From: Planctomycetia bacterium
Lineage (GTDB): Bacteria; Planctomycetota; Planctomycetia; Pirellulales; Thermoguttaceae
Length of the DNA: 64,000 nt
Assembly (NCBI GenBank): GCA_030537455.1
Contig: JAUNMR010000006.1
Span: forward strand, 1-64,000
Direction: 5' to 3'
Shown in pieces: positions 1-64,000 of the stretch. Position 1 is the first letter of the stretch; every line of letters begins with the position of its first letter. Made by a program: the position numbers and the translations under genes. The notes under the pieces are model-generated. The model was not told the origin of the DNA. It saw only the letters and a program-made list of their open reading frames with translations, and made no database searches.

Positions 1-1673
1 ACGACTACGTCTTTAGGAACCTGCCAGTCGCCCACGCCGCCGGTACGATAGTCTTTATCGAGAACGTCGCGACTCGCCTGGCGTAAATGACGATTGAAAA
101 CGTTCCCAAAGGGAGCGGAGCCCTGATATTTCGTTCCCCAGCATGCCTGAGCGCCGACGGCGAGCACGCGCGGCATATCGCCGTTATAAAACTTATGCCA
201 GGTCGTACACAAGACGCCAAACCTGTCGTTTTCGATGACGTTACCGGCGAGACTTCTGATACCTTCGAGATTTAACCAGGGACAAGCCAGGACGTCGAAG
301 CCAGATTCCGTGAAATAGTCGAGCGTCGGCCAAGTCTCGTCTTTCTTCGGAGCGCCGTACTGCCAATCGCAGATGATAATATCTTTCGGAAGCTTCTCCA
401 GTAGCCCGCGGGTCTTTTCGTTGCCCGAGGCGGTATAGCCGGGGAAACTCTCGCCCTCGATGAGCATATCGTGCCACATCATCACGCGACAATCGCGCTG
501 ATTGAGCAAGTTGCGAAAATAGGTTATCCAATCGGCGAGCGCGTCCGGATAGTCTCCACGACGCCGAGCCACGAAATTGGAGCCAGCCGAATAGGCTTCG
601 TCGCATCCGATGTGGAAATAAGGGGGTTGTTCGAAAGTCTCAAATAATTCCCAGACGCACTTTGTCAGTAGCTCTCGCGTAGCGGGGTTATAAACATTCC
701 ACGTCCATCCGTCAGGTTCGAAGAGCGGTTCATATTCGGGATGAAAATCGAGAATCGCATGTTTTCCAGAGGCGACACGAGCGCCGGGCGCGTGCCCGAA
801 CAGATTAAACTGCGGAATCAAACGCACGCCCAACTCTTTGCCGACTTTAACCAGTCGTGCAACTTCCGCCTTGGTCGTATGAAACTCGCTCCAGCACAGC
901 GCGTCGCACGCGTCGAAGGGAAAGACGCCCCAGAACTCTAAGACAATATAATTGAATTTATAATAAGCCGCGATGCGAATAGAACGCTCGATATCAGTTC
1001 CTTTGGTCTCAGGGAACCAACACAGGTGCAAACCGCGAAAACTCAACCGTGGGGCGTCGTCGACCTTAATCTCGGGGATAAAAAACGACGAATCGTCGAT
1101 CGTGGCGGAAACGGCAAAGGTCTCGGAAAGCTGGCGCAACGTCTTAAAGGCGTCGCGAATACCCGATAAATCCGAACCGGCTATGACGAGAGTCCCCTTC
1201 CATTGGTTGCGTCGCTCCACAATAGCGTCGACTGTCGCGTCCTTCGCGCTTGGATCAGCTAAGGCAAGCATACGATACGCGTTTGTGGTCTTAAAAAACT
1301 CGGCGTCGTCCGCAAGTCGTTGCGTAAAGTCGAGTAATTCTTGTGGAGCCTCGTCGTCTTGGCGCATAAATTCGTCGATAGAAAACCGCTCAAATACCAG
1401 TTCAACGCCGAAATCCTTCGAGGCGCTCGCGCGCAGAGCGTCTAAATCCGTCGCGTCAACCCGCTGGGCTTCATCGTTGGACGTTAAGAGTATGCAACGT
1501 AATTCGCGATTAAAAACAACGACGCCGTTACCGTACTGAATATCGCGCGGCGCAGGAATCAAGCGCGCATTGTAAAGCGCGACTTCCGACGTCTCGGGCG
1601 GTTCAAACGCAGAACAGAACGCATTAAACGCCAAGACGATTAGGGACGCTACTCCTAAAATAACAATTCTCAT
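1..1673 (-). CDS. GH20-like beta-N-acetylhexosaminidase, partial (C-terminus off the left edge)
   Basis: An open minus-strand frame runs from ATG at 1673 to the window edge (about 557 codons) with no stop. Residues 1-21 form a hydrophobic signal peptide, so the enzyme is probably exported. A GH20b-like N-terminal region is followed by a TIM barrel. The family's catalytic Asp-Glu pair sits in HIGCDE (D358, E359), with downstream Trp-rich segments such as MMWHD that normally line the sugar site. Family knowledge: such enzymes remove terminal GlcNAc or GalNAc by substrate-assisted catalysis. The third residue of the usual HIGGDE motif is Cys here. NagA at 20-21 kb could process the released sugar after phosphorylation. 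The class is fairly sure; the substrate is unknown. Confidence 0.85.
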   Translation of the reverse strand, partial: MRIVILGVASLIVLAFNAFCSAFEPPETSEVALYNARLIPAPRDIQYGNGVVVFNRELRCILLTSNDEAQRVDATDLDALRASASKDFGVELVFERFSIDEFMRQDDEAPQELLDFTQRLADDAEFFKTTNAYRMLALADPSAKDATVDAIVERRNQWKGTLVIAGSDLSGIRDAFKTLRQLSETFAVSATIDDSSFFIPEIKVDDAPRLSFRGLHLCWFPETKGTDIERSIRIAAYYKFNYIVLEFWGVFPFDACDALCWSEFHTTKAEVARLVKVGKELGVRLIPQFNLFGHAPGARVASGKHAILDFHPEYEPLFEPDGWTWNVYNPATRELLTKCVWELFETFEQPPYFHIGCDEAYSAGSNFVARRRGDYPDALADWITYFRNLLNQRDCRVMMWHDMLIEGESFPGYTASGNEKTRGLLEKLPKDIIICDWQYGAPKKDETWPTLDYFTESGFDVLACPWLNLEGIRSLAGNVIENDRFGVLCTTWHKFYNGDMPRVLAVGAQACWGTKYQGSAPFGNVFNRHLRQASRDVLDKDYRTGGVGDWQVPKDVV

Positions 1674-2007
1674 GTGTTCCTCTTACGTCGTTTCTTCATG
1701 GTACCGTGAATCGAGTTAATCGCAACGGTTCAAAATCATCGCACAACGTTGCCGACCTTATCTTGAGTATAACTAATAGTCGTAAAGAAAGTAAGGAACC
1801 CACGCCTATAATAACCAAACTTTTTAACCGACGATAGAACCGTCTATATCAACATTCTAGCGCCCGTGTATGTTGGCATATAACCAAGGCATAAAAAAAC
1901 GTTTGACGAATCCAGAGACTCGTCAAACGCTTCGTCAGAAAGAACGGCCAGGAGCCGTGATTGAGTAACGACCGACCAGTGAGCAACCGATCGTTACGTG
2001 ATCGGTA
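1674..2007. other. Intergenic region between the GH20-like and beta-barrel genes
   Basis: No convincing gene. The right part holds the terminator of the beta-barrel gene (1893-1929). The left part, AT-rich at about 1740-1860, must contain the promoter of the minus-strand GH20-like gene, but I could not pick confident -35/-10 boxes. Confidence 0.6.
1893..1929 (-). terminator. Rho-independent terminator of the beta-barrel gene
   Basis: A perfect 10-bp stem (1900-1909 with 1920-1929) and a 10-nt loop are followed on the minus strand by seven T residues (1893-1899). It lies about 80 bp past the stop of the minus-strand gene at 2008. Confidence 0.9.
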
Positions 2008-3546
2008 TTATCTTAGGAAGTTCTGGATAATGGAACCGTTGTCGGCGACGTCGAAGAGCGGACGTTTGGAATCGAAACTATTGCGAGCGTTACCGCCGAG
2101 GTACCAGACAATGCCCATCGACATATTCCATGTTTCTTCTTCACGATGCGTCAGACCGCGATCGGTCGGGAAGACGTAGTTGGCCATTGCTTTGATAGCC
2201 CAGGAGTCAGTGAGGGGCGCTTCGCCAGTAACGCCGACGATTCCTTGACTCCATTCAGTAACGCCGCCGTAGACGGTCGCTTCGCCACCCTGTTCAAAGC
2301 GTTGACGTATGAACATTGTGTAGTAGTCGGTACCGGTAGCGCGCGCTTCAATCGCCAGTTTGTTGTCGAGTTGCAACAGTTCGCACCAATCGTCATTGAG
2401 AGCAAAGGCGCCACGGAAACCGATATCAGTCGAACCGGCAAAGCTATAGGAGAGTTCAGCGCGCAACTGATGCAGGTCATATTTACGATAGTAACGATCG
2501 CTGACGGAGTCGAAGACCACGCCGCCGGTCCAGCCTTCATTGCAACCATTAGCACGGAAGAAGAGACCAGAGGTCCAGAAGAATTGTGTGCGTGAATCTT
2601 CGTCGTCAAAACCGTTCGCTTTAACGCCGTTGTAATCGGTAAAAGTCGTTCTTACGCCAGCTTGCACATAGAGATTGCCAAAGAGCGGCTGAGCGCTGGC
2701 CCAGTTGAGCGCCACATGAGCGCCAGCGTTGCCACGGTTTTCGAAATCCAAAGGACTACGCATCGCCATTGCGCCCGCTTCCAGTTGGGTGTTCTGCAGT
2801 AACCCACAGCAGGGGTCACAATTACCACCGTAGCACGAGCCCGTGCCACACATGCTTTGACCGTATGCAAACGCTGGAGGCGTATTACGATAACCATTCA
2901 CCGAATAATTACCGCCCGCGCCGTAGAATTGAGACGGATGATACTCCGCCAGACCAATTCTCGAATACGGATTGTTAGAAACCGCATTGCTGAAAACGCC
3001 AGGACGAGCTTGACGTTGCGCCGTATTGGCGCCTTGTTGTAATGCAGAGCTTTGCGGATAATATTCGGTTTGTGGCGCTTCGGTCGCTTGTAATCTCGCA
3101 GGCGCTTGCTCCACGGCGGGCGCGACGTCTTGAACGGTAGTATCCAGCGGCGAGGCGACGTTGTCGGCGTTGTAATCTTGTAGCGGTTCCGGGGTTAGGG
3201 TTTCATCGAATCCCTGATAATTAGCGGGGTCTTCCAGGGGAAGACTGTCTAATTGCGGCTCGGCGAGCAATTCACCCAAATCGTCCTGTTGCGACGCGGG
3301 AGTCAACGCTTGGGTCTGGCGAATAGCGCCGGCGCGAGTAGCGCGTGTAGCGCGCGGATTCACGCCCGATTGCGTCGCAGAGTAAGTGGCGATTCTCGCG
3401 CCATTTTGAGCGGCTTGCGCGTCGCCACTCCAGACGCTCAATAAAACGGTAAGCGCGCCAACAGCGACCTTTAACACGGTCGTTCCAGAGCTAATGTAGT
3501 CGCGTGATTTCTCGTCGCGCATGTTGTTAATCTTGACCAAACTCAT
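2008..3546 (-). CDS. Putative planctomycete outer-membrane beta-barrel protein
   Basis: 512 residues. The ATG at 3546 follows AAGGA with 8-nt spacing. A hydrophobic segment at about 22-45 ending in AQA looks like a signal peptide with a long n-region. Residues 50-230 are low-complexity and rich in Gln, Ala, Asn and Pro. A Cys cluster follows (C233, C238, C243, C246, C247). The C-terminal 260 residues alternate aromatic and polar residues as in membrane beta-strands (for example FGNLYVQAGVRTTF) and end at a conserved-looking WYLGG segment. This resembles secreted barrel proteins of planctomycetes (BBP7 or DUF6666-like); I cannot settle the family. Likely role: outer-membrane structural protein or porin. 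It is a single-gene unit with its own terminator. Confidence 0.6.
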   Translation of the reverse strand: MSLVKINNMRDEKSRDYISSGTTVLKVAVGALTVLLSVWSGDAQAAQNGARIATYSATQSGVNPRATRATRAGAIRQTQALTPASQQDDLGELLAEPQLDSLPLEDPANYQGFDETLTPEPLQDYNADNVASPLDTTVQDVAPAVEQAPARLQATEAPQTEYYPQSSALQQGANTAQRQARPGVFSNAVSNNPYSRIGLAEYHPSQFYGAGGNYSVNGYRNTPPAFAYGQSMCGTGSCYGGNCDPCCGLLQNTQLEAGAMAMRSPLDFENRGNAGAHVALNWASAQPLFGNLYVQAGVRTTFTDYNGVKANGFDDEDSRTQFFWTSGLFFRANGCNEGWTGGVVFDSVSDRYYRKYDLHQLRAELSYSFAGSTDIGFRGAFALNDDWCELLQLDNKLAIEARATGTDYYTMFIRQRFEQGGEATVYGGVTEWSQGIVGVTGEAPLTDSWAIKAMANYVFPTDRGLTHREEETWNMSMGIVWYLGGNARNSFDSKRPLFDVADNGSIIQNFLR

Positions 3547-3909
3547 CTGTTAATTCCTTATAACACGTTCTTTCTGACAGCGCCGCGCTTAGACGGCTTT
3601 CGTGTATTCGTCTATTCGACTCGCGTCGCTAGACGTTCGCGTGCGCAAATCACTTAGGGAACCTGCCCGCGCTATTAATCTTTTCGACCGCTCACAGATA
3701 AGGTTTAAAGAATAATCAGAAAAAAGCTTAAAATAAGAAAAGTTATTTTCATCCTATCTATTTTAACAACACAAGACTTCACCGCGCCCATTCCCCTTCG
3801 CTCTTCTGCGTTGCTAACGCACTATCAGATAAGCGTCTATTGAAAAAGGCGTCCACATAGCGTAAAGCCACTGAACGCCTTGTGTATAACATGCTTCTAA
3901 GTTCAATCG
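3547..3909. other. Intergenic region upstream of the beta-barrel gene
   Basis: No gene is supported. It holds the leader and promoter zone of the minus-strand beta-barrel gene and, at its right end, the terminator of the cysteine hydrolase (3843-3881). An AT-rich stretch at 3710-3775 could be promoter DNA; no confident boxes were assigned. Confidence 0.5.
3843..3881 (-). terminator. Probable terminator of the cysteine hydrolase gene
   Basis: AAGGCGT (3846-3852) pairs with ACGCCTT (3875-3881) over a 22-nt loop. On the minus strand it is followed by a T-rich tract. It lies just past the stop at 3910. The large loop makes it weaker than others here. Confidence 0.55.
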
Positions 3910-4506
3910 TTATTGAATTTCCGCCAGGAATTCTTCGACAGTCGGGACAGCGCCAAAAATCGGGCACACCTCTTTTTCCACGTACTCCTGGATCGCTTGT
4001 GAGGCGGCGCCACATGCGCTGGGAATGAGTCGGGTTTGAAACCCCTGGTCATAAGCGCCCCAGGCGGTCGCTTGCGCGCAAACGTTCGTGAGAAAGCCGG
4101 CTACGCCAACGTATTCGATATTCCAATCCTTGAGGATTTGTGCAAGATCGGTGTGAACAAACCCATTGACAGCACGCTTTCCCTTTAAAACGATCTCGTT
4201 CTGTCTTGGGGCCAACGCGTCAATAATCTGTCCTCCCCAAGAATCTGGAGCAAAGACGTCGCCCTGGAGCAGGTTGTTTAAAAGACCAATGCAAGAGTGA
4301 GACTTGATCCATTCGCGATCGAGCACAAAGGGACAATGGATAATGTGCGCGCGCTTTTCACGTGCGCCGTCGAGTAATTTCTTCGCATTTTCGAGCGTCT
4401 TATTGCGCGCAATCTCCTCACGAACCAAATCGTGAAGCTTGCCGCCTTCGGTGCAGAAGTCATTTTGAAACTCAATCAAAATAACAGCGGTCTTTTCAGG
4501 TTTCAT
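3910..4506 (-). CDS. Isochorismatase-family cysteine hydrolase
   Basis: 198 residues. The ATG at 4506 follows a strong AAGGAG. It has the cysteine-hydrolase fold: an N-terminal strand with IEFQNDF, K110 in the KRAVNGF segment, and the nucleophile C143 in GFLTNVCAQAT. Most relatives have Asp where this protein has E12 in the first motif. Family members hydrolyse nicotinamide, isochorismate, N-carbamoyl or related amides and ethers, and the sequence alone does not fix the substrate. There is no signal peptide, so it should be cytoplasmic. It lies 70 bp downstream of the ABC exporter on the same strand and may be co-transcribed with it. Family assignment is firm; function is open. Confidence 0.85.
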   Translation of the reverse strand: MKPEKTAVILIEFQNDFCTEGGKLHDLVREEIARNKTLENAKKLLDGAREKRAHIIHCPFVLDREWIKSHSCIGLLNNLLQGDVFAPDSWGGQIIDALAPRQNEIVLKGKRAVNGFVHTDLAQILKDWNIEYVGVAGFLTNVCAQATAWGAYDQGFQTRLIPSACGAASQAIQEYVEKEVCPIFGAVPTVEEFLAEIQ

Positions 4507-4576
4507 CTTTTCTCCTTGTTCAAAGGTATTGCGAGGGAGCGCGTTAGATCATACGTAACCGATGGAATCTTGAGCG

Positions 4577-6778
4577 CTAGTCGTCGCCAAGCGCCTCGCT
4601 CGCCCAAAGATTGGCGTAGAACGGCGAGTTCTTTAACGCCTCCTCATGCGAACCAATAAATTGAATTTTGCCCTCGCTCATGACGACAACGCGATCGGCA
4701 AGTTCAATGGCGCCGAGTCGATGCGTCACCAAAATCGTCGTGCGATTGCCGACGAATTTCTTCAACGCCTGGTGAATATACCGTTCGCTTTGAATGTCGA
4801 TTTGACTGGTCGCCTCGTCGAGTAAAAAGATCTTGGGATTCTTCAGTAGCGCACGCGCCAGAGCAATGCGTTGTCTCTGCCCACCGGAGAGCGCGCCGCC
4901 GCCTGGTCCCACGATTGTCGCATAGCCGTTGGGCAACTCATTACGAATAAACTCGTCGGCGTATGCGTCCTTGGCCGCCTGCATCACTTCCTCTTCTGTG
5001 GCGTCTAGACGACCGTAGCGAATGTTTTCGAAGACCGTGTCGTTGAATAAAACCGAGTCCTGGGAGACCAGTCCAATGAGCGCGCGTAAATCATCCAAGC
5101 GCATTTCCGTCGCGAGGACGCCGTCGAGTATCAAATGTCCGCTGGTCGGGTCGATAAAGCGCGGAATCATACTCAGCAGAGTACTCTTACCACATCCGCT
5201 CCTTCCTACAATCGCGATGGTTTCTCCACATTTAATTGTGAGAGAGGCGTGCTCCACGGCACATTTTGGCGCGTCGAGTTCCTTTTCGTCGGTTATATTC
5301 TGAGCGTTTGTGTCGGTCGTCGCGTCGTTTATAGCGCTCTTGCGACCAGAGAATCGCGCCTTAATTGCGGCAAACGCCTTGGACGCTTTCTCTTTGGCGA
5401 CGTCTTCGAATCGTACTCGCTTTTTACCTTGTGGTTGAGGCGTGGCAAGTTCTTCACGTGGATAAATATAAGAGACGTCTTGGAAAACCAGTTCTCTTGT
5501 AAACTGTTTGAAGGGTTTGGGATTGTCGCAATCGACAATAAGGGGCTTTCTATCAATGACTTCGTAGACGCGATCCGCGGCGGCACAAGCGCTCTGAATG
5601 TTCGTGAAAACGTCGGTGAGACGACGCGCCGGATCCGAAGCGCCAATAAGGAAACCATAAAAAAGCACCAGCGACCCAAGATCTAATGGGCGCGATGAGG
5701 TCGGAATCCCGAAAAGACTGGTCTTTTGATAGATAATTAAATAGGCGCCGGCGATAATCGCCAGGACTAACATCCCAATTCCCAAGACTTCGGTACTTGG
5801 ACTTGTGAGCGCGTCGTACTTTGCAGTCTTCATACCGCGTTGGAAATAGGTTTGGTTGGAACGCTGGAACTTCTGAACCTCGTAGTCCTCGCGATTAAAT
5901 GATTTAACGACACGAATAGCGCGGAAAGTTTCTTCTATTCTGGAATAGAGCGCGGCCATCTCCATCATGGCGCGACGTACTACACGCTTGAGCGATTTGG
6001 CCAGCCAGCGAATCAACAAGGCGGCGATCGGAACAAAGAGGAAGGTAAAGAGCAACAGCTGCCAGCTAACAATCGCGGCGCCGACTAAACATACGATCAT
6101 CTTTAAAGGCTCGCGCAACGCTTTACCGTAGATAATCGTCAGCCCGTTGGAGAGGGTTCCCATGTCGGAGGTAAAGCGCGTGGTGGCGTCTGATATGCCC
6201 TTCTGACTGAAGAAGTTCACTTCATATCCAAGCATTCGACGAAAGAAGAGGGAACGCAATTCTAGAGAGCCAAGTTGGCTTATACGCGAGGACAGGTAGG
6301 AATGGGTATATGTGCAAACGCTTTTAATTAAAGTTGTAACCAACACAAAGACCATGAGCATAACGACCGTCATAAATGGGTCGCTTGGCGTCCAACGCTC
6401 CACGTAAGGCTCCGCGGCGCGAAAGCTTTTGAGTCCCTTTTCTGTTGTAAGGATTTGTCGTTCCAATACAGAGGCGCTACGTCTGGTATTGGTCAGACTC
6501 TTCACGTCGGCGTCTCGTGAATTCTCAAGCCTGTCAATCGTCTCGTGCAACAGTTCCAGCTCGCCTCGCAGTTTCTCCAGCCTTTCCTCGCGCGCGTCTA
6601 TCTCCTTCGCATACCAGGTCGTAATCGAATCGCCCTGGAAGGACGCTTGTACCAGCGGGTAAACCGTCGCAATATTGCCTCCCCAGCAGATAGCAAGTAG
6701 CAGTGAAGAGACAATAACGCCTACGATATTCCACTTGTACTTTAACGTGATTTGTATGGCTCGCCAAAAGTTATGCAT
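4577..6778 (-). CDS. MsbA-like ABC exporter (fused membrane and ATPase domains)
   Basis: 733 residues from ATG 6778. A GTG at 6829 would add 17 residues that lie outside the conserved start, and neither site has a strong SD. The N-terminal half is a type I exporter membrane domain with six predicted helices. Between the first two helices is an insertion of roughly 85 residues rich in Glu, Lys, Leu and Arg, likely a coiled coil. The C-terminal half has Walker A GRSGCGKST (from residue 525), signature LSGGQRQR and Walker B IFLLDEAT. A charged linker of about 70 residues precedes the core of the ATPase domain. Known relatives flip lipid A-core or other amphiphiles across the inner membrane as homodimers. 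With an LptD-like protein in the same window, lipopolysaccharide export is plausible but not proven. Confidence 0.88.
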   Translation of the reverse strand: MHNFWRAIQITLKYKWNIVGVIVSSLLLAICWGGNIATVYPLVQASFQGDSITTWYAKEIDAREERLEKLRGELELLHETIDRLENSRDADVKSLTNTRRSASVLERQILTTEKGLKSFRAAEPYVERWTPSDPFMTVVMLMVFVLVTTLIKSVCTYTHSYLSSRISQLGSLELRSLFFRRMLGYEVNFFSQKGISDATTRFTSDMGTLSNGLTIIYGKALREPLKMIVCLVGAAIVSWQLLLFTFLFVPIAALLIRWLAKSLKRVVRRAMMEMAALYSRIEETFRAIRVVKSFNREDYEVQKFQRSNQTYFQRGMKTAKYDALTSPSTEVLGIGMLVLAIIAGAYLIIYQKTSLFGIPTSSRPLDLGSLVLFYGFLIGASDPARRLTDVFTNIQSACAAADRVYEVIDRKPLIVDCDNPKPFKQFTRELVFQDVSYIYPREELATPQPQGKKRVRFEDVAKEKASKAFAAIKARFSGRKSAINDATTDTNAQNITDEKELDAPKCAVEHASLTIKCGETIAIVGRSGCGKSTLLSMIPRFIDPTSGHLILDGVLATEMRLDDLRALIGLVSQDSVLFNDTVFENIRYGRLDATEEEVMQAAKDAYADEFIRNELPNGYATIVGPGGGALSGGQRQRIALARALLKNPKIFLLDEATSQIDIQSERYIHQALKKFVGNRTTILVTHRLGAIELADRVVVMSEGKIQFIGSHEEALKNSPFYANLWASEALGDD

Positions 6779-6988
6779 TGTTCCGTAATAATCTTGGTCT
6801 GTTCGTGTGATCTTCAAACCGCCACACACTCGGTTTGTCGTAGCGTGTAAGCTTGTAAATCATAGCTATTTTTTCAGCGTAACGATATATCGAAAGAGGG
6901 ATAATTAGGAAAGATATTCCAATTTTACGGCGTCAATACGAACTGAGTGGTCGCTCTTACCTTTTTCCATTGGGATTATAAAGAGATG

Positions 6989-7027
6989 AAAAAAGACCAA
7001 CCGTCACAGTTGTGGGATTGGTCTTTT
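6989..7027 (-). terminator. Terminator of the polytopic membrane protein gene
   Basis: A 10-bp stem (AAAAGACCAA 6991-7000 with TTGGTCTTTT 7018-7027) ends in a T tract on the minus strand, about 40 bp past the stop at 7065. It can also work on the plus strand. Confidence 0.85.
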
Positions 7028-7064
7028 CGTCAATTATGTCGTTACAAAGGAGCCGTTGAGTTTT

Positions 7065-8510
7065 TTAGATCCGACGAATACCATTTTTTCCGCCGGTCGA
7101 AGAGCCGAGACCGCCGCCGTTAGGACGTTTCGACTGACCAAGCGTGAGCTGTTCGGCATGTAAATGAGCGTCCGTAAATTCCTCCTCGCCCTTGTTCTTT
7201 TTCGTGGAACTCTTCTTCTCTTTCGGTTCCTTCTTGGTTTTAACGCGGCGCCTTTTGGCGGAACCAGACTTCGGCGTAGCGGTCGCCATGAGTCTCAGGA
7301 AGACGATAATTAGCGTGAGCGTAACCAGAAAGACGCCTAAAAACAGGAAGATCGCGGACCAATCAACCGCCGCGGCGTCTTCTAGCGCTTTAGGCGAATA
7401 GTAAGGCGCCAGTCGTAAGTTCTGTAGCCACTGGCGCAATGAGGCAAAGGCTCCGACCATTAGGAGATCACTAATCGTCATCCAGATTGCAAGGGTCCTG
7501 CCACTGACCTTCTTAATTTTAAAAAGGAGCAGGAAGAGTAGCGCCAAAAAGACCGAGAACGCCATCGTACCGATTAGCGCATACCAGAGAACCTGATTCC
7601 ACCCTTGCATGCTCGAAAGCTCTTGAGCCGTGCGTAGAAGATATTGTCCGAGCGTGGGGATCGCAATAAACAACCCCAGGAAAATAAATGCGCACGCAAT
7701 TGAAGTCACCGACCGCGGATAAACCTCGGGGTTCTCTTGGATGGGACCGCGCACTTTCTTACCGCCCTGCTCTTCCATCTCCAGTAAACGCAACTCCTCC
7801 TCATCGGTTAGAACGCGCGGTCCACGATAGAGATAGAAGGCGTCAAAGACCTGCCATGTGGCAAGGGTTAAGAAAGAGACGCCAGCGACAGCGCCGAATC
7901 TCAAGAAGATCGACATTTCGCGCCAATAGATTCCCAGCCCACTGGCGGAACCGAAACCACCGAGGGTGATCTCATGGCCTAAAATCGAGAAGGAATACGC
8001 GGAAGAACGCCATAGCTCTTCCCATTCGTAGGGTCGTTCAAATAGCGTCCATACGCTTGAGAAGACCAAGCCAATGGCACAGAAACATAAGGTCGCGACA
8101 GCGGAGAAGAAAGCGGTGTATAGTAGCTTTTCCTTCTTAGCAAAATGTGACGAAAGGTAACAAGCGTAATACGCGAACAACGCCACGGGCAAGATTCCCA
8201 GCCAATGCGCGGCCACAAGAATCGTGGAGGTATAGAACAACTTGGGATAAGCAAGTTGCACGAATAGCAACGGCACGATTCCTAGGTTAATCCCCAAGGC
8301 GATGAGAATCGGGGTCTGCTGAAAAAAACGTTGTGCCATACGTTTGGCGTTCATTCCGCCAAAGAGCCATAAGAGAATGGAGCACGGCGTTCCGACCAGC
8401 CAAATACCCATGGGGATAAGGTGTAAAGCAAAGCCAAGCGTCTTAAAGAACAGGACAAATAGGTATGGCGCTGACAAGCCCTGTGTCATAGCGTCGTCGA
8501 ATAGCGGCAT
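7065..8510 (-). CDS. Polytopic inner-membrane protein with a basic C-terminal tail
   Basis: 481 residues from ATG 8510, chosen because AAAGGG lies 8 nt upstream; a GTG at 8519 would abut that SD. I count roughly ten hydrophobic helices. Several His residues lie in or near membrane segments (FALHLIPMG, VAAHWLGIL, ILGHEITLGG), which would suit haem ligation, and the segment LGIVPLLFVQLAYPKLFYTS looks conserved. The last 75 residues are a Lys/Arg/Glu-rich soluble tail. I do not recognise it firmly; a cytochrome b/bd-like respiratory membrane protein is one possibility. It is single-gene, with its own terminator and a TetR-type regulator gene just upstream on the same strand (83 bp). Confidence 0.6.
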   Translation of the reverse strand: MPLFDDAMTQGLSAPYLFVLFFKTLGFALHLIPMGIWLVGTPCSILLWLFGGMNAKRMAQRFFQQTPILIALGINLGIVPLLFVQLAYPKLFYTSTILVAAHWLGILPVALFAYYACYLSSHFAKKEKLLYTAFFSAVATLCFCAIGLVFSSVWTLFERPYEWEELWRSSAYSFSILGHEITLGGFGSASGLGIYWREMSIFLRFGAVAGVSFLTLATWQVFDAFYLYRGPRVLTDEEELRLLEMEEQGGKKVRGPIQENPEVYPRSVTSIACAFIFLGLFIAIPTLGQYLLRTAQELSSMQGWNQVLWYALIGTMAFSVFLALLFLLLFKIKKVSGRTLAIWMTISDLLMVGAFASLRQWLQNLRLAPYYSPKALEDAAAVDWSAIFLFLGVFLVTLTLIIVFLRLMATATPKSGSAKRRRVKTKKEPKEKKSSTKKNKGEEEFTDAHLHAEQLTLGQSKRPNGGGLGSSTGGKNGIRRI

Positions 8511-8593
8511 GGAAAACACCCTTTATGAATTAATATAGCAGGACGTCTGGTTATTGACGTGGTCACGGTGAATTGAGTAGGAATCGGAATAAT

Positions 8594-9193
8594 TCACAGG
8601 CGACGCTTACAGTCCTCGATGTATGAATCGATCAGAGCCAGACATTCTCTACGATCCATCGTATCGGTCACGGTCAAGTTTAATACATATGACTCTAAGA
8701 TACAATAGAGCCTCGCGGCAATTTGATCGGGGTTGCCTTGGTCAAAATCGTTTTCAGCAATGGCGTCAGCGACGAGTTTGGTCAGTAGGAAACGAATGCC
8801 AAAGGTTCGCGGTCGCGCCTTGCGTCTCACGTCGGCGCCAGAGTACTTTAGCGACGTCAAATAATCGAGTACGACCGACAGGAAGACACGATTGTTCGTC
8901 AAGAGATTAACCGTCAGATGCAAGACATGCTTGATCTTGCGCACCGCAGAGTAGTCATGGCGATCAACCACTTTTCTCATGGCGTTCGACAATTTGTCCG
9001 TAGACTGTTTGATTGCGTAGACAAAGATTTGATCTTTGTCTTTAAAGTACTTGTAAATGGTCGTTCGAGAGATACCGCACTGATTGGCAATCTTTTGGTA
9101 AGTAACCCCCGCAAAGCCTTCTTGAGCAAATAGCTCAAACGCACGCTCTAAAATAACGACTCTGCGCTGATTGTGATCTACGTAAACAGTCAT
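8594..9193 (-). CDS. TetR/AcrR-family transcriptional regulator
   Basis: 199 residues. The N-terminal helix-turn-helix (about residues 30-57) matches the family: VTYQKIANQCGISRTTIYKYF followed by KDKDQ. The rest is an all-helical ligand-binding and dimer domain too divergent to predict a ligand. Family knowledge: these repressors usually control a neighbouring transport or membrane gene. Here the next gene downstream on the same strand is the polytopic membrane protein, and the upstream region with three inverted repeats (9479-9613) separates it from the ABC-2 operon, so either could be a target. ATG at 9193 has no strong SD. Confidence 0.9.
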   Translation of the reverse strand: MTVYVDHNQRRVVILERAFELFAQEGFAGVTYQKIANQCGISRTTIYKYFKDKDQIFVYAIKQSTDKLSNAMRKVVDRHDYSAVRKIKHVLHLTVNLLTNNRVFLSVVLDYLTSLKYSGADVRRKARPRTFGIRFLLTKLVADAIAENDFDQGNPDQIAARLYCILESYVLNLTVTDTMDRRECLALIDSYIEDCKRRL

Positions 9194-9624
9194 GAAGTCA
9201 CCGGGAATGACAAGCGTCCAGGTTCACAAGCAGTCGAATAAAGGCTAACGCCGGCGTCACAGGAACGCGCGCGTATGTGACCACACGGTCGAGAGCAAAG
9301 GCGCTCGCTTGGCTTCTGGCAAAGTTAAGCGACGTTGCAAGGTCGACTCAACATCTTAGCTTGCGTTGTCACGCAAAGGTAGGCTGACAAGGGCATGTCG
9401 TTTAACAGCTTAACGAAACGCTTCAACGGCGAGGGATTCAAACGTATCGCGATATCGTCACAGCTGCGTTATATAAATCGACAACACGTCGACGTCAAAG
9501 ACCCCAACGTGTTGTCGTTATAGTATAAAGGATTTTTCAAAGTCCCCAAGGCTTGGGGCGAAATAAAGTTCAAACCACGTCGACCTTAACCATAAAAGAG
9601 CGCAGGTCGACGTTTAGCACGCGT
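9194..9624. other. Intergenic region with three inverted repeats
   Basis: No gene. It is upstream of the TetR-type gene and downstream of the ABC-2 operon. Inverted repeats: CGACAACACGT (9479-9489) with ACGTGTTGTCG (9507-9517); CCCCAAG (9544-9550) with CTTGGGG (9552-9558); ACGTCGACC (9578-9586) with GGTCGACGT (9605-9613). None has a good T tract, so they could be terminators of low quality or operator sites. Confidence 0.55.
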
Positions 9625-12015
9625 TTATAACGTGACGTTTTGAACGTTGAGGAAGTCCTTGAGGATGAAATCATCCGGTTCGGGTTTATCCTGTTTTTTG
9701 AGTTCCAGGATATACTCTTGCGCGGTGTTTTGGATACGGTTGTTGATTTCAGAAGTCGTGTCGTACTTTAGAATGGGCGCACGTTCCACAACCTTACCCC
9801 AAAGCTCAACCTCTTTTTCGAGATTTTCCAACTGCTTGGTAGGATCGTTAAGTCTTTCGACTTCAAGTTTATCGACGGCTAAGCAGTCTTCGTCGCCTTT
9901 GAGTAGCGCAAATTCCATAAAGGCTTTGCCCGGATAAGAACTGAAGACGCCAGACTGTTGCGCCAGGTCTATTTCAGCCTGTTGCGCGTCGTCCCAGGTG
10001 TGCAACCAAATATTGAGCGAGTCTAGATAGGCGTCGAAGGTTTCCGGAATTGGAACTAACGCGTAAATGCCTTCGTTTTCACTATATAACGCCCAGTTCG
10101 AGAGCAGTCGCTCGGCCAATTCGCGCGCTCTGGCAACGTCGCCGTCTTTTTGGACATTGGCGATGTAAGTTAGCGCGGCTTCGGTATTTCGCAAACGGTT
10201 CTGGACGGTATCGTCGGCACGCACGATCTCTTGGAAAGCGTATTCCTTCGGGAAAACGGTTTCTAGCTGTTCAAGCACAATGACGTACTTTTCGAGCTCG
10301 TCCATGAAATCGGTGTGAATCTGAGGCAGATAGCGCAGTTGCGGGAATTCCGGATTATTAAGCAAAGCAATCCAGGAATCGAAGCACTTGAGGAACTCTT
10401 GATTCGCCGCTTCCGGTTGAGCCGCATAGTAGAGGTCGCGCACCGCTTGGCGATGCATACGCGCTTCTCGCGCTTCCTTCGATTGTTCAAAGGCGACTTC
10501 ATGCTCATGATAGTCGGCGCCCATGATTTCACGGAACATACCGGAGAAGCTCGATTCTTTCTTGAGCTTTTCAATTTCCGCGACGATATCTTGTGCGTCG
10601 GCCTTTTTGTCTTCACGCGCATTTGCGGCTAGAACTTCCGGCGTGGGTACTAAGAGCGCTTGGGCGCGCGCCTGCCAGTCGCTGAGACGTTCGTAGGCGG
10701 TGGAATAGTCTTTCTCTTCGTTGGTAGAGAGTAAGATTTCCGGAGTTTGGGCCAGTTGTAGGAGCGATTCGTCGATGTATGACATACGATCGGCGTATAA
10801 TTTTTCCTTCCAATCTTCCCAACCCTCTTGCGGACCGTACTTTCCATCGAGATAGCTTCGCACGACTCGAGCGGGAAAACCGACTTTACCGAGGTTGTAG
10901 TCGTTCTCGTCGAAGGGATGCAAAATTCTCTCGTACATTGAGGCGCGCTGTTTGTCGTCTAGTTCGTTGTTCCAACGATCCCAGATGATGGTTTCACGCG
11001 TGACGCCTTCGGGAAGATAGGAGACCAGAGTTTCTTCGAGGTCTTCGATCCGCTTGTCATATTCAGACTTGAGAGCCAGCGAAGTCTTGCGATATTCGCC
11101 AGGTCGCGTCTTGTCTTCAATAGTCGTAACGACGGTCTTACTGGCGTAGGCTTCCCAGTCGTCCTGGGCGAGTTTCCAGGCCTTTGCGCAGTTTTCTTCG
11201 TCGAAGAGGGGCGCGTTGTCCTTGGAGACGCCACACCCATCGATACTCATCCACTCAGCGTAGCGAATACGATTCAGAGGCGCGCGACCGTAGAAGAGCA
11301 GACGCGTTTCTTTACCGATATCGCCGTTATGGTTTTCATAGAGGAACTCCGCGCGCTTGTAGAATTCACGACCGAGCGCCCAGTTGTCGCGCATAGAGGT
11401 GAAGATCTCTTGCTTTTGCTGATTCTCATGCAAGACGTCGTCTTCGCGGAAGAGTCGGCGATACTGTTTTTTCTCGTCGGCGATACCGATTTTCTGCGAA
11501 ATCGTCCACCCGGTGCGCACGTAGAGTTTCGGCGCCTCGTTATTATAGGTGGTGCCTTCCTGCACGAACTCAAAACCACGGATAACCCAACGATAACGTT
11601 CGCGATAGTCGTCAAACATAGCGGAGGCGTTATATGCGAGTTTCCAACCGACGAAGTCCCAAATTGTAATAAAGTGGGGTTCCAGCGTGGTAATTTGATT
11701 GGCCGTGGCAATAACGTTGTCCCAGTCAGCGCGCTTTTCATACTCCAGCGAGCGGTTCCAGAGCAAGGAGATCGCAACGCCTCTCATACCGAAGGTAGCC
11801 AACTTCATGGCGCTTCCGGTCGGGTCAATTTTCCCGAGGTTGACCTCGGCAAGACCGGCGTTTGCACGAGATTCAGCGAGTTTACCTCCGCCGGAGAAAC
11901 TTCCGTCGGTCTGTCGTTGGGTCGGCGCGCCGATGATATATAGCGGCCATAGCAAAAGCGCCATTCCCAAGACGTAGGCAATCTTGCGATAGAATAACTT
12001 TTCCTGTTGCGTCAT
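9625..12015 (-). CDS. Large membrane-anchored protein partnered with an ABC-2 transporter
   Basis: 796 residues with one N-terminal hydrophobic anchor (about 13-29), then a large, mostly helical, acidic soluble domain presumably outside the cytoplasm. Segments such as WDNVIATANQITTLEPHF suggest a TPR-like element near the N-terminus. I do not recognise a named family. Its ATG at 12015 overlaps the stop of the permease gene (ATGA), so translation is coupled and the protein most likely acts with that transporter. Proteins in this position next to ABC-2 genes are, to my knowledge, a planctomycete habit. Function unknown. Confidence 0.75.
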   Translation of the reverse strand: MTQQEKLFYRKIAYVLGMALLLWPLYIIGAPTQRQTDGSFSGGGKLAESRANAGLAEVNLGKIDPTGSAMKLATFGMRGVAISLLWNRSLEYEKRADWDNVIATANQITTLEPHFITIWDFVGWKLAYNASAMFDDYRERYRWVIRGFEFVQEGTTYNNEAPKLYVRTGWTISQKIGIADEKKQYRRLFREDDVLHENQQKQEIFTSMRDNWALGREFYKRAEFLYENHNGDIGKETRLLFYGRAPLNRIRYAEWMSIDGCGVSKDNAPLFDEENCAKAWKLAQDDWEAYASKTVVTTIEDKTRPGEYRKTSLALKSEYDKRIEDLEETLVSYLPEGVTRETIIWDRWNNELDDKQRASMYERILHPFDENDYNLGKVGFPARVVRSYLDGKYGPQEGWEDWKEKLYADRMSYIDESLLQLAQTPEILLSTNEEKDYSTAYERLSDWQARAQALLVPTPEVLAANAREDKKADAQDIVAEIEKLKKESSFSGMFREIMGADYHEHEVAFEQSKEAREARMHRQAVRDLYYAAQPEAANQEFLKCFDSWIALLNNPEFPQLRYLPQIHTDFMDELEKYVIVLEQLETVFPKEYAFQEIVRADDTVQNRLRNTEAALTYIANVQKDGDVARARELAERLLSNWALYSENEGIYALVPIPETFDAYLDSLNIWLHTWDDAQQAEIDLAQQSGVFSSYPGKAFMEFALLKGDEDCLAVDKLEVERLNDPTKQLENLEKEVELWGKVVERAPILKYDTTSEINNRIQNTAQEYILELKKQDKPEPDDFILKDFLNVQNVTL

Positions 12016-13910
12016 TGTTTAGCCACCTCACGATTTCTCAGGATGACAAATGCGAACACAAAGATCGTCACAACGAAAGAGAAGGTTGTCACGAGATGGA
12101 CGCAAATTGAATTGAGCGGAATATCGTAACCATTAGCGACGCAATCGGCATAGTAATTGTAGTCGCTGAAGCTCGGCAAGGCCAAGCCGATAACGCTCAG
12201 AAGACCGCTTGCGATCGCGTCGAAAGCTTGTCCAAGGTGTGTGGAGATCGTATTGGGCAAGTCGACCATCATGTTTTCATGAGTGACAAGACGGTTGAGC
12301 GATTCAATTGGACCGCCGCCTAAAGCTTGCAGGTGAGCGATTTCCAGGAAGAGGGTCTTGCAGAAACCCGCTATGATGATACCAAAAGTGGACGCCATAG
12401 CGACCGGACCGCTCAGGAACGTACTGAAGAGCACGCCGAAGGAGACGACGATCAGCATCTGCTGCCACACGCCAAGATAGCCCTTGAGGAAGTTCAGGAA
12501 GACGTTGGCGTCTTTTTCACGCAGGTACAAGTCAGGTTCCGCTGCGCCGAAATACTGCTGGGAATCGAGGCATTGCAACCAGATTTCCAACTTACCGTCG
12601 ACAACGAAGTCTTCAAAGAGGTCGTACTCCTCCTTCTGCGGCAGTTCCAAGTCGGGAGACGCTTCAAAGGTTTCTTTTTCACCCATCTTCTTGACAAGCC
12701 AGGGCTTAGACTTGACCTTGGACTTGTCGATAACGCGCGGAATATTGAGCGCTTTGACGGTATATTTTTCGGAGTTGAAGACGTGGGTCTCAGCAGTCAG
12801 ACCGGTGACGGGGTTACGCACGTACAGCGCGCCCATAACGGTCTTTTCGATATCGGCCATGTAGGTACGATAGACGCTAATGGTCATTTCCACGGGCAGA
12901 CCGTCGGGGAATTTATTGGGGGTAATAGAGTCGAAGGTCCAGATAACGGCTTCGTCGGTACCGCCGGCAATGTAGCTACGATAAGCCCATTCCTCGCCGA
13001 CGTTAATACCCCTTTCATGTTCGAAAGAATCGGCGTTACGGAATTTAATCGAGCCGTATTTTGGCGACTTTGCCTGCAAAGCGCCACGAGCGACGCTCAC
13101 TTGGTAACGCACCAGGTCGCCCTCTTTGATTTCGACGACGTCGTGCGTGTGTTTATTTTCTTCAAAGACAATGATTTCGCCATTCGCGTGCTTTTCGACC
13201 ATGTGTTTGTGACCGTTCGCTAGACGCGTGTAACCTTTGGCGATAACAGTGTCGGGCGGTAACGTGGAGGGATCTTCGTCGGTGAGTTTGGTTAAATCTT
13301 CACGATCGTCGAGCACGTGGGTGTGATTCAACGTATTGGCGACAAAGAAGTAACTGCAAATCGCCATAAGCACGAGGATTATGGAGCCGACAGAAGCCAC
13401 GCCAATGATACGCCCCAGGACGATTTCGCTGGAACGAATCGGTTTTGTAACGATAGTATAAATGGTCTTGCTTTTGAAGTCGTTGGGCAGACTCAGGGAG
13501 CTCAGGAAGAGCGCCAGTAGCAACACGAGGTAGGTAGTCGACTGATAGACAAAGGAGGCGCACAGACGCGCGGGATCCTTGCTTTCAGGGTCGAGGAACC
13601 ATCCTGCGAACATGAGCAGTACGAGAAAGACGACGCAGACGACAACGACCTTCTTACGGATCGACTCGCGAATGGCCAAGGAGGCCATGGCAAAGCAACG
13701 TTTCCAAGAGAAGAGTCTGACGTCTTTGATCGCGTCGCTGACGCCCACGGCAAAGGTATGGCTCGCTTGTTTGGCGCCCTTTGCCACCAGCAGAACAACA
13801 AAGCAGACAATCACCGCCAGCGCGGCGAGCGCCAGAACCGACATTGCCCAGTTCAGAGCGGCCGGTCCAATCCACTGTAGGAATGGAGGAATGGGATGTT
13901 CTAAAATCAT
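12012..13910 (-). CDS. ABC-2 type transporter permease with a large extracytoplasmic insert
   Basis: 632 residues. There are hydrophobic helices near the N-terminus, around residues 80-190 (including the typical [18 protein letters not shown] element of ABC-2 permeases) and at the C-terminus. Between about 200 and 460 there is a long polar region with His- and charge-rich stretches, likely periplasmic. Known ABC-2 permeases move polysaccharides, lipids, drugs or peptides, or act in multi-protein complexes; the cargo is not visible here. It is the middle gene of a three-gene operon with 4-bp ATGA overlaps at both ends, which suggests one complex made in fixed proportions. Confidence 0.85.
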
Positions 13911-14809
13911 TTCGCGCTGTCTCCTCCGCGAACGCGAAGACCAGGACGAGCTTCACTTTCGGCGATAATGTCGTGGAAGAGACCTTCCAGTGAGGTGGTA
14001 GGATTACCGCAGAAGACCATTTCGGCTTTGGGGTCGTCTTTGACGAGTTGCTCGATCTTCTTTTTGGTCTCCTCGCTCAGACCGGAGACTCTGAATTCGG
14101 TTTCTTCGACAATCTTGAGGAGGTCTTCAACGCGCCCGAGTTCTTTGAGTTCGCCTTGATAGAGAATACCGACGCGGTCGCAAACGTCTTGTACGTCGCC
14201 GAGCAAGTGACTGGACATAATAATGGTCTTGCCGCGTTCTTTGAGCTGAAGGATGAGATCCTTCATATTGCGCGTGCCAATTGGATCCAGACCGCTGGTA
14301 GGTTCGTCTAGAAGAATCAGGTCGGGGTCGTTAATGAGCGCTTGAGCCAGACCGATACGACGGGTCATACCCTTGGAATATTCACGGAGCTGACGTTTTT
14401 TCGCCGATTCCAACCCGACCAATTGAATCAATTGCGCAACACGTTGACGACGAACAGAGGCCGGAATATTGAAGAGTCGACCGTAGAAGTCGAGGGTTTC
14501 TTCCGCATTGAGGAAGCGGTAGAGATAAGATTCTTCTGGGAGATAGCCGAGTCGTTCGTTTTTCGCGACGTCCGAGGCGGGACGACCGAGAATATTGACT
14601 TGACCGCTGGTAGGAAAGAGGAGGCCCAGAAGTAGTTTAATCGTGGTGGTTTTTCCGGAGCCGTTTGGACCGAGCAGACCGAAGATCTCGCCACGGCGAA
14701 TCTCTAGATCCAGCGCCTTCAAAGCGCGAACCTTTTGACGACCCCAAAAGTCGCGATAAGTTTTTGTCAGGTTTTTAGTCTCGACAATAACGTCGGATTC
14801 ATTTACCAT
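13907..14809 (-). CDS. ABC transporter ATP-binding protein (ABC-2 partner)
   Basis: 300 residues from ATG 14809, which has GAGG 7-8 nt upstream; an in-frame TTG at 14824 is less likely. Walker [10 protein letters not shown] at 47-55, signature YSKGM at 144-148 and Walker B LILLDEP at 164-170 are intact. The signature is YSKGM rather than LSGGQ, as is usual for ABC-2 ATPases of the CcmA/NatA type. The C-terminal 80 residues form the extra domain of this class. It powers the permease encoded immediately downstream (ATGA overlap) and is the first gene of the operon, so the promoter lies in 14825-15364. Confidence 0.93.
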
Positions 14810-14824
14810 TGAATCGCCTCGCAA

Positions 14825-15364
14825 AAAGTTAAAAGATAGTCGATTCTGTTTTTCAGTCGTTATCCTGCACGCAGTTAAGCGCGCCTATTGTTATAATGGC
14901 GAATAAAACCAGTAGTCATAATAACGTGAAAAAACCTATGATGAATTAAGGACGCGTTTGCGGTAGTGCAAACGACCGAACAATCGGCATGAAGCGCTAC
15001 AGTTGCGGTAACAGCGTATGCCTTATAGTTATTATTACGCAAATTATCTCTTTTGTCTACTCTTAGAAGCAAAAAGGGTCGCCTTTTTTTAACAAAAGGG
15101 TCTGACGCTTACCATAAAAATGAAATTCGCTATAACAGCGAATCTTTTTCTAGTCTATCTCGTCAGACGATTAGCATAGAGGTCAGCGACAACCATATTT
15201 TTTTGATAGCGCTTGAATAATAAAGTTCCTTGCTTTACAATGTATGGCGCACGCGAGCGTAAATACAGAGTTCACAAGCGATCTTTTTACGCGTTTCCGA
15301 ACGTCAGATCGCGGTGAAAATCATCGAACTCTTTTCTCCACACCAAAGCACAGGGAACTCATAG
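14825..15364. other. Long gene-free region between divergent units, rich in hairpins
   Basis: It must contain the leftward promoter of the ABC-2 operon and the rightward promoter of the UDP-sugar pyrophosphorylase gene. No protein gene is convincing: a 65-codon minus frame at 14875-15072 has no SD and no recognisable sequence. A perfect TATAAT lies at 14892-14897. Several hairpins and two T-tract-ended stems follow on the plus strand; see the candidate RNA entry. Confidence 0.6.
14905..15168 (+). ncRNA. Candidate structured small RNA (unproven)
   Basis: Successive inverted repeats occur with no gene to explain them: CGTTTGC (14955-14961) with GCAAACG (14968-14974); CCGA (14976-14979) with TCGG (14984-14987); AAAAAGG (15071-15077) with CCTTTTT (15082-15088) plus more T; ATTCGCT (15125-15131) with AGCGAAT (15137-15143) followed by a T tract. 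The last is nested inside GTCTGACG (15100-15107) with CGTCAGAC (15161-15168). A TATAAT at 14892-14897, preceded by TTG, could start it, but no -35 box fits well. I found no tmRNA, SRP or RNase P signature. Boundaries are guesses. Confidence 0.3.
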
Positions 15365-16942
15365 ATGCCGTCTAAATACACGCGCGAGGCGTTGCTTGAA
15401 CGTCTAGCGCCCTACCGTCAGGAACAATTGCTCACCTTCTGGGACGAGCTTTCCGAGAGTGAACGCGACTCCCTTGGTCGTCAAATCGAGCGCATTGACT
15501 TTGGCGCGCTTGAACAGTTGTTCGTCCATCGTTTCGATCCTCCCGCCGCAGCGGCTCTCGCCGATCGCGCGGAAGATCCTACGGCGTTCAAACTCAGCGA
15601 TTTGCGCGACTTTGCCGCTATCCCGGGCAAAGATTATCCCCAATCCTACGCGACGCGCCTGGACGAGAGCGGCGAGGAAATCACACCGCTCAAAGCAGTT
15701 GCCGCCGGTGAAAAGTATCTGCGTGAGCATAAGATCGGTATCATAGTGGTCGCTGGCGGTCAGGGCACGCGTCTTGACTTTCCCCACGCTAAAGGGATCT
15801 ACCCGATCGGACCTCTTTCGAAAGCGACTCTCTTCCAGATCCATATCGAGCGCATACTCGCAATGGGTAAGAAGTATAACACCCGCCTGCCATTCTGTAT
15901 TCAAACCAGTCCCGCGACCCATGAAGAAACAATTCAGTTCTTCAAAGAAAACGACAACTTCGGTCTGCATCCCGACGACGTGCTGATCTTCTGCCAAGGC
16001 ACAATGCCGTCGGTCGACTTTGATTCCGGTCGCGTTCTCTTGGCGGAAAAGGGCGTTGTCGCGCGCAGTCCCGACGGTCATGGCGGTATGCTCGAGGCGA
16101 TCAACTCTCCTCAACCGGACTCTCCTCTGCCCCTGGTGCGTGAAAAGGGCGTACTCGCGGAAATGAAGAGTCGCGGTATCGAAGAATTCTTCTATTTCCA
16201 AATCGACAATCCGATCGTCGATATTTGCAGTCCAGAGTTTATCGGTTATCAGATTCTGAGCAAATCGGAATTCGCCACGCAAGTGATTCGCAAACAGAAT
16301 CCGAAAGATCGCGTCGGCAACATGGTCATGGTGGACGGTAAGTTACACGTGATCGAATACAGCGACCTTCCCGACATAGCGGCGGAACGTCGTAAGCCAG
16401 ACGGCTCTTTAGCGATCTGGGCCGGGTCGATCGCGGTTCACATGATGAACCTTGACCTGCTGGAACGTAACGCGTCTTATTCCAGCTCTTTGCCTTATCA
16501 CCTGGCGAAGAAAAAGACGCCTCACGTGGTTTTGGATCGCAACGCGAAAGACGCCGAGGGCAACCCGCTGTTCGGCGTGCGTATTAAGCCGGAATCGCCC
16601 AACGCGATTAAATACGAGAAGTTCATCTTCGACCTTCTTCCGATCGCTCGTAATCCGATTGTGGTTGAGATCGAAGAGGAAACGTGCTTCGGTCCACTGA
16701 AGAACCATCCTCGTGAACCGAAAGACACTCCGAAGACGGTGCGCGAACACCTTGTCGGTCTGTATAAGCGCTGGCTGGGTCATATCGGTATCGACGTTGC
16801 GCAAGACGCCTTCGTGGAGATCTCCCCACTGTTTGCTAACAGTTGTACCGAGCTGGCATTGCGCTTGGAAAATAGCGCGCTTGTCCCAGCTGACCGCGTC
16901 GTCAAGGAGCCAACGTACTGGTCGCTAGATTCCTTGAAATAA
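15365..16942 (+). CDS. UDP-sugar pyrophosphorylase, eukaryotic UAP/UDPGP type
   Basis: 525 residues. The nucleotide-binding loop GGQGTRL (131-137) followed by KGIYPIGPLSKATLFQ is diagnostic for the UDPGP type 1 family, which includes UDP-GlcNAc and UDP-glucose pyrophosphorylases of eukaryotes and some bacteria. Downstream elements such as FYFQIDNP (uridine and metal site) are also present. It would make UDP-GlcNAc or a related UDP-sugar from UTP and the sugar 1-phosphate in the cytoplasm. This differs from the bacterial GlmU type. ATG 15365 has AGGGA about 9 nt upstream. It is the first gene of a plus-strand run leading to a PlsC-like acyltransferase. Substrate specificity is not decided by sequence inspection. 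Confidence 0.88.
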   Translation: MPSKYTREALLERLAPYRQEQLLTFWDELSESERDSLGRQIERIDFGALEQLFVHRFDPPAAAALADRAEDPTAFKLSDLRDFAAIPGKDYPQSYATRLDESGEEITPLKAVAAGEKYLREHKIGIIVVAGGQGTRLDFPHAKGIYPIGPLSKATLFQIHIERILAMGKKYNTRLPFCIQTSPATHEETIQFFKENDNFGLHPDDVLIFCQGTMPSVDFDSGRVLLAEKGVVARSPDGHGGMLEAINSPQPDSPLPLVREKGVLAEMKSRGIEEFFYFQIDNPIVDICSPEFIGYQILSKSEFATQVIRKQNPKDRVGNMVMVDGKLHVIEYSDLPDIAAERRKPDGSLAIWAGSIAVHMMNLDLLERNASYSSSLPYHLAKKKTPHVVLDRNAKDAEGNPLFGVRIKPESPNAIKYEKFIFDLLPIARNPIVVEIEEETCFGPLKNHPREPKDTPKTVREHLVGLYKRWLGHIGIDVAQDAFVEISPLFANSCTELALRLENSALVPADRVVKEPTYWSLDSLK

Positions 16943-16969
16943 ACGCTCCCCTTGTGACGTTTTTTTAAC

Positions 16970-17018
16970 CGCACGCGTTCGTTCAATGGAACGTTTTCTC
17001 TGCTGAACGAACCGTGCG
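16970..17018 (+). terminator. Inverted repeat between the pyrophosphorylase and PlsC genes
   Basis: A long stem (16970-16985 with 17004-17018, one bulged base) has no T tract right after it. Inside it, CGTTC and GAACG (about 16979-16992) can form a small hairpin followed by four T. The two structures exclude each other. It could terminate the upstream transcript or act as an attenuator. Confidence 0.45.
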
Positions 17019-17097
17019 TCTTCGTTACGATAACCGTAGGCGTTAAACCAGTTTTCCCTGCCTGCGGTCTTACACGTCTTACTTAGCTCAGACTAGA

Positions 17098-17844
17098 ATG
17101 ACAGATTCACCCACGTCGTCTAAGGACAAGTCGCCTGCCGATAACGTTCGTGCAAAGCGCGCGTCCAATAAACGCGTCGTCACGCGTAGCCATGCGTTCT
17201 GGTACCACTTCTGCCAAGGAATGCTCTATCTTGGTATTAAGCTCTATTTCCGCATTCAATATATCAACTCGCGCAACGTTCCGAAGCAAGGCGCCACGTT
17301 GCTTGTGTCGAATCACCAGAGTTTTCTCGATCCGCCCGCGATCGGATGCGGCTACTTTCGTATGACGAATTTCCTCGCGCGTAAAACCCTCTTTAAATTC
17401 AAGCCCTTCGGAAAACTGATCGACTCGGTCGACGCGATCCCCCTTGAAACAGAAGGTTTGGGATTCCAAGGCGTCAAAGAAACCATGCGTCGCTTGCGCA
17501 ATAATGAATCGGTTCTGATCTTCCCCGAAGGGAGCCGTTCCTACGACGGCGAACTTGCAGAATTCACCGACGGTTACGTCTCGATCGCGCGTAAAACGCA
17601 GTCGATGATTGTCCCGGTTGCAATCGCTGGCGCTTTTGAGGCGTATCCTCGTACAAGTTCTTTCCCCTCGCCTTTTAAATCTCGTGTTAAAGTCGAATAC
17701 GGCGCGCCAATCCCCCCCGAAGAATATTCCTGCCTCAGCGACGCCGACGCCAATCGCTTAATCGTTGAGCGAATTAGCGAAATGTACGAACGTATTCGTC
17801 CTCGACGTAAAAAGTCTGCCGGTTCGAATGCGAACGCGAATTAA
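17098..17844 (+). CDS. plsC: 1-acyl-sn-glycerol-3-phosphate acyltransferase (PlsC-like)
   Basis: 248 residues. The acyltransferase motif I NHQSFLD (72-78; catalytic H73 and D78) and motif III FPEGSRS (142-148) are intact. One hydrophobic stretch near residues 35-55 suits membrane attachment. Family members move an acyl chain to lysophosphatidate, giving phosphatidate for membrane lipids, although related proteins acylate other lipids. The first 30 residues are a basic extension (KRASNKR) beyond the usual core. No good SD precedes ATG 17098. It follows the pyrophosphorylase gene by 155 bp with an inverted repeat between, so co-transcription is uncertain. The symbol is by family resemblance. 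Confidence 0.85.
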   Translation: MTDSPTSSKDKSPADNVRAKRASNKRVVTRSHAFWYHFCQGMLYLGIKLYFRIQYINSRNVPKQGATLLVSNHQSFLDPPAIGCGYFRMTNFLARKTLFKFKPFGKLIDSVDAIPLETEGLGFQGVKETMRRLRNNESVLIFPEGSRSYDGELAEFTDGYVSIARKTQSMIVPVAIAGAFEAYPRTSSFPSPFKSRVKVEYGAPIPPEEYSCLSDADANRLIVERISEMYERIRPRRKKSAGSNANAN

Positions 17845-17983
17845 TCTGCACGCCTAATCCCAGGTTCAGTTACCGTTTTTCCTCGAGCAATCACTCCAAC
17901 ACACGCCTTTACGGAACTGTATATTGCTCTAACTTCCAATTTCCCACTTTTTTGCATAAGTCATTCACGTAGAAAGGATCCAC

Positions 17984-19321
17984 ATGTCTTTACGTCGAAT
18001 CCCACTTTGCTTCGTTGTAGCGTCATGTCTGTGTCTGCTCCACAGTCATGCGTATTCGCAGGACGCACGGGCGCCACGCTCCGAAGTAAGAATCAACGTG
18101 CCTAATAATTCCTCAACGATTGTCAACGTTCTTGATTTCGGCGCAGTCGGCGACGGTCAAGCGGACGAAACCGAGGCGTTCCGCAAAGCCGTGGAATCCC
18201 TTCGCCAAGGTGGCGGTACCGTTGAAGTTCCGCGCGGCGTCTATCGTTTTAACGGTAATTTGAACGTGCCCGCTGGCGTTACGATTAAAGGCATGTGGAA
18301 TGCGATTACCTCGCACAACGGTCATCGTGATCGCGGTCTACCGAAGGCGACCGACGACGGCACGACCTTTCTTGTCACGGCGAACGCCGGTCAAGAAGAC
18401 GCCGAAGCCTTTATCACACTCAATACGAACAGCGTTCTTCAGGGCGTTGTGCTGTATTGGCCGGATCAGCGTGCGGACGCGGAGCCGATTCCGTACCCCT
18501 GGGGTATTAAAATGCGCGGTAAAAACCCGGCAGTGGTCGACGTGGAAACCCTCAACCCATACAACGGAATCGACGCCTCGGATAATGAACGCGCGCTCAT
18601 TCGCGGCGTCTACGGTCAACCTTTGAATTGCGGTATCTTCGTCGACCGTATCTACGATATCGGACGCATAGAAGACGTGCACTTCAATCCCTGGTGGAGC
18701 CTTCACCCGAAACTATTTGGTTGGCAACAATCTCACGGTAAGGCGTTTGTCTTCCGACGTACCGACTGGCACTACGTATTCAATACGTTCTGCTTTGGTT
18801 ATTACGTTGGTTATGAATTCGGCGGTAGCGACGCTGGCGTTTGCAACGGCAATTTCCTTGGCATTGGCGCGGACTCTTGCCACACCGCGGTTAACGTCGA
18901 GGCGAGCGCGGTCTTTGGCATTCTTATCACCAATGGCGAATTCGTTGCGATGCACGGCGAGAACCCGACGCAAGTGGTTGTGAGCCAAAAGAATTTCGGT
19001 ACTGTTCGTTTCTCCAACTGTGCGTTCTGGGGTCCTTGCGAGCAAATCGCACGTCTGAACGGTCGTAACGACTCCTCAATGGTAGCATTCAGCGATTGCG
19101 AATTTTGCGAATGGGATCGCAAGAATAAGAACAATGCCGCGATTCAAATCAGCGGCGGTTCCGTTTCAATTCGCGGCTGTAACTTCCGTAATGACAAGCC
19201 TCAAGTGAAAGTAGAAGAATCGGCCAAACGCGTTATTATCACGGACAACTTCGTCAAAGGGAAAGTGCGTATCGACTCCGCTTGCGCTAACGCGCGTATT
19301 GAAGGCAATCTTGGCGACTAG
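17984..19321 (+). CDS. Secreted right-handed beta-helix protein (pectate-lyase superfamily)
   Basis: 445 residues. AAAGGA precedes ATG 17984. Residues 1-26 are a signal peptide ending in AYSQ. The start of the mature protein, VNVLDFGAVGDGQADETEAF then GGTVEVPRGVYRF, is the hallmark of the pectate-lyase-3 / GH55-like beta-helix group. Regular coil repeats with Asn, Gly and aliphatic residues follow to the C-terminus (ISGGSVSIRGCNF, RVIITDNFVKG). Relatives cut polysaccharides as lyases or hydrolases, and some only bind. No catalytic residues could be assigned. It has its own terminator at 19385-19424. Confidence 0.8.
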   Translation: MSLRRIPLCFVVASCLCLLHSHAYSQDARAPRSEVRINVPNNSSTIVNVLDFGAVGDGQADETEAFRKAVESLRQGGGTVEVPRGVYRFNGNLNVPAGVTIKGMWNAITSHNGHRDRGLPKATDDGTTFLVTANAGQEDAEAFITLNTNSVLQGVVLYWPDQRADAEPIPYPWGIKMRGKNPAVVDVETLNPYNGIDASDNERALIRGVYGQPLNCGIFVDRIYDIGRIEDVHFNPWWSLHPKLFGWQQSHGKAFVFRRTDWHYVFNTFCFGYYVGYEFGGSDAGVCNGNFLGIGADSCHTAVNVEASAVFGILITNGEFVAMHGENPTQVVVSQKNFGTVRFSNCAFWGPCEQIARLNGRNDSSMVAFSDCEFCEWDRKNKNNAAIQISGGSVSIRGCNFRNDKPQVKVEESAKRVIITDNFVKGKVRIDSACANARIEGNLGD

Positions 19322-19384
19322 ACAAGCTCGTCGCGGTAATACCACGTTAGAGCTAGTTTAGTTAGCCTATCGAAAAAAGAAGTT

Positions 19385-19424
19385 GAGCGTTCGGCGCAAA
19401 TAACACGTCGGACGCTCTTTTATT
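19385..19424. terminator. Bidirectional terminator between convergent genes
   Basis: GAGCGT (19385-19390) pairs with ACGCTC (19412-19417), extended inward by CGGCG/CGTCG with a wobble. TTTTATTAT follows on the plus strand. On the minus strand a run of six T comes a few bases after the stem. It separates the beta-helix and flavoprotein genes. Confidence 0.85.
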
Positions 19425-19447
19425 ATCTAAGTTGTTCTACTAGAAGA

Positions 19448-20065
19448 TTATCTGATGAAATTGGTATAGGCAACCGGCTCTTTCTCTGGCATGCCAAACT
19501 GCTCTTTTCCCAAAGCAATTGACTTCATGAGAAAGGTCATATTGCGAGCAAGCGTACGCATACCCTGGAGACCTTCTGCATCTTGACTTGCCTCGCCCTT
19601 CTCGCGACCGTGTACGCTGTTCCAATATTGACCGGTGGCGATTGGCATTGAGGAGATGGCGAAGTACTTGTTGAGTTCGTCAAAGGTTGAGGAGAGACCG
19701 CCGCGTCTTGCCACGACAACGCAAGCGCCGACTTTCATCGACTTATCATAGGACGCGCTAAAGAAGAGTCGATCCAAAAAGGAGATGATCGTTCCGTTAG
19801 CGGACGCATAGTAGACGGGGGTAGCGACCACGAGTCCGTCACAAGCCTCAAACTTAGGCGCAACCTCGTTGACAATGTCGTCAAAGACGCATTTGTTGAT
19901 CTCACGGCATCTTCCACAGGAAATACAGCCGCGAATGTCTTTGTTACCGATCTGAATCGTCTCGGTTTCCACCGCGTTTTGTTCAAAGATTCTCGCCATT
20001 TCAGCAAGAGCAATGGAAGTATTGCCGTGCGGTCTCGGACTTCCGTTAATCATTAAAACTTTCAT
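19448..20065 (-). CDS. Iron-sulfur flavoprotein (NADPH-dependent FMN reductase family)
   Basis: 205 residues from ATG 20065, which has AAAGGA at good spacing. An in-frame upstream start at 20212 would overlap nagA and add unrelated residues. It has the flavodoxin-like fold with the FMN phosphate loop NGSPRPHGNTS near residues 7-17 and VVATPVYYASANG at the flavin ring. C47, C50, C53 and C59 follow the compact spacing C-x2-C-x2-C-x5-C known from iron-sulfur flavoproteins of anaerobes, so a [4Fe-4S] cluster is likely. Such proteins shuttle electrons and can protect against oxygen. It lies 82 bp downstream of nagA on the same strand. Confidence 0.85.
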   Translation of the reverse strand: MKVLMINGSPRPHGNTSIALAEMARIFEQNAVETETIQIGNKDIRGCISCGRCREINKCVFDDIVNEVAPKFEACDGLVVATPVYYASANGTIISFLDRLFFSASYDKSMKVGACVVVARRGGLSSTFDELNKYFAISSMPIATGQYWNSVHGREKGEASQDAEGLQGMRTLARNMTFLMKSIALGKEQFGMPEKEPVAYTNFIR

Positions 20066-20147
20066 GAAAAATCCTTTCAAATGATTAGCGTTCAAGGATT
20101 TAGTCTTACATGCGCATAAAGTATACTTAAAGCCCTCTGAGGCTAGA

Positions 20148-21374
20148 TTAGTCTTCTGTGATTTGTTCGCCGTGCCAGACGATATCGTGGAAAATGAACT
20201 TCCCGGTGACAAAAGACGCTCCGTCTAGGACTCCTAACGGTCCCATCTGAGGCTTTTGTAGTCTAAAGAGGATAAAGTCCGCCAGGGCGCCGACCTCTAG
20301 GAAGTCGTTTGCGCCATTACTAAATCTCGGAGCATTAAGGAGTTGTGCCGGATGTGTGGCGGCTAGTTCAAAAGCGTCGTATAACGACAGGTCGGCAATA
20401 GCTGCAACGTTTGCCACACAATTGGTTACGGGAAAAGAGGCGCACGCCAAAAGATTAGGATCTCCAGCGAGCGTGACTTTACCATTGGGCTGGATCTGGA
20501 AGTCGCACAGTTCCATTGAATATCGTCCCGGGGGATATCCAGCCAGAGGGGACTGGTCGCTAATGAGTATGAGTCGTTCCTTGCCTTTGGCGCGTACGAT
20601 CGTTCGCGCTAATTGCGGCGAGATATGAAAACCATCGACAATGATACTAGCGCAGAGTCTGTCGTCAGCAAGTTGGGTGAAGAAGTAGTTTTCCCACTTC
20701 GGGAGTAGATGGCGCGTGGCATTACTCAGATGGGTGGAGAGCGTGGCGCCGGCAAGAACAGCCTCGTTAATCTGCTCGGCATTGGCGTTCGTATGCCCAA
20801 TGGCGACGACACATCCTTGAGCGGTTAAACGCTTAACAAACTCGCCGACGCCGTCGTATTCTGGACTGAGCGTGAGTAGTTTGACGAGTCCTCCACAGGC
20901 GTTTTGAATCTCCTGAAAGAGTTCGTAAGAATACGGTCGGCAATACTTTTTAGGGTGAGCGCCAACAGCGCCCTCGGCGGTTGAAATAAAGGGGCCTTCT
21001 AGGTGAATACCCCAAACCAAATCTTTATATTCCGGTCGTTGCTGTAACGCCAACGCAATCGTACGCGCGGCGTTGACCATGACGTCTGGGGCGTTTGTTG
21101 TGAGCGTGGGACAACATCGGAAGACGCCGTCTTTTCTGACTTTATCGAGGGCGCGAAAGACTCCTTCGACGGTCAACTTAGAGGAAGAGAACTCCACGCC
21201 GACCGCGCCGTTGACTTGAATGTCAAACAGACCGGGCGCAATCCAGGGTAGTTCAACGTCTGAGGAGTCAGACGTCGACTCCACCTTTATCACGCGACGG
21301 TTTTCCACCAGAACCTTTACCGGTTCCAAGGTATCGTAACGTCGACCAATGTAAGTATTCAAGGCGTCGTGCAT
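20148..21374 (-). CDS. nagA: N-acetylglucosamine-6-phosphate deacetylase
   Basis: 408 residues from ATG 21374, which has AAAGGA six bases upstream; the ATG at 21389 itself overlaps that SD. It is an amidohydrolase-fold enzyme with GIHLEGPFIS (metal-binding Glu), GHTNANAEQ and THLSNA (metal-binding His residues) and ISDQSP (catalytic Asp). It removes acetate from GlcNAc-6-phosphate, giving glucosamine-6-phosphate in amino-sugar catabolism or cell-wall recycling. THLSNA replaces the more usual THLFNAM. No nagB or sugar kinase lies next to it. It sits between fabI and the flavoprotein on the minus strand, 35 bp after fabI. Confidence 0.92.
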   Translation of the reverse strand: MHDALNTYIGRRYDTLEPVKVLVENRRVIKVESTSDSSDVELPWIAPGLFDIQVNGAVGVEFSSSKLTVEGVFRALDKVRKDGVFRCCPTLTTNAPDVMVNAARTIALALQQRPEYKDLVWGIHLEGPFISTAEGAVGAHPKKYCRPYSYELFQEIQNACGGLVKLLTLSPEYDGVGEFVKRLTAQGCVVAIGHTNANAEQINEAVLAGATLSTHLSNATRHLLPKWENYFFTQLADDRLCASIIVDGFHISPQLARTIVRAKGKERLILISDQSPLAGYPPGRYSMELCDFQIQPNGKVTLAGDPNLLACASFPVTNCVANVAAIADLSLYDAFELAATHPAQLLNAPRFSNGANDFLEVGALADFILFRLQKPQMGPLGVLDGASFVTGKFIFHDIVWHGEQITED

Positions 21375-21409
21375 AGTCGATCCTTTCATTCACCAGCGTC
21401 GAGATAAGG

Positions 21410-22210
21410 TTATCTATTCACGGTCTTATCGATAACGTCCTTATCGAAATAATTGATCGACATACCGGCGTCGACGACGATCTTCTGTGCGACAATTCCA
21501 CTGGAACGCGGACTCAACAGAAAGACGACGGTCGCGGCGGCTTCCTCTGTCGCCAACGCACGTTTGCGCGGAATGACTTGTTCAGCATAGAGATAGGAAT
21601 CCAAATAACCAGGAATCCCAGCAGAAGCGGAGGTCTTCAGTAAGGAGGGCGCTACGGCGTTGAAACGAATGTTGGAAAACTGCGAGAACGACTTGCTCAG
21701 GAAAGCCAAAGAGGAGTCCAACGCCGCTTTAATAGGCGCCATGTAACCGTAGTTTTCACTGGCCATTGTCGTGGTGGAGATCGACATCGTTACCACAGAG
21801 GCGTCGTTCTTGAGGAGGTCTTTAAAGGCGCGCGCAATTTCAACCAGCGAGAAGCAGGAGATATCAAGCGCTTGCATAAAGGCTTTTTTGGTCGTTTCAT
21901 GGAACGGCTTAACGCCTTCGGAGTAGTCAGCGAACGCTAGAGAATGGAGTAGGCCGTCAAACTCTTGGTACTGCTCGCCTACTTGACGACGCAGTTCAAT
22001 GATTTCTTCCTCTCGCTCGACGTCACAGGTAAAGAAGACGCCGTCGGGAAAGAGTTTGCTTGCTTTTTCTTTAATGGCGTCGTTCTGTACGACAAAGACG
22101 CACTGCGCGCCCTGCTCTTGCAGCATTTTAGCGACAAAATAGGCAACGCTCTTGCGATTTGCCACGCCAAAGATCAAAAAGCGTTTTCCAGCGAGCTGTA
22201 GAAAATCCAT
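21410..22210 (-). CDS. fabI: Enoyl-[acyl-carrier-protein] reductase, FabI type
   Basis: 266 residues. It is a short-chain dehydrogenase fold with the FabI cofactor loop [14 protein letters not shown] near the N-terminus and the active-site pair Y154 and K161 (Y-x6-K) in NYGYMAPIK. It reduces the trans-2 double bond of enoyl-ACP with NADH or NADPH in the last step of fatty-acid elongation. The first conserved Tyr of E. coli FabI (Y146, ten residues before the catalytic Tyr) seems to be Ile here by my alignment. The gene is preceded by pyrG with a terminator between, and followed after 35 bp by nagA. Identification as FabI rather than a general SDR rests on the spacing and the [10 protein letters not shown] loop region. 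Confidence 0.88.
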
Positions 22211-22286
22211 GACCGGAACTCCAAAGTTACCGCGCTTACATCAGACAGCGGTCAAAAAGATCAGCGGTTGAACACAGGTAGAAACA

Positions 22287-22334
22287 AAGACGACCGCGCG
22301 TAATTCTATATCGCAAGAATCGCATGGTCGTCTT
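22287..22334 (-). terminator. Terminator of pyrG
   Basis: AAGACGACC (22287-22295) pairs with GGTCGTCTT (22326-22334), with an inner ATTCT/AGAAT stem. The minus strand continues with a broken T tract (TTTGTTTCT). It lies between the pyrG stop and the fabI start. Confidence 0.65.
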
Positions 22335-22358
22335 ATCCAATACACGTTCAGAGTGGGA

Positions 22359-24435
<2,077 letters not shown>

Positions 24436-26532
24436 CTAGTGCAGACGTTGTCCGGGCATAGCGCCTTCGTCAGGGGAGACGAGGAAGACGTCTTTTCCCC
24501 CCGGTCCGGCGGCGACGACCATACCTTCGCTCAGACCGAACTTCATCTGACGCGGTTGAAGGTTTGCAATGAAGACAATCAGTTTGCCGACAAGTTTTTC
24601 CGGTTCAGGGTAAGCGCTCTTAATTCCGGCAAAGATCTGTCGGGTCTGCTCGCCGCCGAGGGAAACGCGCAGTTTCAGGAGTTTACGCGCCTCGGGAACC
24701 TGTTCCGCCTCGATAATGCGTCCGATGCGCAGATCGATCTTCGCAAAATCGTCAATGGTAATGGTTTCGGCGAGTGGTTCGTCTTTGAGCGGTTGATCGG
24801 AATCGTTCCATTTTGACGCTGTAGCGGCATTCGTATCATTCACAGCGCCCATGATTTCTTTTGTTTCTTCTAGCATGGCAGTAATACCTTCTTTTGACAC
24901 GCGCGCAGTCATGTGTTTGTATTCGTTCACTTCGACGCCGAGCAACGGCGTCTTGACCTCATCCCAACTGGTAATCGGGGCGTTGAGGAGTTCGCCGGTC
25001 TTTTTGGCGATTTCCGGCAGAATCGGAGCCAGATAGATCGCCACTTGACGGAAGAGGTTAAGACTCACTGTGACAACGTCTTGTAACTTTGCTTTGATTT
25101 CTTCACGTTGGCTATCTGTGGCGTTGGGATCCTTAAGCGCTTGATTATACTGTTTATTCAAGGTCCAAGGCGCGGCGTTTTCAACATACTGGTTAGCGCG
25201 ATAGGCGCACTCAAGAATCGTTCGGATGGCGCGTCCGTAGTCACAAGTTTCATAAGCTTCAGCGATTTCTTCAGAAACTTCCGCCGCCTGAGCAAAGAGT
25301 CCGCCGTCGTCGGGATACTGCGCCGACAAACCGGTCTGGTGAGCAAACTTAGCGGATCGGCTGGCAAGGTTGACGACAACGCCGACCAAGTCCGCGTTGA
25401 TCTTATTGGCGAATTCTTCCAAATTCAGGTCGAGGTCGTCGACGCGCCCTGTCGTCTTGGAGGAGAAGAAGTAGCGCAAATGTTCCGGGTCAAGGTACTT
25501 CTGATAGGATCGCGCCAAAACGAAAGTGCCCTTGGACTTGGACATTTTTTCGCCGTCGACGGTAAGGAATCCATGGATATGTACTTTTGTCGGAAGGTTG
25601 AATCCGACGTTCTTTAGCGTTGTCGGCCAAAAGAGGGTGTGGAAGTACGTAATGTCCTTACCGATGAAATGATGAATTTCCGTCTTCGGATTAGCCCACC
25701 AGTCTTCGATCTTTTCACCGTTCTTTTCGCACCATTCCAGGCAGGATCCGACGTAACCGATGGGAGCGTCGTACCAGACGTACCAATAGTTTCCGGGATA
25801 ATTTGGAATTTCGAATCCGAAATAAGGCGCGGGTCGGGAGATATCCCACGGATAAAGTTCATCGGAGAGGAACTGTCCCTTGAGATAGTTGACGATTTCA
25901 GGCTGCAAAGCGCCGGAGTTTGAGATCCAATCGTCGAGAAAGGCTCGCTCTTTTTCGACCTCAATAAAGAGGTGCTTGGCTTTACGCAATTCGGGAGTCG
26001 CGCCGGATAGGACGCTCTTAGGATCGATAAGATCTTTCGGGGAATAAACGGCGCCACATTCACAGCTATCGCCGTATTGGTCTTTTCGACCGCACTTTGG
26101 ACAGGTACCGCGTATGAACCGGTCGGCGAGAAATCTCTTCTCCACGGGGTCATAGAACTGTTCGATCTCGCGCTCCACGACCAGTCCGGCTTCGACGATT
26201 TTGTTCCAGAATTCATTGCAGAATCGGCGCGTTTGCGGTGAGTTAGTACTGCCATAATTATCGAACTCGATTCCGAAGGCGGCAAAGTCTTCGCGATGAG
26301 TCTTATTAACCTTGGCAATGAATTCCTCTTCGGATACGCCCTGTTTATTTGCAGAGATCGTAATAGCGGCGCCGTGGGTGTCGTCGGCACAGAAATAACG
26401 ACAGTTTTCGCCGCGTAGTTTCTGGAAGCGCACCCAGACGTCGGTCTGGATATATTCCACCAAGTGCCCAATATGGATATCGCCGTTAGCGTAAGGCAAG
26501 GCGCTAGTGACAAGAATGTTACGTTTGCTCAT
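24436..26532 (-). CDS. metG: Methionyl-tRNA synthetase with C-terminal tRNA-binding domain
   Basis: 698 residues from ATG 26532, which has GAGGAG seven bases upstream. Class I synthetase signatures are HIGH (in [10 protein letters not shown]) and KMSKS (in GEKMSKSKG, near residue 330). A zinc knuckle with two Cys pairs lies at CPKCG and CEC around residues 145-160. The final 110 residues, starting at [14 protein letters not shown], are the EMAP/Trbp111-like tRNA-binding domain used for dimerisation. A linker rich in Asn, Asp and Ala joins it to the anticodon domain. It charges tRNA-Met for protein synthesis. The 3' end is marked by a strong terminator. Confidence 0.98.
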
Positions 26533-26820
26533 AAAGTCTCTCCTCATCTAGACCTTTTCCGCCCTGGGAATCGGGAGGAATCATTCGTCAAATAGCCACA
26601 GCGCAAAACGCGCGTCGCCGACGTTCCCTTCGAAATCGAACAAAGGTCAATACCTTCTGTTAATAGTAACAAATATCGACGCTTCGTCAAGTCTTAGACG
26701 CCAAAAGAAAGAGAGCGTCCAGAGACAAAGCGTCGTTGTAAATAGGTCGCACGTTGGCGTTCAAAGCGGGACGCACAGCGACGTCTAGCTCAGAGGTCAA
26801 TAAGAGCACGTAGCTCTGGA

Positions 26821-29800
26821 TCATTTCGCGACGTTATCGAGGTCGTCACACAGAACGCGGAAACCGACGTCAAAGACTCTCTGCCAGGGGTAGTAGAAGT
26901 TTTTAAAATCGGCGCTGGCACGATAAGGACGGTCGTGCCAGGAGCCGCCGCGCGCTACATATTGTACCGGACGCTCGTCCATAAACTCGACGCCATATTG
27001 AGGTTTCGCCTCGGTAGAGGTCCACTCCGCCACATTACCGTGCATATCAAAGAGACCCCAGGCGTTCGGCTTGTAATGCCCAGGACGTTCGGAGAGGAAA
27101 CCGTTGTCGCAGAATCGTCGATCTTTGGGAACCCAGTCGTCGTAATAGGTAACGTTCGGCAGTGGGACGCGTTTACGGAAGTAGTTGTCGGAGATGAATT
27201 CAATCAACGTCTGATCGGCAAGATTGGCGTAACTCGAGAAGTCGGCGCCCCAATCACCGAAGTAGAACGGGGTCTTTGCCCCAGCGCGACAGGCGTATTC
27301 CCATTCTCGTTCGGTCGGTAAACGGAAGTTTCGCCCGGTCATTTGTGAGAGCCACTTGCAGAATTGATTCGCTTCCTCCCATGAGACGCGGCACACGGGG
27401 AATTCCGGCTCGTTGACAAAGAAGCCGCGGAAACCGTGGGACAGCCCTTGACGCGACTCCACACGAGAGTCATGTTCCGGATCAAAGACCTCAAACTGAC
27501 GATTAGTCACCTCGAACGCGCCGATCCAGAAGTCTTTACGACAGGTTGCGTTCTCACTGACGTCACCGGGCGCCTTCTTAAAGAGCATTTTAACGTCGGG
27601 GGTCAATGCCACGGTGATCACGTCGCCCAAAACGTCGTCATGTTCAGCGTTGACAGTGATTTTGGCGTCTTTTGGCTTTTCGTTTTGCTTATTGGGGTCG
27701 AATGGAACCAGGTAGGGCTCGCTCATATGCCAGACCTCGGTCTTTTTAGCATGTCGATCCCAGGTATAGCGATTAGGAATTTCCCAACCGACCTCCTCCG
27801 GCTTGCCAGCGGTAAGGACGTCGAGCCGTACATGTTGCTGGTCAAGTCTCTTGCAAAGTTCCTGCGCATCCGGAAAGGCTCTCTTCCCTTCCGTGACGTC
27901 TTTGAGGATCTGTCGTTCCCAATCCGTTGCATTGAGGTTGACCGGAATGGTAATCCATTCGCGTTCGGTAAGCATACCGGAGACCTTGGGGTCGTACGGG
28001 ACGCCGCGCGCTTCTTCGCTTTGGTCGTCAAAGTTAGCGTACAGCTCCAGTAGTTCCTTGCGACGGTTATTCCACTTCTCGACATATTGCGAGCCGGCAA
28101 ATTCAGTCCACGTGCCGTGATAAGGCGTGTTCATATCGATCCATGTAATAATACGATCCCAAGCGTCGACGTCCATTTGTAGACCATAGTGACCGTTGGC
28201 GAGGATCTGATACAACTCCGTGGTATTCGCGGCGAACTCCATGGGATTGAGCAGGAAATAATCGCTTTCAATCCCGGGGCGTCTTACAAAGGCTTGGAGG
28301 TTCATGTAGGAAGTGGAGAAGGTTCCGCAACGATTTCTCGGGTCGCCCATTTGCAACGCAGTGACGAAGTCGCTGATGATATTCCCCCCCGTGAGGTCAA
28401 AGGGCTGAACCCCCCAACCGTGATCTTGACCGTCGTGACAAGCCACGCAGTAGTGATCCAGCACGGGCTGGACGTCGCGTTCAAAAGAGAAACCGCGCAT
28501 CGGACCGTTCCAGGGCCGAATTTCACTCGGCTCGCGGTCGGTAATAAACGCCATACTTTCCGCGGAACTGGTGGAGTTTTCATCTTCGTGACAACCGACG
28601 CAAGAGAGGAATTCTCCCGGCATGGCGGTGAACCAGGAGCGCATCTGTTGCAACGCTTGACCGTTTTCGTCGAGCGGCTGAATCGCGATGGGCACGTTTG
28701 CAGGAACCTTAAAGAGCGCGGAACCGTCTTCGTTCACCGGAACGGTTCCGATAACCTGGCGCACGTCCCAGGGACCGTCGACGCCAATAATCGAGGTAGC
28801 GCCGCCCATCATGGGATAGAGGTAGCTGTAAGAATAGAGCCTGAGGTTCTTAACGGCGCCTCTGGGGACGTTTTTGAGACCGTCGCCAAAGTAAACGTCG
28901 GCGCAGTAGACAGTAGCGTCGTCTTTGTCAAGTTCAACGCGTTCACGTAGCACGGGCGGACGTTCCGTTTCTCTCCAAGGAGTCGGTTCAAAACATGCGA
29001 AGTTTTGCAACTCGGTCAGGAGGTACATATTGTCGAATCGATCAACTAGGTAGACGCCCCACAGCGCGTCGCGATCGGGTTGAGCGGCGACAAGGTAGTA
29101 ATCTTCGCTCAATGGGAAGGGGTGCAAATACTTAGGCCAGCTTTCATCTGCGATATTATCGCCCCAGAGAGTGGAGTGGTACTTGGGATCGGTGCGGGAC
29201 TGTACCTCTTTTGGGAACCCACAGATACGTTCGAGCGCTCCTTCGGTTTCACGACGTCCTTTTTGAGCGTCAAAAAGGATGAGTTCGCCCATACGGGAAA
29301 CGCCATGGTGACCGGTGACGATACAGCAGAATTTAGAATTCGAACCGGGTATTGGTCGCGCATACATCATAGAGACAGGCCAGAGCGAATTAGAGGCGTA
29401 GTATGCGCGCTGATTGGTACCGTCGGGATTCATTTGGAAGAGCAAGCGTCCGGGGACGTGTGGAATATCGGTATACTCCCAACGCAGATACATCACGCGC
29501 CCGTCTTCGGTCAGAGTCGGACACCAGTTGTGCTCTTGGTCGAAGGTTAGACGGCGAATGGAGTTATCCTTCGCGTCAAGGCGGAAGGTATTGGTAACGC
29601 GCGTGGTACCGGAGACGCACGGCACGCCGATGTAACACGCGGTGGAGGTGAAGATCACGGACTCGTCGGGCATGTAGCACGCGTCGTAACTATCGGCGTC
29701 GGGAAAGTTAGGAATAATGGCTTTCATGGCGTCGTCAACGCCCTTACCCTCCTTAGCGGCGTTGAGATCAAGCTCAAAGACGTTCCAACGCCGTTCACGA

Positions 29801-31302
29801 TCCATAGAGGAGACCAACGCTTTCTCGGCGTCGAAATGCAGGTCGATATCGCCGAGGAAGGTCGGATAGTCCGGCTTGAAGAGAGTTGCAATTTCAGGAA
29901 TGACGCTGTCGTCCTCGACGATCTGGCGGTCGACTTCCTCCGGATCGGTCATGTCATAGACAAAGGGTAGATCCAAGGTTTTGAGAGCATCGTCGAAGCC
30001 GTTGGGATTCAGTACGCAGTTACTCTGGTAATTTTGGGGCAGTCCCAAATCACTAGCGTTTCTTTGAACAAAGAGGAGCTGCTGGAAATCAAGGATCGGA
30101 TTAGCCCAGCCGACGCGCGCGTATAGTCTCGCCGCGTCCACGTAGAGCGAGGCGCACTGCTGTGCATTCGCTTCATTAGGTTCCGCAGAAAAATGATCGA
30201 ACGCGACGTTGGCGTCGAACTTAAGTCGCTCGCACTTTTCCAATGTAGCCGCGAGGTAATCAGGGTCGTCGCAGTCTTGACGATAACGTATAATGGCGTC
30301 GCTGGCGCGTTGTAAGACTTGAGCCAATCGTTCTTTTGTTAGAACAATGCGCTCTTGTGCGGGAGGTTGCGCCTGGGATTGATCTTCCGTCGGCTTGACG
30401 ACGACCTTCATATAGACGCGCGTCTCAGCGTTGGGGTCGTCGGTAAGGGTCGCGTCGATGAAGGCGTCAGGCGAATAGGTGAGTTCGTCCGCGAGCGTTA
30501 GAGCAGCGGCGTCGTTACCGAGCGGTCGTTCGGAGGCAATGACCTCAAGTCGCGATTTGGGAACGGTAGCCCAGGCGGTTTCACGAGCAAAGTGATCGCT
30601 AAATGTTTCGCCGCTTTCACGGTGTTCATAACGATCGCGCGCGATGTACTCATACCACCCACCGCTCCAGGGGCTTGGGCGCCATGTGGAGGTCGCCATC
30701 TTAGTCTTTGCCAGCTGGCGCGGTAGATTCCACGAATTTGACATTTCGAACTTTGGCACGATTCTAAAGGCGCTAAAGTGCGGAATATCAGGTGATTTAG
30801 TGCGCACGGTCAGGATATGCACGCCTGGGGGGACGTCGTTGAGGTCGAGCTGATAGTCCCAGGTCGATTCACTCGTGAGCCAACTGCCGTTGGTATTAGC
30901 GAGCGCTTTATCAGTAAGAACATTACCGTCGAATTCCAACGTGACGGGTCTGGAATCACAAGCGGAATAAAAAGCCCAGAGCTGGTAATCACCCTGCTCG
31001 GGAAAATCAATAGCATAGGAGGCGTAGGAATTACTGGCGTCGGGACCGGGAGAGAGCGCAATGTATTTATCGGAATAAGGCAAACCACGCAATTGCAAAT
31101 CGCCTTCTTCGAACCATTCGGCGCGGAACGTGAACGCTTGCGCAAGGTTAGCGTCGGTTGCGTCCTGACCGTCGTCTGCACGACAGGAGGAGCAGTACGC
31201 CACAGTCGCGAGAGTTATGAGAATAAGCAAGAGTCGGCAAAGCGCCAAGAGTCGTCGACGACTCGTCGTTTTACGTACATTCATTTGCATGCCAGCTTCC
31301 AT
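26821..31302 (-). CDS. Giant secreted protein: HZS-alpha-like region, two haem-c motifs and SUMF1-like domain
   Basis: 1493 residues. A signal peptide is followed by a beta-sandwich-like N-terminal domain to about 180. A long middle part reads like the hydrazine synthase alpha / WD40-type beta-propeller region (TYDVIFT-like repeats such as DESVIFTSTACYIG, VMYLRWEYTD). Two CxxCH haem-c motifs lie at 901-905 and 952-956. Residues from about 1255 form a SUMF1/formylglycine-generating-like domain with IGAFEVTN, FRLPTEREWEYACRAG, HGNVAEW and ARGGSW. The Cys pair that true formylglycine-generating enzymes need after GGSW is not there. It should act in the periplasm or outside. Start choice among three ATGs (31302, 31290, 31284) is open. 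This is likely a redox protein; its substrate is unknown. Confidence 0.8.
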   Translation of the reverse strand: MEAGMQMNVRKTTSRRRLLALCRLLLILITLATVAYCSSCRADDGQDATDANLAQAFTFRAEWFEEGDLQLRGLPYSDKYIALSPGPDASNSYASYAIDFPEQGDYQLWAFYSACDSRPVTLEFDGNVLTDKALANTNGSWLTSESTWDYQLDLNDVPPGVHILTVRTKSPDIPHFSAFRIVPKFEMSNSWNLPRQLAKTKMATSTWRPSPWSGGWYEYIARDRYEHRESGETFSDHFARETAWATVPKSRLEVIASERPLGNDAAALTLADELTYSPDAFIDATLTDDPNAETRVYMKVVVKPTEDQSQAQPPAQERIVLTKERLAQVLQRASDAIIRYRQDCDDPDYLAATLEKCERLKFDANVAFDHFSAEPNEANAQQCASLYVDAARLYARVGWANPILDFQQLLFVQRNASDLGLPQNYQSNCVLNPNGFDDALKTLDLPFVYDMTDPEEVDRQIVEDDSVIPEIATLFKPDYPTFLGDIDLHFDAEKALVSSMDRERRWNVFELDLNAAKEGKGVDDAMKAIIPNFPDADSYDACYMPDESVIFTSTACYIGVPCVSGTTRVTNTFRLDAKDNSIRRLTFDQEHNWCPTLTEDGRVMYLRWEYTDIPHVPGRLLFQMNPDGTNQRAYYASNSLWPVSMMYARPIPGSNSKFCCIVTGHHGVSRMGELILFDAQKGRRETEGALERICGFPKEVQSRTDPKYHSTLWGDNIADESWPKYLHPFPLSEDYYLVAAQPDRDALWGVYLVDRFDNMYLLTELQNFACFEPTPWRETERPPVLRERVELDKDDATVYCADVYFGDGLKNVPRGAVKNLRLYSYSYLYPMMGGATSIIGVDGPWDVRQVIGTVPVNEDGSALFKVPANVPIAIQPLDENGQALQQMRSWFTAMPGEFLSCVGCHEDENSTSSAESMAFITDREPSEIRPWNGPMRGFSFERDVQPVLDHYCVACHDGQDHGWGVQPFDLTGGNIISDFVTALQMGDPRNRCGTFSTSYMNLQAFVRRPGIESDYFLLNPMEFAANTTELYQILANGHYGLQMDVDAWDRIITWIDMNTPYHGTWTEFAGSQYVEKWNNRRKELLELYANFDDQSEEARGVPYDPKVSGMLTEREWITIPVNLNATDWERQILKDVTEGKRAFPDAQELCKRLDQQHVRLDVLTAGKPEEVGWEIPNRYTWDRHAKKTEVWHMSEPYLVPFDPNKQNEKPKDAKITVNAEHDDVLGDVITVALTPDVKMLFKKAPGDVSENATCRKDFWIGAFEVTNRQFEVFDPEHDSRVESRQGLSHGFRGFFVNEPEFPVCRVSWEEANQFCKWLSQMTGRNFRLPTEREWEYACRAGAKTPFYFGDWGADFSSYANLADQTLIEFISDNYFRKRVPLPNVTYYDDWVPKDRRFCDNGFLSERPGHYKPNAWGLFDMHGNVAEWTSTEAKPQYGVEFMDERPVQYVARGGSWHDRPYRASADFKNFYYPWQRVFDVGFRVLCDDLDNVAK

Positions 31303-31624
31303 GGATCGCTAAGTTTCTCAGAGCGGTATATAAGTAGAGGCGCAATACGTTAGCGTCTTTATCTCTACGCGGCGGAATTACGCCTATCGCCTATTGTAAC
31401 GTCCCGAAGCGCGGATTCAATTATTATTGTCAAAATAACGCAACCTTACGCTTAAAGAGACGAACGCAAAATCAAATCGCAGAAAGCGCGCGCGCCTCAG
31501 ACGAACCTTGGTCAAAACTGCTTGACTATGACGCGTCGGTTCTTACAATGAGTGAAGCGTGACAAATTGGAGTCGCGTTACGTGTGTAAACGTTCTAACG
31601 TTACAATCACTTGAGGAATGACTT
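31303..31624. other. Intergenic region between divergent transcription units
   Basis: Upstream of both the giant dihaem protein (minus) and the first tandem paralogue (plus), so it must contain two divergent promoters. No hairpins or conserved motifs stand out and no gene is supported. Confidence 0.45.
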
Positions 31625-32989
31625 ATGACTTTGTCGTCGTTGTTGTCGCCCCGTTTTCGTTCGTCTCACGACGAATCACGTTTCTTTGGCGCGTGCCTCC
31701 TCTCCGGTATGCTGTTAGCGACGCTCTGTCTATTAGTCGTCGTGTCGCCGAGTCTGGCGCAAACGACCAGTAGCGCCACGCGCGCTAACCGCAATTCAGG
31801 CTCGGAATTGGCGCCGATCGCGGACTTTATTAACGCTAAGACGCTCATGGTCGCGCGCTTTGACCTCACGCAGATCGACTACGACGTCCTGGGCGACTCT
31901 TACGACGCGATCTTTCTCCAAGCGCTCCGAACGCTTGGTCTTTCGGAAGATTCTCTCGAGGCATGTGAACGAGAATTTCGCAAGAACGTCGGGACGCTCA
32001 CCGGCGCGCTCTCCACCCAAGTGAATAAGTTTCATACGACCTTCGGGGTCAGCCAAATCTTCTTCGTTCACCAAACGACGCGCGGCGACGGTTCATGCTT
32101 TATCATTCCACTTGGCGACGCCACGGCGGAACAAATCCAAAATCTTAAAGACCTTGCGCAAAAGTTCCAACTCAATAGCGGGGTTTATAAAAAGAACTAT
32201 CTCATCGCGTCAACCGCGCCGCTAAAGGAAATTGGCGACTTCTACAAGGATTTTAAACCAGCGCAAAATAAGGACATTGAGAATTATTTCAAGAGCGCAG
32301 GCAAAAACCTTTTCGTCTTCTATGGAAAGCACGTTAAGATCCGCCCGCTCTTTCTGGAGAACTTTGAGGAGGAATCGACGCGTAGCGGCAGTAAGTCGCG
32401 TCTGGGTCGTGCGCGCAACTTTGACCCGTTCGCTTCCTCGCCGCGTTGCGTCGTTAATCTCATTGAAATTATCGACGCGTCGCTTCTAGAGGTCTCCGGT
32501 TATGTCGACGTCTCTACCCTGAGCGCTTACTATGAACTAAAATTTTCCACCACAATTAATTCCGGCAACTTCCAACGCGAATTGTCCGACACAATCGAAA
32601 ATTTCGTGAACTACTATATCGCTCGTATGCAAGAGGCGAACGAGATTCATCGTAAACAAGCGCTCGATAGCGGCGTTCCAGATGTAACTGGTAGTAATCG
32701 CTTTGACGAATTGCGCGTGTATCAGATCGTACACGAGATTTTGGTCGTTGGTCTGCAAAAGCTTGTTCCAGAACAAAATGAAGCGCGTTTGATCTATGAC
32801 AGTAGCGTTTTAAAGGAGTTCCAGAAACTCGGCGCTAATACCGCCACGATCTCGATTTTAGCGCGTGCCGTTCTTTCCTCCTCTGATAGCAATGCGATTA
32901 GCGTCCATGGACTCAACGACTTGGAAAACCCGTTTAAACCTAAAGCGAGCGAGGAGACAAAGTCGCCTACGCCTTCCGCAAACGAGTAA
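31625..32989 (+). CDS. Secreted protein of unknown function, tandem paralogue 1
   Basis: 454 residues. GAGGA lies about eight bases before ATG 31625. A hydrophobic segment (about 20-46) ending in SLAQ is a signal peptide with a long n-region. I do not recognise a family. The mature protein is mixed alpha/beta and resembles the product of the next gene along its length: an N-terminal hydrophobic/acidic strand (MVARFDLTQ), a helix with FLQAL, an EFRKNVGTL segment, a FGVSQIFFV strand and a late HEILVVGLQKLVPEQ helix. The C-terminal 25 residues are polar and disordered-looking. It is likely periplasmic and may work with its neighbour. Function unknown. Confidence 0.7.
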   Translation: MTLSSLLSPRFRSSHDESRFFGACLLSGMLLATLCLLVVVSPSLAQTTSSATRANRNSGSELAPIADFINAKTLMVARFDLTQIDYDVLGDSYDAIFLQALRTLGLSEDSLEACEREFRKNVGTLTGALSTQVNKFHTTFGVSQIFFVHQTTRGDGSCFIIPLGDATAEQIQNLKDLAQKFQLNSGVYKKNYLIASTAPLKEIGDFYKDFKPAQNKDIENYFKSAGKNLFVFYGKHVKIRPLFLENFEEESTRSGSKSRLGRARNFDPFASSPRCVVNLIEIIDASLLEVSGYVDVSTLSAYYELKFSTTINSGNFQRELSDTIENFVNYYIARMQEANEIHRKQALDSGVPDVTGSNRFDELRVYQIVHEILVVGLQKLVPEQNEARLIYDSSVLKEFQKLGANTATISILARAVLSSSDSNAISVHGLNDLENPFKPKASEETKSPTPSANE

Positions 32990-33046
32990 CACGGGCACGA
33001 GTCTCATGAGTCAGGAAAGTTCCACCGCCCCCAACGCAATAGAGTC

Positions 33047-34273
33047 ATGAAAATGAAACGCACCGCTCTTTTCAGCATATTCTTCCTCGTCGGTCTGACG
33101 TCGCTGTGTTTTGGTCAGGCGTCTACGAACGACGACGCAAAGGTCGAGGTTGCCAAACGCGCTTACTCGCGTATTGAACCCTATGTTAATAACGACACTG
33201 ACTTTGTGTGCCGTATTGACCTGGACGTATTTAATACAGAAACGCTCTTCGACACGTTCGACGAAATCTTTGTCAATGCCTTACGTGAGAATAACTTTTC
33301 ACGCGCACACCTTAACGCGGCCAATCGCGAATTTAAAAAGGCTCTCGACAATCTTCGTACAACGCTTCCGAATACACAGGCTTTGCCAGAGCTTTTTGGC
33401 GTGCGTGAAGTCTTTGTCGTGGTTCAGAATCTCGAATCGCCCGCGCCGAAATTCTTTATGCCAGTTGCCGCCAGTAAAAAGGACGCGCTTATCGAGCGGG
33501 TAAAGGATTTCTTCCCAATGGCAACGTGGGTTTCGCTCAAAGGAGGCGTGGGAGGGGTTTTAGACGCCAAACTTGCGGAATCTTCCTTTGCAGGATTTGC
33601 GTCCCAGCCCAACGCTGGTCTAAAGGAATTTCTCACAAGTTCCGCCGGCGCTACGATTCAGGTCTACAGCGGTCGTCTCAAGCTCCAGCCCGCTCTGGAG
33701 CGAATGAGCGCAAGTAACGGCGAATTCAAAAGTTCGCTCGAGAAACTTCCGCCAACCGTTACAAAAGGTCTGCAGGATTTCGACTCCTCATTCCAGGAAT
33801 TTAACCTTGCCGTCGACCTGAACAAACTCACGCTCTCCTACTCTCTGCGCTTTACGACGTCAGCGAAAACGCAATCGGTTCAAAACGGTTTAAACGCGCT
33901 GGTCGACCACATTGTCGACGCCGGTTATGCCGAAGTCAAAGCGGCCTCCTTTATGCCGGAGAACGAAGCAAACGCGCTGACAGGACAGTATGATACCCAC
34001 GCGCTGACGCGTGAGATCCTACGCGGAATTCTCCATAAGCTCGTTCCCACTCGAAAAGACGCGGTTTTGTCCTTCGCCGTAACGCCCGATTCCAAAGAGA
34101 TATTAACTCACCCCTGCGTCTTAGTCGTGGCGGCTACTGTCGTTACGCCGTTGTTGCAATCTGTCCTCGACGTAACAATTGACGATACGCACGACGTCGC
34201 CCCCACAACGGATAAGACCGACGCCAGAGCGAATGATTCCGACGATGAATTCTTCGGCGACGATCCGGAATGA
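33047..34273 (+). CDS. Secreted protein of unknown function, tandem paralogue 2
   Basis: 408 residues starting at ATG 33047 (or 33053). A short signal peptide ends in CFGQ. It aligns by eye with the upstream protein: CRIDLDVFN, FVNALRENNF, REFKKALDNL, FGVREVFVV, and REILRGILHKLVPTRKDAVL near the end. Shared order and spacing support a duplication followed by divergence. The C-terminal 30 residues are very acidic (DSDDEFFGDDPE). The gene follows its paralogue after 57 bp in the same direction, probably in one transcript. No catalytic motif was found. Confidence 0.7.
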   Translation: MKMKRTALFSIFFLVGLTSLCFGQASTNDDAKVEVAKRAYSRIEPYVNNDTDFVCRIDLDVFNTETLFDTFDEIFVNALRENNFSRAHLNAANREFKKALDNLRTTLPNTQALPELFGVREVFVVVQNLESPAPKFFMPVAASKKDALIERVKDFFPMATWVSLKGGVGGVLDAKLAESSFAGFASQPNAGLKEFLTSSAGATIQVYSGRLKLQPALERMSASNGEFKSSLEKLPPTVTKGLQDFDSSFQEFNLAVDLNKLTLSYSLRFTTSAKTQSVQNGLNALVDHIVDAGYAEVKAASFMPENEANALTGQYDTHALTREILRGILHKLVPTRKDAVLSFAVTPDSKEILTHPCVLVVAATVVTPLLQSVLDVTIDDTHDVAPTTDKTDARANDSDDEFFGDDPE

Positions 34274-34431
34274 GCGGCAAACAATCCAATTACGTTTTCG
34301 ATAATAATCAAGCGCCCAATCCGCGACCGTAGCTCACATGAGACTGCGGCGTCACATGCGTGGCGTCGGCTTGGTTTAATGAAGTCCTAGCCTACGCCTG
34401 GTCATAACTCTCATACCAACATACAAACGTT

Positions 34432-35817
34432 ATGGAACCGACAAACGGCACGCGTCAAATCGTCGCGGAAATAATCTCTATCGGAGATGAGATTTCCAAC
34501 GGTCTTATTCTCGACACGAACTCACAGTATCTGAGCGCATCCCTCTCCGAAATTGGAGTACAAACGCTCTATCATACAACGGTTGGCGACGATCTTTCGG
34601 CTATGATCGAAGTTCTCACGATCGCGGCGCGTCGTTCTAACGTTATTATAACGACCGGCGGACTTGGACCGACGCAGGACGACTTAACGCGTCAAGCGGT
34701 CTGCCAAACCCTCGGGCTTGAACTGACCTTTGACGCCGACTCCTACCGGCACATTGAAGAGCTCTTTGCTTCACGTGGTCGTCAAATGCCAGAATCCAAT
34801 AAGATCCAGGCATACTTTCCTCAGGGGGCGCATGTGATCTATAACCCGAACGGCACCGCGCCAGGCTTTGCCGTGGAATCTTCTAGCGCTAAACTGTCGT
34901 CTCAAGGCGTCCTACCCCAGACCACAAGCAATGAAAACGATAACCCGTTTGTAGTTCTGAGTTTTCCCGGCGTTCCGGCGGAACTCAAAGAGATGTGGCG
35001 CGGCAAAGACGGACGCGATTATATTCAGCGTTTTATTCCACGAGCTTTTGGCGCTCAACCGCGTTACTATCGCACTAAAATGATCCATACGTTCGGCGCG
35101 GGAGAAAGCCAAGTCGAGGAGCGCCTACCGAACCTCATAGCGCGCGATCACGTTCCCGCGGTCGGTATTACCGCGAAGGACTCGATTATTACCTTACGCA
35201 TCTTCGGAAATGCGGAATCGCCAGAGTCATGCGAGCGTCAGATCATCGAGACGTCTAAGATTATCTATGACACAGTACCCGACTTAATCTTCGGGGAAGA
35301 CGACGAAACGCTCAGTGAAGTCGTCTGTCGGATTCTGCGCGCGCAATGCCGCAAAGTCGGGCTGCTCGAATGGGGTACGCGTGGGAAATTATCTACGCTC
35401 ATCGATTCCGACGTCCTTGCGTTCGGTCGCGTCTTTGGGGAATCAGATCGCGCGCGTTTTTTAAGCCTCTTCGGTAAGCCAGAAGAGCTACCGCCAATAA
35501 CGCCGCAAGCGAATACGACGTCGACGTTTTCAGCGCGTTGCGTTCAAGACGTCAACGGCGCTTCGCCAGAACTACTGGAGCTTGTTCGACAGGAAAGCGC
35601 CCAAACCCTTGCCGACTATGTCCTTGCAATTGGTCCCTACCCGGACGGCGATGCAAGCGATCCCAACAGCGATATGTGCGAGGTTGTTTTTATCGACCTT
35701 CGGGAACAGAACGCTCCACAAATGAAGCGTGAGATCTATCATTTCGGAGGGCATCCCGCAGTGATTGATATTTTGTTCTGCAACCGTGCGCTCAATGCGC
35801 TTCGACTCTATGAATGA
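34432..35817 (+). CDS. CinA-like protein with a degenerate C-terminal domain
   Basis: 461 residues. The N-terminal 250 residues are a clear MoCF/CinA domain: ISIGDEISNGLILDTNSQYL, TTGGLGPTQDD and the NPNGTAPGF loop. This domain hydrolyses ADP-ribose-type compounds in known CinA proteins. The C-terminal part keeps the outline of the PncC (nicotinamide mononucleotide deamidase) domain, but the family motif ESCTGG reads EWGTRG (313-318), so the catalytic Ser is missing. An extra Asn/Asp/Ser-rich stretch lies near the GP loop. No SD at ATG 34432. It stands apart from the paralogue pair by 158 bp. Confidence 0.82.
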   Translation: MEPTNGTRQIVAEIISIGDEISNGLILDTNSQYLSASLSEIGVQTLYHTTVGDDLSAMIEVLTIAARRSNVIITTGGLGPTQDDLTRQAVCQTLGLELTFDADSYRHIEELFASRGRQMPESNKIQAYFPQGAHVIYNPNGTAPGFAVESSSAKLSSQGVLPQTTSNENDNPFVVLSFPGVPAELKEMWRGKDGRDYIQRFIPRAFGAQPRYYRTKMIHTFGAGESQVEERLPNLIARDHVPAVGITAKDSIITLRIFGNAESPESCERQIIETSKIIYDTVPDLIFGEDDETLSEVVCRILRAQCRKVGLLEWGTRGKLSTLIDSDVLAFGRVFGESDRARFLSLFGKPEELPPITPQANTTSTFSARCVQDVNGASPELLELVRQESAQTLADYVLAIGPYPDGDASDPNSDMCEVVFIDLREQNAPQMKREIYHFGGHPAVIDILFCNRALNALRLYE

Positions 35818-35852
35818 TCGAATGTAACCACGGCAAAATATCGTTTTATCAA

Positions 35853-35901
35853 AACAAAACGCCAATGTCGTCGAGACGAGAAATCTCCGTCGACATTGGC
35901 G
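35853..35901 (-). terminator. Terminator of the Hyi-like gene
   Basis: A perfect 11-bp stem (35860-35870 with 35891-35901) is followed on the minus strand by TTTTGTTTT. It may also end the plus-strand CinA-like transcript, though less well. Confidence 0.85.
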
Positions 35902-35962
35902 TTGTCATTTGTTTTATCAGCGCTTATCAACACATTGGACGATTAGCGCAGGTGGAAAGGGA

Positions 35963-36838
35963 CTAGAGATCGCACAATTTCATGGCGTTGTACAGTGAAC
36001 GAACGCTGTCTTTGGGGAGAAATTCGTGCGCGATGAATCCTTGGAAGCCCAGATCCTTAATGGCGCGAATGATCGGCGGATAGTAGAGCTCTTGTTGGTC
36101 GTCGAGGTCTTTTCTTCCGGGGCATCCGGCGGTGTGGAAGTGACCAATGCAATCGTAAGCACGACGAATGTTATAGATAACGTCGCCTTCCATGCGATGC
36201 ATGTGATAGATATCAAACAAGAGCTTGACGCGTTCGCTACCGACGCCCTTAATCAGATCGATACCCCACTGGACGCGGTCGGCCATGTAATCGTCGTGGT
36301 CCTTGGAGTTGAGGAGTTCCAGACAGACGTTGACCTTGTACTTTTCGGCAATACTCGCAACGCGCTTGAGCGCTTCAATGCAGTTCTGCAGACCGGTTTG
36401 GTCGTCAAGACCTTTTCTATCGCCGGACAGTGAGATCACATTGGGGACGTTCAGTTCAGCCGCCATGGGAATGTACTTCTCGTAGGAAGCGACGATTCTG
36501 TCATGGTTCTCTTTACGATTGATTCCGACGCGAATCTGTACCTCAGGGACATTGCCCATCGTGACGGTAAGACCATGCTTGCCAACGAGTTCCCAGTCTT
36601 TGGGGTCGACCAGGTCGACGCCGACCAAGCCCATTTTTTTGCAGATAACGCAGAATTCCTCGAGCGGAATACCGCCATAGCACCATTTACACACGGACTG
36701 TTTGACTTCGCCCTTGAAGTTTTCAGGACGAACCAATTCTTCCTGAATATCTTCCGCCTTGACAAGGTTAGCGGTCGACAAGGCGCTAACGCCGGCGAGC
36801 GTAGCGCCCAACATTTCACGACGCGAGATAGAATGCAT
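35963..36838 (-). CDS. Tat-exported sugar isomerase/epimerase (hydroxypyruvate isomerase-like)
   Basis: 291 residues. The N-terminus has a Tat signal (SRREMLG followed by a hydrophobic stretch to about residue 28). The rest is a xylose-isomerase-like TIM barrel with metal-binding acidic residues in CLELLNSKDHDDYM, FDIYHMHRMEGD and AHEF, and HFHTAGCPGR, matching the hydroxypyruvate-isomerase (Hyi) group. Export of a folded, cofactor-bearing Hyi-like protein is common in planctomycetes. The reaction is uncertain: many relatives isomerise or epimerise sugars or keto acids. It is a single gene with its own terminator. Confidence 0.85.
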   Translation of the reverse strand: MHSISRREMLGATLAGVSALSTANLVKAEDIQEELVRPENFKGEVKQSVCKWCYGGIPLEEFCVICKKMGLVGVDLVDPKDWELVGKHGLTVTMGNVPEVQIRVGINRKENHDRIVASYEKYIPMAAELNVPNVISLSGDRKGLDDQTGLQNCIEALKRVASIAEKYKVNVCLELLNSKDHDDYMADRVQWGIDLIKGVGSERVKLLFDIYHMHRMEGDVIYNIRRAYDCIGHFHTAGCPGRKDLDDQQELYYPPIIRAIKDLGFQGFIAHEFLPKDSVRSLYNAMKLCDL

Positions 36839-36964
36839 ATTAAGCCTCAGTAATTAATAGTCTTGGAGTCGCAGACCGTTGTTCGCGAGAAGCGCGACTC
36901 CCAACAAGGACGACAATCGTAATTCTCGCGACAAACTTATTATATCCAGCGGTAGCTCCGGAGT

Positions 36965-36999
36965 AAAGAAACGAGGCGAAGTCATGTGACGACGCCTCG
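36965..36999 (-). terminator. Terminator of the LptD-like gene
   Basis: CGAGGCG (36972-36978) pairs with CGCCTCG (36993-36999); the minus strand continues with a T-rich tract. It lies just past the stop at 37007. Confidence 0.75.
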
Positions 37000-37006
37000 T
37001 GGAAAT

Positions 37007-40000
37007 TTACATATTGCCGAGACCGAGTAGTCCCTCTTCGCGTTTGTCTTTGTCAAATAAGAAGACCGGTTCCACCGACAAATTGACGCCCCAGTTGTCT
37101 TTACTCTCGTTACGACTGGCGCCGAGAGTGAAAACAAAAGATTCGCCGATTCGACTAATCGAGATCTTTTGACCAATATTGTACCCCTCGCTAATGTCGA
37201 AGGAGTTGCTAAATCCAATCCCCCACTTCTCCGAAGCGCGATAGGTCAGCCCGAAGTTCAAATAGGTCGAATCAATCGGACCGTCGAGACGATCGACGCC
37301 AAGATAGCAGGAACTCAAGCCCGGTCGACGACGTTGAACGCCCACGCGTGTAATCTTTTGACCGGTTCCCCAGAAGTCGTAAAGCCCAGAGGAGAGGATC
37401 GCAAAGCGATCGCCGACTTGCCAGGCGGCGTCGTAGTCAAGTAGACCAAAAGTCTTGCCAAAGTTGTCCCTAGTCTTCGGGTACAGATTAATACCAGCGT
37501 TGAAGACGATCCAGTCGACCACGCGACGATTGCCAACCGGACCACGTTTGGTCTGCCAGCGATTGTCCCAGCCTAAACGCACCGTTTGCATATCGTCGAC
37601 CAGTTCGGTACTCGGCGCGGTAACATTTCCCGCCATAACGCCTTGGCGAATAGCGTAGTATCGTTCGTCGAATCTCACGGGGATCGAATCAGAGTAGCCC
37701 GCCCCCTGACCGGCGAAGGTCGTCACAGAATAGCGACGTCGGAAGTCCTCCACTTGCCAGTCGTCAATTTGATCATAAAGGATCAGATCGTCGTAATTCT
37801 TATTGGCGTCGGAGTAGGAGGCGTCGACAACAAAATTCATCTTGTGCGCCAGACCGTTAAGGTACCAGGTTTGGCTTTCGACGTCGGAATTGATCTTCCA
37901 AATTGGCAGATTGAATCTCACTCCAAGTTGACCATAGAGACGACTCACGTTCTTGCCAGTAACGCTATGCCCCCAAAAACCATATTCTCCTAGCGCGTAC
38001 GGGGTCGTCTTAACCGGACCGAGTTGGAACGGAAGATCTAATTCCTGACGCGTAGAGAAGACCAGGCTGTCGCGCGACAGTAAGGTTGTGTCGGAGCTGT
38101 CGGGTAGATTACTCGCCGAACCGTTCGCCAATTCCCAGTCAAGGTAGCGGAAGAGCGCTTTGTCTTGCTCCGCATAGGGCGAGTCGGTCGGCTTGAACTG
38201 TGCGTAACCGATCTTAGTATGCTCGTACCAGGTCAGGCTAGAATTACCAATCGTCTGACCGAGCCAGTAGTGGTCGAATCTCGGTAGCCAGTTCGACTGG
38301 GTGTAGAAGGAATCGGTTCTCACCGCCGCAGTGACGCCGAGTGAGCGATTATTAACGGTTCTCTTAAGTTCTACTCGTGTTTCAGGGTTGGAGAGAGTGT
38401 TCCACTCCTCTTCGAAATATTGCGGAATGTAATTGCGGTCGCTCGATTTACCGAGTTGCGCCGTCAAAGTCCAGCCGTCGCGAATACAACACTGATCGCA
38501 CAAACCGAGGTCGCAATCGAGCGAGCCGAGCTCTTGGCGATGCTTCCAAATGCCACGATAGCGATACTTTTTTTCGAAGGGCACGGCGCGTCGAGCGTGG
38601 CCTAAGTTATCGGTTCCCTTGTCGTAAATACCGTAATAGTTCGCCATACCGACGGCGCGTGTATTCCATCCCCACAGAGAGTCGCGATTGTAAACAAAGG
38701 TCGTACCGTGACCGAATCCGCGCTTGGAAAGGTAGTCGAGGTTCAAATCCCAGTCGACTCCGTCAGGTCGACGCGCGCTCATACCGAAAAGTTGGAACGG
38801 GTTCCAGGAGGTTCGCACTTGCGTACCGAACACATTGTCGTGACCGAACTTCAAGTGACTCAGGTATAGCGACCGATCTTTAATATCCATGGCCATCCAC
38901 GGCCAATACAACACGGGGAGGTTGCCGATCGTAACGTAGTTATTTTCGGCAATAATATACTGCTGATTGGAGACGAGCGGTTCGCCGGTTTGTGAATTCC
39001 ACAACTGTCGTCCAGTCGTAGCGTCGTATAACGGCTTATGACTGGTTTCCGTCACAAGGGAATTCGCTTGCAGACGGTAAGTCGGCACGCCCATAGCGCT
39101 CGTGGACGCCCAGGCGTCGGTCGCGTACATGACGTCGGCGCTACGCTGGGTAATACGAGAGGCGCCTAGTCGAAAGTAGGCGTTCGGCATGTCCGGCGCT
39201 TCCGCGACTAGCTCCGCATTATCGATAATCCCCACGCGATTCTTGAGGTCGTAGTACATTCTCTCGGCGTAAATCACGTTGTCCCCCTGACGAAAGACTA
39301 CGTTACCGTCGAGATATAGCTCGAAATCATATTCGTTCGGCGACGTCTGTTCGGAGAAGTTGATCTGCGTCAACTCACTCGTCCAAATGGTCGCCTGATC
39401 GGCGGACAGTTCAAGCACGTCCCCAATTGGAATATTATCTATCGTTAAACCTTGAACTGTGAGTGTAAAGCCATTGGAAATAAAGTAGACGTCTTTTCCG
39501 TCGCCGTCTTGAGATTGACTCGATTTCGGTCGTGAGGAGATCTTCGCTTCACGATCGTATCTCGAGGAGAAACGCCAACTTCGCATAGCAGGCGCGTCGG
39601 CGACGACCGCATTCTTGAAGTATTCGTCGACCTGCGAGGTTTCATTAACCAGACGAAGTGCATTGCCCTGTCCGTTTTCCACCCAGCCCAAGGCGGGTTC
39701 GGCGTTGCCCGAACCGTTGGGCAAACGATCCTCTTGCGTAGTATTCGAGGCGACATTAACCTCATTTGCGCCGTTATTCACGGACGCGTCAGAGGTCGCA
39801 ACTTGCGACGCGAGTAAGTTATTCTTCTTTGGCGCGGTCGTTTCCTCGCGCAGGAAGTTCAATGCGCGATAATAAAGTTCATCGGGACGCAGTTGATTTT
39901 CACCGGGATGCGCAATGCGTAGGTCGATCGGACTCTTGGAGACAAATTCGCCCAACCACGCGCCATTGCGCGACTTGGCAGTAACGCAAACGCTATTGAG

Positions 40001-40567
40001 ATCGAGTTGTAGCGCCTGACTCTGCTCCCCTTCGAGATAGAGGTAGATTCGGTAGAGGGGCGCTCCGCCGTCTGTTTCGTTCTCTCTTTCACCCAGCCAA
40101 ACCAGTGCAACAGGCGCCGCGGCTGTCCCTTGTGCTTGCGTAACCTGGCAATCGCCGTACAGAGCATAAACCTGCCCGAACTGGTCGTCGGCGCCCTTCC
40201 AGCCGTATTGAGCGGAGACGGTAATGAGACTGTCACTAAAGTTGGGACGGTAGAACGTGGAGTCGCCCACTTGCGCTTTGTCGAAACTCTGCGCAAATTG
40301 TCGCTCCTGTTCGGTCAGACTCAGCGGCTCGGAATCAGTCTCCAGTAAATTACCGTCTCCTAGTGCGTTAGAGAGGATACCGCCGCCATGCGTTGACTCT
40401 TGTGAGTCGTCAAGTTCATCGCTGTTAAGTTCTTCGACTAAATAGGGATTGGCGTCTAACCAGAGGGATTCTTCTTGTGCAGAGCAATGAGCACAGGTCA
40501 ATAGAGACGACAGAGAAATGAGAATCGCCAGGAAGCATGTCACATTTTTGACACAAAAGGTCGCCAT
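37007..40567 (-). CDS. lptD: LptD-like outer-membrane LPS-assembly protein
   Basis: 1186 residues from ATG 40567, which gives a normal signal peptide (to about HCSAQ). An upstream ATG at 40645 gives a 26-residue longer n-region; neither has a clear SD. After an acidic, low-complexity N-terminal stretch, an OstA/LptA-type jellyroll lies at roughly 380-620 (VVFRQGDNVIYAERMYYD, NNYVTIGNLPVLYWPW). A large C-terminal beta-barrel follows, with alternating aromatic strands. E. coli LptD has 784 residues, so this one is much longer, mainly at the N-terminus. It would insert LPS or a similar glycolipid into the outer leaflet. It is a single gene with a terminator. The family is probable; the cargo is inferred. 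Confidence 0.8.
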   Translation of the reverse strand: MATFCVKNVTCFLAILISLSSLLTCAHCSAQEESLWLDANPYLVEELNSDELDDSQESTHGGGILSNALGDGNLLETDSEPLSLTEQERQFAQSFDKAQVGDSTFYRPNFSDSLITVSAQYGWKGADDQFGQVYALYGDCQVTQAQGTAAAPVALVWLGERENETDGGAPLYRIYLYLEGEQSQALQLDLNSVCVTAKSRNGAWLGEFVSKSPIDLRIAHPGENQLRPDELYYRALNFLREETTAPKKNNLLASQVATSDASVNNGANEVNVASNTTQEDRLPNGSGNAEPALGWVENGQGNALRLVNETSQVDEYFKNAVVADAPAMRSWRFSSRYDREAKISSRPKSSQSQDGDGKDVYFISNGFTLTVQGLTIDNIPIGDVLELSADQATIWTSELTQINFSEQTSPNEYDFELYLDGNVVFRQGDNVIYAERMYYDLKNRVGIIDNAELVAEAPDMPNAYFRLGASRITQRSADVMYATDAWASTSAMGVPTYRLQANSLVTETSHKPLYDATTGRQLWNSQTGEPLVSNQQYIIAENNYVTIGNLPVLYWPWMAMDIKDRSLYLSHLKFGHDNVFGTQVRTSWNPFQLFGMSARRPDGVDWDLNLDYLSKRGFGHGTTFVYNRDSLWGWNTRAVGMANYYGIYDKGTDNLGHARRAVPFEKKYRYRGIWKHRQELGSLDCDLGLCDQCCIRDGWTLTAQLGKSSDRNYIPQYFEEEWNTLSNPETRVELKRTVNNRSLGVTAAVRTDSFYTQSNWLPRFDHYWLGQTIGNSSLTWYEHTKIGYAQFKPTDSPYAEQDKALFRYLDWELANGSASNLPDSSDTTLLSRDSLVFSTRQELDLPFQLGPVKTTPYALGEYGFWGHSVTGKNVSRLYGQLGVRFNLPIWKINSDVESQTWYLNGLAHKMNFVVDASYSDANKNYDDLILYDQIDDWQVEDFRRRYSVTTFAGQGAGYSDSIPVRFDERYYAIRQGVMAGNVTAPSTELVDDMQTVRLGWDNRWQTKRGPVGNRRVVDWIVFNAGINLYPKTRDNFGKTFGLLDYDAAWQVGDRFAILSSGLYDFWGTGQKITRVGVQRRRPGLSSCYLGVDRLDGPIDSTYLNFGLTYRASEKWGIGFSNSFDISEGYNIGQKISISRIGESFVFTLGASRNESKDNWGVNLSVEPVFLFDKDKREEGLLGLGNM

Positions 40568-40968
40568 AGTCGTACGGGCGTGTATAACCCGACAACCGGA
40601 TCGGCGTGCTTTGACGCATTTCGAGATTGTGACTCGATTCTGCATTGTGCTTTATGGCGCTTGCTGTAAGACTCGTTCTATCCAGACTTTGTATGAAACG
40701 CCTCCTGCGCTCGTTCCTGTACAAAGCCATACAAATCCACCAAGACCTCCCACGCACAGGGCGTGAAAAATCGCCAGATTTTAGAGAAAACCACGCGACG
40801 TATCAAGAGCAATCTCATCGGAAATCGCGTAAAATAGGAAAGAATCGACACAGCGTCGCACAGAAAGCAAGCGTTTTTGAGACGTCAAGAGATAACAAAA
40901 CCTCGTTGCGGACGTCACAACGAGGTCGTTAAATTGTCACATTATTTTACCGCTCTTCGCAAGGCAGA
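40568..40968. other. Intergenic region upstream of the LptD-like gene
   Basis: Holds the leader of the LptD-like gene and, at the right, the terminator of the alpha/beta hydrolase gene (40894-40926). A 95-codon plus frame (40645-40932) runs through that terminator and is not a gene. Confidence 0.5.
40894..40926 (-). terminator. Terminator of the alpha/beta hydrolase gene
   Basis: ACCTCGTTG (40900-40908) pairs with CAACGAGGT (40918-40926), with TTTTGTT after it on the minus strand. Confidence 0.85.
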
Positions 40969-42180
40969 TTAGCGAAGTCTATTCGTTCTATTGACCGTGC
41001 TAGCGGTTTTATCGCTTCTCTTTGCTCTGCGAGGTCGGGACGATTCACCGACGTCGTAATCTTTCACAGCGCGACGTCCGAAGGAAGATTCAACCTGAGC
41101 GTTAGAAAGCGGATTGGAATAGGCATAGGCGCGCATTCTCTGCATGACCGTGGAATCGGCTTGCAAATATGCGACGAAGAAATCGGTTGTGGCAATACTA
41201 ATCGTCTCGTGATACGGCTCAACCTGCGCCTGTTTTTGAGGAAGAGCATGACCGCCATAGACGCGATGATCTCCGCCTCTAAGCGTTACCAAGTAACGAT
41301 CCGCCTCGCGAATATTATCATAGGGAATTCGACGTTCATGCGCCTTGGTTTGTCCAACGATACCGTTGTCGTTCGTACCGGTCACAACCATGGTTGGAAC
41401 GTCAATATTGGCGTAAACTTGCGCGCCGCTAGCCGCGTCACAAAAGACTGTCGGCGACATAGCCAGAACACAGCTGACTCGCGTGTCTTTCAGCGAGGCG
41501 CCGTTGTCGGGAGGCAACTGTCCAGCGACTTGTAAAGCGGCGAGCGCGCCTAAATCGTTACCAGCCACGCCAATACGCTCGAGGTCGACGTCAGCGCCCA
41601 AAGGACCGGCGGAACGATTGGAAGAGTAAACCAAATCAATAGCGGAACGAATAGCCAAAGCGCGATCACGCGCGCTCCAGTACTTATGGTACGCCTCTTT
41701 CAGCTCGTTCATTGGACGAAGCTTACCGCGCCATACCGACTCGTCAGACTCTGGATGACGCAATAGAATCGTCACGACGCCATGTCGCGCCCAGATTTTG
41801 CCCAAATAAGAGAACTGCTCAGCGCTAGCGCCGAGTCCATGAGAGTAAACGACAACGGAAAATTTTTGTCCCAGCAACGGCGGCGTCGTTGGGAACCAAA
41901 TCAAAGCGCTGTAGTTTTTTCCAAGATTCGACCGCCACTGTAAATTCTGTGAACGCACATTATACAGACCGGGCGCGTCCTGCTGAACGACTTCGGTTTC
42001 CGGAACGTATTGTCCCTGTGCAAAAGGATTGACCGCAGCGACGACATTAGCAGTTCGACGCACAACGTTCTGTGCACACGCCGCGTCTGTCATTAGAAAC
42101 AGCGCAAGAAAACAAAACACGAGCGCCATGTGAAAAACGGTCGCTCGCGATCGCAATGTTTGGTACAACAGTTCACTCAT
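40969..42180 (-). CDS. Exported alpha/beta hydrolase with Asp at the nucleophile elbow
   Basis: 403 residues from ATG 42180; an ATG at 42228 would add 16 residues before a good signal peptide (ending AACAQ). The fold is the PAF-acetylhydrolase / dienelactone-hydrolase-like group: VVVYSHGLGASAEQF (oxyanion loop), the elbow GVAGNDLGALAAL, VVTGTNDN (acid) and GGDHRVYGG (His). The elbow normally reads G-x-S-x-G; here D209 sits in the Ser position, as in epoxide hydrolases and haloalkane dehalogenases. The tail is basic and disordered (RRAKRSDK). The tRNA-Ser lies just upstream. Substrate unknown. Confidence 0.8.
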   Translation of the reverse strand: MSELLYQTLRSRATVFHMALVFCFLALFLMTDAACAQNVVRRTANVVAAVNPFAQGQYVPETEVVQQDAPGLYNVRSQNLQWRSNLGKNYSALIWFPTTPPLLGQKFSVVVYSHGLGASAEQFSYLGKIWARHGVVTILLRHPESDESVWRGKLRPMNELKEAYHKYWSARDRALAIRSAIDLVYSSNRSAGPLGADVDLERIGVAGNDLGALAALQVAGQLPPDNGASLKDTRVSCVLAMSPTVFCDAASGAQVYANIDVPTMVVTGTNDNGIVGQTKAHERRIPYDNIREADRYLVTLRGGDHRVYGGHALPQKQAQVEPYHETISIATTDFFVAYLQADSTVMQRMRAYAYSNPLSNAQVESSFGRRAVKDYDVGESSRPRRAKRSDKTASTVNRTNRLR

Positions 42181-42254
42181 AATTGAATGTCCCAAGACGT
42201 CTCCGCCATAAAGCAAATTGGTTGGCACATCGAAGTTATAGGGGGGAACGTCAA

Positions 42255-42341
42255 CGGATGAGGCGGGATTCGAACCCGCGGACGGGGTAAACCGTCGCCG
42301 GTTTTCAAGACCGGTCCCTTAAACCACTCGGGCACCCATCC
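42255..42341 (-). tRNA. tRNA-Ser (anticodon UGA)
   Basis: 87 nt on the minus strand. The 7-bp acceptor stem has one G-U pair. The anticodon loop reads CTTGAAA, so the anticodon is TGA. A long variable arm and discriminator G are typical for tRNA-Ser. The 3' CCA is not encoded. It reads UCN codons. Confidence 0.96.
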
Positions 42342-42713
42342 ACACATGTGCGCGTCCCTTGTCGCCGTCAGGCGGAAAGAGACATTCATACGCAAACGAC
42401 TTGACGCGTACTTATCGTCAGTTCCACGCCAAGAGCTTTAACACGTCCTCAATTGTAGAAAGGTTTTCCCATTAGTCAAGCGTAAATAATCGATTTAATC
42501 GGCATAAACAGTAAATATATGAGCGAATATCACTCCAGACGCCAAGGTCTTGGCACGGCTCGAGGAGTCGCTTCTGTCGAACGTGGGCGCGCGCTTTACT
42601 TTCAAGCTCTCAACTATTACAATATATAAGTCGTCTTGTGATATTTCTGTCACAGGCGAATCGGCATATTACCCGCCCTGAGCCTAGCAACCTCGTTTTT
42701 TAGGACGTCAGCC
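42342..42713. other. Intergenic region between tRNA-Ser and the GH78-like gene
   Basis: No gene or clear hairpin. It must contain the leftward tRNA promoter and the rightward promoter of the rhamnosidase-like gene. AT-rich around 42480-42530 and 42610-42660. Confidence 0.45.
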
Positions 42714-45149
42714 ATGCACATAAACCGTCTTTACCTCGCAACAGCGCATAACCAGTCTCGCGCTCTTATTTCCTCGCCTATTGCACAAAGGTTGGGTCGC
42801 GTAACTGGAGGTTTTGTACTTTTTTTTCTCGTTACGCTACTAAGTAGTTTTAGCGCGCTAGCACACGCCTTTGAAGGGCCGACCGGCCTCATGGTCGATC
42901 TTCTCGAGAAGACCGACGTCGTCTGGCGCGACGGGTACCCGACGCAATTAACACTAGCGGAAATGCCAACGGCGATCGAGCGTCTTCAAATTGCGGAGAT
43001 CCGCTCTTCGCGCCCCTGCTTCTCGTGGATTGTTCCGAGCCTCGGCAAAAATACGCGTCAAACCGCCTGGCAACTGCAACTTGCCTCCTCAATGGCGTGT
43101 TTCTCACAAGACGCCAAAGAAGCGCCTGAGATGTTGTGGGACTCTGGTAAAGTCGTCGACCAAGAGTCGACCGCTCGCGCTTATAGCGCGCAAAAGCCGC
43201 TCGATGGCGGCTCCATTTATTACTGGCGCGTACGCTTCTGGAATCAAGAGGATCAACCTTCTGACTGGTCTGCAATTAAAGCGTTCAAAACCGCTAAGGA
43301 CTGCCAAGACTACGGTATCAGCCGCTACCCTTTAACTAAATTGACGAATCAGCCCGTGGCGTCGCACGATATTGACGGCGGGCAATTCTTCGACTTCGGA
43401 CGCGCGTCCTTCGGTCAGCTCTTCGTTGATATCGACGCCAAGCACGGCGACGTCGCTTTGGTTCGCATGGGCGAACGCGTGAAAGACGGAGCGGTCGACC
43501 GACGCCCGGCGGGTACCACGCGCTTCTGGGAATATCGTCTGGAGCTACTGCCGGGTCGCCATGTCTACGCCATTAAAACGCGCGTAGACAAGCGCAATTC
43601 CTCCGGCGCGGCCTTCCTCTTGCCGGATTACATAGGCGAGGTCATGCCATTCCGCTACGCCGAAATAGAAATTATCTCATCGCCTTCGGAAACAGCCGAC
43701 AGTATTCTTCCCGCTAAAGAGACGACGATACTCGGGGTAACGCGCGAGACGGTCGTCTACCCCTTTGACGAGACCGCCGCGCTTTTCCATTGTGACAATG
43801 ACGATCTCAATCGCGTATGGGATTTGTGTAAGTATTCCATCGCGGCGACGACCTTCGCAGGCGTCTATCTCGACGGCGACCGTGAACGCATTCCCTACGA
43901 AGGGGACGCGCTACTGAACCAACTGAGCCACTACTGCGTCGATCGCGAATATTCATTGGCGCGCTATTCTTTGGATTATCTCGTGTTCCATCCGACTTGG
44001 CCGACGGAATGGAATCTTCAAACCGTTCAAATGGCATGGTTTGATTACCTCTATACCGGCGATTCACGCGCAATTGCACAACTCTACGACGACCTTCGAG
44101 CCAAGTCTCTGGTAGCGCTTGCGGAAGAGAACGGTCTGATTAGCACGCGTAAGGGTAAACTCACAAAAGAAGTTCTCGATTCGATTCACTTCAAGGGAAA
44201 CGGATTCCGCGATATCGTCGACTGGCCTCATAAGGGTTTGGCGGGTAATGACAACGCCGAATCGGGCGAAACCGACGGCTTTGTCTTCTGCGATTTCAAC
44301 GTCGTTGTGAACTCCTATCATTTCTTCGCGCTTAATTCGATGCGTCGATTTGCGCAGATTCTTGGTAAAACAGAGGACGAAAAATTCTTTGCCGATCAAA
44401 TCGCTAAACTCCAGCAATCGTTCCACGAAACGTTTTTCGACGCTTCCCGTGGCGTCTATCGCGACGGCGAAACGACCGATCACGCCTCGTTACATGGCAA
44501 TATGTTCCCATTAGCGTTCGGATTAACTCCCAGTGAAAACGTAGCAAGCGTGACAGAATTTGTGGAATCGCGCGGTATGCGTTGTAGCGTTTACGGCGCA
44601 CAGTTTCTCCTCGACGCCGCCTACCAAGGGGAAAACGGCGCTTACGGTCTGGAACGTATGACAGCGCAAGACTTGCGCGGTTGGCTCAATATGCTACGCG
44701 TAGGCTCAACGATTTCCCTAGAAGCCTGGGACGACTGCTATAAACCGAATCAAGATTGGAATCACGCTTGGGGCGCCGCACCGGCTAATATCATCCCGCG
44801 CAAATTGGTCGGAGTTGAACCACTCGCGCCAGGTTGCGCTGAAATTCAGATCAAGCCACAGATCGCTAATCTAACGGAAGTCGTCTCGGTCGTGCCGACG
44901 ATTCGCGGTTCCGTGGAAATCAAAGTTTCACAAGAGTTGGACAAAAAGAACGTCTATCGTTTGCAAGTGAGAATTCCCGGTAACGTCGTTGCAACGGTCT
45001 ATCTTCCCTACACAGACGATTCCGATACGTTGCTCATTGACGGTCGACCTGCCAAGGAGGTCGTCGATGGAATCGAACATGTCGGCGCTTTCTGGAAGAT
45101 CCCCAAGATAGGTTCTGACGTGTGGACCTTCGAACGCATCGCCCCCTGA
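42714..45149 (+). CDS. Exported alpha-L-rhamnosidase-like protein (GH78)
   Basis: 811 residues. An AGGA lies eight bases before ATG 42714. A hydrophobic segment at about 28-50 is the signal peptide. An Ig-like N-terminal domain contains YYWRVRFWNQEDQPSDWS, the usual GH78 opening. The (alpha/alpha)6 catalytic domain follows with YLDGDRERIPYEGDAL (387-398 includes the conserved D-x-x-R-E), and a C-terminal beta domain that is commonly GH78-C. Family members release rhamnose from plant polysaccharides and glycosides. The usual Trp after RERxx is replaced (RERIPYEGD), so specificity may differ. Convergent with fliA, sharing a terminator. Confidence 0.85.
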   Translation: MHINRLYLATAHNQSRALISSPIAQRLGRVTGGFVLFFLVTLLSSFSALAHAFEGPTGLMVDLLEKTDVVWRDGYPTQLTLAEMPTAIERLQIAEIRSSRPCFSWIVPSLGKNTRQTAWQLQLASSMACFSQDAKEAPEMLWDSGKVVDQESTARAYSAQKPLDGGSIYYWRVRFWNQEDQPSDWSAIKAFKTAKDCQDYGISRYPLTKLTNQPVASHDIDGGQFFDFGRASFGQLFVDIDAKHGDVALVRMGERVKDGAVDRRPAGTTRFWEYRLELLPGRHVYAIKTRVDKRNSSGAAFLLPDYIGEVMPFRYAEIEIISSPSETADSILPAKETTILGVTRETVVYPFDETAALFHCDNDDLNRVWDLCKYSIAATTFAGVYLDGDRERIPYEGDALLNQLSHYCVDREYSLARYSLDYLVFHPTWPTEWNLQTVQMAWFDYLYTGDSRAIAQLYDDLRAKSLVALAEENGLISTRKGKLTKEVLDSIHFKGNGFRDIVDWPHKGLAGNDNAESGETDGFVFCDFNVVVNSYHFFALNSMRRFAQILGKTEDEKFFADQIAKLQQSFHETFFDASRGVYRDGETTDHASLHGNMFPLAFGLTPSENVASVTEFVESRGMRCSVYGAQFLLDAAYQGENGAYGLERMTAQDLRGWLNMLRVGSTISLEAWDDCYKPNQDWNHAWGAAPANIIPRKLVGVEPLAPGCAEIQIKPQIANLTEVVSVVPTIRGSVEIKVSQELDKKNVYRLQVRIPGNVVATVYLPYTDDSDTLLIDGRPAKEVVDGIEHVGAFWKIPKIGSDVWTFERIAP

Positions 45150-45208
45150 CCATGCAATACAGTTGAGCGTCAGGTTTAACGGCGTTAAACTACGTCTTGT
45201 CTAACGAA

Positions 45209-45244
45209 AAAAGCCGACTGTCCCACGACAATCGGCTTTTCTTG
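45209..45244. terminator. Bidirectional terminator between GH78-like gene and fliA
   Basis: AAAAGCCGA (45209-45217) pairs with TCGGCTTTT (45232-45240), extended inward by TGTC/GACA with a tight loop. A and T runs on both sides make it work for both convergent genes. Confidence 0.92.
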
Positions 45245-45276
45245 TATTAAACGTTCGAATCAACGACGTAAGTGTT

Positions 45277-46092
45277 CTAACGATCGTAGTTCATACTGCG
45301 ATCAAGCTTACGTCTCATGCGCTTGACAATGGAGGAATGCATTTGACTGACGCGACTTTCACTCAAATCGAGCGCGGCGCCGATTTCCTTCATCGTCATG
45401 TCTTCGTAGTAGTACAAAATGATGATCAAACGCTCTTTCTGATTGAGTCCTTGCGTACACTGTCGGATCAATTCGGTACGTTCAAGTCTTTCGGTCGGCG
45501 CTTCGTTTCGTCGATCCTGTAAGACGTCGATTTCGGTAATCTCGCTGTCGCCGGACTGATCGTTCCACTTTTTATCCAGGCTCGTCATATTAATACGATT
45601 GGAGTCGTGGATCGTTTGTCTGACGTCGTCGACCGGCATTTCCAAGAAGCTTGCAAGTTCCTCTTCCGAGGGCTTTCTTCCGAACTTACCGACAAGGATC
45701 TTATCAGCTTCGTGTAGTTTCGAGGTTCTGGAGCGCACCATTCTTGGAGCCCAGTCCATAGCTCTTAGCTCATCGAGCATAGCGCCCTGGACGCGTGGGA
45801 TACAGAAGGTCTCGAATTTAACGCCTCTTTCCGGCTCAAAGGCGCGCACCGCGTCGATCAGACCGACGGTGCCAGCGGAAATTAGGTCGTCTAGCTCGAT
45901 TTCACGCGGCAGTTTAGCTCGAATACGCTCTGCGCGCTTGCGAACAAGCGGCATGTAATACTCAATGATACGATTACGCGAAGTAATATCGTTGGGGTTG
46001 CTTTTATAAGCGCGCCACAAATCGCTCCACATGAGTTCCGAGTCTGTTAAGGTTGTCGCTTGATCTTCCATGCTCAAATCCATTATTCCCAA
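45277..46092 (-). CDS. fliA: RNA polymerase sigma factor, FliA/sigma-28 type
   Basis: 271 residues (start at 46092, or at the in-frame ATGs 46083 or 46071). Regions 2, 3 and 4 are all visible: region 2 YYMPLVRKRAERI to DLISAGTVGLIDAVRAFE and FETFCIPRVQGAMLDELR; region 3 KLHEADKILVGKFGRKPSEEEL; region 4 EDMTMKEIGAALDLSESRVSQ with the HTH. The AMLDELRAMDWAP motif is characteristic of FliA/WhiG-type sigma factors. It would direct late flagellar transcription. The linked fliF-fliI genes at 58-63.6 kb fit, although they lie 12 kb away. The first residues are unusually acidic. Confidence 0.93.
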   Translation of the reverse strand: MGIMDLSMEDQATTLTDSELMWSDLWRAYKSNPNDITSRNRIIEYYMPLVRKRAERIRAKLPREIELDDLISAGTVGLIDAVRAFEPERGVKFETFCIPRVQGAMLDELRAMDWAPRMVRSRTSKLHEADKILVGKFGRKPSEEELASFLEMPVDDVRQTIHDSNRINMTSLDKKWNDQSGDSEITEIDVLQDRRNEAPTERLERTELIRQCTQGLNQKERLIIILYYYEDMTMKEIGAALDLSESRVSQMHSSIVKRMRRKLDRSMNYDR

Positions 46093-46705
46093 ACGTGAAA
46101 CGTTTGACCTCCAAAGTTGCCGTTGCAGACGCCCCTAAGGGGATTCCACAACTAGCGGTACGACTTTGGAACAGTAGCAAAGAATCTCTCTTTTGTGAAG
46201 AGAACTTTTTGTTTTCTTCATCAAAAAGCGCAAAGTTTGTAAAAATCCTCTAAAGTTCCATTTCTTCTGCGCCGATAAGAGTTCCTCATTTGAACGCGTA
46301 ATCACGACGCGCCCGTATCAAGAAGTATCGGGAAACAAATTCAATCTTATCGCAAAAGGCGTGTTTTTTTTAAAGACCGACGAGATTTTCACTCATGTTC
46401 TACACATTATAACGATTAAGCAGACATAAGACGTCTGTCCCAAAAACGCTTATATATTAGTCGTATCGATTAGCAAAACTTTTCGAACGCCTTCTTCATT
46501 CTCCGGCGTCCCCTCTCCTACTCCCCACGACGATCGCCTTGAGCGCTTTAACAAGGTCGTTCATAGAAATCATTTTCAATCGATACCATTGGTAAACAAA
46601 AGCGCTAAAATATGACGAACGTCAAAAACGTCGCTCTAACGCGCCATTACTCTTGATTTTCACCAGTGAAACAGAACGAAGACTCCTAGCCTCGAAAGGA
46701 TTATT
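46093..46705. other. Long intergenic region between fliA and the GH99/71-like gene
   Basis: 613 bp without a supported gene, between divergent genes, so both promoters lie here. A 9-bp stem with one wobble (46196-46204 with 46212-46220) lies in the probable fliA leader, and a small CAGAC/GTCTG hairpin at 46421-46437. No sigma-28 box was recognised. Confidence 0.5.
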
Positions 46706-48772
46706 ATGCACTCTAGCGCTTTTTTCCGCGTAGCGCTTGGCAACGCGCTTCTGGCTTGTGCACTAGCGTTTCCGACGTCGTCGGTTTTCGCGCAAGACTC
46801 CTCGCAGACCTCGCCGCGCGATCTCTATCCTGACACATGGTTCGCCGTTGACGCGCTCGGTCGTGAAACGCCTACCTATGACCAGGTCGGCGCTGTCAAA
46901 ACCGATCAGCGTCGCGTGGTCGGTATCTTCTATATTACGTGGCACACGCAAAATCATGCCAATCAACCACACCCTTATACCAGCGACGTCACGAGAATTC
47001 TCAACGAAGCGCCCGAGGCGAGACTCGACGCCAATCATCCAGCGTGGCACGGCTCCGGTTCCTTCCACTGGGGCGAACCGGAAACCGGTTATTTCCTAAG
47101 CCAGGACGAATACGTCATTCGTAAAGATATGTCCGAACTTATGGACGCTGGTATCGACGTGATCATCCTCGACGTCACCAATGCTGTGCTCTACTGGGAC
47201 GAATGGGACGTGCTCTTTAAGGTCATGACCGAAATGAAGCAAGAGGGCAACGCCGTTCCACAATTCTGCTTCTGGTCCTTTAACGGCGAATCGATCACGG
47301 TCGTTCAGAAACTCTATGAGCGTTACTACAAAGAGAAACTCTACGAGGATTTGTGGTTCTACTGGGACGGCAAACCGCTCTTGCTCTATAACCCGACGCC
47401 AGAAGTCGACGCCAATCGCGGGGGAATCAAGTGCCATAACCCCAACTATGACCCCAAAGCTAAAACCGACCCCAACCACCCCCATTATGGCGATCCGGAA
47501 TATACCGAGGAATTCTATCAAGACTACACCCAAGAAGTCAAAGAATTCTTTACGCTCCGTAGCATGTGGTGGGGCTATTACAAGTGGAACGGCAAGCGCT
47601 ATATCGGTACGGAAGACTGCTGGTCCTTCGGATATGACCTTGGCAATAAAGACGTGCAAAAGATGAAGCCCGAGGAACTGGTCTCTCTACACAATGGTCA
47701 ACGCGAAGAAGCCGCCGTCACCCCCGCGCAACATCCCTCTAGCCTCATTGGAAAATCATGGACGCGTGAAAACGGCGAACCGGAACTCAATGAATACGAT
47801 ATGCCCAAGCCGACCTACGTCCCATGGCTCGGCAAAATCGTCGATCATCCCGAAGCGTACGGGATCTATTACCAAGAGCGCTGGGACGAAGCGCTCTGCG
47901 CCAACCCGCAGTTTCTATATCTCAATGACTGGAACGAATGGACCGCTGGTAAATATCAAACGCCCGAAACTCTCAAAGCGCTCAACTTCATGCGCCGTGG
48001 GGCTGACGCGCAATATTTCTTCGTGGATCAGTACAACGCGGAATTTAATCGTTGCATCCAGCCGATGAAGGGCGGTTACACCGATAATTACTACATGCAG
48101 ACGGTCAATAATATTCGCCGTTACAAGGGCGTTCGTCAAGCGCCGGTTTCAACCGGTTATGTCTCGCTCGACGCCAAGTCGGATAACCTGGCGAAAAAAG
48201 CGCTTCGCACGTGGGACGCGATTTCTGTAGAATACCGCGATACCGTCGGCGACATAATCCACCGCGACGCCAAGGGTTACGGCGGTGAACATTACGTCGA
48301 CGCAACCGGTCGCAACGACATTGTCACGTGTAAAGTCGGCGTCGACGCGGATAACCTCTATTTCTTCGCAGAAACCGCCAACGACTGGACGCCAAGCAGC
48401 GACCCGAACTGGGGACTGCTTTTCGTCAATGCAGATCAAGACTACCAAACCGGTTGGTATGGCTATGATTACGCGCTCAATCTCAAGGTCGTCGACGACG
48501 GTACGACCACACTCAGCCGCTGGGACGCCTCCAATGGCGGTCAGTGGGAATGCGTGGCACAAATGTCGTATGCCGTTGATAAGAATCGCCTTGTCATTGT
48601 CGTGCCTCGTAAAGCGCTCCAAGCAGACGGCGATGAAATTCGGTTCGACTTCAAATGGAGCGATAATCCGACCGAGCTTACCGACCCCATCTCGCTGTGC
48701 GTCGCTGGCGATACCGCGCCGAATCGTCGCTTTAACTATCGTTTCACCTGGAAAGAGAACGACGTTAAATAG
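46706..48772 (+). CDS. Secreted GH99/71-like protein with a CBM9-like C-terminal domain
   Basis: 688 residues. AAAGGA precedes ATG 46706. A signal peptide ends in SVFAQ. The main domain (about 60-460) reads like a glycoside hydrolase TIM barrel of the GH99/GH71 kind: VVGIFYITWHTQ, DAGIDVIILDVTN, FCFWSFN, DLWFYWDGKPLLLYNP and YLNDWNEWTAGK. The C-terminal 160 residues are a beta-sandwich with DADNLYFFAETANDW, similar to CBM9-type carbohydrate-binding domains. It would act outside the cell on a glycan. I am unsure of the family number. It converges on the autotransporter gene with a shared terminator. Confidence 0.65.
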   Translation: MHSSAFFRVALGNALLACALAFPTSSVFAQDSSQTSPRDLYPDTWFAVDALGRETPTYDQVGAVKTDQRRVVGIFYITWHTQNHANQPHPYTSDVTRILNEAPEARLDANHPAWHGSGSFHWGEPETGYFLSQDEYVIRKDMSELMDAGIDVIILDVTNAVLYWDEWDVLFKVMTEMKQEGNAVPQFCFWSFNGESITVVQKLYERYYKEKLYEDLWFYWDGKPLLLYNPTPEVDANRGGIKCHNPNYDPKAKTDPNHPHYGDPEYTEEFYQDYTQEVKEFFTLRSMWWGYYKWNGKRYIGTEDCWSFGYDLGNKDVQKMKPEELVSLHNGQREEAAVTPAQHPSSLIGKSWTRENGEPELNEYDMPKPTYVPWLGKIVDHPEAYGIYYQERWDEALCANPQFLYLNDWNEWTAGKYQTPETLKALNFMRRGADAQYFFVDQYNAEFNRCIQPMKGGYTDNYYMQTVNNIRRYKGVRQAPVSTGYVSLDAKSDNLAKKALRTWDAISVEYRDTVGDIIHRDAKGYGGEHYVDATGRNDIVTCKVGVDADNLYFFAETANDWTPSSDPNWGLLFVNADQDYQTGWYGYDYALNLKVVDDGTTTLSRWDASNGGQWECVAQMSYAVDKNRLVIVVPRKALQADGDEIRFDFKWSDNPTELTDPISLCVAGDTAPNRRFNYRFTWKENDVK

Positions 48773-48807
48773 TTCTCTTAATCGTTTCCGGTAGATAATA
48801 ACGAAAA

Positions 48808-48846
48808 GCCGGGAGCGCCGCTTGTTGGCGCTCTCGGCTTCTTTTA
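48808..48846. terminator. Bidirectional terminator between GH99/71-like gene and autotransporter
   Basis: A 12-bp stem with one mismatch (48808-48819 with 48827-48838). TTCTTTTAT follows on the plus strand and CTTTTCG on the minus. Confidence 0.9.
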
Positions 48847-48881
48847 TATCGCGCGATTGGCACGCTATTATATCAGTGCGA

Positions 48882-51800
48882 TCAGAAGGAGTACGTCGTT
48901 CCGACCGACCCCATGTGCGAGGTGGTTTTGTCAGAGGTAAGGAAGTCGTATCCGGCGGTGATCGCCCAGCGACGTTCGCAATCCAAGTACCCGCCGGCGC
49001 TCACTCCTGCTTCAATAAAGGAGTCGCCCTGGTCGAGACCGGTAACGGTCGCATAAGTTGTGGTATTAGCGCCCGACATTTGCACGTTCATGGTCGGAGC
49101 GGCGTCGCCGGAGATCATGTAGCCATAGAGCGCGCGAGCGCTAAACAGTAGGTATTCGACGTTGTAATCCATCTCGACGCCTGCGCGTGCGAAGATTTGA
49201 TTCCAGTCGGCGCTGTCATATCGTAGCGCCATTCCATCGCCATTTTCCACCGCCTCGTCCAACCAAGCTTGCTGCATGTCGATTTGCACGACAGGTCGCA
49301 ACGTCGTCCATGCGTCGTAAGCGAATGGTTTCGAAAGATTTAACGCCACCGCCAAGGATTGACCGTCGTAGTTCGCTCGATGAAATTCACTCTGTTCGCC
49401 GAAATTGAGCGTTCGTTTACTCGTGTAATCTTGTAACCCGCCGCCGATATAGAACTTCGCGTCAATCGCGTTGAAGAGTTGACCGCCGGCGTAAGCGCCG
49501 AGTTGGAAATTGGAAGCGTGGATTCGCGTGTCGTGCGAGGTCAACTTCGGTTGAGCGTAACCAAAGACCAAACCGCCGATCCAGCCGGAATTTTGGAACG
49601 CTTCGTAGCCCAGATTCATTCCGACGTCGCTGATATCGAAGCCGTCGGAGACGCCGTCGGCACGCGCCTCGACGCCACGATAAGTCGAGGAAAACCACAC
49701 GTTACTCGGGTTTCCCAGCAACGCCGTCCCGGAGCTATAGCCTTGAGCATATTGCGAACCTTGTCCCCATGCAAGATAGGGAGCGGGCGCGTAGTAACCG
49801 TCATTGTAGAGCTCATAGGCCTGACCGCGATAAGTCGCGTAGTTCGTCTTACACGTTGCAGTGCCAGCGCCGTTACGCCCGCCGCGTCCTGCGCCATTGC
49901 CCAAGTGATTAAACGCCTGACGCCACGGCGAATTCATCGCCAGGTTAATCGCGTTGGCATGTTGCGCGCCGGCAATAGTTTGCAAAGCGTTCGACACGCT
50001 CGTTTCATCAGGCAACGCCAAGAAGGTCTCGAGCGACTTTTGCAGAGACTCTTCCAGGTTCTGAGCGTCGTTCAGTTGGTCGACGTACTGAGCGATTGCG
50101 GTCTGATTCTTATTCTTAGCGTAAATGGTCGAATTTTTACGCACGCTCAAATTCAACAAAAGATCGGTTCCGTCTTCTGAAACTTCCGTTGACAGATTGT
50201 AGAAGGCGCGCGATTCCGTAGAAGCGCTAAAGACGCTCTTGTCCGAATCGGTTTGTACAAGCAGGTTGGAGTAAGTCCCGTCTTCTAAGTCAAGGAGATT
50301 TGAAATTTTAATCAGACTTCCTTCTTGCAGATTAGCGACGCCGTCGCCGGAGAGCACGACCTTACCGCATGAGTAGGCGTCTTCGCTAAACTCCACGTTC
50401 ATAACGCTTCCGCTTTCGAGCGTCAAGTTGGCGCCCTCGGACAGGGTCAATGGCGAATCGACGACAAGATTCAGGTCAGAACCGTCTTGAAAGATCATCG
50501 ACTTGGCGCGAACGTTATGACCTCCGGAATAGGACGCGCTATCTTTAAAGACAATCGTGTCAGCGCCGAGCGCTTGTGCGCTACTTTGCGTACTATTGAC
50601 AACAGTGGTTCCGTCAAAGGTCAAGGTATATCCCGCCTCTTGGTAGAGCGCGCCCTGACCTGCCAAATTGATCGTACCTGCGCCAAAGGTAGCGTCAACG
50701 CCCATAATCTGCATCTGAGCGAAATCGTCTTCGGCTTGATCGGCTTTACCGATCGTAATGACAGACGAGTCCGAGGTAAACTTAAGTCCACCGGCGTTTT
50801 GAGAAGATTCCAGTAGGACCAATCCCTTTTGCAAATCAAGCTTGTTCACAGAGATCGTTGATTGTTCGAGGGTATGCACGGCATAGCTTTCTCCCTCGTT
50901 TGCATCGGCATTGATCGTGAGATTAGTAGCCGTAAGCGAGGAAGCGCCGTAACCATTGACTTGACCGCCGCTTACAGTAAGATTCGTCACGCGCATCGAC
51001 GCCGTTGTACTGGTCTGCTCCGCCACGCCGTTGGTTAGAATTTGTCCCTTGCCAAGATCCCACGTGCCAATCGTCGTCCCCTTGCTGGCAACGGCAGTGT
51101 TAACGAATTCGAAGAAGGAGTCCGTGTTTTCCAAATTCACCGACATTGTGCCCGAGACATAGAAAGTACCGCCGGAGGTTAGACTTGCGCTCTTGTCGTC
51201 GTCTGAGGCGCCGACCGACAGATAGAGTCGACTCGCGTAGAGACCACCGTCCTCGCTAATACTCGAATCGTCGTTCCAGCGCACGCCTAAAGTCGTCAGA
51301 GACGTGCTCGACAATGTTCCGTCCTCCGAAGCGGAGGCGTACATGTATCCGTTCAAGGACATTCCGCCGTCCAAATAGACGTCATATCGACCGGTACTCG
51401 TAGCGGTTCCAGCGTCGTCAAATTTAGTAGACAGCCCCGTGATTTGAAGTCGACCGGTCTTTTCAAGGGTCAGATTACCTGTCTCGGCGTCCTCGCCATA
51501 AATGCGTAATCCGCCCAGAACGACGTTTGCCGCGCTACGCGTCGTCTCGCTGGCAATCGTCAGGTTAGCTCCGTTGTTGTCCCCGCCGAGCGTCGCCAGT
51601 TGGCTAATCTCCACACTGGCTGTGTCGGCAAAGGTTGCGTTGCACAGGGTCGACCATTCTTCCGCTTGCAAGGCGCCGGCAATAGTGAGCAGACCATCGG
51701 CGCCAGAACCGCCGTTCATCATAACAGCGCCGGTCGCGGTAAGCTTTGCAGTAGAATTGTCGGTATACACGCCGAAATAGGCTCGATTTTCCGCGCCAGG

Positions 51801-52628
51801 GGCATTATAAATCGACACAACGCCACGGTTGAGAAACTCTCCATCGCCGTCAAGCGCCGCGCCTGTTGACAGATTGTCTTGTGAACCTATAGTCACCTGA
51901 CCGTTACTGTAGACGACCACGCCACGACGCGCGTTTTCTTGCGACGTGCCAAGGTTGAATAGTTGCGCCTGAGCGTCAACTTGTACCAGACCGGCGCCGC
52001 TTTCTGCGCCAATTTCGAGCAAACCGCCCGAACCAATGAACAAATTGCTATTCGCGTTTAGAATCAAGGCAGAATCGGAAGAGTCGCTTGCGCCGGCGAC
52101 AATCAGAAAGCCCTGAGAAGCGTCATTCTCCTGCCCCAGTACAACGCGACCGGCGTCGGAGACCGTCAGAGTGACGCCAGATATGGAATCGCCGAACACG
52201 GTCGACTCTTCATCCAGCACGTCCAAATAGGCGGTTGCGCCATTGGTTACGGCGATTGTTCCGCCATTTGTAATCGTCGTGGCGCCCTTGGCGTCGTTGA
52301 GACCGTAAGCGTATGTAGAGCTATTGAGCGTGAGGTCTGTGGTGGCGTCGACGTTAATATTAACGCGAGAATCTGTCGGCTCGTCGTTCGATTCCTCGCC
52401 GTCGACCATAGAGGCTTGGTTATCCGACTCGGCGTTGGACGTGGTAAAGCTCAAATCGAGATCAGCAATCAAATCCTCGTTCTCTTGCGCGTAACAAGCG
52501 GCGCTCACAGGAGCTACAGCGTGAGTCGCCTCGCCCAGCGTACTGAAGAAAAACGCGACTCCCGTACACGTGGCGCCAAATAGAATACGGCGTAAAACGT
52601 CAATTGTGCGGCTGTGTTGCTTGCTCAT
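48882..52628 (-). CDS. Autotransporter-type protein (type Va secretion)
   Basis: 1248 residues from ATG 52628, which has GAGAGA upstream and gives a long signal peptide ending near CYAQ. An upstream ATG at 52694 adds 22 residues. The passenger (to about 940) is rich in Gly, Ser, Thr, Asn and Ala with repeated beta-helix-like turns (LTLEKTGRLQITG, GGTFYVSGTMSV). A short helical stretch (LNDAQNLEESLQKSLETFLALPDE) leads into a C-terminal barrel of about 270 residues ending in TTYSF; a terminal Phe is the usual outer-membrane-protein signal. The barrel (DISDVGMNLGYEAF, WIGGLVFGYA) matches the autotransporter beta-domain. It should be surface-exposed or secreted. Passenger function is unknown. Confidence 0.85.
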   Translation of the reverse strand: MSKQHSRTIDVLRRILFGATCTGVAFFFSTLGEATHAVAPVSAACYAQENEDLIADLDLSFTTSNAESDNQASMVDGEESNDEPTDSRVNINVDATTDLTLNSSTYAYGLNDAKGATTITNGGTIAVTNGATAYLDVLDEESTVFGDSISGVTLTVSDAGRVVLGQENDASQGFLIVAGASDSSDSALILNANSNLFIGSGGLLEIGAESGAGLVQVDAQAQLFNLGTSQENARRGVVVYSNGQVTIGSQDNLSTGAALDGDGEFLNRGVVSIYNAPGAENRAYFGVYTDNSTAKLTATGAVMMNGGSGADGLLTIAGALQAEEWSTLCNATFADTASVEISQLATLGGDNNGANLTIASETTRSAANVVLGGLRIYGEDAETGNLTLEKTGRLQITGLSTKFDDAGTATSTGRYDVYLDGGMSLNGYMYASASEDGTLSSTSLTTLGVRWNDDSSISEDGGLYASRLYLSVGASDDDKSASLTSGGTFYVSGTMSVNLENTDSFFEFVNTAVASKGTTIGTWDLGKGQILTNGVAEQTSTTASMRVTNLTVSGGQVNGYGASSLTATNLTINADANEGESYAVHTLEQSTISVNKLDLQKGLVLLESSQNAGGLKFTSDSSVITIGKADQAEDDFAQMQIMGVDATFGAGTINLAGQGALYQEAGYTLTFDGTTVVNSTQSSAQALGADTIVFKDSASYSGGHNVRAKSMIFQDGSDLNLVVDSPLTLSEGANLTLESGSVMNVEFSEDAYSCGKVVLSGDGVANLQEGSLIKISNLLDLEDGTYSNLLVQTDSDKSVFSASTESRAFYNLSTEVSEDGTDLLLNLSVRKNSTIYAKNKNQTAIAQYVDQLNDAQNLEESLQKSLETFLALPDETSVSNALQTIAGAQHANAINLAMNSPWRQAFNHLGNGAGRGGRNGAGTATCKTNYATYRGQAYELYNDGYYAPAPYLAWGQGSQYAQGYSSGTALLGNPSNVWFSSTYRGVEARADGVSDGFDISDVGMNLGYEAFQNSGWIGGLVFGYAQPKLTSHDTRIHASNFQLGAYAGGQLFNAIDAKFYIGGGLQDYTSKRTLNFGEQSEFHRANYDGQSLAVALNLSKPFAYDAWTTLRPVVQIDMQQAWLDEAVENGDGMALRYDSADWNQIFARAGVEMDYNVEYLLFSARALYGYMISGDAAPTMNVQMSGANTTTYATVTGLDQGDSFIEAGVSAGGYLDCERRWAITAGYDFLTSDKTTSHMGSVGTTYSF

Positions 52629-52845
52629 GATATTCTCTCTGCTCGCGTTTAAGACCTCGGCTATTGCTCTAATGGAACAATCCGGCGCATCCATACGCCG
52701 TTATAATCATTAATATCGACCTCATCGTTAAGGGATTGAGTAAAAATTGAGAAAAGTTTAAAAAAAGTCTCAAGATATAATTCAAAAACGCCGCAAGGGG
52801 TCAATCGTCACGCGTTCTAGGGGCGTTTGCGCACGTACTAACGTT

Positions 52846-52883
52846 AAAAAAACGAGTCGTAAGCATAAACGCCTACGACTCGT
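52846..52883 (-). terminator. Terminator of the pseudouridine synthase gene
   Basis: ACGAGTCGTA (52852-52861) pairs with TACGACTCGT (52874-52883), followed on the minus strand by six T residues (52846-52851). It lies just past the stop at 52921. Confidence 0.93.
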
Positions 52884-52920
52884 AAAATTGTCTGACTGGG
52901 AGTTCCTTAAAGAAGCGCCC

Positions 52921-53790
52921 CTACTCTTGCTCTTGAACTCCGTAAATATTGGTTCGATACTCAATTGGCTTGAGATACAGCTCGGTGACAAACGCCTCCC
53001 CTTCGGGCGCAGGCAGCCATTTGCTCCATGGTTCATAGAGTGGCGCGCGTAGGGTGACCTTTTCTTTCGTAAGGAAATCCACAAAGGTCATTTCACGCGA
53101 ATGCAAAGCGATAGCGCGCTCTCGTGCGTCTTCGAACTGCTCGCCAAATGGAACCGTAGAGCCGTAAAGTTCGTCCCCCAGTAGCGGGAATCCACGGGAG
53201 GCGCATTGCAGACGAATCTGGTGCGTACGTCCGGTCTCCAGCTGAATCTCCAACCACGAGACGTTTTTCTCCGGGAGTCTGGCGAGGGTTTTGAAGTTTA
53301 AGATCGCCTCTCTTGCGTCGGCGTGAATAGGCGAAATAATCTCAGCCTCAGCGCGACCCGGGATTTTGCGCATGAAATCTTCCCACGTGCCGAAATCTTC
53401 CGTGACAATTCCCGAGACGAGCGCCCAGTATTTTTTCACGACGGTTCGTTCGTGAAATTGATCAGAAAGTCTTCTGGCGGCGCGCGCATGCTTAGTCATG
53501 ACTAAAATACCCGAGGCGGGTCGGTCGAGCCGGTGCGGTAGACCGACATACCGTCTTCCGGCGCGTTCCTCGCGCAAATTCATAAACTCTTTCACTCGCG
53601 CCTCGATCGAGTCGACGCCTTGTGGCGCCTGTGTCAAAACGCCGGGCTGCTTATTGACCGCCAAGGTCGGACCGTTCTCATAGAGAAGATTAAAAGCAGG
53701 CGCAACGTCGCGCAATGGTTTCGCGTCATTAGAACGCTCTACGCTATGTTGATTTTCATCCCAAGGGGCGTCGTCTTGATCTGTGGTCAT
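52921..53790 (-). CDS. RluA-family RNA pseudouridine synthase
   Basis: 289 residues. The catalytic HRLDRPASGILVMTK motif (Asp nucleophile in HRLD) and the downstream KKYWALV and RTHQIRLQ segments are clear. There is no S4 domain at the N-terminus; instead about 45 disordered, acidic residues precede the core. Related enzymes modify uridines in 23S rRNA or tRNA; the target here is unknown. It is a single gene with a strong terminator. The core length is normal for the smaller RluA/RluC members. Confidence 0.93.
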   Translation of the reverse strand: MTTDQDDAPWDENQHSVERSNDAKPLRDVAPAFNLLYENGPTLAVNKQPGVLTQAPQGVDSIEARVKEFMNLREERAGRRYVGLPHRLDRPASGILVMTKHARAARRLSDQFHERTVVKKYWALVSGIVTEDFGTWEDFMRKIPGRAEAEIISPIHADAREAILNFKTLARLPEKNVSWLEIQLETGRTHQIRLQCASRGFPLLGDELYGSTVPFGEQFEDARERAIALHSREMTFVDFLTKEKVTLRAPLYEPWSKWLPAPEGEAFVTELYLKPIEYRTNIYGVQEQE

Positions 53791-54042
53791 TTTTTCAAGC
53801 GTTTTAAATGGGTTACAGCCGCTGGTCGTTGAACTTGTCAGGCGTCCTAACGCAGAACGCGACGTTAAGAGAAATCTTAACGTACGCGCTACGTCTGTCC
53901 AGTCCCCTTGGGCGCATGAATTATCTGTGACGTTTGAGCGACGATTCGCGTCTGTTTCACTCAGCGCTCCGATATTTGTTAGAAAAAAGAGAAATCAGGG
54001 CTTGTCAATTCTCAAATTTCCGGTATATTGGCGTCAACTCGA

Positions 54043-54124
54043 GGAGGATACGCGAATGGTTAGCAACCTGACTCGAAATCAGGCGCCGGCTTGCCGGTTG
54101 AGGGTTCGAGTCCCTTGTCCTCCG
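54043..54124 (+). tRNA. tRNA-Ser (anticodon CGA)
   Basis: 82 nt on the plus strand. The acceptor stem GGAGGAT pairs with GTCCTCC (one U-G). The anticodon loop is CTCGAAA, anticodon CGA. A long variable arm (CCGG-CTT-GCCGG) is typical of tRNA-Ser, and the discriminator is G. No encoded CCA. It would read UCG, a codon that is common in this genome. Confidence 0.95.
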
Positions 54125-54153
54125 CTTTGCATTTGCAAAGAAAAAACTCGACG

Positions 54154-54188
54154 ACTCCCAAGCTCATGTTTGGGAGTTTTTTTTTGTC
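54154..54188 (+). terminator. Terminator after tRNA-Ser(CGA)
   Basis: ACTCCCA (54154-54160) pairs with TGGGAGT (54171-54177), followed by nine or more T residues. A second palindrome CTTTGCA/TGCAAAG sits at 54125-54140. Both lie directly 3' of the tRNA, so it appears to be a monocistronic transcript. Confidence 0.95.
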
Positions 54189-54268
54189 CTGAATTATAGC
54201 GACCTTCGACGCGTCGCCAGGAATCACGACGGCAGAGCGTATTGTTTTAGTTGCGGTCAGAGTCGCCG

Positions 54269-55528
54269 TCAATAATAGTTCTGAGACGACGGATTGGAAT
54301 ATCTCCTGGAACGCAATCTCACATTCGATTGCGAAGAGTCCGAATTGGTTCGACGCGAATTGTAAGAGTCGTAGTTAGAACTAGTTCCGTTGTTGTTTTG
54401 GTCATTGTAATTATAGTCGCCGTAACTGCCATAACTTCCAGAATTGACGTAACTACCGGAATTATAGTTAGCATTGGCGTCCACATTGGCGGCGTTGCCC
54501 CAAGCGTTACCGATTGCGGATAGGTAGTTGGTAATATCACTAATTCCATTAGTTACAGTTTCGGCAACAGAGCTTCCGTTAGAATTGGCGGGAGCGTCGG
54601 AACTAACGTCGTTGTTTTCTGGATTGGAATCACTAGGGGAATAGAATGAACTCAACGCGCTTGTTACGGTATTAAAGGGATTACTACCATACTCTTGATT
54701 TATGTTATTCGCATTGGCGTTAACACTCGTAGGCGGAACGTTGGCGTAATTCTGTGCAGACGTTCTACCCGCGGTAACATCGTTGGTCTGCGACGCCGTC
54801 TGGTCGGGTTGAAACACCGCTTTCAACGACTCGCCCAATTGGTCTAGACCAGATAACAATCTGGTAAAATTGAGACCTTGTTCAGCGTCGTTGGTATCGG
54901 CGTCCGATTCGGTCTGTTCAATGATCTCGGCGGCCTGGTTCGAAAGAACGCGTTCTTTCAAATACTGTTTAAGATCGTCAAATTGCACGCGAGCGCTCTT
55001 GACTTCTTCCTGCTCTTTCTGTTCCTCGACATACCCGACCACGTCATTAAATCGGCGTGTTAAGTCGTTGTCTGGCAAGTAATTCTCCACCTTGCCGATC
55101 AGCGTAATAAAATACCCTCCGCTGGTGGAACCCGTAATGAGTTCCTTAGCCTGGGGCGAGAGAATCACGGCAAAGAAAACCAGAATCATACAAAAGAGCA
55201 CGCCCTTAACCATGCCCAATAGGGCGCCCATCTGCCTGTCAAACTCCTTGAGTCCCACCAGTGAGACGCCGTTTTTGATCACACGCGTGACGATTGAAAG
55301 GAGAATGACTGTGAGAATAAAAGTAATAGAGGTCGCTATTGGCGTCTTTGCGGTAGAGGAACTCAAAAAACTAGCGACTACTCCGTAGTGGTGAGACGCT
55401 ACGTACCATGCAATAATCCATGTAAAAATCGACGAAAGTTGCGTTATGACGCCGCGCATACCTCCCCAGAAAGTGGTCGCCACGATAATCACAAGCGCCA
55501 GAGTGTCGAACGGATTTATATTGTCCAT
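54269..55528 (-). CDS. cvpA: CvpA-like inner-membrane protein with a long Asn/Ser/Tyr-rich tail
   Basis: 419 residues from ATG 55528, which has GGAG upstream; an in-frame start at 55555 is less likely. Residues 5-140 are the CvpA domain: four hydrophobic helices with the DTLALVIIVATTFWGGMRG start and a Gly-rich LLGMVKGVLF turn. The next 100 residues are charged and helical. The last 150 are low-complexity Asn, Ser, Tyr and Ala, with NYNSGSYVNSGSYGSYGDY. Known CvpA proteins are about 160 residues and affect colicin V production and biofilm. The tail is unusual and probably disordered. It is upstream (minus strand) of the tRNA-Ser(CGA). Confidence 0.85.
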   Translation of the reverse strand: MDNINPFDTLALVIIVATTFWGGMRGVITQLSSIFTWIIAWYVASHHYGVVASFLSSSTAKTPIATSITFILTVILLSIVTRVIKNGVSLVGLKEFDRQMGALLGMVKGVLFCMILVFFAVILSPQAKELITGSTSGGYFITLIGKVENYLPDNDLTRRFNDVVGYVEEQKEQEEVKSARVQFDDLKQYLKERVLSNQAAEIIEQTESDADTNDAEQGLNFTRLLSGLDQLGESLKAVFQPDQTASQTNDVTAGRTSAQNYANVPPTSVNANANNINQEYGSNPFNTVTSALSSFYSPSDSNPENNDVSSDAPANSNGSSVAETVTNGISDITNYLSAIGNAWGNAANVDANANYNSGSYVNSGSYGSYGDYNYNDQNNNGTSSNYDSYNSRRTNSDSSQSNVRLRSRRYSNPSSQNYY

Positions 55529-55921
55529 GACGTCTCCATCTCCATAGAGCCACAAACAGCCGCGTCTCTAATAACCCGACACAATTGGTTTCAAACGTTT
55601 ATCTGTACGTAAGATTCAACGATAACCGCTCGTGCATTTGTATTATAACAAAAAACCAATTTCCGTCAATAAAACCCTGAGTGGCACGCGTCGCGTCCGC
55701 CCTATGTTTGCCGTAGAGTCTTTTCCGTCGTTCTCCCCTACGGCTCATGAGTGGAACGACAGATTCCTGAATAATGCTCGCTTTACAAAAAGACGAAAAC
55801 TGGTTAATATTAAGTCGAGCGACGCGCTATGTTGACGCCGACGTTTTGGCGGTCTGCGACGTCGCTGTTGAACGTCGTCGCGACGCGTCCGCAAATCCAA
55901 CCAGTTTTTCAGAGCCACGCC

Positions 55922-56962
55922 ATGCCCGGTTATAAAACACATCTGACTTGGAGCTCCTCTCTGGGCGCCGGTCTTGGGTTTGTCGCCAATACGATTTTCC
56001 ACGTGCCTCTAACGCAGGCGATCTTTGGCGGAGCGCTCTGTGCACTCGGCGGTATTTTGCCGGATATCGATAGCGATTCCAGTCTCGCTTACCAACGTTG
56101 CATGACGACCATTTGCGGCGTCACCGCGCTACTCTTGGCAAGTAAACTTCGCGACTTCGATCTTGAATCAGAAACGATCGTCTTGATTTGCGTGGCAAAC
56201 TACCTCTTCGTGATGTATATTATCGGCAGTTTCGTTAAGAAACTTACCGCTCACCGTGGGATGTGTCATAGTATTCCCATGGGAATAATAGCCGCCGAAC
56301 TTCTCTACCTCATGAGCGCGGGCGACAACCAACTTCGTCTCTTTAAGGCGGCGTGTATTTTTTTCGGCGTGCTGATCCATCTGCTTCTCGACGAGGTCTA
56401 CAGCGTCTCTATCGGCGATAGTACGACTCTATCGCGCAATTATTACGACGAGTATGACAATTACAGCAGGTCTAGCAGTAGTAAGAAACGAAAGAACCGT
56501 CGTGTAGTCCAAGGCTTTCGCATTAAGAAGTCCTTCGGCACCGCCGTTAAACTCATCGACTACAAGCATATGGGGTCTACGATATGTTTTTATATAGTCG
56601 CAGCGATTCTTGGTAATTTAGCGCTTGAGGAACACAAGATCCTTCAAGGTCTGGACAAGGCCAATATCCTCGACGACCGCGGCATGGCTGCGGTAGAACG
56701 CGTACAGACGATGTACCCAAGCCAGTATGAACTTTCGATTGTGAAATGGATCGCAGAGAACGATTTGGTGCTCTCGCCAGGCTCTAATAATAACGCCAAG
56801 TGGCAAGAGCTACAGGAATCCCTTGCGCTTAACGACGACTCTTCAACCGAGTCCAACGACGTCAACGCTTCTAACGAGCGGAAAGTCACGCTTCTAGACA
56901 TAATCAACTGGAATAGCGTTACCTCGTCGCAATCGTCTCTCCCTCAAACTGACGCTCAATAG
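55922..56962 (+). CDS. YdjM-like membrane-bound metal-dependent hydrolase
   Basis: 346 residues from ATG 55922 (MPGYKTHL), the usual family start; an upstream ATG at 55829 would add 31 residues. Three to four membrane helices surround LPDIDSDSS and the HRGMCHS motif, which carry the conserved Asp and His residues of this group (also called LexA-binding, inner-membrane-associated hydrolases). A basic Ser/Lys linker (SSSKKRKNRR) follows the core. The C-terminal half is soluble and acidic with no known domain, so it is longer than E. coli YdjM (about 196 residues). Its substrate is unknown. pyrF begins 80 bp downstream. Confidence 0.8.
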   Translation: MPGYKTHLTWSSSLGAGLGFVANTIFHVPLTQAIFGGALCALGGILPDIDSDSSLAYQRCMTTICGVTALLLASKLRDFDLESETIVLICVANYLFVMYIIGSFVKKLTAHRGMCHSIPMGIIAAELLYLMSAGDNQLRLFKAACIFFGVLIHLLLDEVYSVSIGDSTTLSRNYYDEYDNYSRSSSSKKRKNRRVVQGFRIKKSFGTAVKLIDYKHMGSTICFYIVAAILGNLALEEHKILQGLDKANILDDRGMAAVERVQTMYPSQYELSIVKWIAENDLVLSPGSNNNAKWQELQESLALNDDSSTESNDVNASNERKVTLLDIINWNSVTSSQSSLPQTDAQ

Positions 56963-57042
56963 TTGCAACGCTGAGATTTGTACTCCCACAACTCAAATCT
57001 CTGACACGCTCATCCCTACCCTCAATTTCAAAGGAGTTATCC

Positions 57043-57978
57043 GTGCCGTCCTTCTCCGATCGCTTGGCCGCTCAAATCCGTAGCAAACGCAACCCGGTTC
57101 TTGTCGGATTGGATCCGCGCTGGGAGCAGATTCCCGAGGCGCTCAAAGCCAATAAATCACAGGAGAATCCACGTGACGTCAGTGACGTCTACGAAACGTT
57201 CTGTAAGGACGTCATCGACGTGGTCGCCCCGCTCGTGCCGGCTGTCAAACCACAAATGGCGTTCTTTGAACAATATGGTCCTTACTGCATGCTGGCGCTC
57301 AAAAATATCGTGGACTATGCGTCCTCTAAGGGACTTCTCGTTATTCTCGACGGCAAACGTAACGATATCGGCTCCACGGCAACCGCCTACGCACAAGGTC
57401 TTCTCGGCGCGAACGGCGTGAGCGTTTGGGGCGCAGACGCGCTCACGGTAAGCCCCTATTTGGGCGCCGATAGCCTCGAGCCGTTCGTCGACGTCGCCAA
57501 TGGTCGCAACGCCGGTCTGTTCATTCTCGTAAAGACGTCTAACCCCGGCGGCGCGCAGTTTCAGGATCTGGTCGCAAACGATAGCGCGCTCTACCTACAC
57601 GTCGCGCGCTACGTCGCCAAACTTTCCGCCACGAGCGCTCAAACTGTCAATAGCGTCTGCGGTTACGGTTCCATTGGCGCGGTCGTTGGCGCGACTTGGC
57701 CGGAGCAACTAACGCAGATCCGTGAAGCGGCGCCCCAAACATGGTTCCTCGTGCCGGGATACGGAAGTCAGGGCGGCGGCGCCGCCGACGTCGCTGGCGC
57801 GTTCGACTCACAAGGACTCGGCGCGATCATTAATAACTCGCGCGGTATTATCTTCGCGTATCGTCGCGCGCCTTACCAACAGCGCTTCGGTCAAGACCAT
57901 TGGCAAGAGGCAGTAGAAGCGTCCACTCGCGATATGATCGACGCGTTGCGTGCGGAAACCAGCGCCGGCGCGCTTTAA
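57043..57978 (+). CDS. pyrF: Orotidine 5'-phosphate decarboxylase, subfamily 2
   Basis: 311 residues starting at GTG 57043. AAAGGAG lies six bases upstream, which decides the GTG start. The active-site motif DGKRNDIGSTATAYA carries the Lys-Asp pair, and VGLDPRWEQIP and LVPGYGSQGGG bind the orotate and phosphate. It converts OMP to UMP, the last step of de novo pyrimidine synthesis. At 311 residues it belongs to the longer subfamily 2 rather than the E. coli form. It is convergent with fliI, sharing a terminator. Confidence 0.97.
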   Translation: MPSFSDRLAAQIRSKRNPVLVGLDPRWEQIPEALKANKSQENPRDVSDVYETFCKDVIDVVAPLVPAVKPQMAFFEQYGPYCMLALKNIVDYASSKGLLVILDGKRNDIGSTATAYAQGLLGANGVSVWGADALTVSPYLGADSLEPFVDVANGRNAGLFILVKTSNPGGAQFQDLVANDSALYLHVARYVAKLSATSAQTVNSVCGYGSIGAVVGATWPEQLTQIREAAPQTWFLVPGYGSQGGGAADVAGAFDSQGLGAIINNSRGIIFAYRRAPYQQRFGQDHWQEAVEASTRDMIDALRAETSAGAL

Positions 57979-58006
57979 TACAATTCGTCTCTGGGAACGT
58001 AAAACC

Positions 58007-58052
58007 AAAACGGAACCGGCACGGGTTTGTTTTCCCCGGTCGGTTCCGTTTT
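58007..58052. terminator. Bidirectional terminator between pyrF and fliI
   Basis: A perfect 12-bp stem, AAAACGGAACCG (58007-58018) with CGGTTCCGTTTT (58041-58052), with a 22-nt loop. T tracts follow on both strands. Confidence 0.93.
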
Positions 58053-58064
58053 CTTATGTGTGAT

Positions 58065-59384
58065 TTACTCTTCAAAGAGTCGCTTCATGCCCTCGAAGCT
58101 CTGCTCAAACGAGGCGCCCTCGTCGACGTTCTGTCGTAAGAATGCGTCGATTTTAGGCTTCATTTTCACCGCGTCGTCAATCTCTTTTGAGCTTCCGGCA
58201 CGATAAGCGCCGATAGAAATTAAATCTTCCGCGTCACGATATGTGCCGATGAGCTGTCGCACGCGATTAGCCATTTCCAAATGCTCGCGTGTGCAGATCG
58301 ACGTTGTGAGTCGACTCACGCTATCGAGCACGTCAATCGCGGGATAAAAGCCTCTGGCGCTTAGCTTTCGCGACAGCCAGATATGCCCGTCAAGTAGCCC
58401 GCGAACGGCGTCGCAAATTGGATCCTGCTGATCGTCACCCTCGACTAACACCGTAAAGAACGCCGTTATACTACCATTTTCACTACGTCCTGCGCGTTCA
58501 ACTAACTTCGGTAAACTCGTGAAAACACTGGGAGTATACCCTTTGGTAGTCGGCGGCTCTCCAGCGGCCAGACCAATTTCACGCTGTGCCATGGCAAATC
58601 GCGTAAGGGAGTCCATGAGAAACAAGACGTTCTTGCCCTGGTCGCGGAAATACTCCGCAATTGCCATCGAGGCATAGGCGGCGCGCACGCGCATTAAGGG
58701 CGGTTCATTAGAGGTCGACGCCACCACCACGCTCTTCTGTCGCCCCTGAGGTCCAAGTTCACGATCAATAAAATCGTTCACTTCACGACCACGTTCGCCA
58801 ATAAGCCCCACAACGACAACGTCTGCGTTGGTATAACGCGTCATCATGCCCAAGGTGACGCTCTTACCGACGCCGGACCCTGCAAAGACGCCAAGACGCT
58901 GTCCCTGGCCGCAGGTCAATAGCGCGTCAATGGCGCGTACGCCGGTGGAGAGAATCGTGTCGATACGCGGTCGATCGCACGGTTCCGGCGGTTTGCGGTC
59001 GTAACGCGTTCGTACGGTCAAGGCTGGGGTAGCGCCGGAGTCGATTACATGACCAAAACCATTGACCACACGTCCGAGCAACTCCTCGCCTACCGCAAGC
59101 CACGGCATGGTTTTGACAAGTTCAATCTTCGCGCCACGTCGCACTCCGGTGAGATCCGAATAGGAATACAGTAGAGTTAAATTATCACGAAACCCAATGA
59201 CCTCGGCGAGAAGCTCTTCGGAATCGTCGTGTCGTTCCACGCGCGCAATAGCGCCAATGGGGGCGGAAAAACCAACCGCAGCGATCGTCATGCCCTCGGT
59301 GCGCACAACGCTACCGATAATTCGCGCAGGCGCAACGCTTTGGACTTGCTCCAAAATATAATTGAGGAAATGTGAATTATCCAT
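58065..59384 (-). CDS. fliI: Flagellum-specific ATP synthase
   Basis: 439 residues from ATG 59384, the normal FliI length; a start at 59462 would add 26 unrelated residues and overlap fliH. Walker A AGSGVGKS lies at about 168-175. The F1/FliI-type signature is LMDSLTRFAMAQREIGLAAGEPP, and Walker B is VLFLMDS. It energises the flagellar type III export gate as a hexamer. FliH (its regulator) is encoded 19 bp upstream in the same operon. The C-terminal tail is short and charged. Confidence 0.96.
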   Translation of the reverse strand: MDNSHFLNYILEQVQSVAPARIIGSVVRTEGMTIAAVGFSAPIGAIARVERHDDSEELLAEVIGFRDNLTLLYSYSDLTGVRRGAKIELVKTMPWLAVGEELLGRVVNGFGHVIDSGATPALTVRTRYDRKPPEPCDRPRIDTILSTGVRAIDALLTCGQGQRLGVFAGSGVGKSVTLGMMTRYTNADVVVVGLIGERGREVNDFIDRELGPQGRQKSVVVASTSNEPPLMRVRAAYASMAIAEYFRDQGKNVLFLMDSLTRFAMAQREIGLAAGEPPTTKGYTPSVFTSLPKLVERAGRSENGSITAFFTVLVEGDDQQDPICDAVRGLLDGHIWLSRKLSARGFYPAIDVLDSVSRLTTSICTREHLEMANRVRQLIGTYRDAEDLISIGAYRAGSSKEIDDAVKMKPKIDAFLRQNVDEGASFEQSFEGMKRLFEE

Positions 59385-59403
59385 CTTACGTCTGTCCCCG
59401 ACT

Positions 59404-60345
59404 TTAATGCGAAAGTTCGTCGACAATACGTTCCAGTCTCGCCTCAAGTCGTTCGTCCACAACGCCCAAGGAAGTTTCCACCAGGCATCCTCCGCGCGAG
59501 ACTTTGGGGTCTGGTATTAATTCAGATTTCGCAAGACAGCCCGTCTCTTCTAGAAGATTGTTAATCGGTTGCTTTAATGCGTTGACGTCGCGCGGGTTCA
59601 TACGAATCTTTAAGCTGGTACAATTCATTGCCAGCTCTAACGCCTCGCGCAATAGATCCAAGGGCGCTTCACGCGCAATACTCGGTTCTCGCATAATCGT
59701 TTGATAGGCGATCGCCGCGGCAATTTGCAGGATATTCTCTTGCCAATTCTGCAGTAAGGCATGACGCGCGCCCTTAAGCTCACGAATGAGCTTATGGAGC
59801 GGCTGAGTCTCCGTGTCGCAGAACTCTTGTACACGCGCTTGAGTTTGTCGTTCGACCTCCTCTTGCAACTCCTGACGCGCCTGCTCTTTGCCTAGCTCCA
59901 GTCCTTCGGCTCGCCCCTGTTCGCGTCCCGCGGCAAGACCTTCTTTTCGCGCCTGTTCAAAAGTCGCAGTTTTTAATTTTTCCTGCTCTTGTTCCAGTGT
60001 GACCGCAAGCTGATCGAGTTCCTCCTCTCTGTGACGCACAATGTCAATTTGCCGCTGTAACTCCTCGCTACGGCTAGCAAGACGTTGGTCAAAATCCGCT
60101 TGTAAGCGTTCGACTTGCTCGTGTGCGCGCGCAATAATCTTGGCGGCTTCCTCATTAATCTTTTTCAGAAAAAGATTTGCGCGTCGTTCTAGCTCTTCGA
60201 AATTATCCTGGTTACGCTCGGCGGCGCCACGATTGGTAAAGGCGCCCGTTAGCTGGTATTGTGACGCTTCAGGCAATTGGAACTCTACAGGCTCCGGTCG
60301 CGCCGGCTCGCCCGGTCTGGAAGAACGATTACCGTCTTTACTCAT
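59404..60345 (-). CDS. fliH: Flagellar assembly protein FliH
   Basis: 313 residues from ATG 60345, which overlaps the fliG stop by 8 bp. Residues 40-170 are a long Glu/Gln/Arg-rich coiled coil with AAGREQGRAEGLELGKEQ (the Gx3G-like helix typical of FliH/YscL). The C-terminal 130 residues (AIAYQTIMREPS, LKIRMNPRDVNAL, RGGCLVETSLGVVDERLEARLE) match the V-ATPase E-subunit-like domain that holds FliI. It is longer than E. coli FliH (about 235). It should bind FliI and guide it to the export gate. Translation coupling to fliG is likely. Confidence 0.9.
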   Translation of the reverse strand: MSKDGNRSSRPGEPARPEPVEFQLPEASQYQLTGAFTNRGAAERNQDNFEELERRANLFLKKINEEAAKIIARAHEQVERLQADFDQRLASRSEELQRQIDIVRHREEELDQLAVTLEQEQEKLKTATFEQARKEGLAAGREQGRAEGLELGKEQARQELQEEVERQTQARVQEFCDTETQPLHKLIRELKGARHALLQNWQENILQIAAAIAYQTIMREPSIAREAPLDLLREALELAMNCTSLKIRMNPRDVNALKQPINNLLEETGCLAKSELIPDPKVSRGGCLVETSLGVVDERLEARLERIVDELSH

Positions 60346-60913
60346 GTTCAGTAACCAACCTGTTGAGAACGTTTTCAAATTGACGACACGCTAAAGCTGG
60401 ACGCTTTAAACGGCGCATGAATTCTGTTGTTTCCGCACGCGTCTGTTCGCACAAAAGATTTAACGCCCCTAACCGGTACGATTGTTTCAAGCGCGCGAGT
60501 ATCGCGGCGATAACCGCAGGTCGTTCGTTTTTTAACCTATTAGCCAACAACGTACAACCCATGTTCTGTGCGCTGAAATCGTCGTCAGAGGCGCCAATGC
60601 TGTGGCGCGCAAGATTAACGCATTGCACAAATTGCGGCGCAAGTCTGAGCGCTTCTGGGTCTTCGTTCATTGCGTCGAGGAATAGCGCTATCACGCGCTG
60701 AAGTTCCTCTTGAGAAACGTCGTCAATTCGACTGGCCTCCAGCGCAATCTCTTTTGCGACCTGCGGTTCGAATGACGCCAAAAGAGCGTCGGCGGCGTCC
60801 GGCTCCAAACAGGAGAGAAATAACGCAACGTTGCGCGCTCCTAGCGCAGAGAGGGACGACGGCGTCTCGTGTCGTGGCGTTAAATAATCGGTTTGAATCT
60901 TTTCAGACGTCAT
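60338..60913 (-). CDS. fliG: FliG-like protein lacking the C-terminal torque domain
   Basis: 191 residues. Residues 25-95 match FliG-N (VALFLSCLEPDAADALLASF, VSQEELQRVIALFLDAM), and 125-170 match the FliG middle domain (LKNERPAVIAAILARLKQ, where NERPA stands for the usual EHPQR-type motif). The protein stops there: the C-terminal domain that carries the charged residues contacting MotA is absent, and no frameshifted remainder follows, as fliH begins at once. FliG normally has about 330 residues. It sits exactly where fliG belongs, between fliF and fliH. It may be a structural adaptor, with a full-length FliG encoded elsewhere. Confidence 0.8.
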   Translation of the reverse strand: MTSEKIQTDYLTPRHETPSSLSALGARNVALFLSCLEPDAADALLASFEPQVAKEIALEASRIDDVSQEELQRVIALFLDAMNEDPEALRLAPQFVQCVNLARHSIGASDDDFSAQNMGCTLLANRLKNERPAVIAAILARLKQSYRLGALNLLCEQTRAETTEFMRRLKRPALACRQFENVLNRLVTEHE

Positions 60914-60982
60914 ATCGACATGTGGTTAAGACGCCAAGAGCGCGCGTGAATTGCGTCAAGGCGATTAGTTATTGTTCAAATT

Positions 60983-63595
60983 CTAGTTGGTTCTTTTAAC
61001 CCAACGTTGCAAGGACTGCGCGGCTCTCTCAGGATAATTTGCAATTCGCTCTAACGCCACGCGTCTCTGACGCAGGAATTCGTCGTCTGGACTAGCGCCA
61101 AGTTGAGCGTCGCTGGCACGCGCGTTGGACGAGCTCGTGGAAGCGCTCGAACGTCGCGCAACTGTTTCGGGTTGCGTCAAGAGCATAAGTTCGTCGTCTA
61201 ATTCGTCGTCGTAACTATCGAGATCCTCGAAGATATCAGAGTCTTTGACCAGGTCGTTGCGCTCGTCGACTCTAGCGCCGCTTTCTCGCGACGCTTCAGA
61301 ACGCGTCGTTCGGCGTGAACTTACGCTTCTGGTTGTCAACTCTTTTGACTCTGTTTTCAGACGACGTTGAACACGACGCGCCGACGCGTCTTTTCCAAGA
61401 GCTTGTCGGCGATCATTCTGTGTGCTATTGCGTTCATTTTCGGCGACATTATTCTTACCGTCGCCTCTAAATCGTTCTGTGATAACGACAAGACACTTGA
61501 CGATAAAATAAAACGCCACGGACAGACCTAAAATCCAGGTCCAATTAGCTCGTAGGAATCGAACAATTCTCTGTGTGTTCGTGAAATATTCGCGCCACGA
61601 CGGGGTCGGCAGTTGTGAACTGAGTGAATCGTCAGCGTCCTGAGCCTGTGCATACGCGCCGTTTTCCTCCGAAACGTCAGACGTCGCAATGTCGGGCGCC
61701 ACGCTTTCGGCATATGGTTCATTAAGCTCGTTACAGTGAGCGCTAACAGTCTTACCCTCGAGGGCGTTTGCGAGATTATGACCCAGCTCAAGTTCTGCGC
61801 CGTTAACGTCAGACAAAGTCGTAGCGAACGGTTCAGACTCCGCTATCGGCGCGGTCTGCAAATAATTCGACACACTGTCGACGACGTCGTGGTCAATCGA
61901 GAGCGCCTGAGCGTCGGCAAGGGAGTCGACGTCAGAAAAGACGTCAACGACAAACCACCGCGCCAGATCGGAATCGAGCCAACCGAGTTTTTCACTAGTC
62001 GGGCGGAATAGGTCAATGGCAAACTGCTTGGTTTCGCGCAGAATTTTATCTTCGATCAGGGCATAAAACTCCTCCGTCAATTCAGCGCTATTTTTTTCTT
62101 TCGCCTGGCGCGCCACGCGTACAATGTAACTACGTGGCAAAGCGATATGCACGGAAATAGAACGCATTTTAAAATTGGCGTTATTATTACCAGTTTGGAC
62201 GTTCGCAGGCTTCGTGTCATGGTCGTTATGCGCGTCGCTCGTGCCATTGGAGGACGTGTCAAGATTAGTCTCGGGCGCGTTCATTGCGTCGATAGACATA
62301 TCAACGAGAGCGCCGACCAGATCGGTAGCGCTCGGCGCGATTTTAGCGCTCTGAGGCTCGCGCGGTTCCTCTTCGTACATTGCCGACACAATTGGGTTAA
62401 AGGAGTTAGAGCGCTCTCCCGCTGCTGGCACAGCGACGTAAGAGCGTCGTGGCGACGCAGCGGTATAATTGGCAGGCGCAACGTTTGCATCGGGGTTAAT
62501 ATGCTGTGTAAATTCTCTCTGCAGACGTTTGCCTCTTGACCTTTGGGGCGCGCCCAATTGCGCGGCGCCACCGTTCAAAGCGACAACGACCTGAGACGTT
62601 TGAGCCTCGACGGCGTCGTCATGCGCGGACTTAATATACCCGCGTTGGGTCATTGCCAAGGCGGAATTACCTCCAACCTCGGAAATATCAACCGACGGTA
62701 CGTTGGAAAAAACGTTTGCGTCTACAAGCGCGTCGTCAAAGGCATACGCCATGGAATTAGCGCGCTTGTGCCCGTCATAGCGCGCAAACGCGTCATTGCC
62801 CTGTCGCGTCAGTTCCACCACGACCGCCACGCGAACGTTCGGTATATTGTCCAAAGCGTCTAAATATTTGTCGCGCCAGTACTTTTCAACCCGTTCTTTC
62901 TCCGCGCCCAGTTGTAATTCCCCGGAGCCGGTCACGGCAGTTTGCGCGCCAATATAAGACTTGCCCTCGCGTAGGTCGAGGATCGAAATATTCTCCTCGC
63001 CGGAAATTCCCAACTGATGTTTTGTCGCAATTGTAATTGCGGAAAGAGCGTTGGCGTCGAGAGAATAACCGTTCTTAAACGCGACGCCGACGGAAGCGGT
63101 CACCACGTTCTTATTACTAAAGCCCACGCGTTCCGGGCGTGCGCGTACGCCAACGGTTGCAAACGCCACGCCGCGCATCTGTTCAATTGTGCGCTCAAGC
63201 TGCGTGGCGCACGCGTTCAATTCACGTAGTCGTGTCTTGGATTCCGACTCAAACGCGCTCATTTCACGCATGGCGTCGACGCGCTCCTGACCCGGCGCTT
63301 TCGGATATGCCCCGGCGTTCGCAAGAGCCGAGCGATAGACGCTGAGCTTCTCACGCGGCGCCTTTAATTGACCGTCGTCCCAACTATAGTCGTTCAGACC
63401 AGCGGCGCCTAACGCTACGCTGGCGCGTTTCTGATCCTCCAAGCCATAAACCCAACCGTCGAAAACGCACTCTAAGGTCGCGTCCGTCTTGACCTTACTA
63501 TTACGGTAAGCGCAAACGGCTACGATCGACATGAGAATCGCTATCATCGCACAGATTAGCGTCGCTCTCGATATCTTGTCGTTGTCCTTGTTCAT
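60983..63595 (-). CDS. fliF: Flagellar M-ring protein FliF, enlarged
   Basis: 870 residues (FliF usually about 550). The first membrane helix is at about 11-30 and the second at about 680-703 (WTWILGLSVAFYFIV). A ring-building domain lies at about 160-215 (ASVGVAFKNGYSLDANALSAI to ENISILDL), followed by an EKERVEKYWRDKYLDAL segment. Between about 290 and 680 there is a long region rich in Asn, Ser and Ala. After the second helix comes a cytoplasmic tail of about 165 residues ending in ERIANYPERAAQSLQRWVK, which matches the FliF C-terminal helix that binds FliG-N. It would form the MS-ring of the basal body. First gene of the fliFGHI operon. Confidence 0.88.
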   Translation of the reverse strand: MNKDNDKISRATLICAMIAILMSIVAVCAYRNSKVKTDATLECVFDGWVYGLEDQKRASVALGAAGLNDYSWDDGQLKAPREKLSVYRSALANAGAYPKAPGQERVDAMREMSAFESESKTRLRELNACATQLERTIEQMRGVAFATVGVRARPERVGFSNKNVVTASVGVAFKNGYSLDANALSAITIATKHQLGISGEENISILDLREGKSYIGAQTAVTGSGELQLGAEKERVEKYWRDKYLDALDNIPNVRVAVVVELTRQGNDAFARYDGHKRANSMAYAFDDALVDANVFSNVPSVDISEVGGNSALAMTQRGYIKSAHDDAVEAQTSQVVVALNGGAAQLGAPQRSRGKRLQREFTQHINPDANVAPANYTAASPRRSYVAVPAAGERSNSFNPIVSAMYEEEPREPQSAKIAPSATDLVGALVDMSIDAMNAPETNLDTSSNGTSDAHNDHDTKPANVQTGNNNANFKMRSISVHIALPRSYIVRVARQAKEKNSAELTEEFYALIEDKILRETKQFAIDLFRPTSEKLGWLDSDLARWFVVDVFSDVDSLADAQALSIDHDVVDSVSNYLQTAPIAESEPFATTLSDVNGAELELGHNLANALEGKTVSAHCNELNEPYAESVAPDIATSDVSEENGAYAQAQDADDSLSSQLPTPSWREYFTNTQRIVRFLRANWTWILGLSVAFYFIVKCLVVITERFRGDGKNNVAENERNSTQNDRRQALGKDASARRVQRRLKTESKELTTRSVSSRRTTRSEASRESGARVDERNDLVKDSDIFEDLDSYDDELDDELMLLTQPETVARRSSASTSSSNARASDAQLGASPDDEFLRQRRVALERIANYPERAAQSLQRWVKRTN

Positions 63596-64000
63596 ACGTT
63601 TATACCTGCGAAATCGTCCCTGCTCGCTTCGACGACCAGCGTCGCGCGTGAACGCGTCGTGAAAAACCTCACGCCACGCAGAACTGGTTCGGCAAACTTA
63701 TCCTTAACTTTGCCATGCGCCGATACGTTGTTTGGATAGAACGTTCATTCGTCTCACATACAAACAAACGTACAGACAGTCTAGCCGTCGAATGGCGCTT
63801 GTAGAACCTATACAATCGTAGTCAAAAGGTCAAGAGCGATCTATCAGAACTAACGATTCAACCGTTTTCGTATTTTGCAACAGTTAGTCAAGTTGATAAA
63901 TATAGGGCGCTTACATTAACTAGGTAAGGATTAACGCGGTTATATTAATCCTACCGATCTTGTCCAAACAAAACTTGAGTAAAAAAAAAGGCAAAATCGA
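63596..64000. other. Upstream region of the flagellar operon
   Basis: No gene. It must hold the fliF promoter (minus strand). A hairpin AGGATTA (63927-63933) with TAATCCT (63946-63952) lies near the right edge, and a nine-A run at about 63980-63989 could be the T tract of a minus-strand terminator whose stem is outside the window. No sigma-28 or sigma-54 box was recognised. Confidence 0.45.

Follow-up and report, generated by a model that had tools for sequence, protein, structure and literature searches.

A predicted secreted di-haem protein with a hydrazine synthase alpha-type core, a CBM35/6-type module and a SUMF1-type domain

To our knowledge, hydrazine synthase (HZS) has been described as an enzyme without relatives and of unknown origin. 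The window analysed here, a 64-kb stretch of DNA, encodes a 1493-residue protein of a rumen planctomycete that joins an HZS-alpha-like core to a domain of the SUMF1/formylglycine-generating enzyme (FGE) type. The original prediction was of an extracytoplasmic redox enzyme other than HZS. Its observation was confirmed, while its interpretation turned out to be right in part and incomplete.

Domain layout and the HZS-alpha core

From N to C terminus, the protein consists of a signal peptide (predicted), a CBM35/6-type domain, a helical linker, a propeller, the HZS-alpha middle domain (haem alphaI), the haem alphaII domain, a linker and a SUMF1-type domain. The features are located as follows.

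26821..31302, minus strand: whole gene, 1493 residues (ORF call, Pfam profiles, AlphaFold models)
31177..31302, minus strand: predicted signal peptide, residues ~1-42 (hydrophobic stretch, read from the sequence)
30739..31143, minus strand: CBM35/CBM6-type beta-sandwich, residues ~54-188 (AF2 model, PDB structural matches)
28963..30090, minus strand: HZS-alpha-like beta-propeller, residues ~405-780, end approximate (superposition on 5c2v_A)
29122..29679, minus strand: invariant propeller residues C542, C562, H591, W593, C594, H615, H665, H666 and H727 (100% in 73 fused relatives)
28585..28860, minus strand: HZS_alpha middle domain PF18582, residues 815-906 (profile match, 104 bits)
28588..28602, minus strand: CVGCH 901-905, corresponding to the haem alphaI site of HZS (phmmer alignment to 5c2v_A; HzsA alignment)
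28435..28449, minus strand: CVACH 952-956, corresponding to the haem alphaII site of HZS (phmmer alignment to 5c2v_A; HzsA alignment)
28189..28191, minus strand: His1038, which probably serves haem alphaII as distal ligand (HZS alphaHis772 is one column away in the alignment)
26848..27645, minus strand: SUMF1/FGE-type domain, residues ~1220-1485 (PF03781 profile; structural matches)

Met5 or Met7 is a possible true start of the open reading frame.

In the Pfam profile search, PF18582 (HZS_alpha) matched residues 815-906 with an E-value of 4.9e-30 (104.4 bits, cut-off 26.6). An AlphaFold model of residues 380-1493 superposed on HZS alpha of Kuenenia (5c2v_A) with Z 31.0 and an rmsd of 3.1 Å over 559 residues at 19% identity, spanning model positions 26-692, that is, protein residues 405-1071. 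According to the superposition, phmmer and the HzsA alignment, the propeller and the domains of haem alphaI and haem alphaII have the order and fold seen in HZS alpha. The HZS-alpha-like propeller of the original prediction is thus a real scaffold, but the likeness goes further, as the whole alpha subunit is homologous, both haem domains included. Profile search and structure prediction, the checks proposed at the time, gave scores well above cut-off for both PF18582 and the SUMF1-type profile PF03781, as well as the HZS-alpha fold.

The two CxxCH motifs previously placed at residues 901-905 and 952-956 were found there as CVGCH and CVACH, and are predicted to be covalent c-haem sites. Their conservation among homologues had been named as the point on which the claim could fail; both are 100% conserved, with a spacing of 50-52, in 73 full-length relatives down to ~43% identity, which puts the pair beyond chance. 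The host genome encodes a ResB/CcsA-type cytochrome c maturation protein, indicating that the host is able to attach haem. His1038, the propeller His/Cys set and tens of polar propeller residues were likewise invariant in the 73 fused relatives. His1038 falls one column off alphaHis772 (in alignment position only) and is probably the distal ligand of haem alphaII. Cys562 was present in 15 of the 15 own-genome paralogues tested, and all 15 also have a His at 665/666, bar small shifts; both features are absent from true HzsA. The invariant propeller His and Cys residues are candidates for an active-site wall, which would face haem alphaI.

Compared with HZS alpha of Kuenenia stuttgartiensis (PDB 5C2V), the window protein shares the propeller, the haem alphaI middle domain and the C-terminal haem alphaII domain, and has a His near the place of alphaHis772. 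However, it has neither alphaTyr591 nor an equivalent of Cys303 nor adjacent beta/gamma genes, and it adds the CBM35/6-type and SUMF1-type domains and extra invariant propeller His/Cys. HZS-alpha homologues outside anammox bacteria have been assigned to clades I-IV, and co-location of alpha and beta-gamma genes outside these bacteria was also described (PMC12758564, 2025). That work covers few alpha homologues, and its clade I lacks alphaHis772. Others reported hzs-like genes and already proposed a wider family of HZS-like enzymes with other substrates (PMC10732223). The homologues in both papers have the HZS-alpha scaffold, the canonical haem alphaI site and the loss of alphaTyr591 in common with ours. 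In contrast to PMC12758564, we found 16 members in one genome, a His near the alphaHis772 position in most family members tested, and a SUMF1-fused clade that spans several phyla. The main texts of both papers make no mention of SUMF1. A literature search for hydrazine synthase together with formylglycine-generating returned no paper, and one together with carbohydrate-binding module returned only general metagenome surveys.

The terminal domains

At the C terminus, PF03781 matched residues 1250-1483 with an E-value of 7e-35 (121 bits, cut-off 23.3), and the AlphaFold model of this domain matched 2y3c, PvdO and FGE at Z 20-25 (human FGE, Z 20). HGNVAEW and GGSW are retained. The catalytic cysteines of FGE, which we take to be C336 and C341 in human numbering, are both named as mutants in PDB titles. 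When aligned by the GGSW frame, D1457 and A1462 occupy their positions, in agreement with the earlier description of a SUMF1/FGE-like domain devoid of the Cys pair. None of 72 relatives has both cysteines (about nine have a Cys at the C341-like and one at the C336-like position), and the iron-binding HxxxHxE of the sulfoxide synthases EgtB and OvoA was found in none of 73 family members. SUMF2, PvdO, GldK/PorK, CarF and the Treponema variable protein have the same SUMF1/FGE-type fold (Z ~20-25), whereas here the fold is fused to a di-haem HZS-alpha core and bears an invariant HDS motif at 1277-1279 that is specific to the fused clade. The domain is degenerate, and we infer that it is a binding or assembly domain, not a formylglycine generator.

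The N-terminal domain was overlooked in the original prediction, and with it glycans. Its AF2 model (residues ~54-188) has a mean pLDDT of 84.6, and in the PDB it most resembles CBM35/CBM6 modules or glycoside hydrolases that bear a CBM, with Z up to 14.4. The region gave no significant Pfam CBM match in the window protein itself; the aligned regions of the relatives L091 and L114 match PF03422 (CBM_6) at 3e-13 and 3e-7, respectively. Xylanases and glucuronic-acid binders have CBM35/CBM6 modules of the fold predicted here (CBM35 4qaw/4qb2, Z 14), but the module of the window protein is joined to a cytochrome and not to a hydrolase, and its binding is putative. At this place relatives carry LamG/ConA-type, F5/8-C or CBM6 modules, and own-genome paralogues carry an NPCBM, F5/8-C, DUF7402, LamG or 3-keto-disaccharide-hydrolase-type domain. 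Glycan-binding-type modules occur in 10 of the 16 PF18582 loci of the host genome, a raw count in a group (PVC) whose genomes are rich in such genes. Together, these modules suggest a glycan role for the window protein. Many short clade members have no N-terminal module at all, indicating that glycan binding is dispensable for the core reaction.

Family members and gene neighbourhood

Fusions of HZS alpha with SUMF1 were found in Planctomycetota, Verrucomicrobiota, Kiritimatiellota, Lentisphaerota, Hydrogenedentota and Armatimonadota. In the tree the fused proteins form one clade, and true HzsA is separated from them as its own 100% clade, which supplies the phylogeny that had been called for. 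The window protein is no one-off; it is one of 16 paralogues in the host genome and belongs to this multi-phylum clade. A relative in the same family, whose 4.8-Mb genome is a single contig, also has a SUMF1-alpha homologue (locus L159).

The window gene is flanked by metG, which is kept beside it in the genus and is probably unrelated, and by an unrelated divergent gene; there is no carbohydrate operon around it. Some fused genes adjoin GH36/GH31, GH95, sulfatase, BNR or secreted Gfo/Idh/MocA genes. The last were counted at 12 of 55 fused-gene loci (again a raw count), and their linkage to the fused genes is weak, since they often lie on the opposite strand. PQQ-propeller neighbours at most 60 bp away on the same strand were seen in three loci only.

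The earlier statement that beta and gamma subunits are missing holds for the 64-kb window, which contains neither hzsB nor hzsC beside the gene, but not for the genome, where fused beta-gamma-like proteins are encoded on contigs C19 and C68. The gene on C68 lies ~3.1 kb from a SUMF1-alpha paralogue. The C19 protein scored 33.1 bits to CCP_MauG in hmmscan; a CCP_MauG family search of the genome missed it, and the empty result of that search was not used. In the Verrucomicrobia locus L109, alpha(SUMF1) overlaps a second alpha gene by 4 bp and a fused beta-gamma gene follows 88 bp further, and in locus L130 a beta-like match lies directly downstream of the fused gene. Beta-gamma genes are absent from most loci with flanks examined.

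Proposed function

We know of no activity for any non-anammox member of the HZS-alpha family. In our best explanation, to which we give a probability of about 0.5, the window protein is a secreted (periplasmic or cell-surface), glycan-bound di-haem c-type oxidoreductase of the HZS-alpha superfamily. The extracytoplasmic redox role proposed originally is retained. The CBM35/6-type module would anchor the protein to a polysaccharide or glycan, and a redox reaction would take place at haem alphaI, beneath the propeller face of invariant His/Cys. This haem would be His-ligated from its own CxxCH, in contrast to the Tyr-ligated haem of HZS, and a bis-His haem alphaII would pass electrons in or out. 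The SUMF1-type domain would serve binding or assembly. The two leading candidates for the substrate are a carbohydrate and a small product of a beta-gamma-like partner. This explanation is based on the HZS-alpha fold, the aligned haem motifs, the invariant residues, the maturation protein, the CBM fold and the missing FGE Cys pair, together with the glycan-type modules of relatives and paralogues and the carbohydrate-type neighbours of some fused genes. The many short members without a module and the lack of a carbohydrate operon at the window gene count against it.

Alternatively, the protein could supply the alpha part to a two-site enzyme resembling HZS, with a fused beta-gamma protein (propeller plus CCP-type di-haem) as its partner and a reactive small molecule from the gamma site being consumed at haem alphaI. 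In place of the NO/ammonium pair, such an enzyme may use another nitrogen compound. The gene run in L109, the match in L130, the host genes on C68 and C19 and the published co-location outside anammox bacteria (PMC12758564) argue for this. We consider it doubtful, because the surroundings of the window gene and most loci with flanks contain no beta-gamma gene, and because alphaTyr591 and the zinc-site Cys303 are absent. A true HZS alpha, and thus a hidden anammox bacterium, would account for the fold, both haem sites and the beta-gamma-like genes of the host. However, the equivalog model NF052339 scored 42.3 bits against a cut-off of 800, and the Tyr591 column, Tyr (CHxGSY) in 12 of 12 true HzsA, holds Asn909 in the window protein and residues other than Tyr in its family. 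The column of Cys303 holds Asn638; among the 12 HzsA, only some have this Cys themselves. Given also the separate HzsA clade and the gut habitat of the relatives, this reading is extremely improbable, and it was rejected on the tested residues (no Tyr591) and the equivalog score. The earlier verdict of "not hydrazine synthase" now stands on these firmer grounds.

Two c-haem motifs, an export signal and many paralogues in a gut bacterium would also suit a surface cytochrome that acts in electron transfer alone, as conduit or store, without catalysis at haem alphaI. This is unlikely, because conservation far exceeds the haem ligands and the tens of invariant polar propeller residues fit a substrate pocket better. 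The PF03781 score would be compatible with a SUMF1 enzyme of the formylglycine-generating or ergothioneine type that has a cytochrome attached, a reading which the distribution of the Cys pair (0/72) and of HxxxHxE (0/73) makes very improbable; an active FGE was rejected on D1457 and A1462.

If the glycan link of the preferred oxidoreductase reading is true, the use of polysaccharides would also involve haem chemistry of a new kind. More tentatively, and with less probability than the reading itself, the SUMF1-fused clade could be a new class of extracytoplasmic haem enzymes whose substrates are glycans or products derived from them. HZS would then be a specialised offshoot of this older di-haem family, which would have its links to carbohydrates and its home in the PVC group. 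The uncharacterised large HZS-alpha family may reveal what the anammox enzyme evolved from. Its size, and an invariant pocket unlike that of HZS, make the ancestral reaction directly testable with single proteins. Bacteria from gut and sediment, within the PVC group and outside it, carry the scaffold at up to 16 loci in a single genome.

Domain architecture and predicted fold

The gene at 26821-31302 (-) is open across 1493 aa. Two Pfam profiles matched far above their cut-offs, HZS_alpha (PF18582; 104 bits) over residues 815-906 and FGE-sulfatase (121 bits) over residues 1250-1483. CxxCH motifs start at residues 901 and 952. In a PDB sequence search they aligned, in the same order, with both haem motifs of the alpha subunit of Kuenenia hydrazine synthase (HZS), CVGCH pairing with CSGCH and FERDVQPVLDHYCVACHD with FRRDIQPILDAKCAMCHD. 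Both motifs were kept in 73 full-length relatives from several phyla, always at a spacing of 50-52 residues, so this set of domains and motifs is not due to chance.

Residues 380-1493 were modelled with AlphaFold, using 59 sequences from the window and other loci, and the model reached a mean pLDDT of 82.8 and a pTM of 0.86. Its best PDB match in Foldseek was 5C2V chain A (HZS alpha; E 5e-24), to which VIA-align fitted 559 residues (Z 31.0, 3.1 Å; model 26-692, i.e. residues 405-1071). Given this match, the modelled propeller, middle domain and haem alphaII domain all share the HZS-alpha fold. The C-terminal part matched SUMF1-type folds (Treponema variable protein, PvdO, PorK, CarF and FGE; Z approximately 20-25). 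A second model (residues 40-399) gave a confident beta-sandwich, for which the top PDB rows were modules of the CBM35, CBM6 and CBM36 types or enzymes that contain such a module (Z ≤14.4). Pfam found no CBM match in the window sequence; the aligned regions of loci L091 and L114 matched CBM_6. The original prediction (HZS-alpha-like propeller, two haem-c sites, SUMF1-like domain) was confirmed for every domain it listed; it had missed this CBM35/6-type N-terminal domain.

The FGE catalytic cysteines (C336 and C341 in human numbering) were located by the GGSW frame. The window protein has D1457 and A1462 at these positions and none of 72 relatives carries the pair, in agreement with the predicted absence of catalytic Cys; on these features, an active FGE was rejected. 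The EgtB-type HxxxHxE motif was not present in the domain either. By analogy with SUMF2 or PorK, a non-catalytic binding or assembly role is likely. A lone Cys was seen at the second (C341-like) position in about nine of the 72 relatives (L083, L094, L100, L118, L128, L132, L133, L134 and L140) and at the first (C336-like) in one (L127). In this minority, it is possibly a relic of the FGE site.

Predicted haem ligands and phylogeny

C542, C562, H591, W593, C594, H615, M624, H665, H666 and H727 were invariant in all 73 proteins fusing the HZS-alpha core to a SUMF1-type domain, as were E897, both CxxCH motifs and H1038. Almost every other paralogue tested also has Cys562 and a His at 665/666, neither of which was found in true anammox HZS alpha (HzsA) in the alignment. 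Whereas HzsA from 12 loci shows CxGCHxGSY with the haem-ligating Tyr591, the window protein has Asn909 in this column, and haem alphaI should therefore have an ordinary His ligand, as inferred for other HZS-alpha homologues (PMC12758564). The column of the HZS zinc-site Cys303, which is variable even among HzsA, holds Asn638. His1038 lies one alignment column off alphaHis772. That residue, which serves haem alphaII as distal ligand, is reported missing in clade I (PMC12758564); to judge from the alignment, haem alphaII is probably bis-His in the fused clade.

In a tree of 114 cores (LG+C20, SH-aLRT support), the fused proteins formed one 100% clade of 83 rows, and true HzsA a separate 100% clade. 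Six rows of the fused clade have no SUMF1 motif, all being cut by contig ends. True HZS was rejected on tested features such as Asn909, in line with the original view that the protein is not hydrazine synthase. A public genome scan found proteins spanning both parts in Planctomycetota, Hydrogenedentota, Verrucomicrobiota, Kiritimatiellota, Lentisphaerota and Armatimonadota; another record bears the label Gammaproteobacteria but may come from a mis-binned contig. The simplest reading is a single origin of the fusion, followed by wide spread. The N-terminus varies within the clade (CBM35/6-type, LamG-type, F5/8-C or DUF4960-type modules, or nothing).

The HZS-alpha family was already known outside anammox (PMC12758564; PMC10732223), and other substrates have been suggested for it (PMC10732223). 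A text search found no mention of SUMF1 in the main text of either paper, and no paper found in the open-licence literature combined hydrazine synthase with formylglycine-generating.

Paralogues, partners and possible function

The host genome (3.7 Mb, 90.7% complete) has 16 PF18582 loci; among named relatives, it is closest to Thermoguttaceae and other planctomycete MAGs obtained from ruminant gut samples. Each of the 16 proteins has two or more CxxCH motifs, and four of them, including the window protein, have a SUMF1-type domain. The 15 other paralogues include NPCBM (two), F5/8-C (two), DUF7402 (three, two of them also matching F5/8-C weakly), LamG (one) and a 3-keto-disaccharide-hydrolase-type domain (one). 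Counting the predicted CBM35/6 fold, 10/16 have a glycan-binding-type module. Among 294 Planctomycetota genomes drawn, 65 contained PF18582. Copy numbers are mostly one or two in families with true HzsA and reach 8-16 in a few lineages, whereas PF18582 is absent from the other families drawn from the same order as those with HzsA.

We favour, at a probability of about one half, an exported, glycan-held di-haem oxidoreductase. After export the protein would be held on glycan, with chemistry at haem alphaI inside the propeller pocket, electron transfer via haem alphaII, and binding or assembly served by the SUMF1-type domain. Service as an electron conduit only seems improbable. The main rival, itself rather unlikely, is that the protein is the alpha part of an HZS-like complex whose beta-gamma partner is supplied in trans. 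Two candidate partners occur in this planctomycete genome of a gut lineage:

L178:8894-10765 (own-genome contig C19), fused beta-gamma-like gene, propeller and CCP-type di-haem
L180:14640-16940 (own-genome contig C68), fused beta-gamma-like gene, propeller and CCP-type di-haem

The latter and a SUMF1-fused alpha paralogue are approximately 3.1 kb apart. A Verrucomicrobia locus (L109:7839-15140) has a tight alpha(SUMF1)-alpha-betagamma run (4 bp overlap, 88 bp gap) and thereby a full HZS-like set in a lineage other than the anammox group. Alpha genes often occur as tandem pairs. The window gene itself has metG on one side and a divergently oriented gene on the other; this order is conserved in the genus and gave no functional clue.

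Cytochrome c maturation can be provided by the product of a 2369-aa ORF on own-genome contig C31 (L179:6615-13724), which is unusually large for a protein of this function. Approximately 1900 residues separate its ResB domain, close to the N-terminus, from a CcsA-type Cytochrom_C_asm domain close to the C-terminus.

Some fused genes in other phyla adjoin secreted Gfo/Idh/MocA oxidoreductase, GH36/GH31, GH95, sulfatase, BNR or PQQ-propeller genes, in a few cases within 60 bp on the same strand. Such neighbours are weak support for the favoured reading, as genes of these kinds abound in the genomes concerned.

Other genes were seen in the window. Two exported proteins encoded next to each other (31625-32989 (+) and 33047-34273 (+)) seem to be paralogues and had no Pfam match; their genes are divergent from the HZS-alpha gene and stand beside it in most genus loci looked at. 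An alpha-L-rhamnosidase (42714-45149 (+); PF17389 with Rha78A-type domains) lies approximately 11 kb away. A 1270-aa protein (48882-52694 (-)) has an autotransporter beta-domain (PF03797), which to our knowledge is not expected in a planctomycete. At 58065-63595 (-), a FliI/EscN-type ATPase and a YscJ/FliF-type ring protein belong to a gene cluster for flagellar or type III export.
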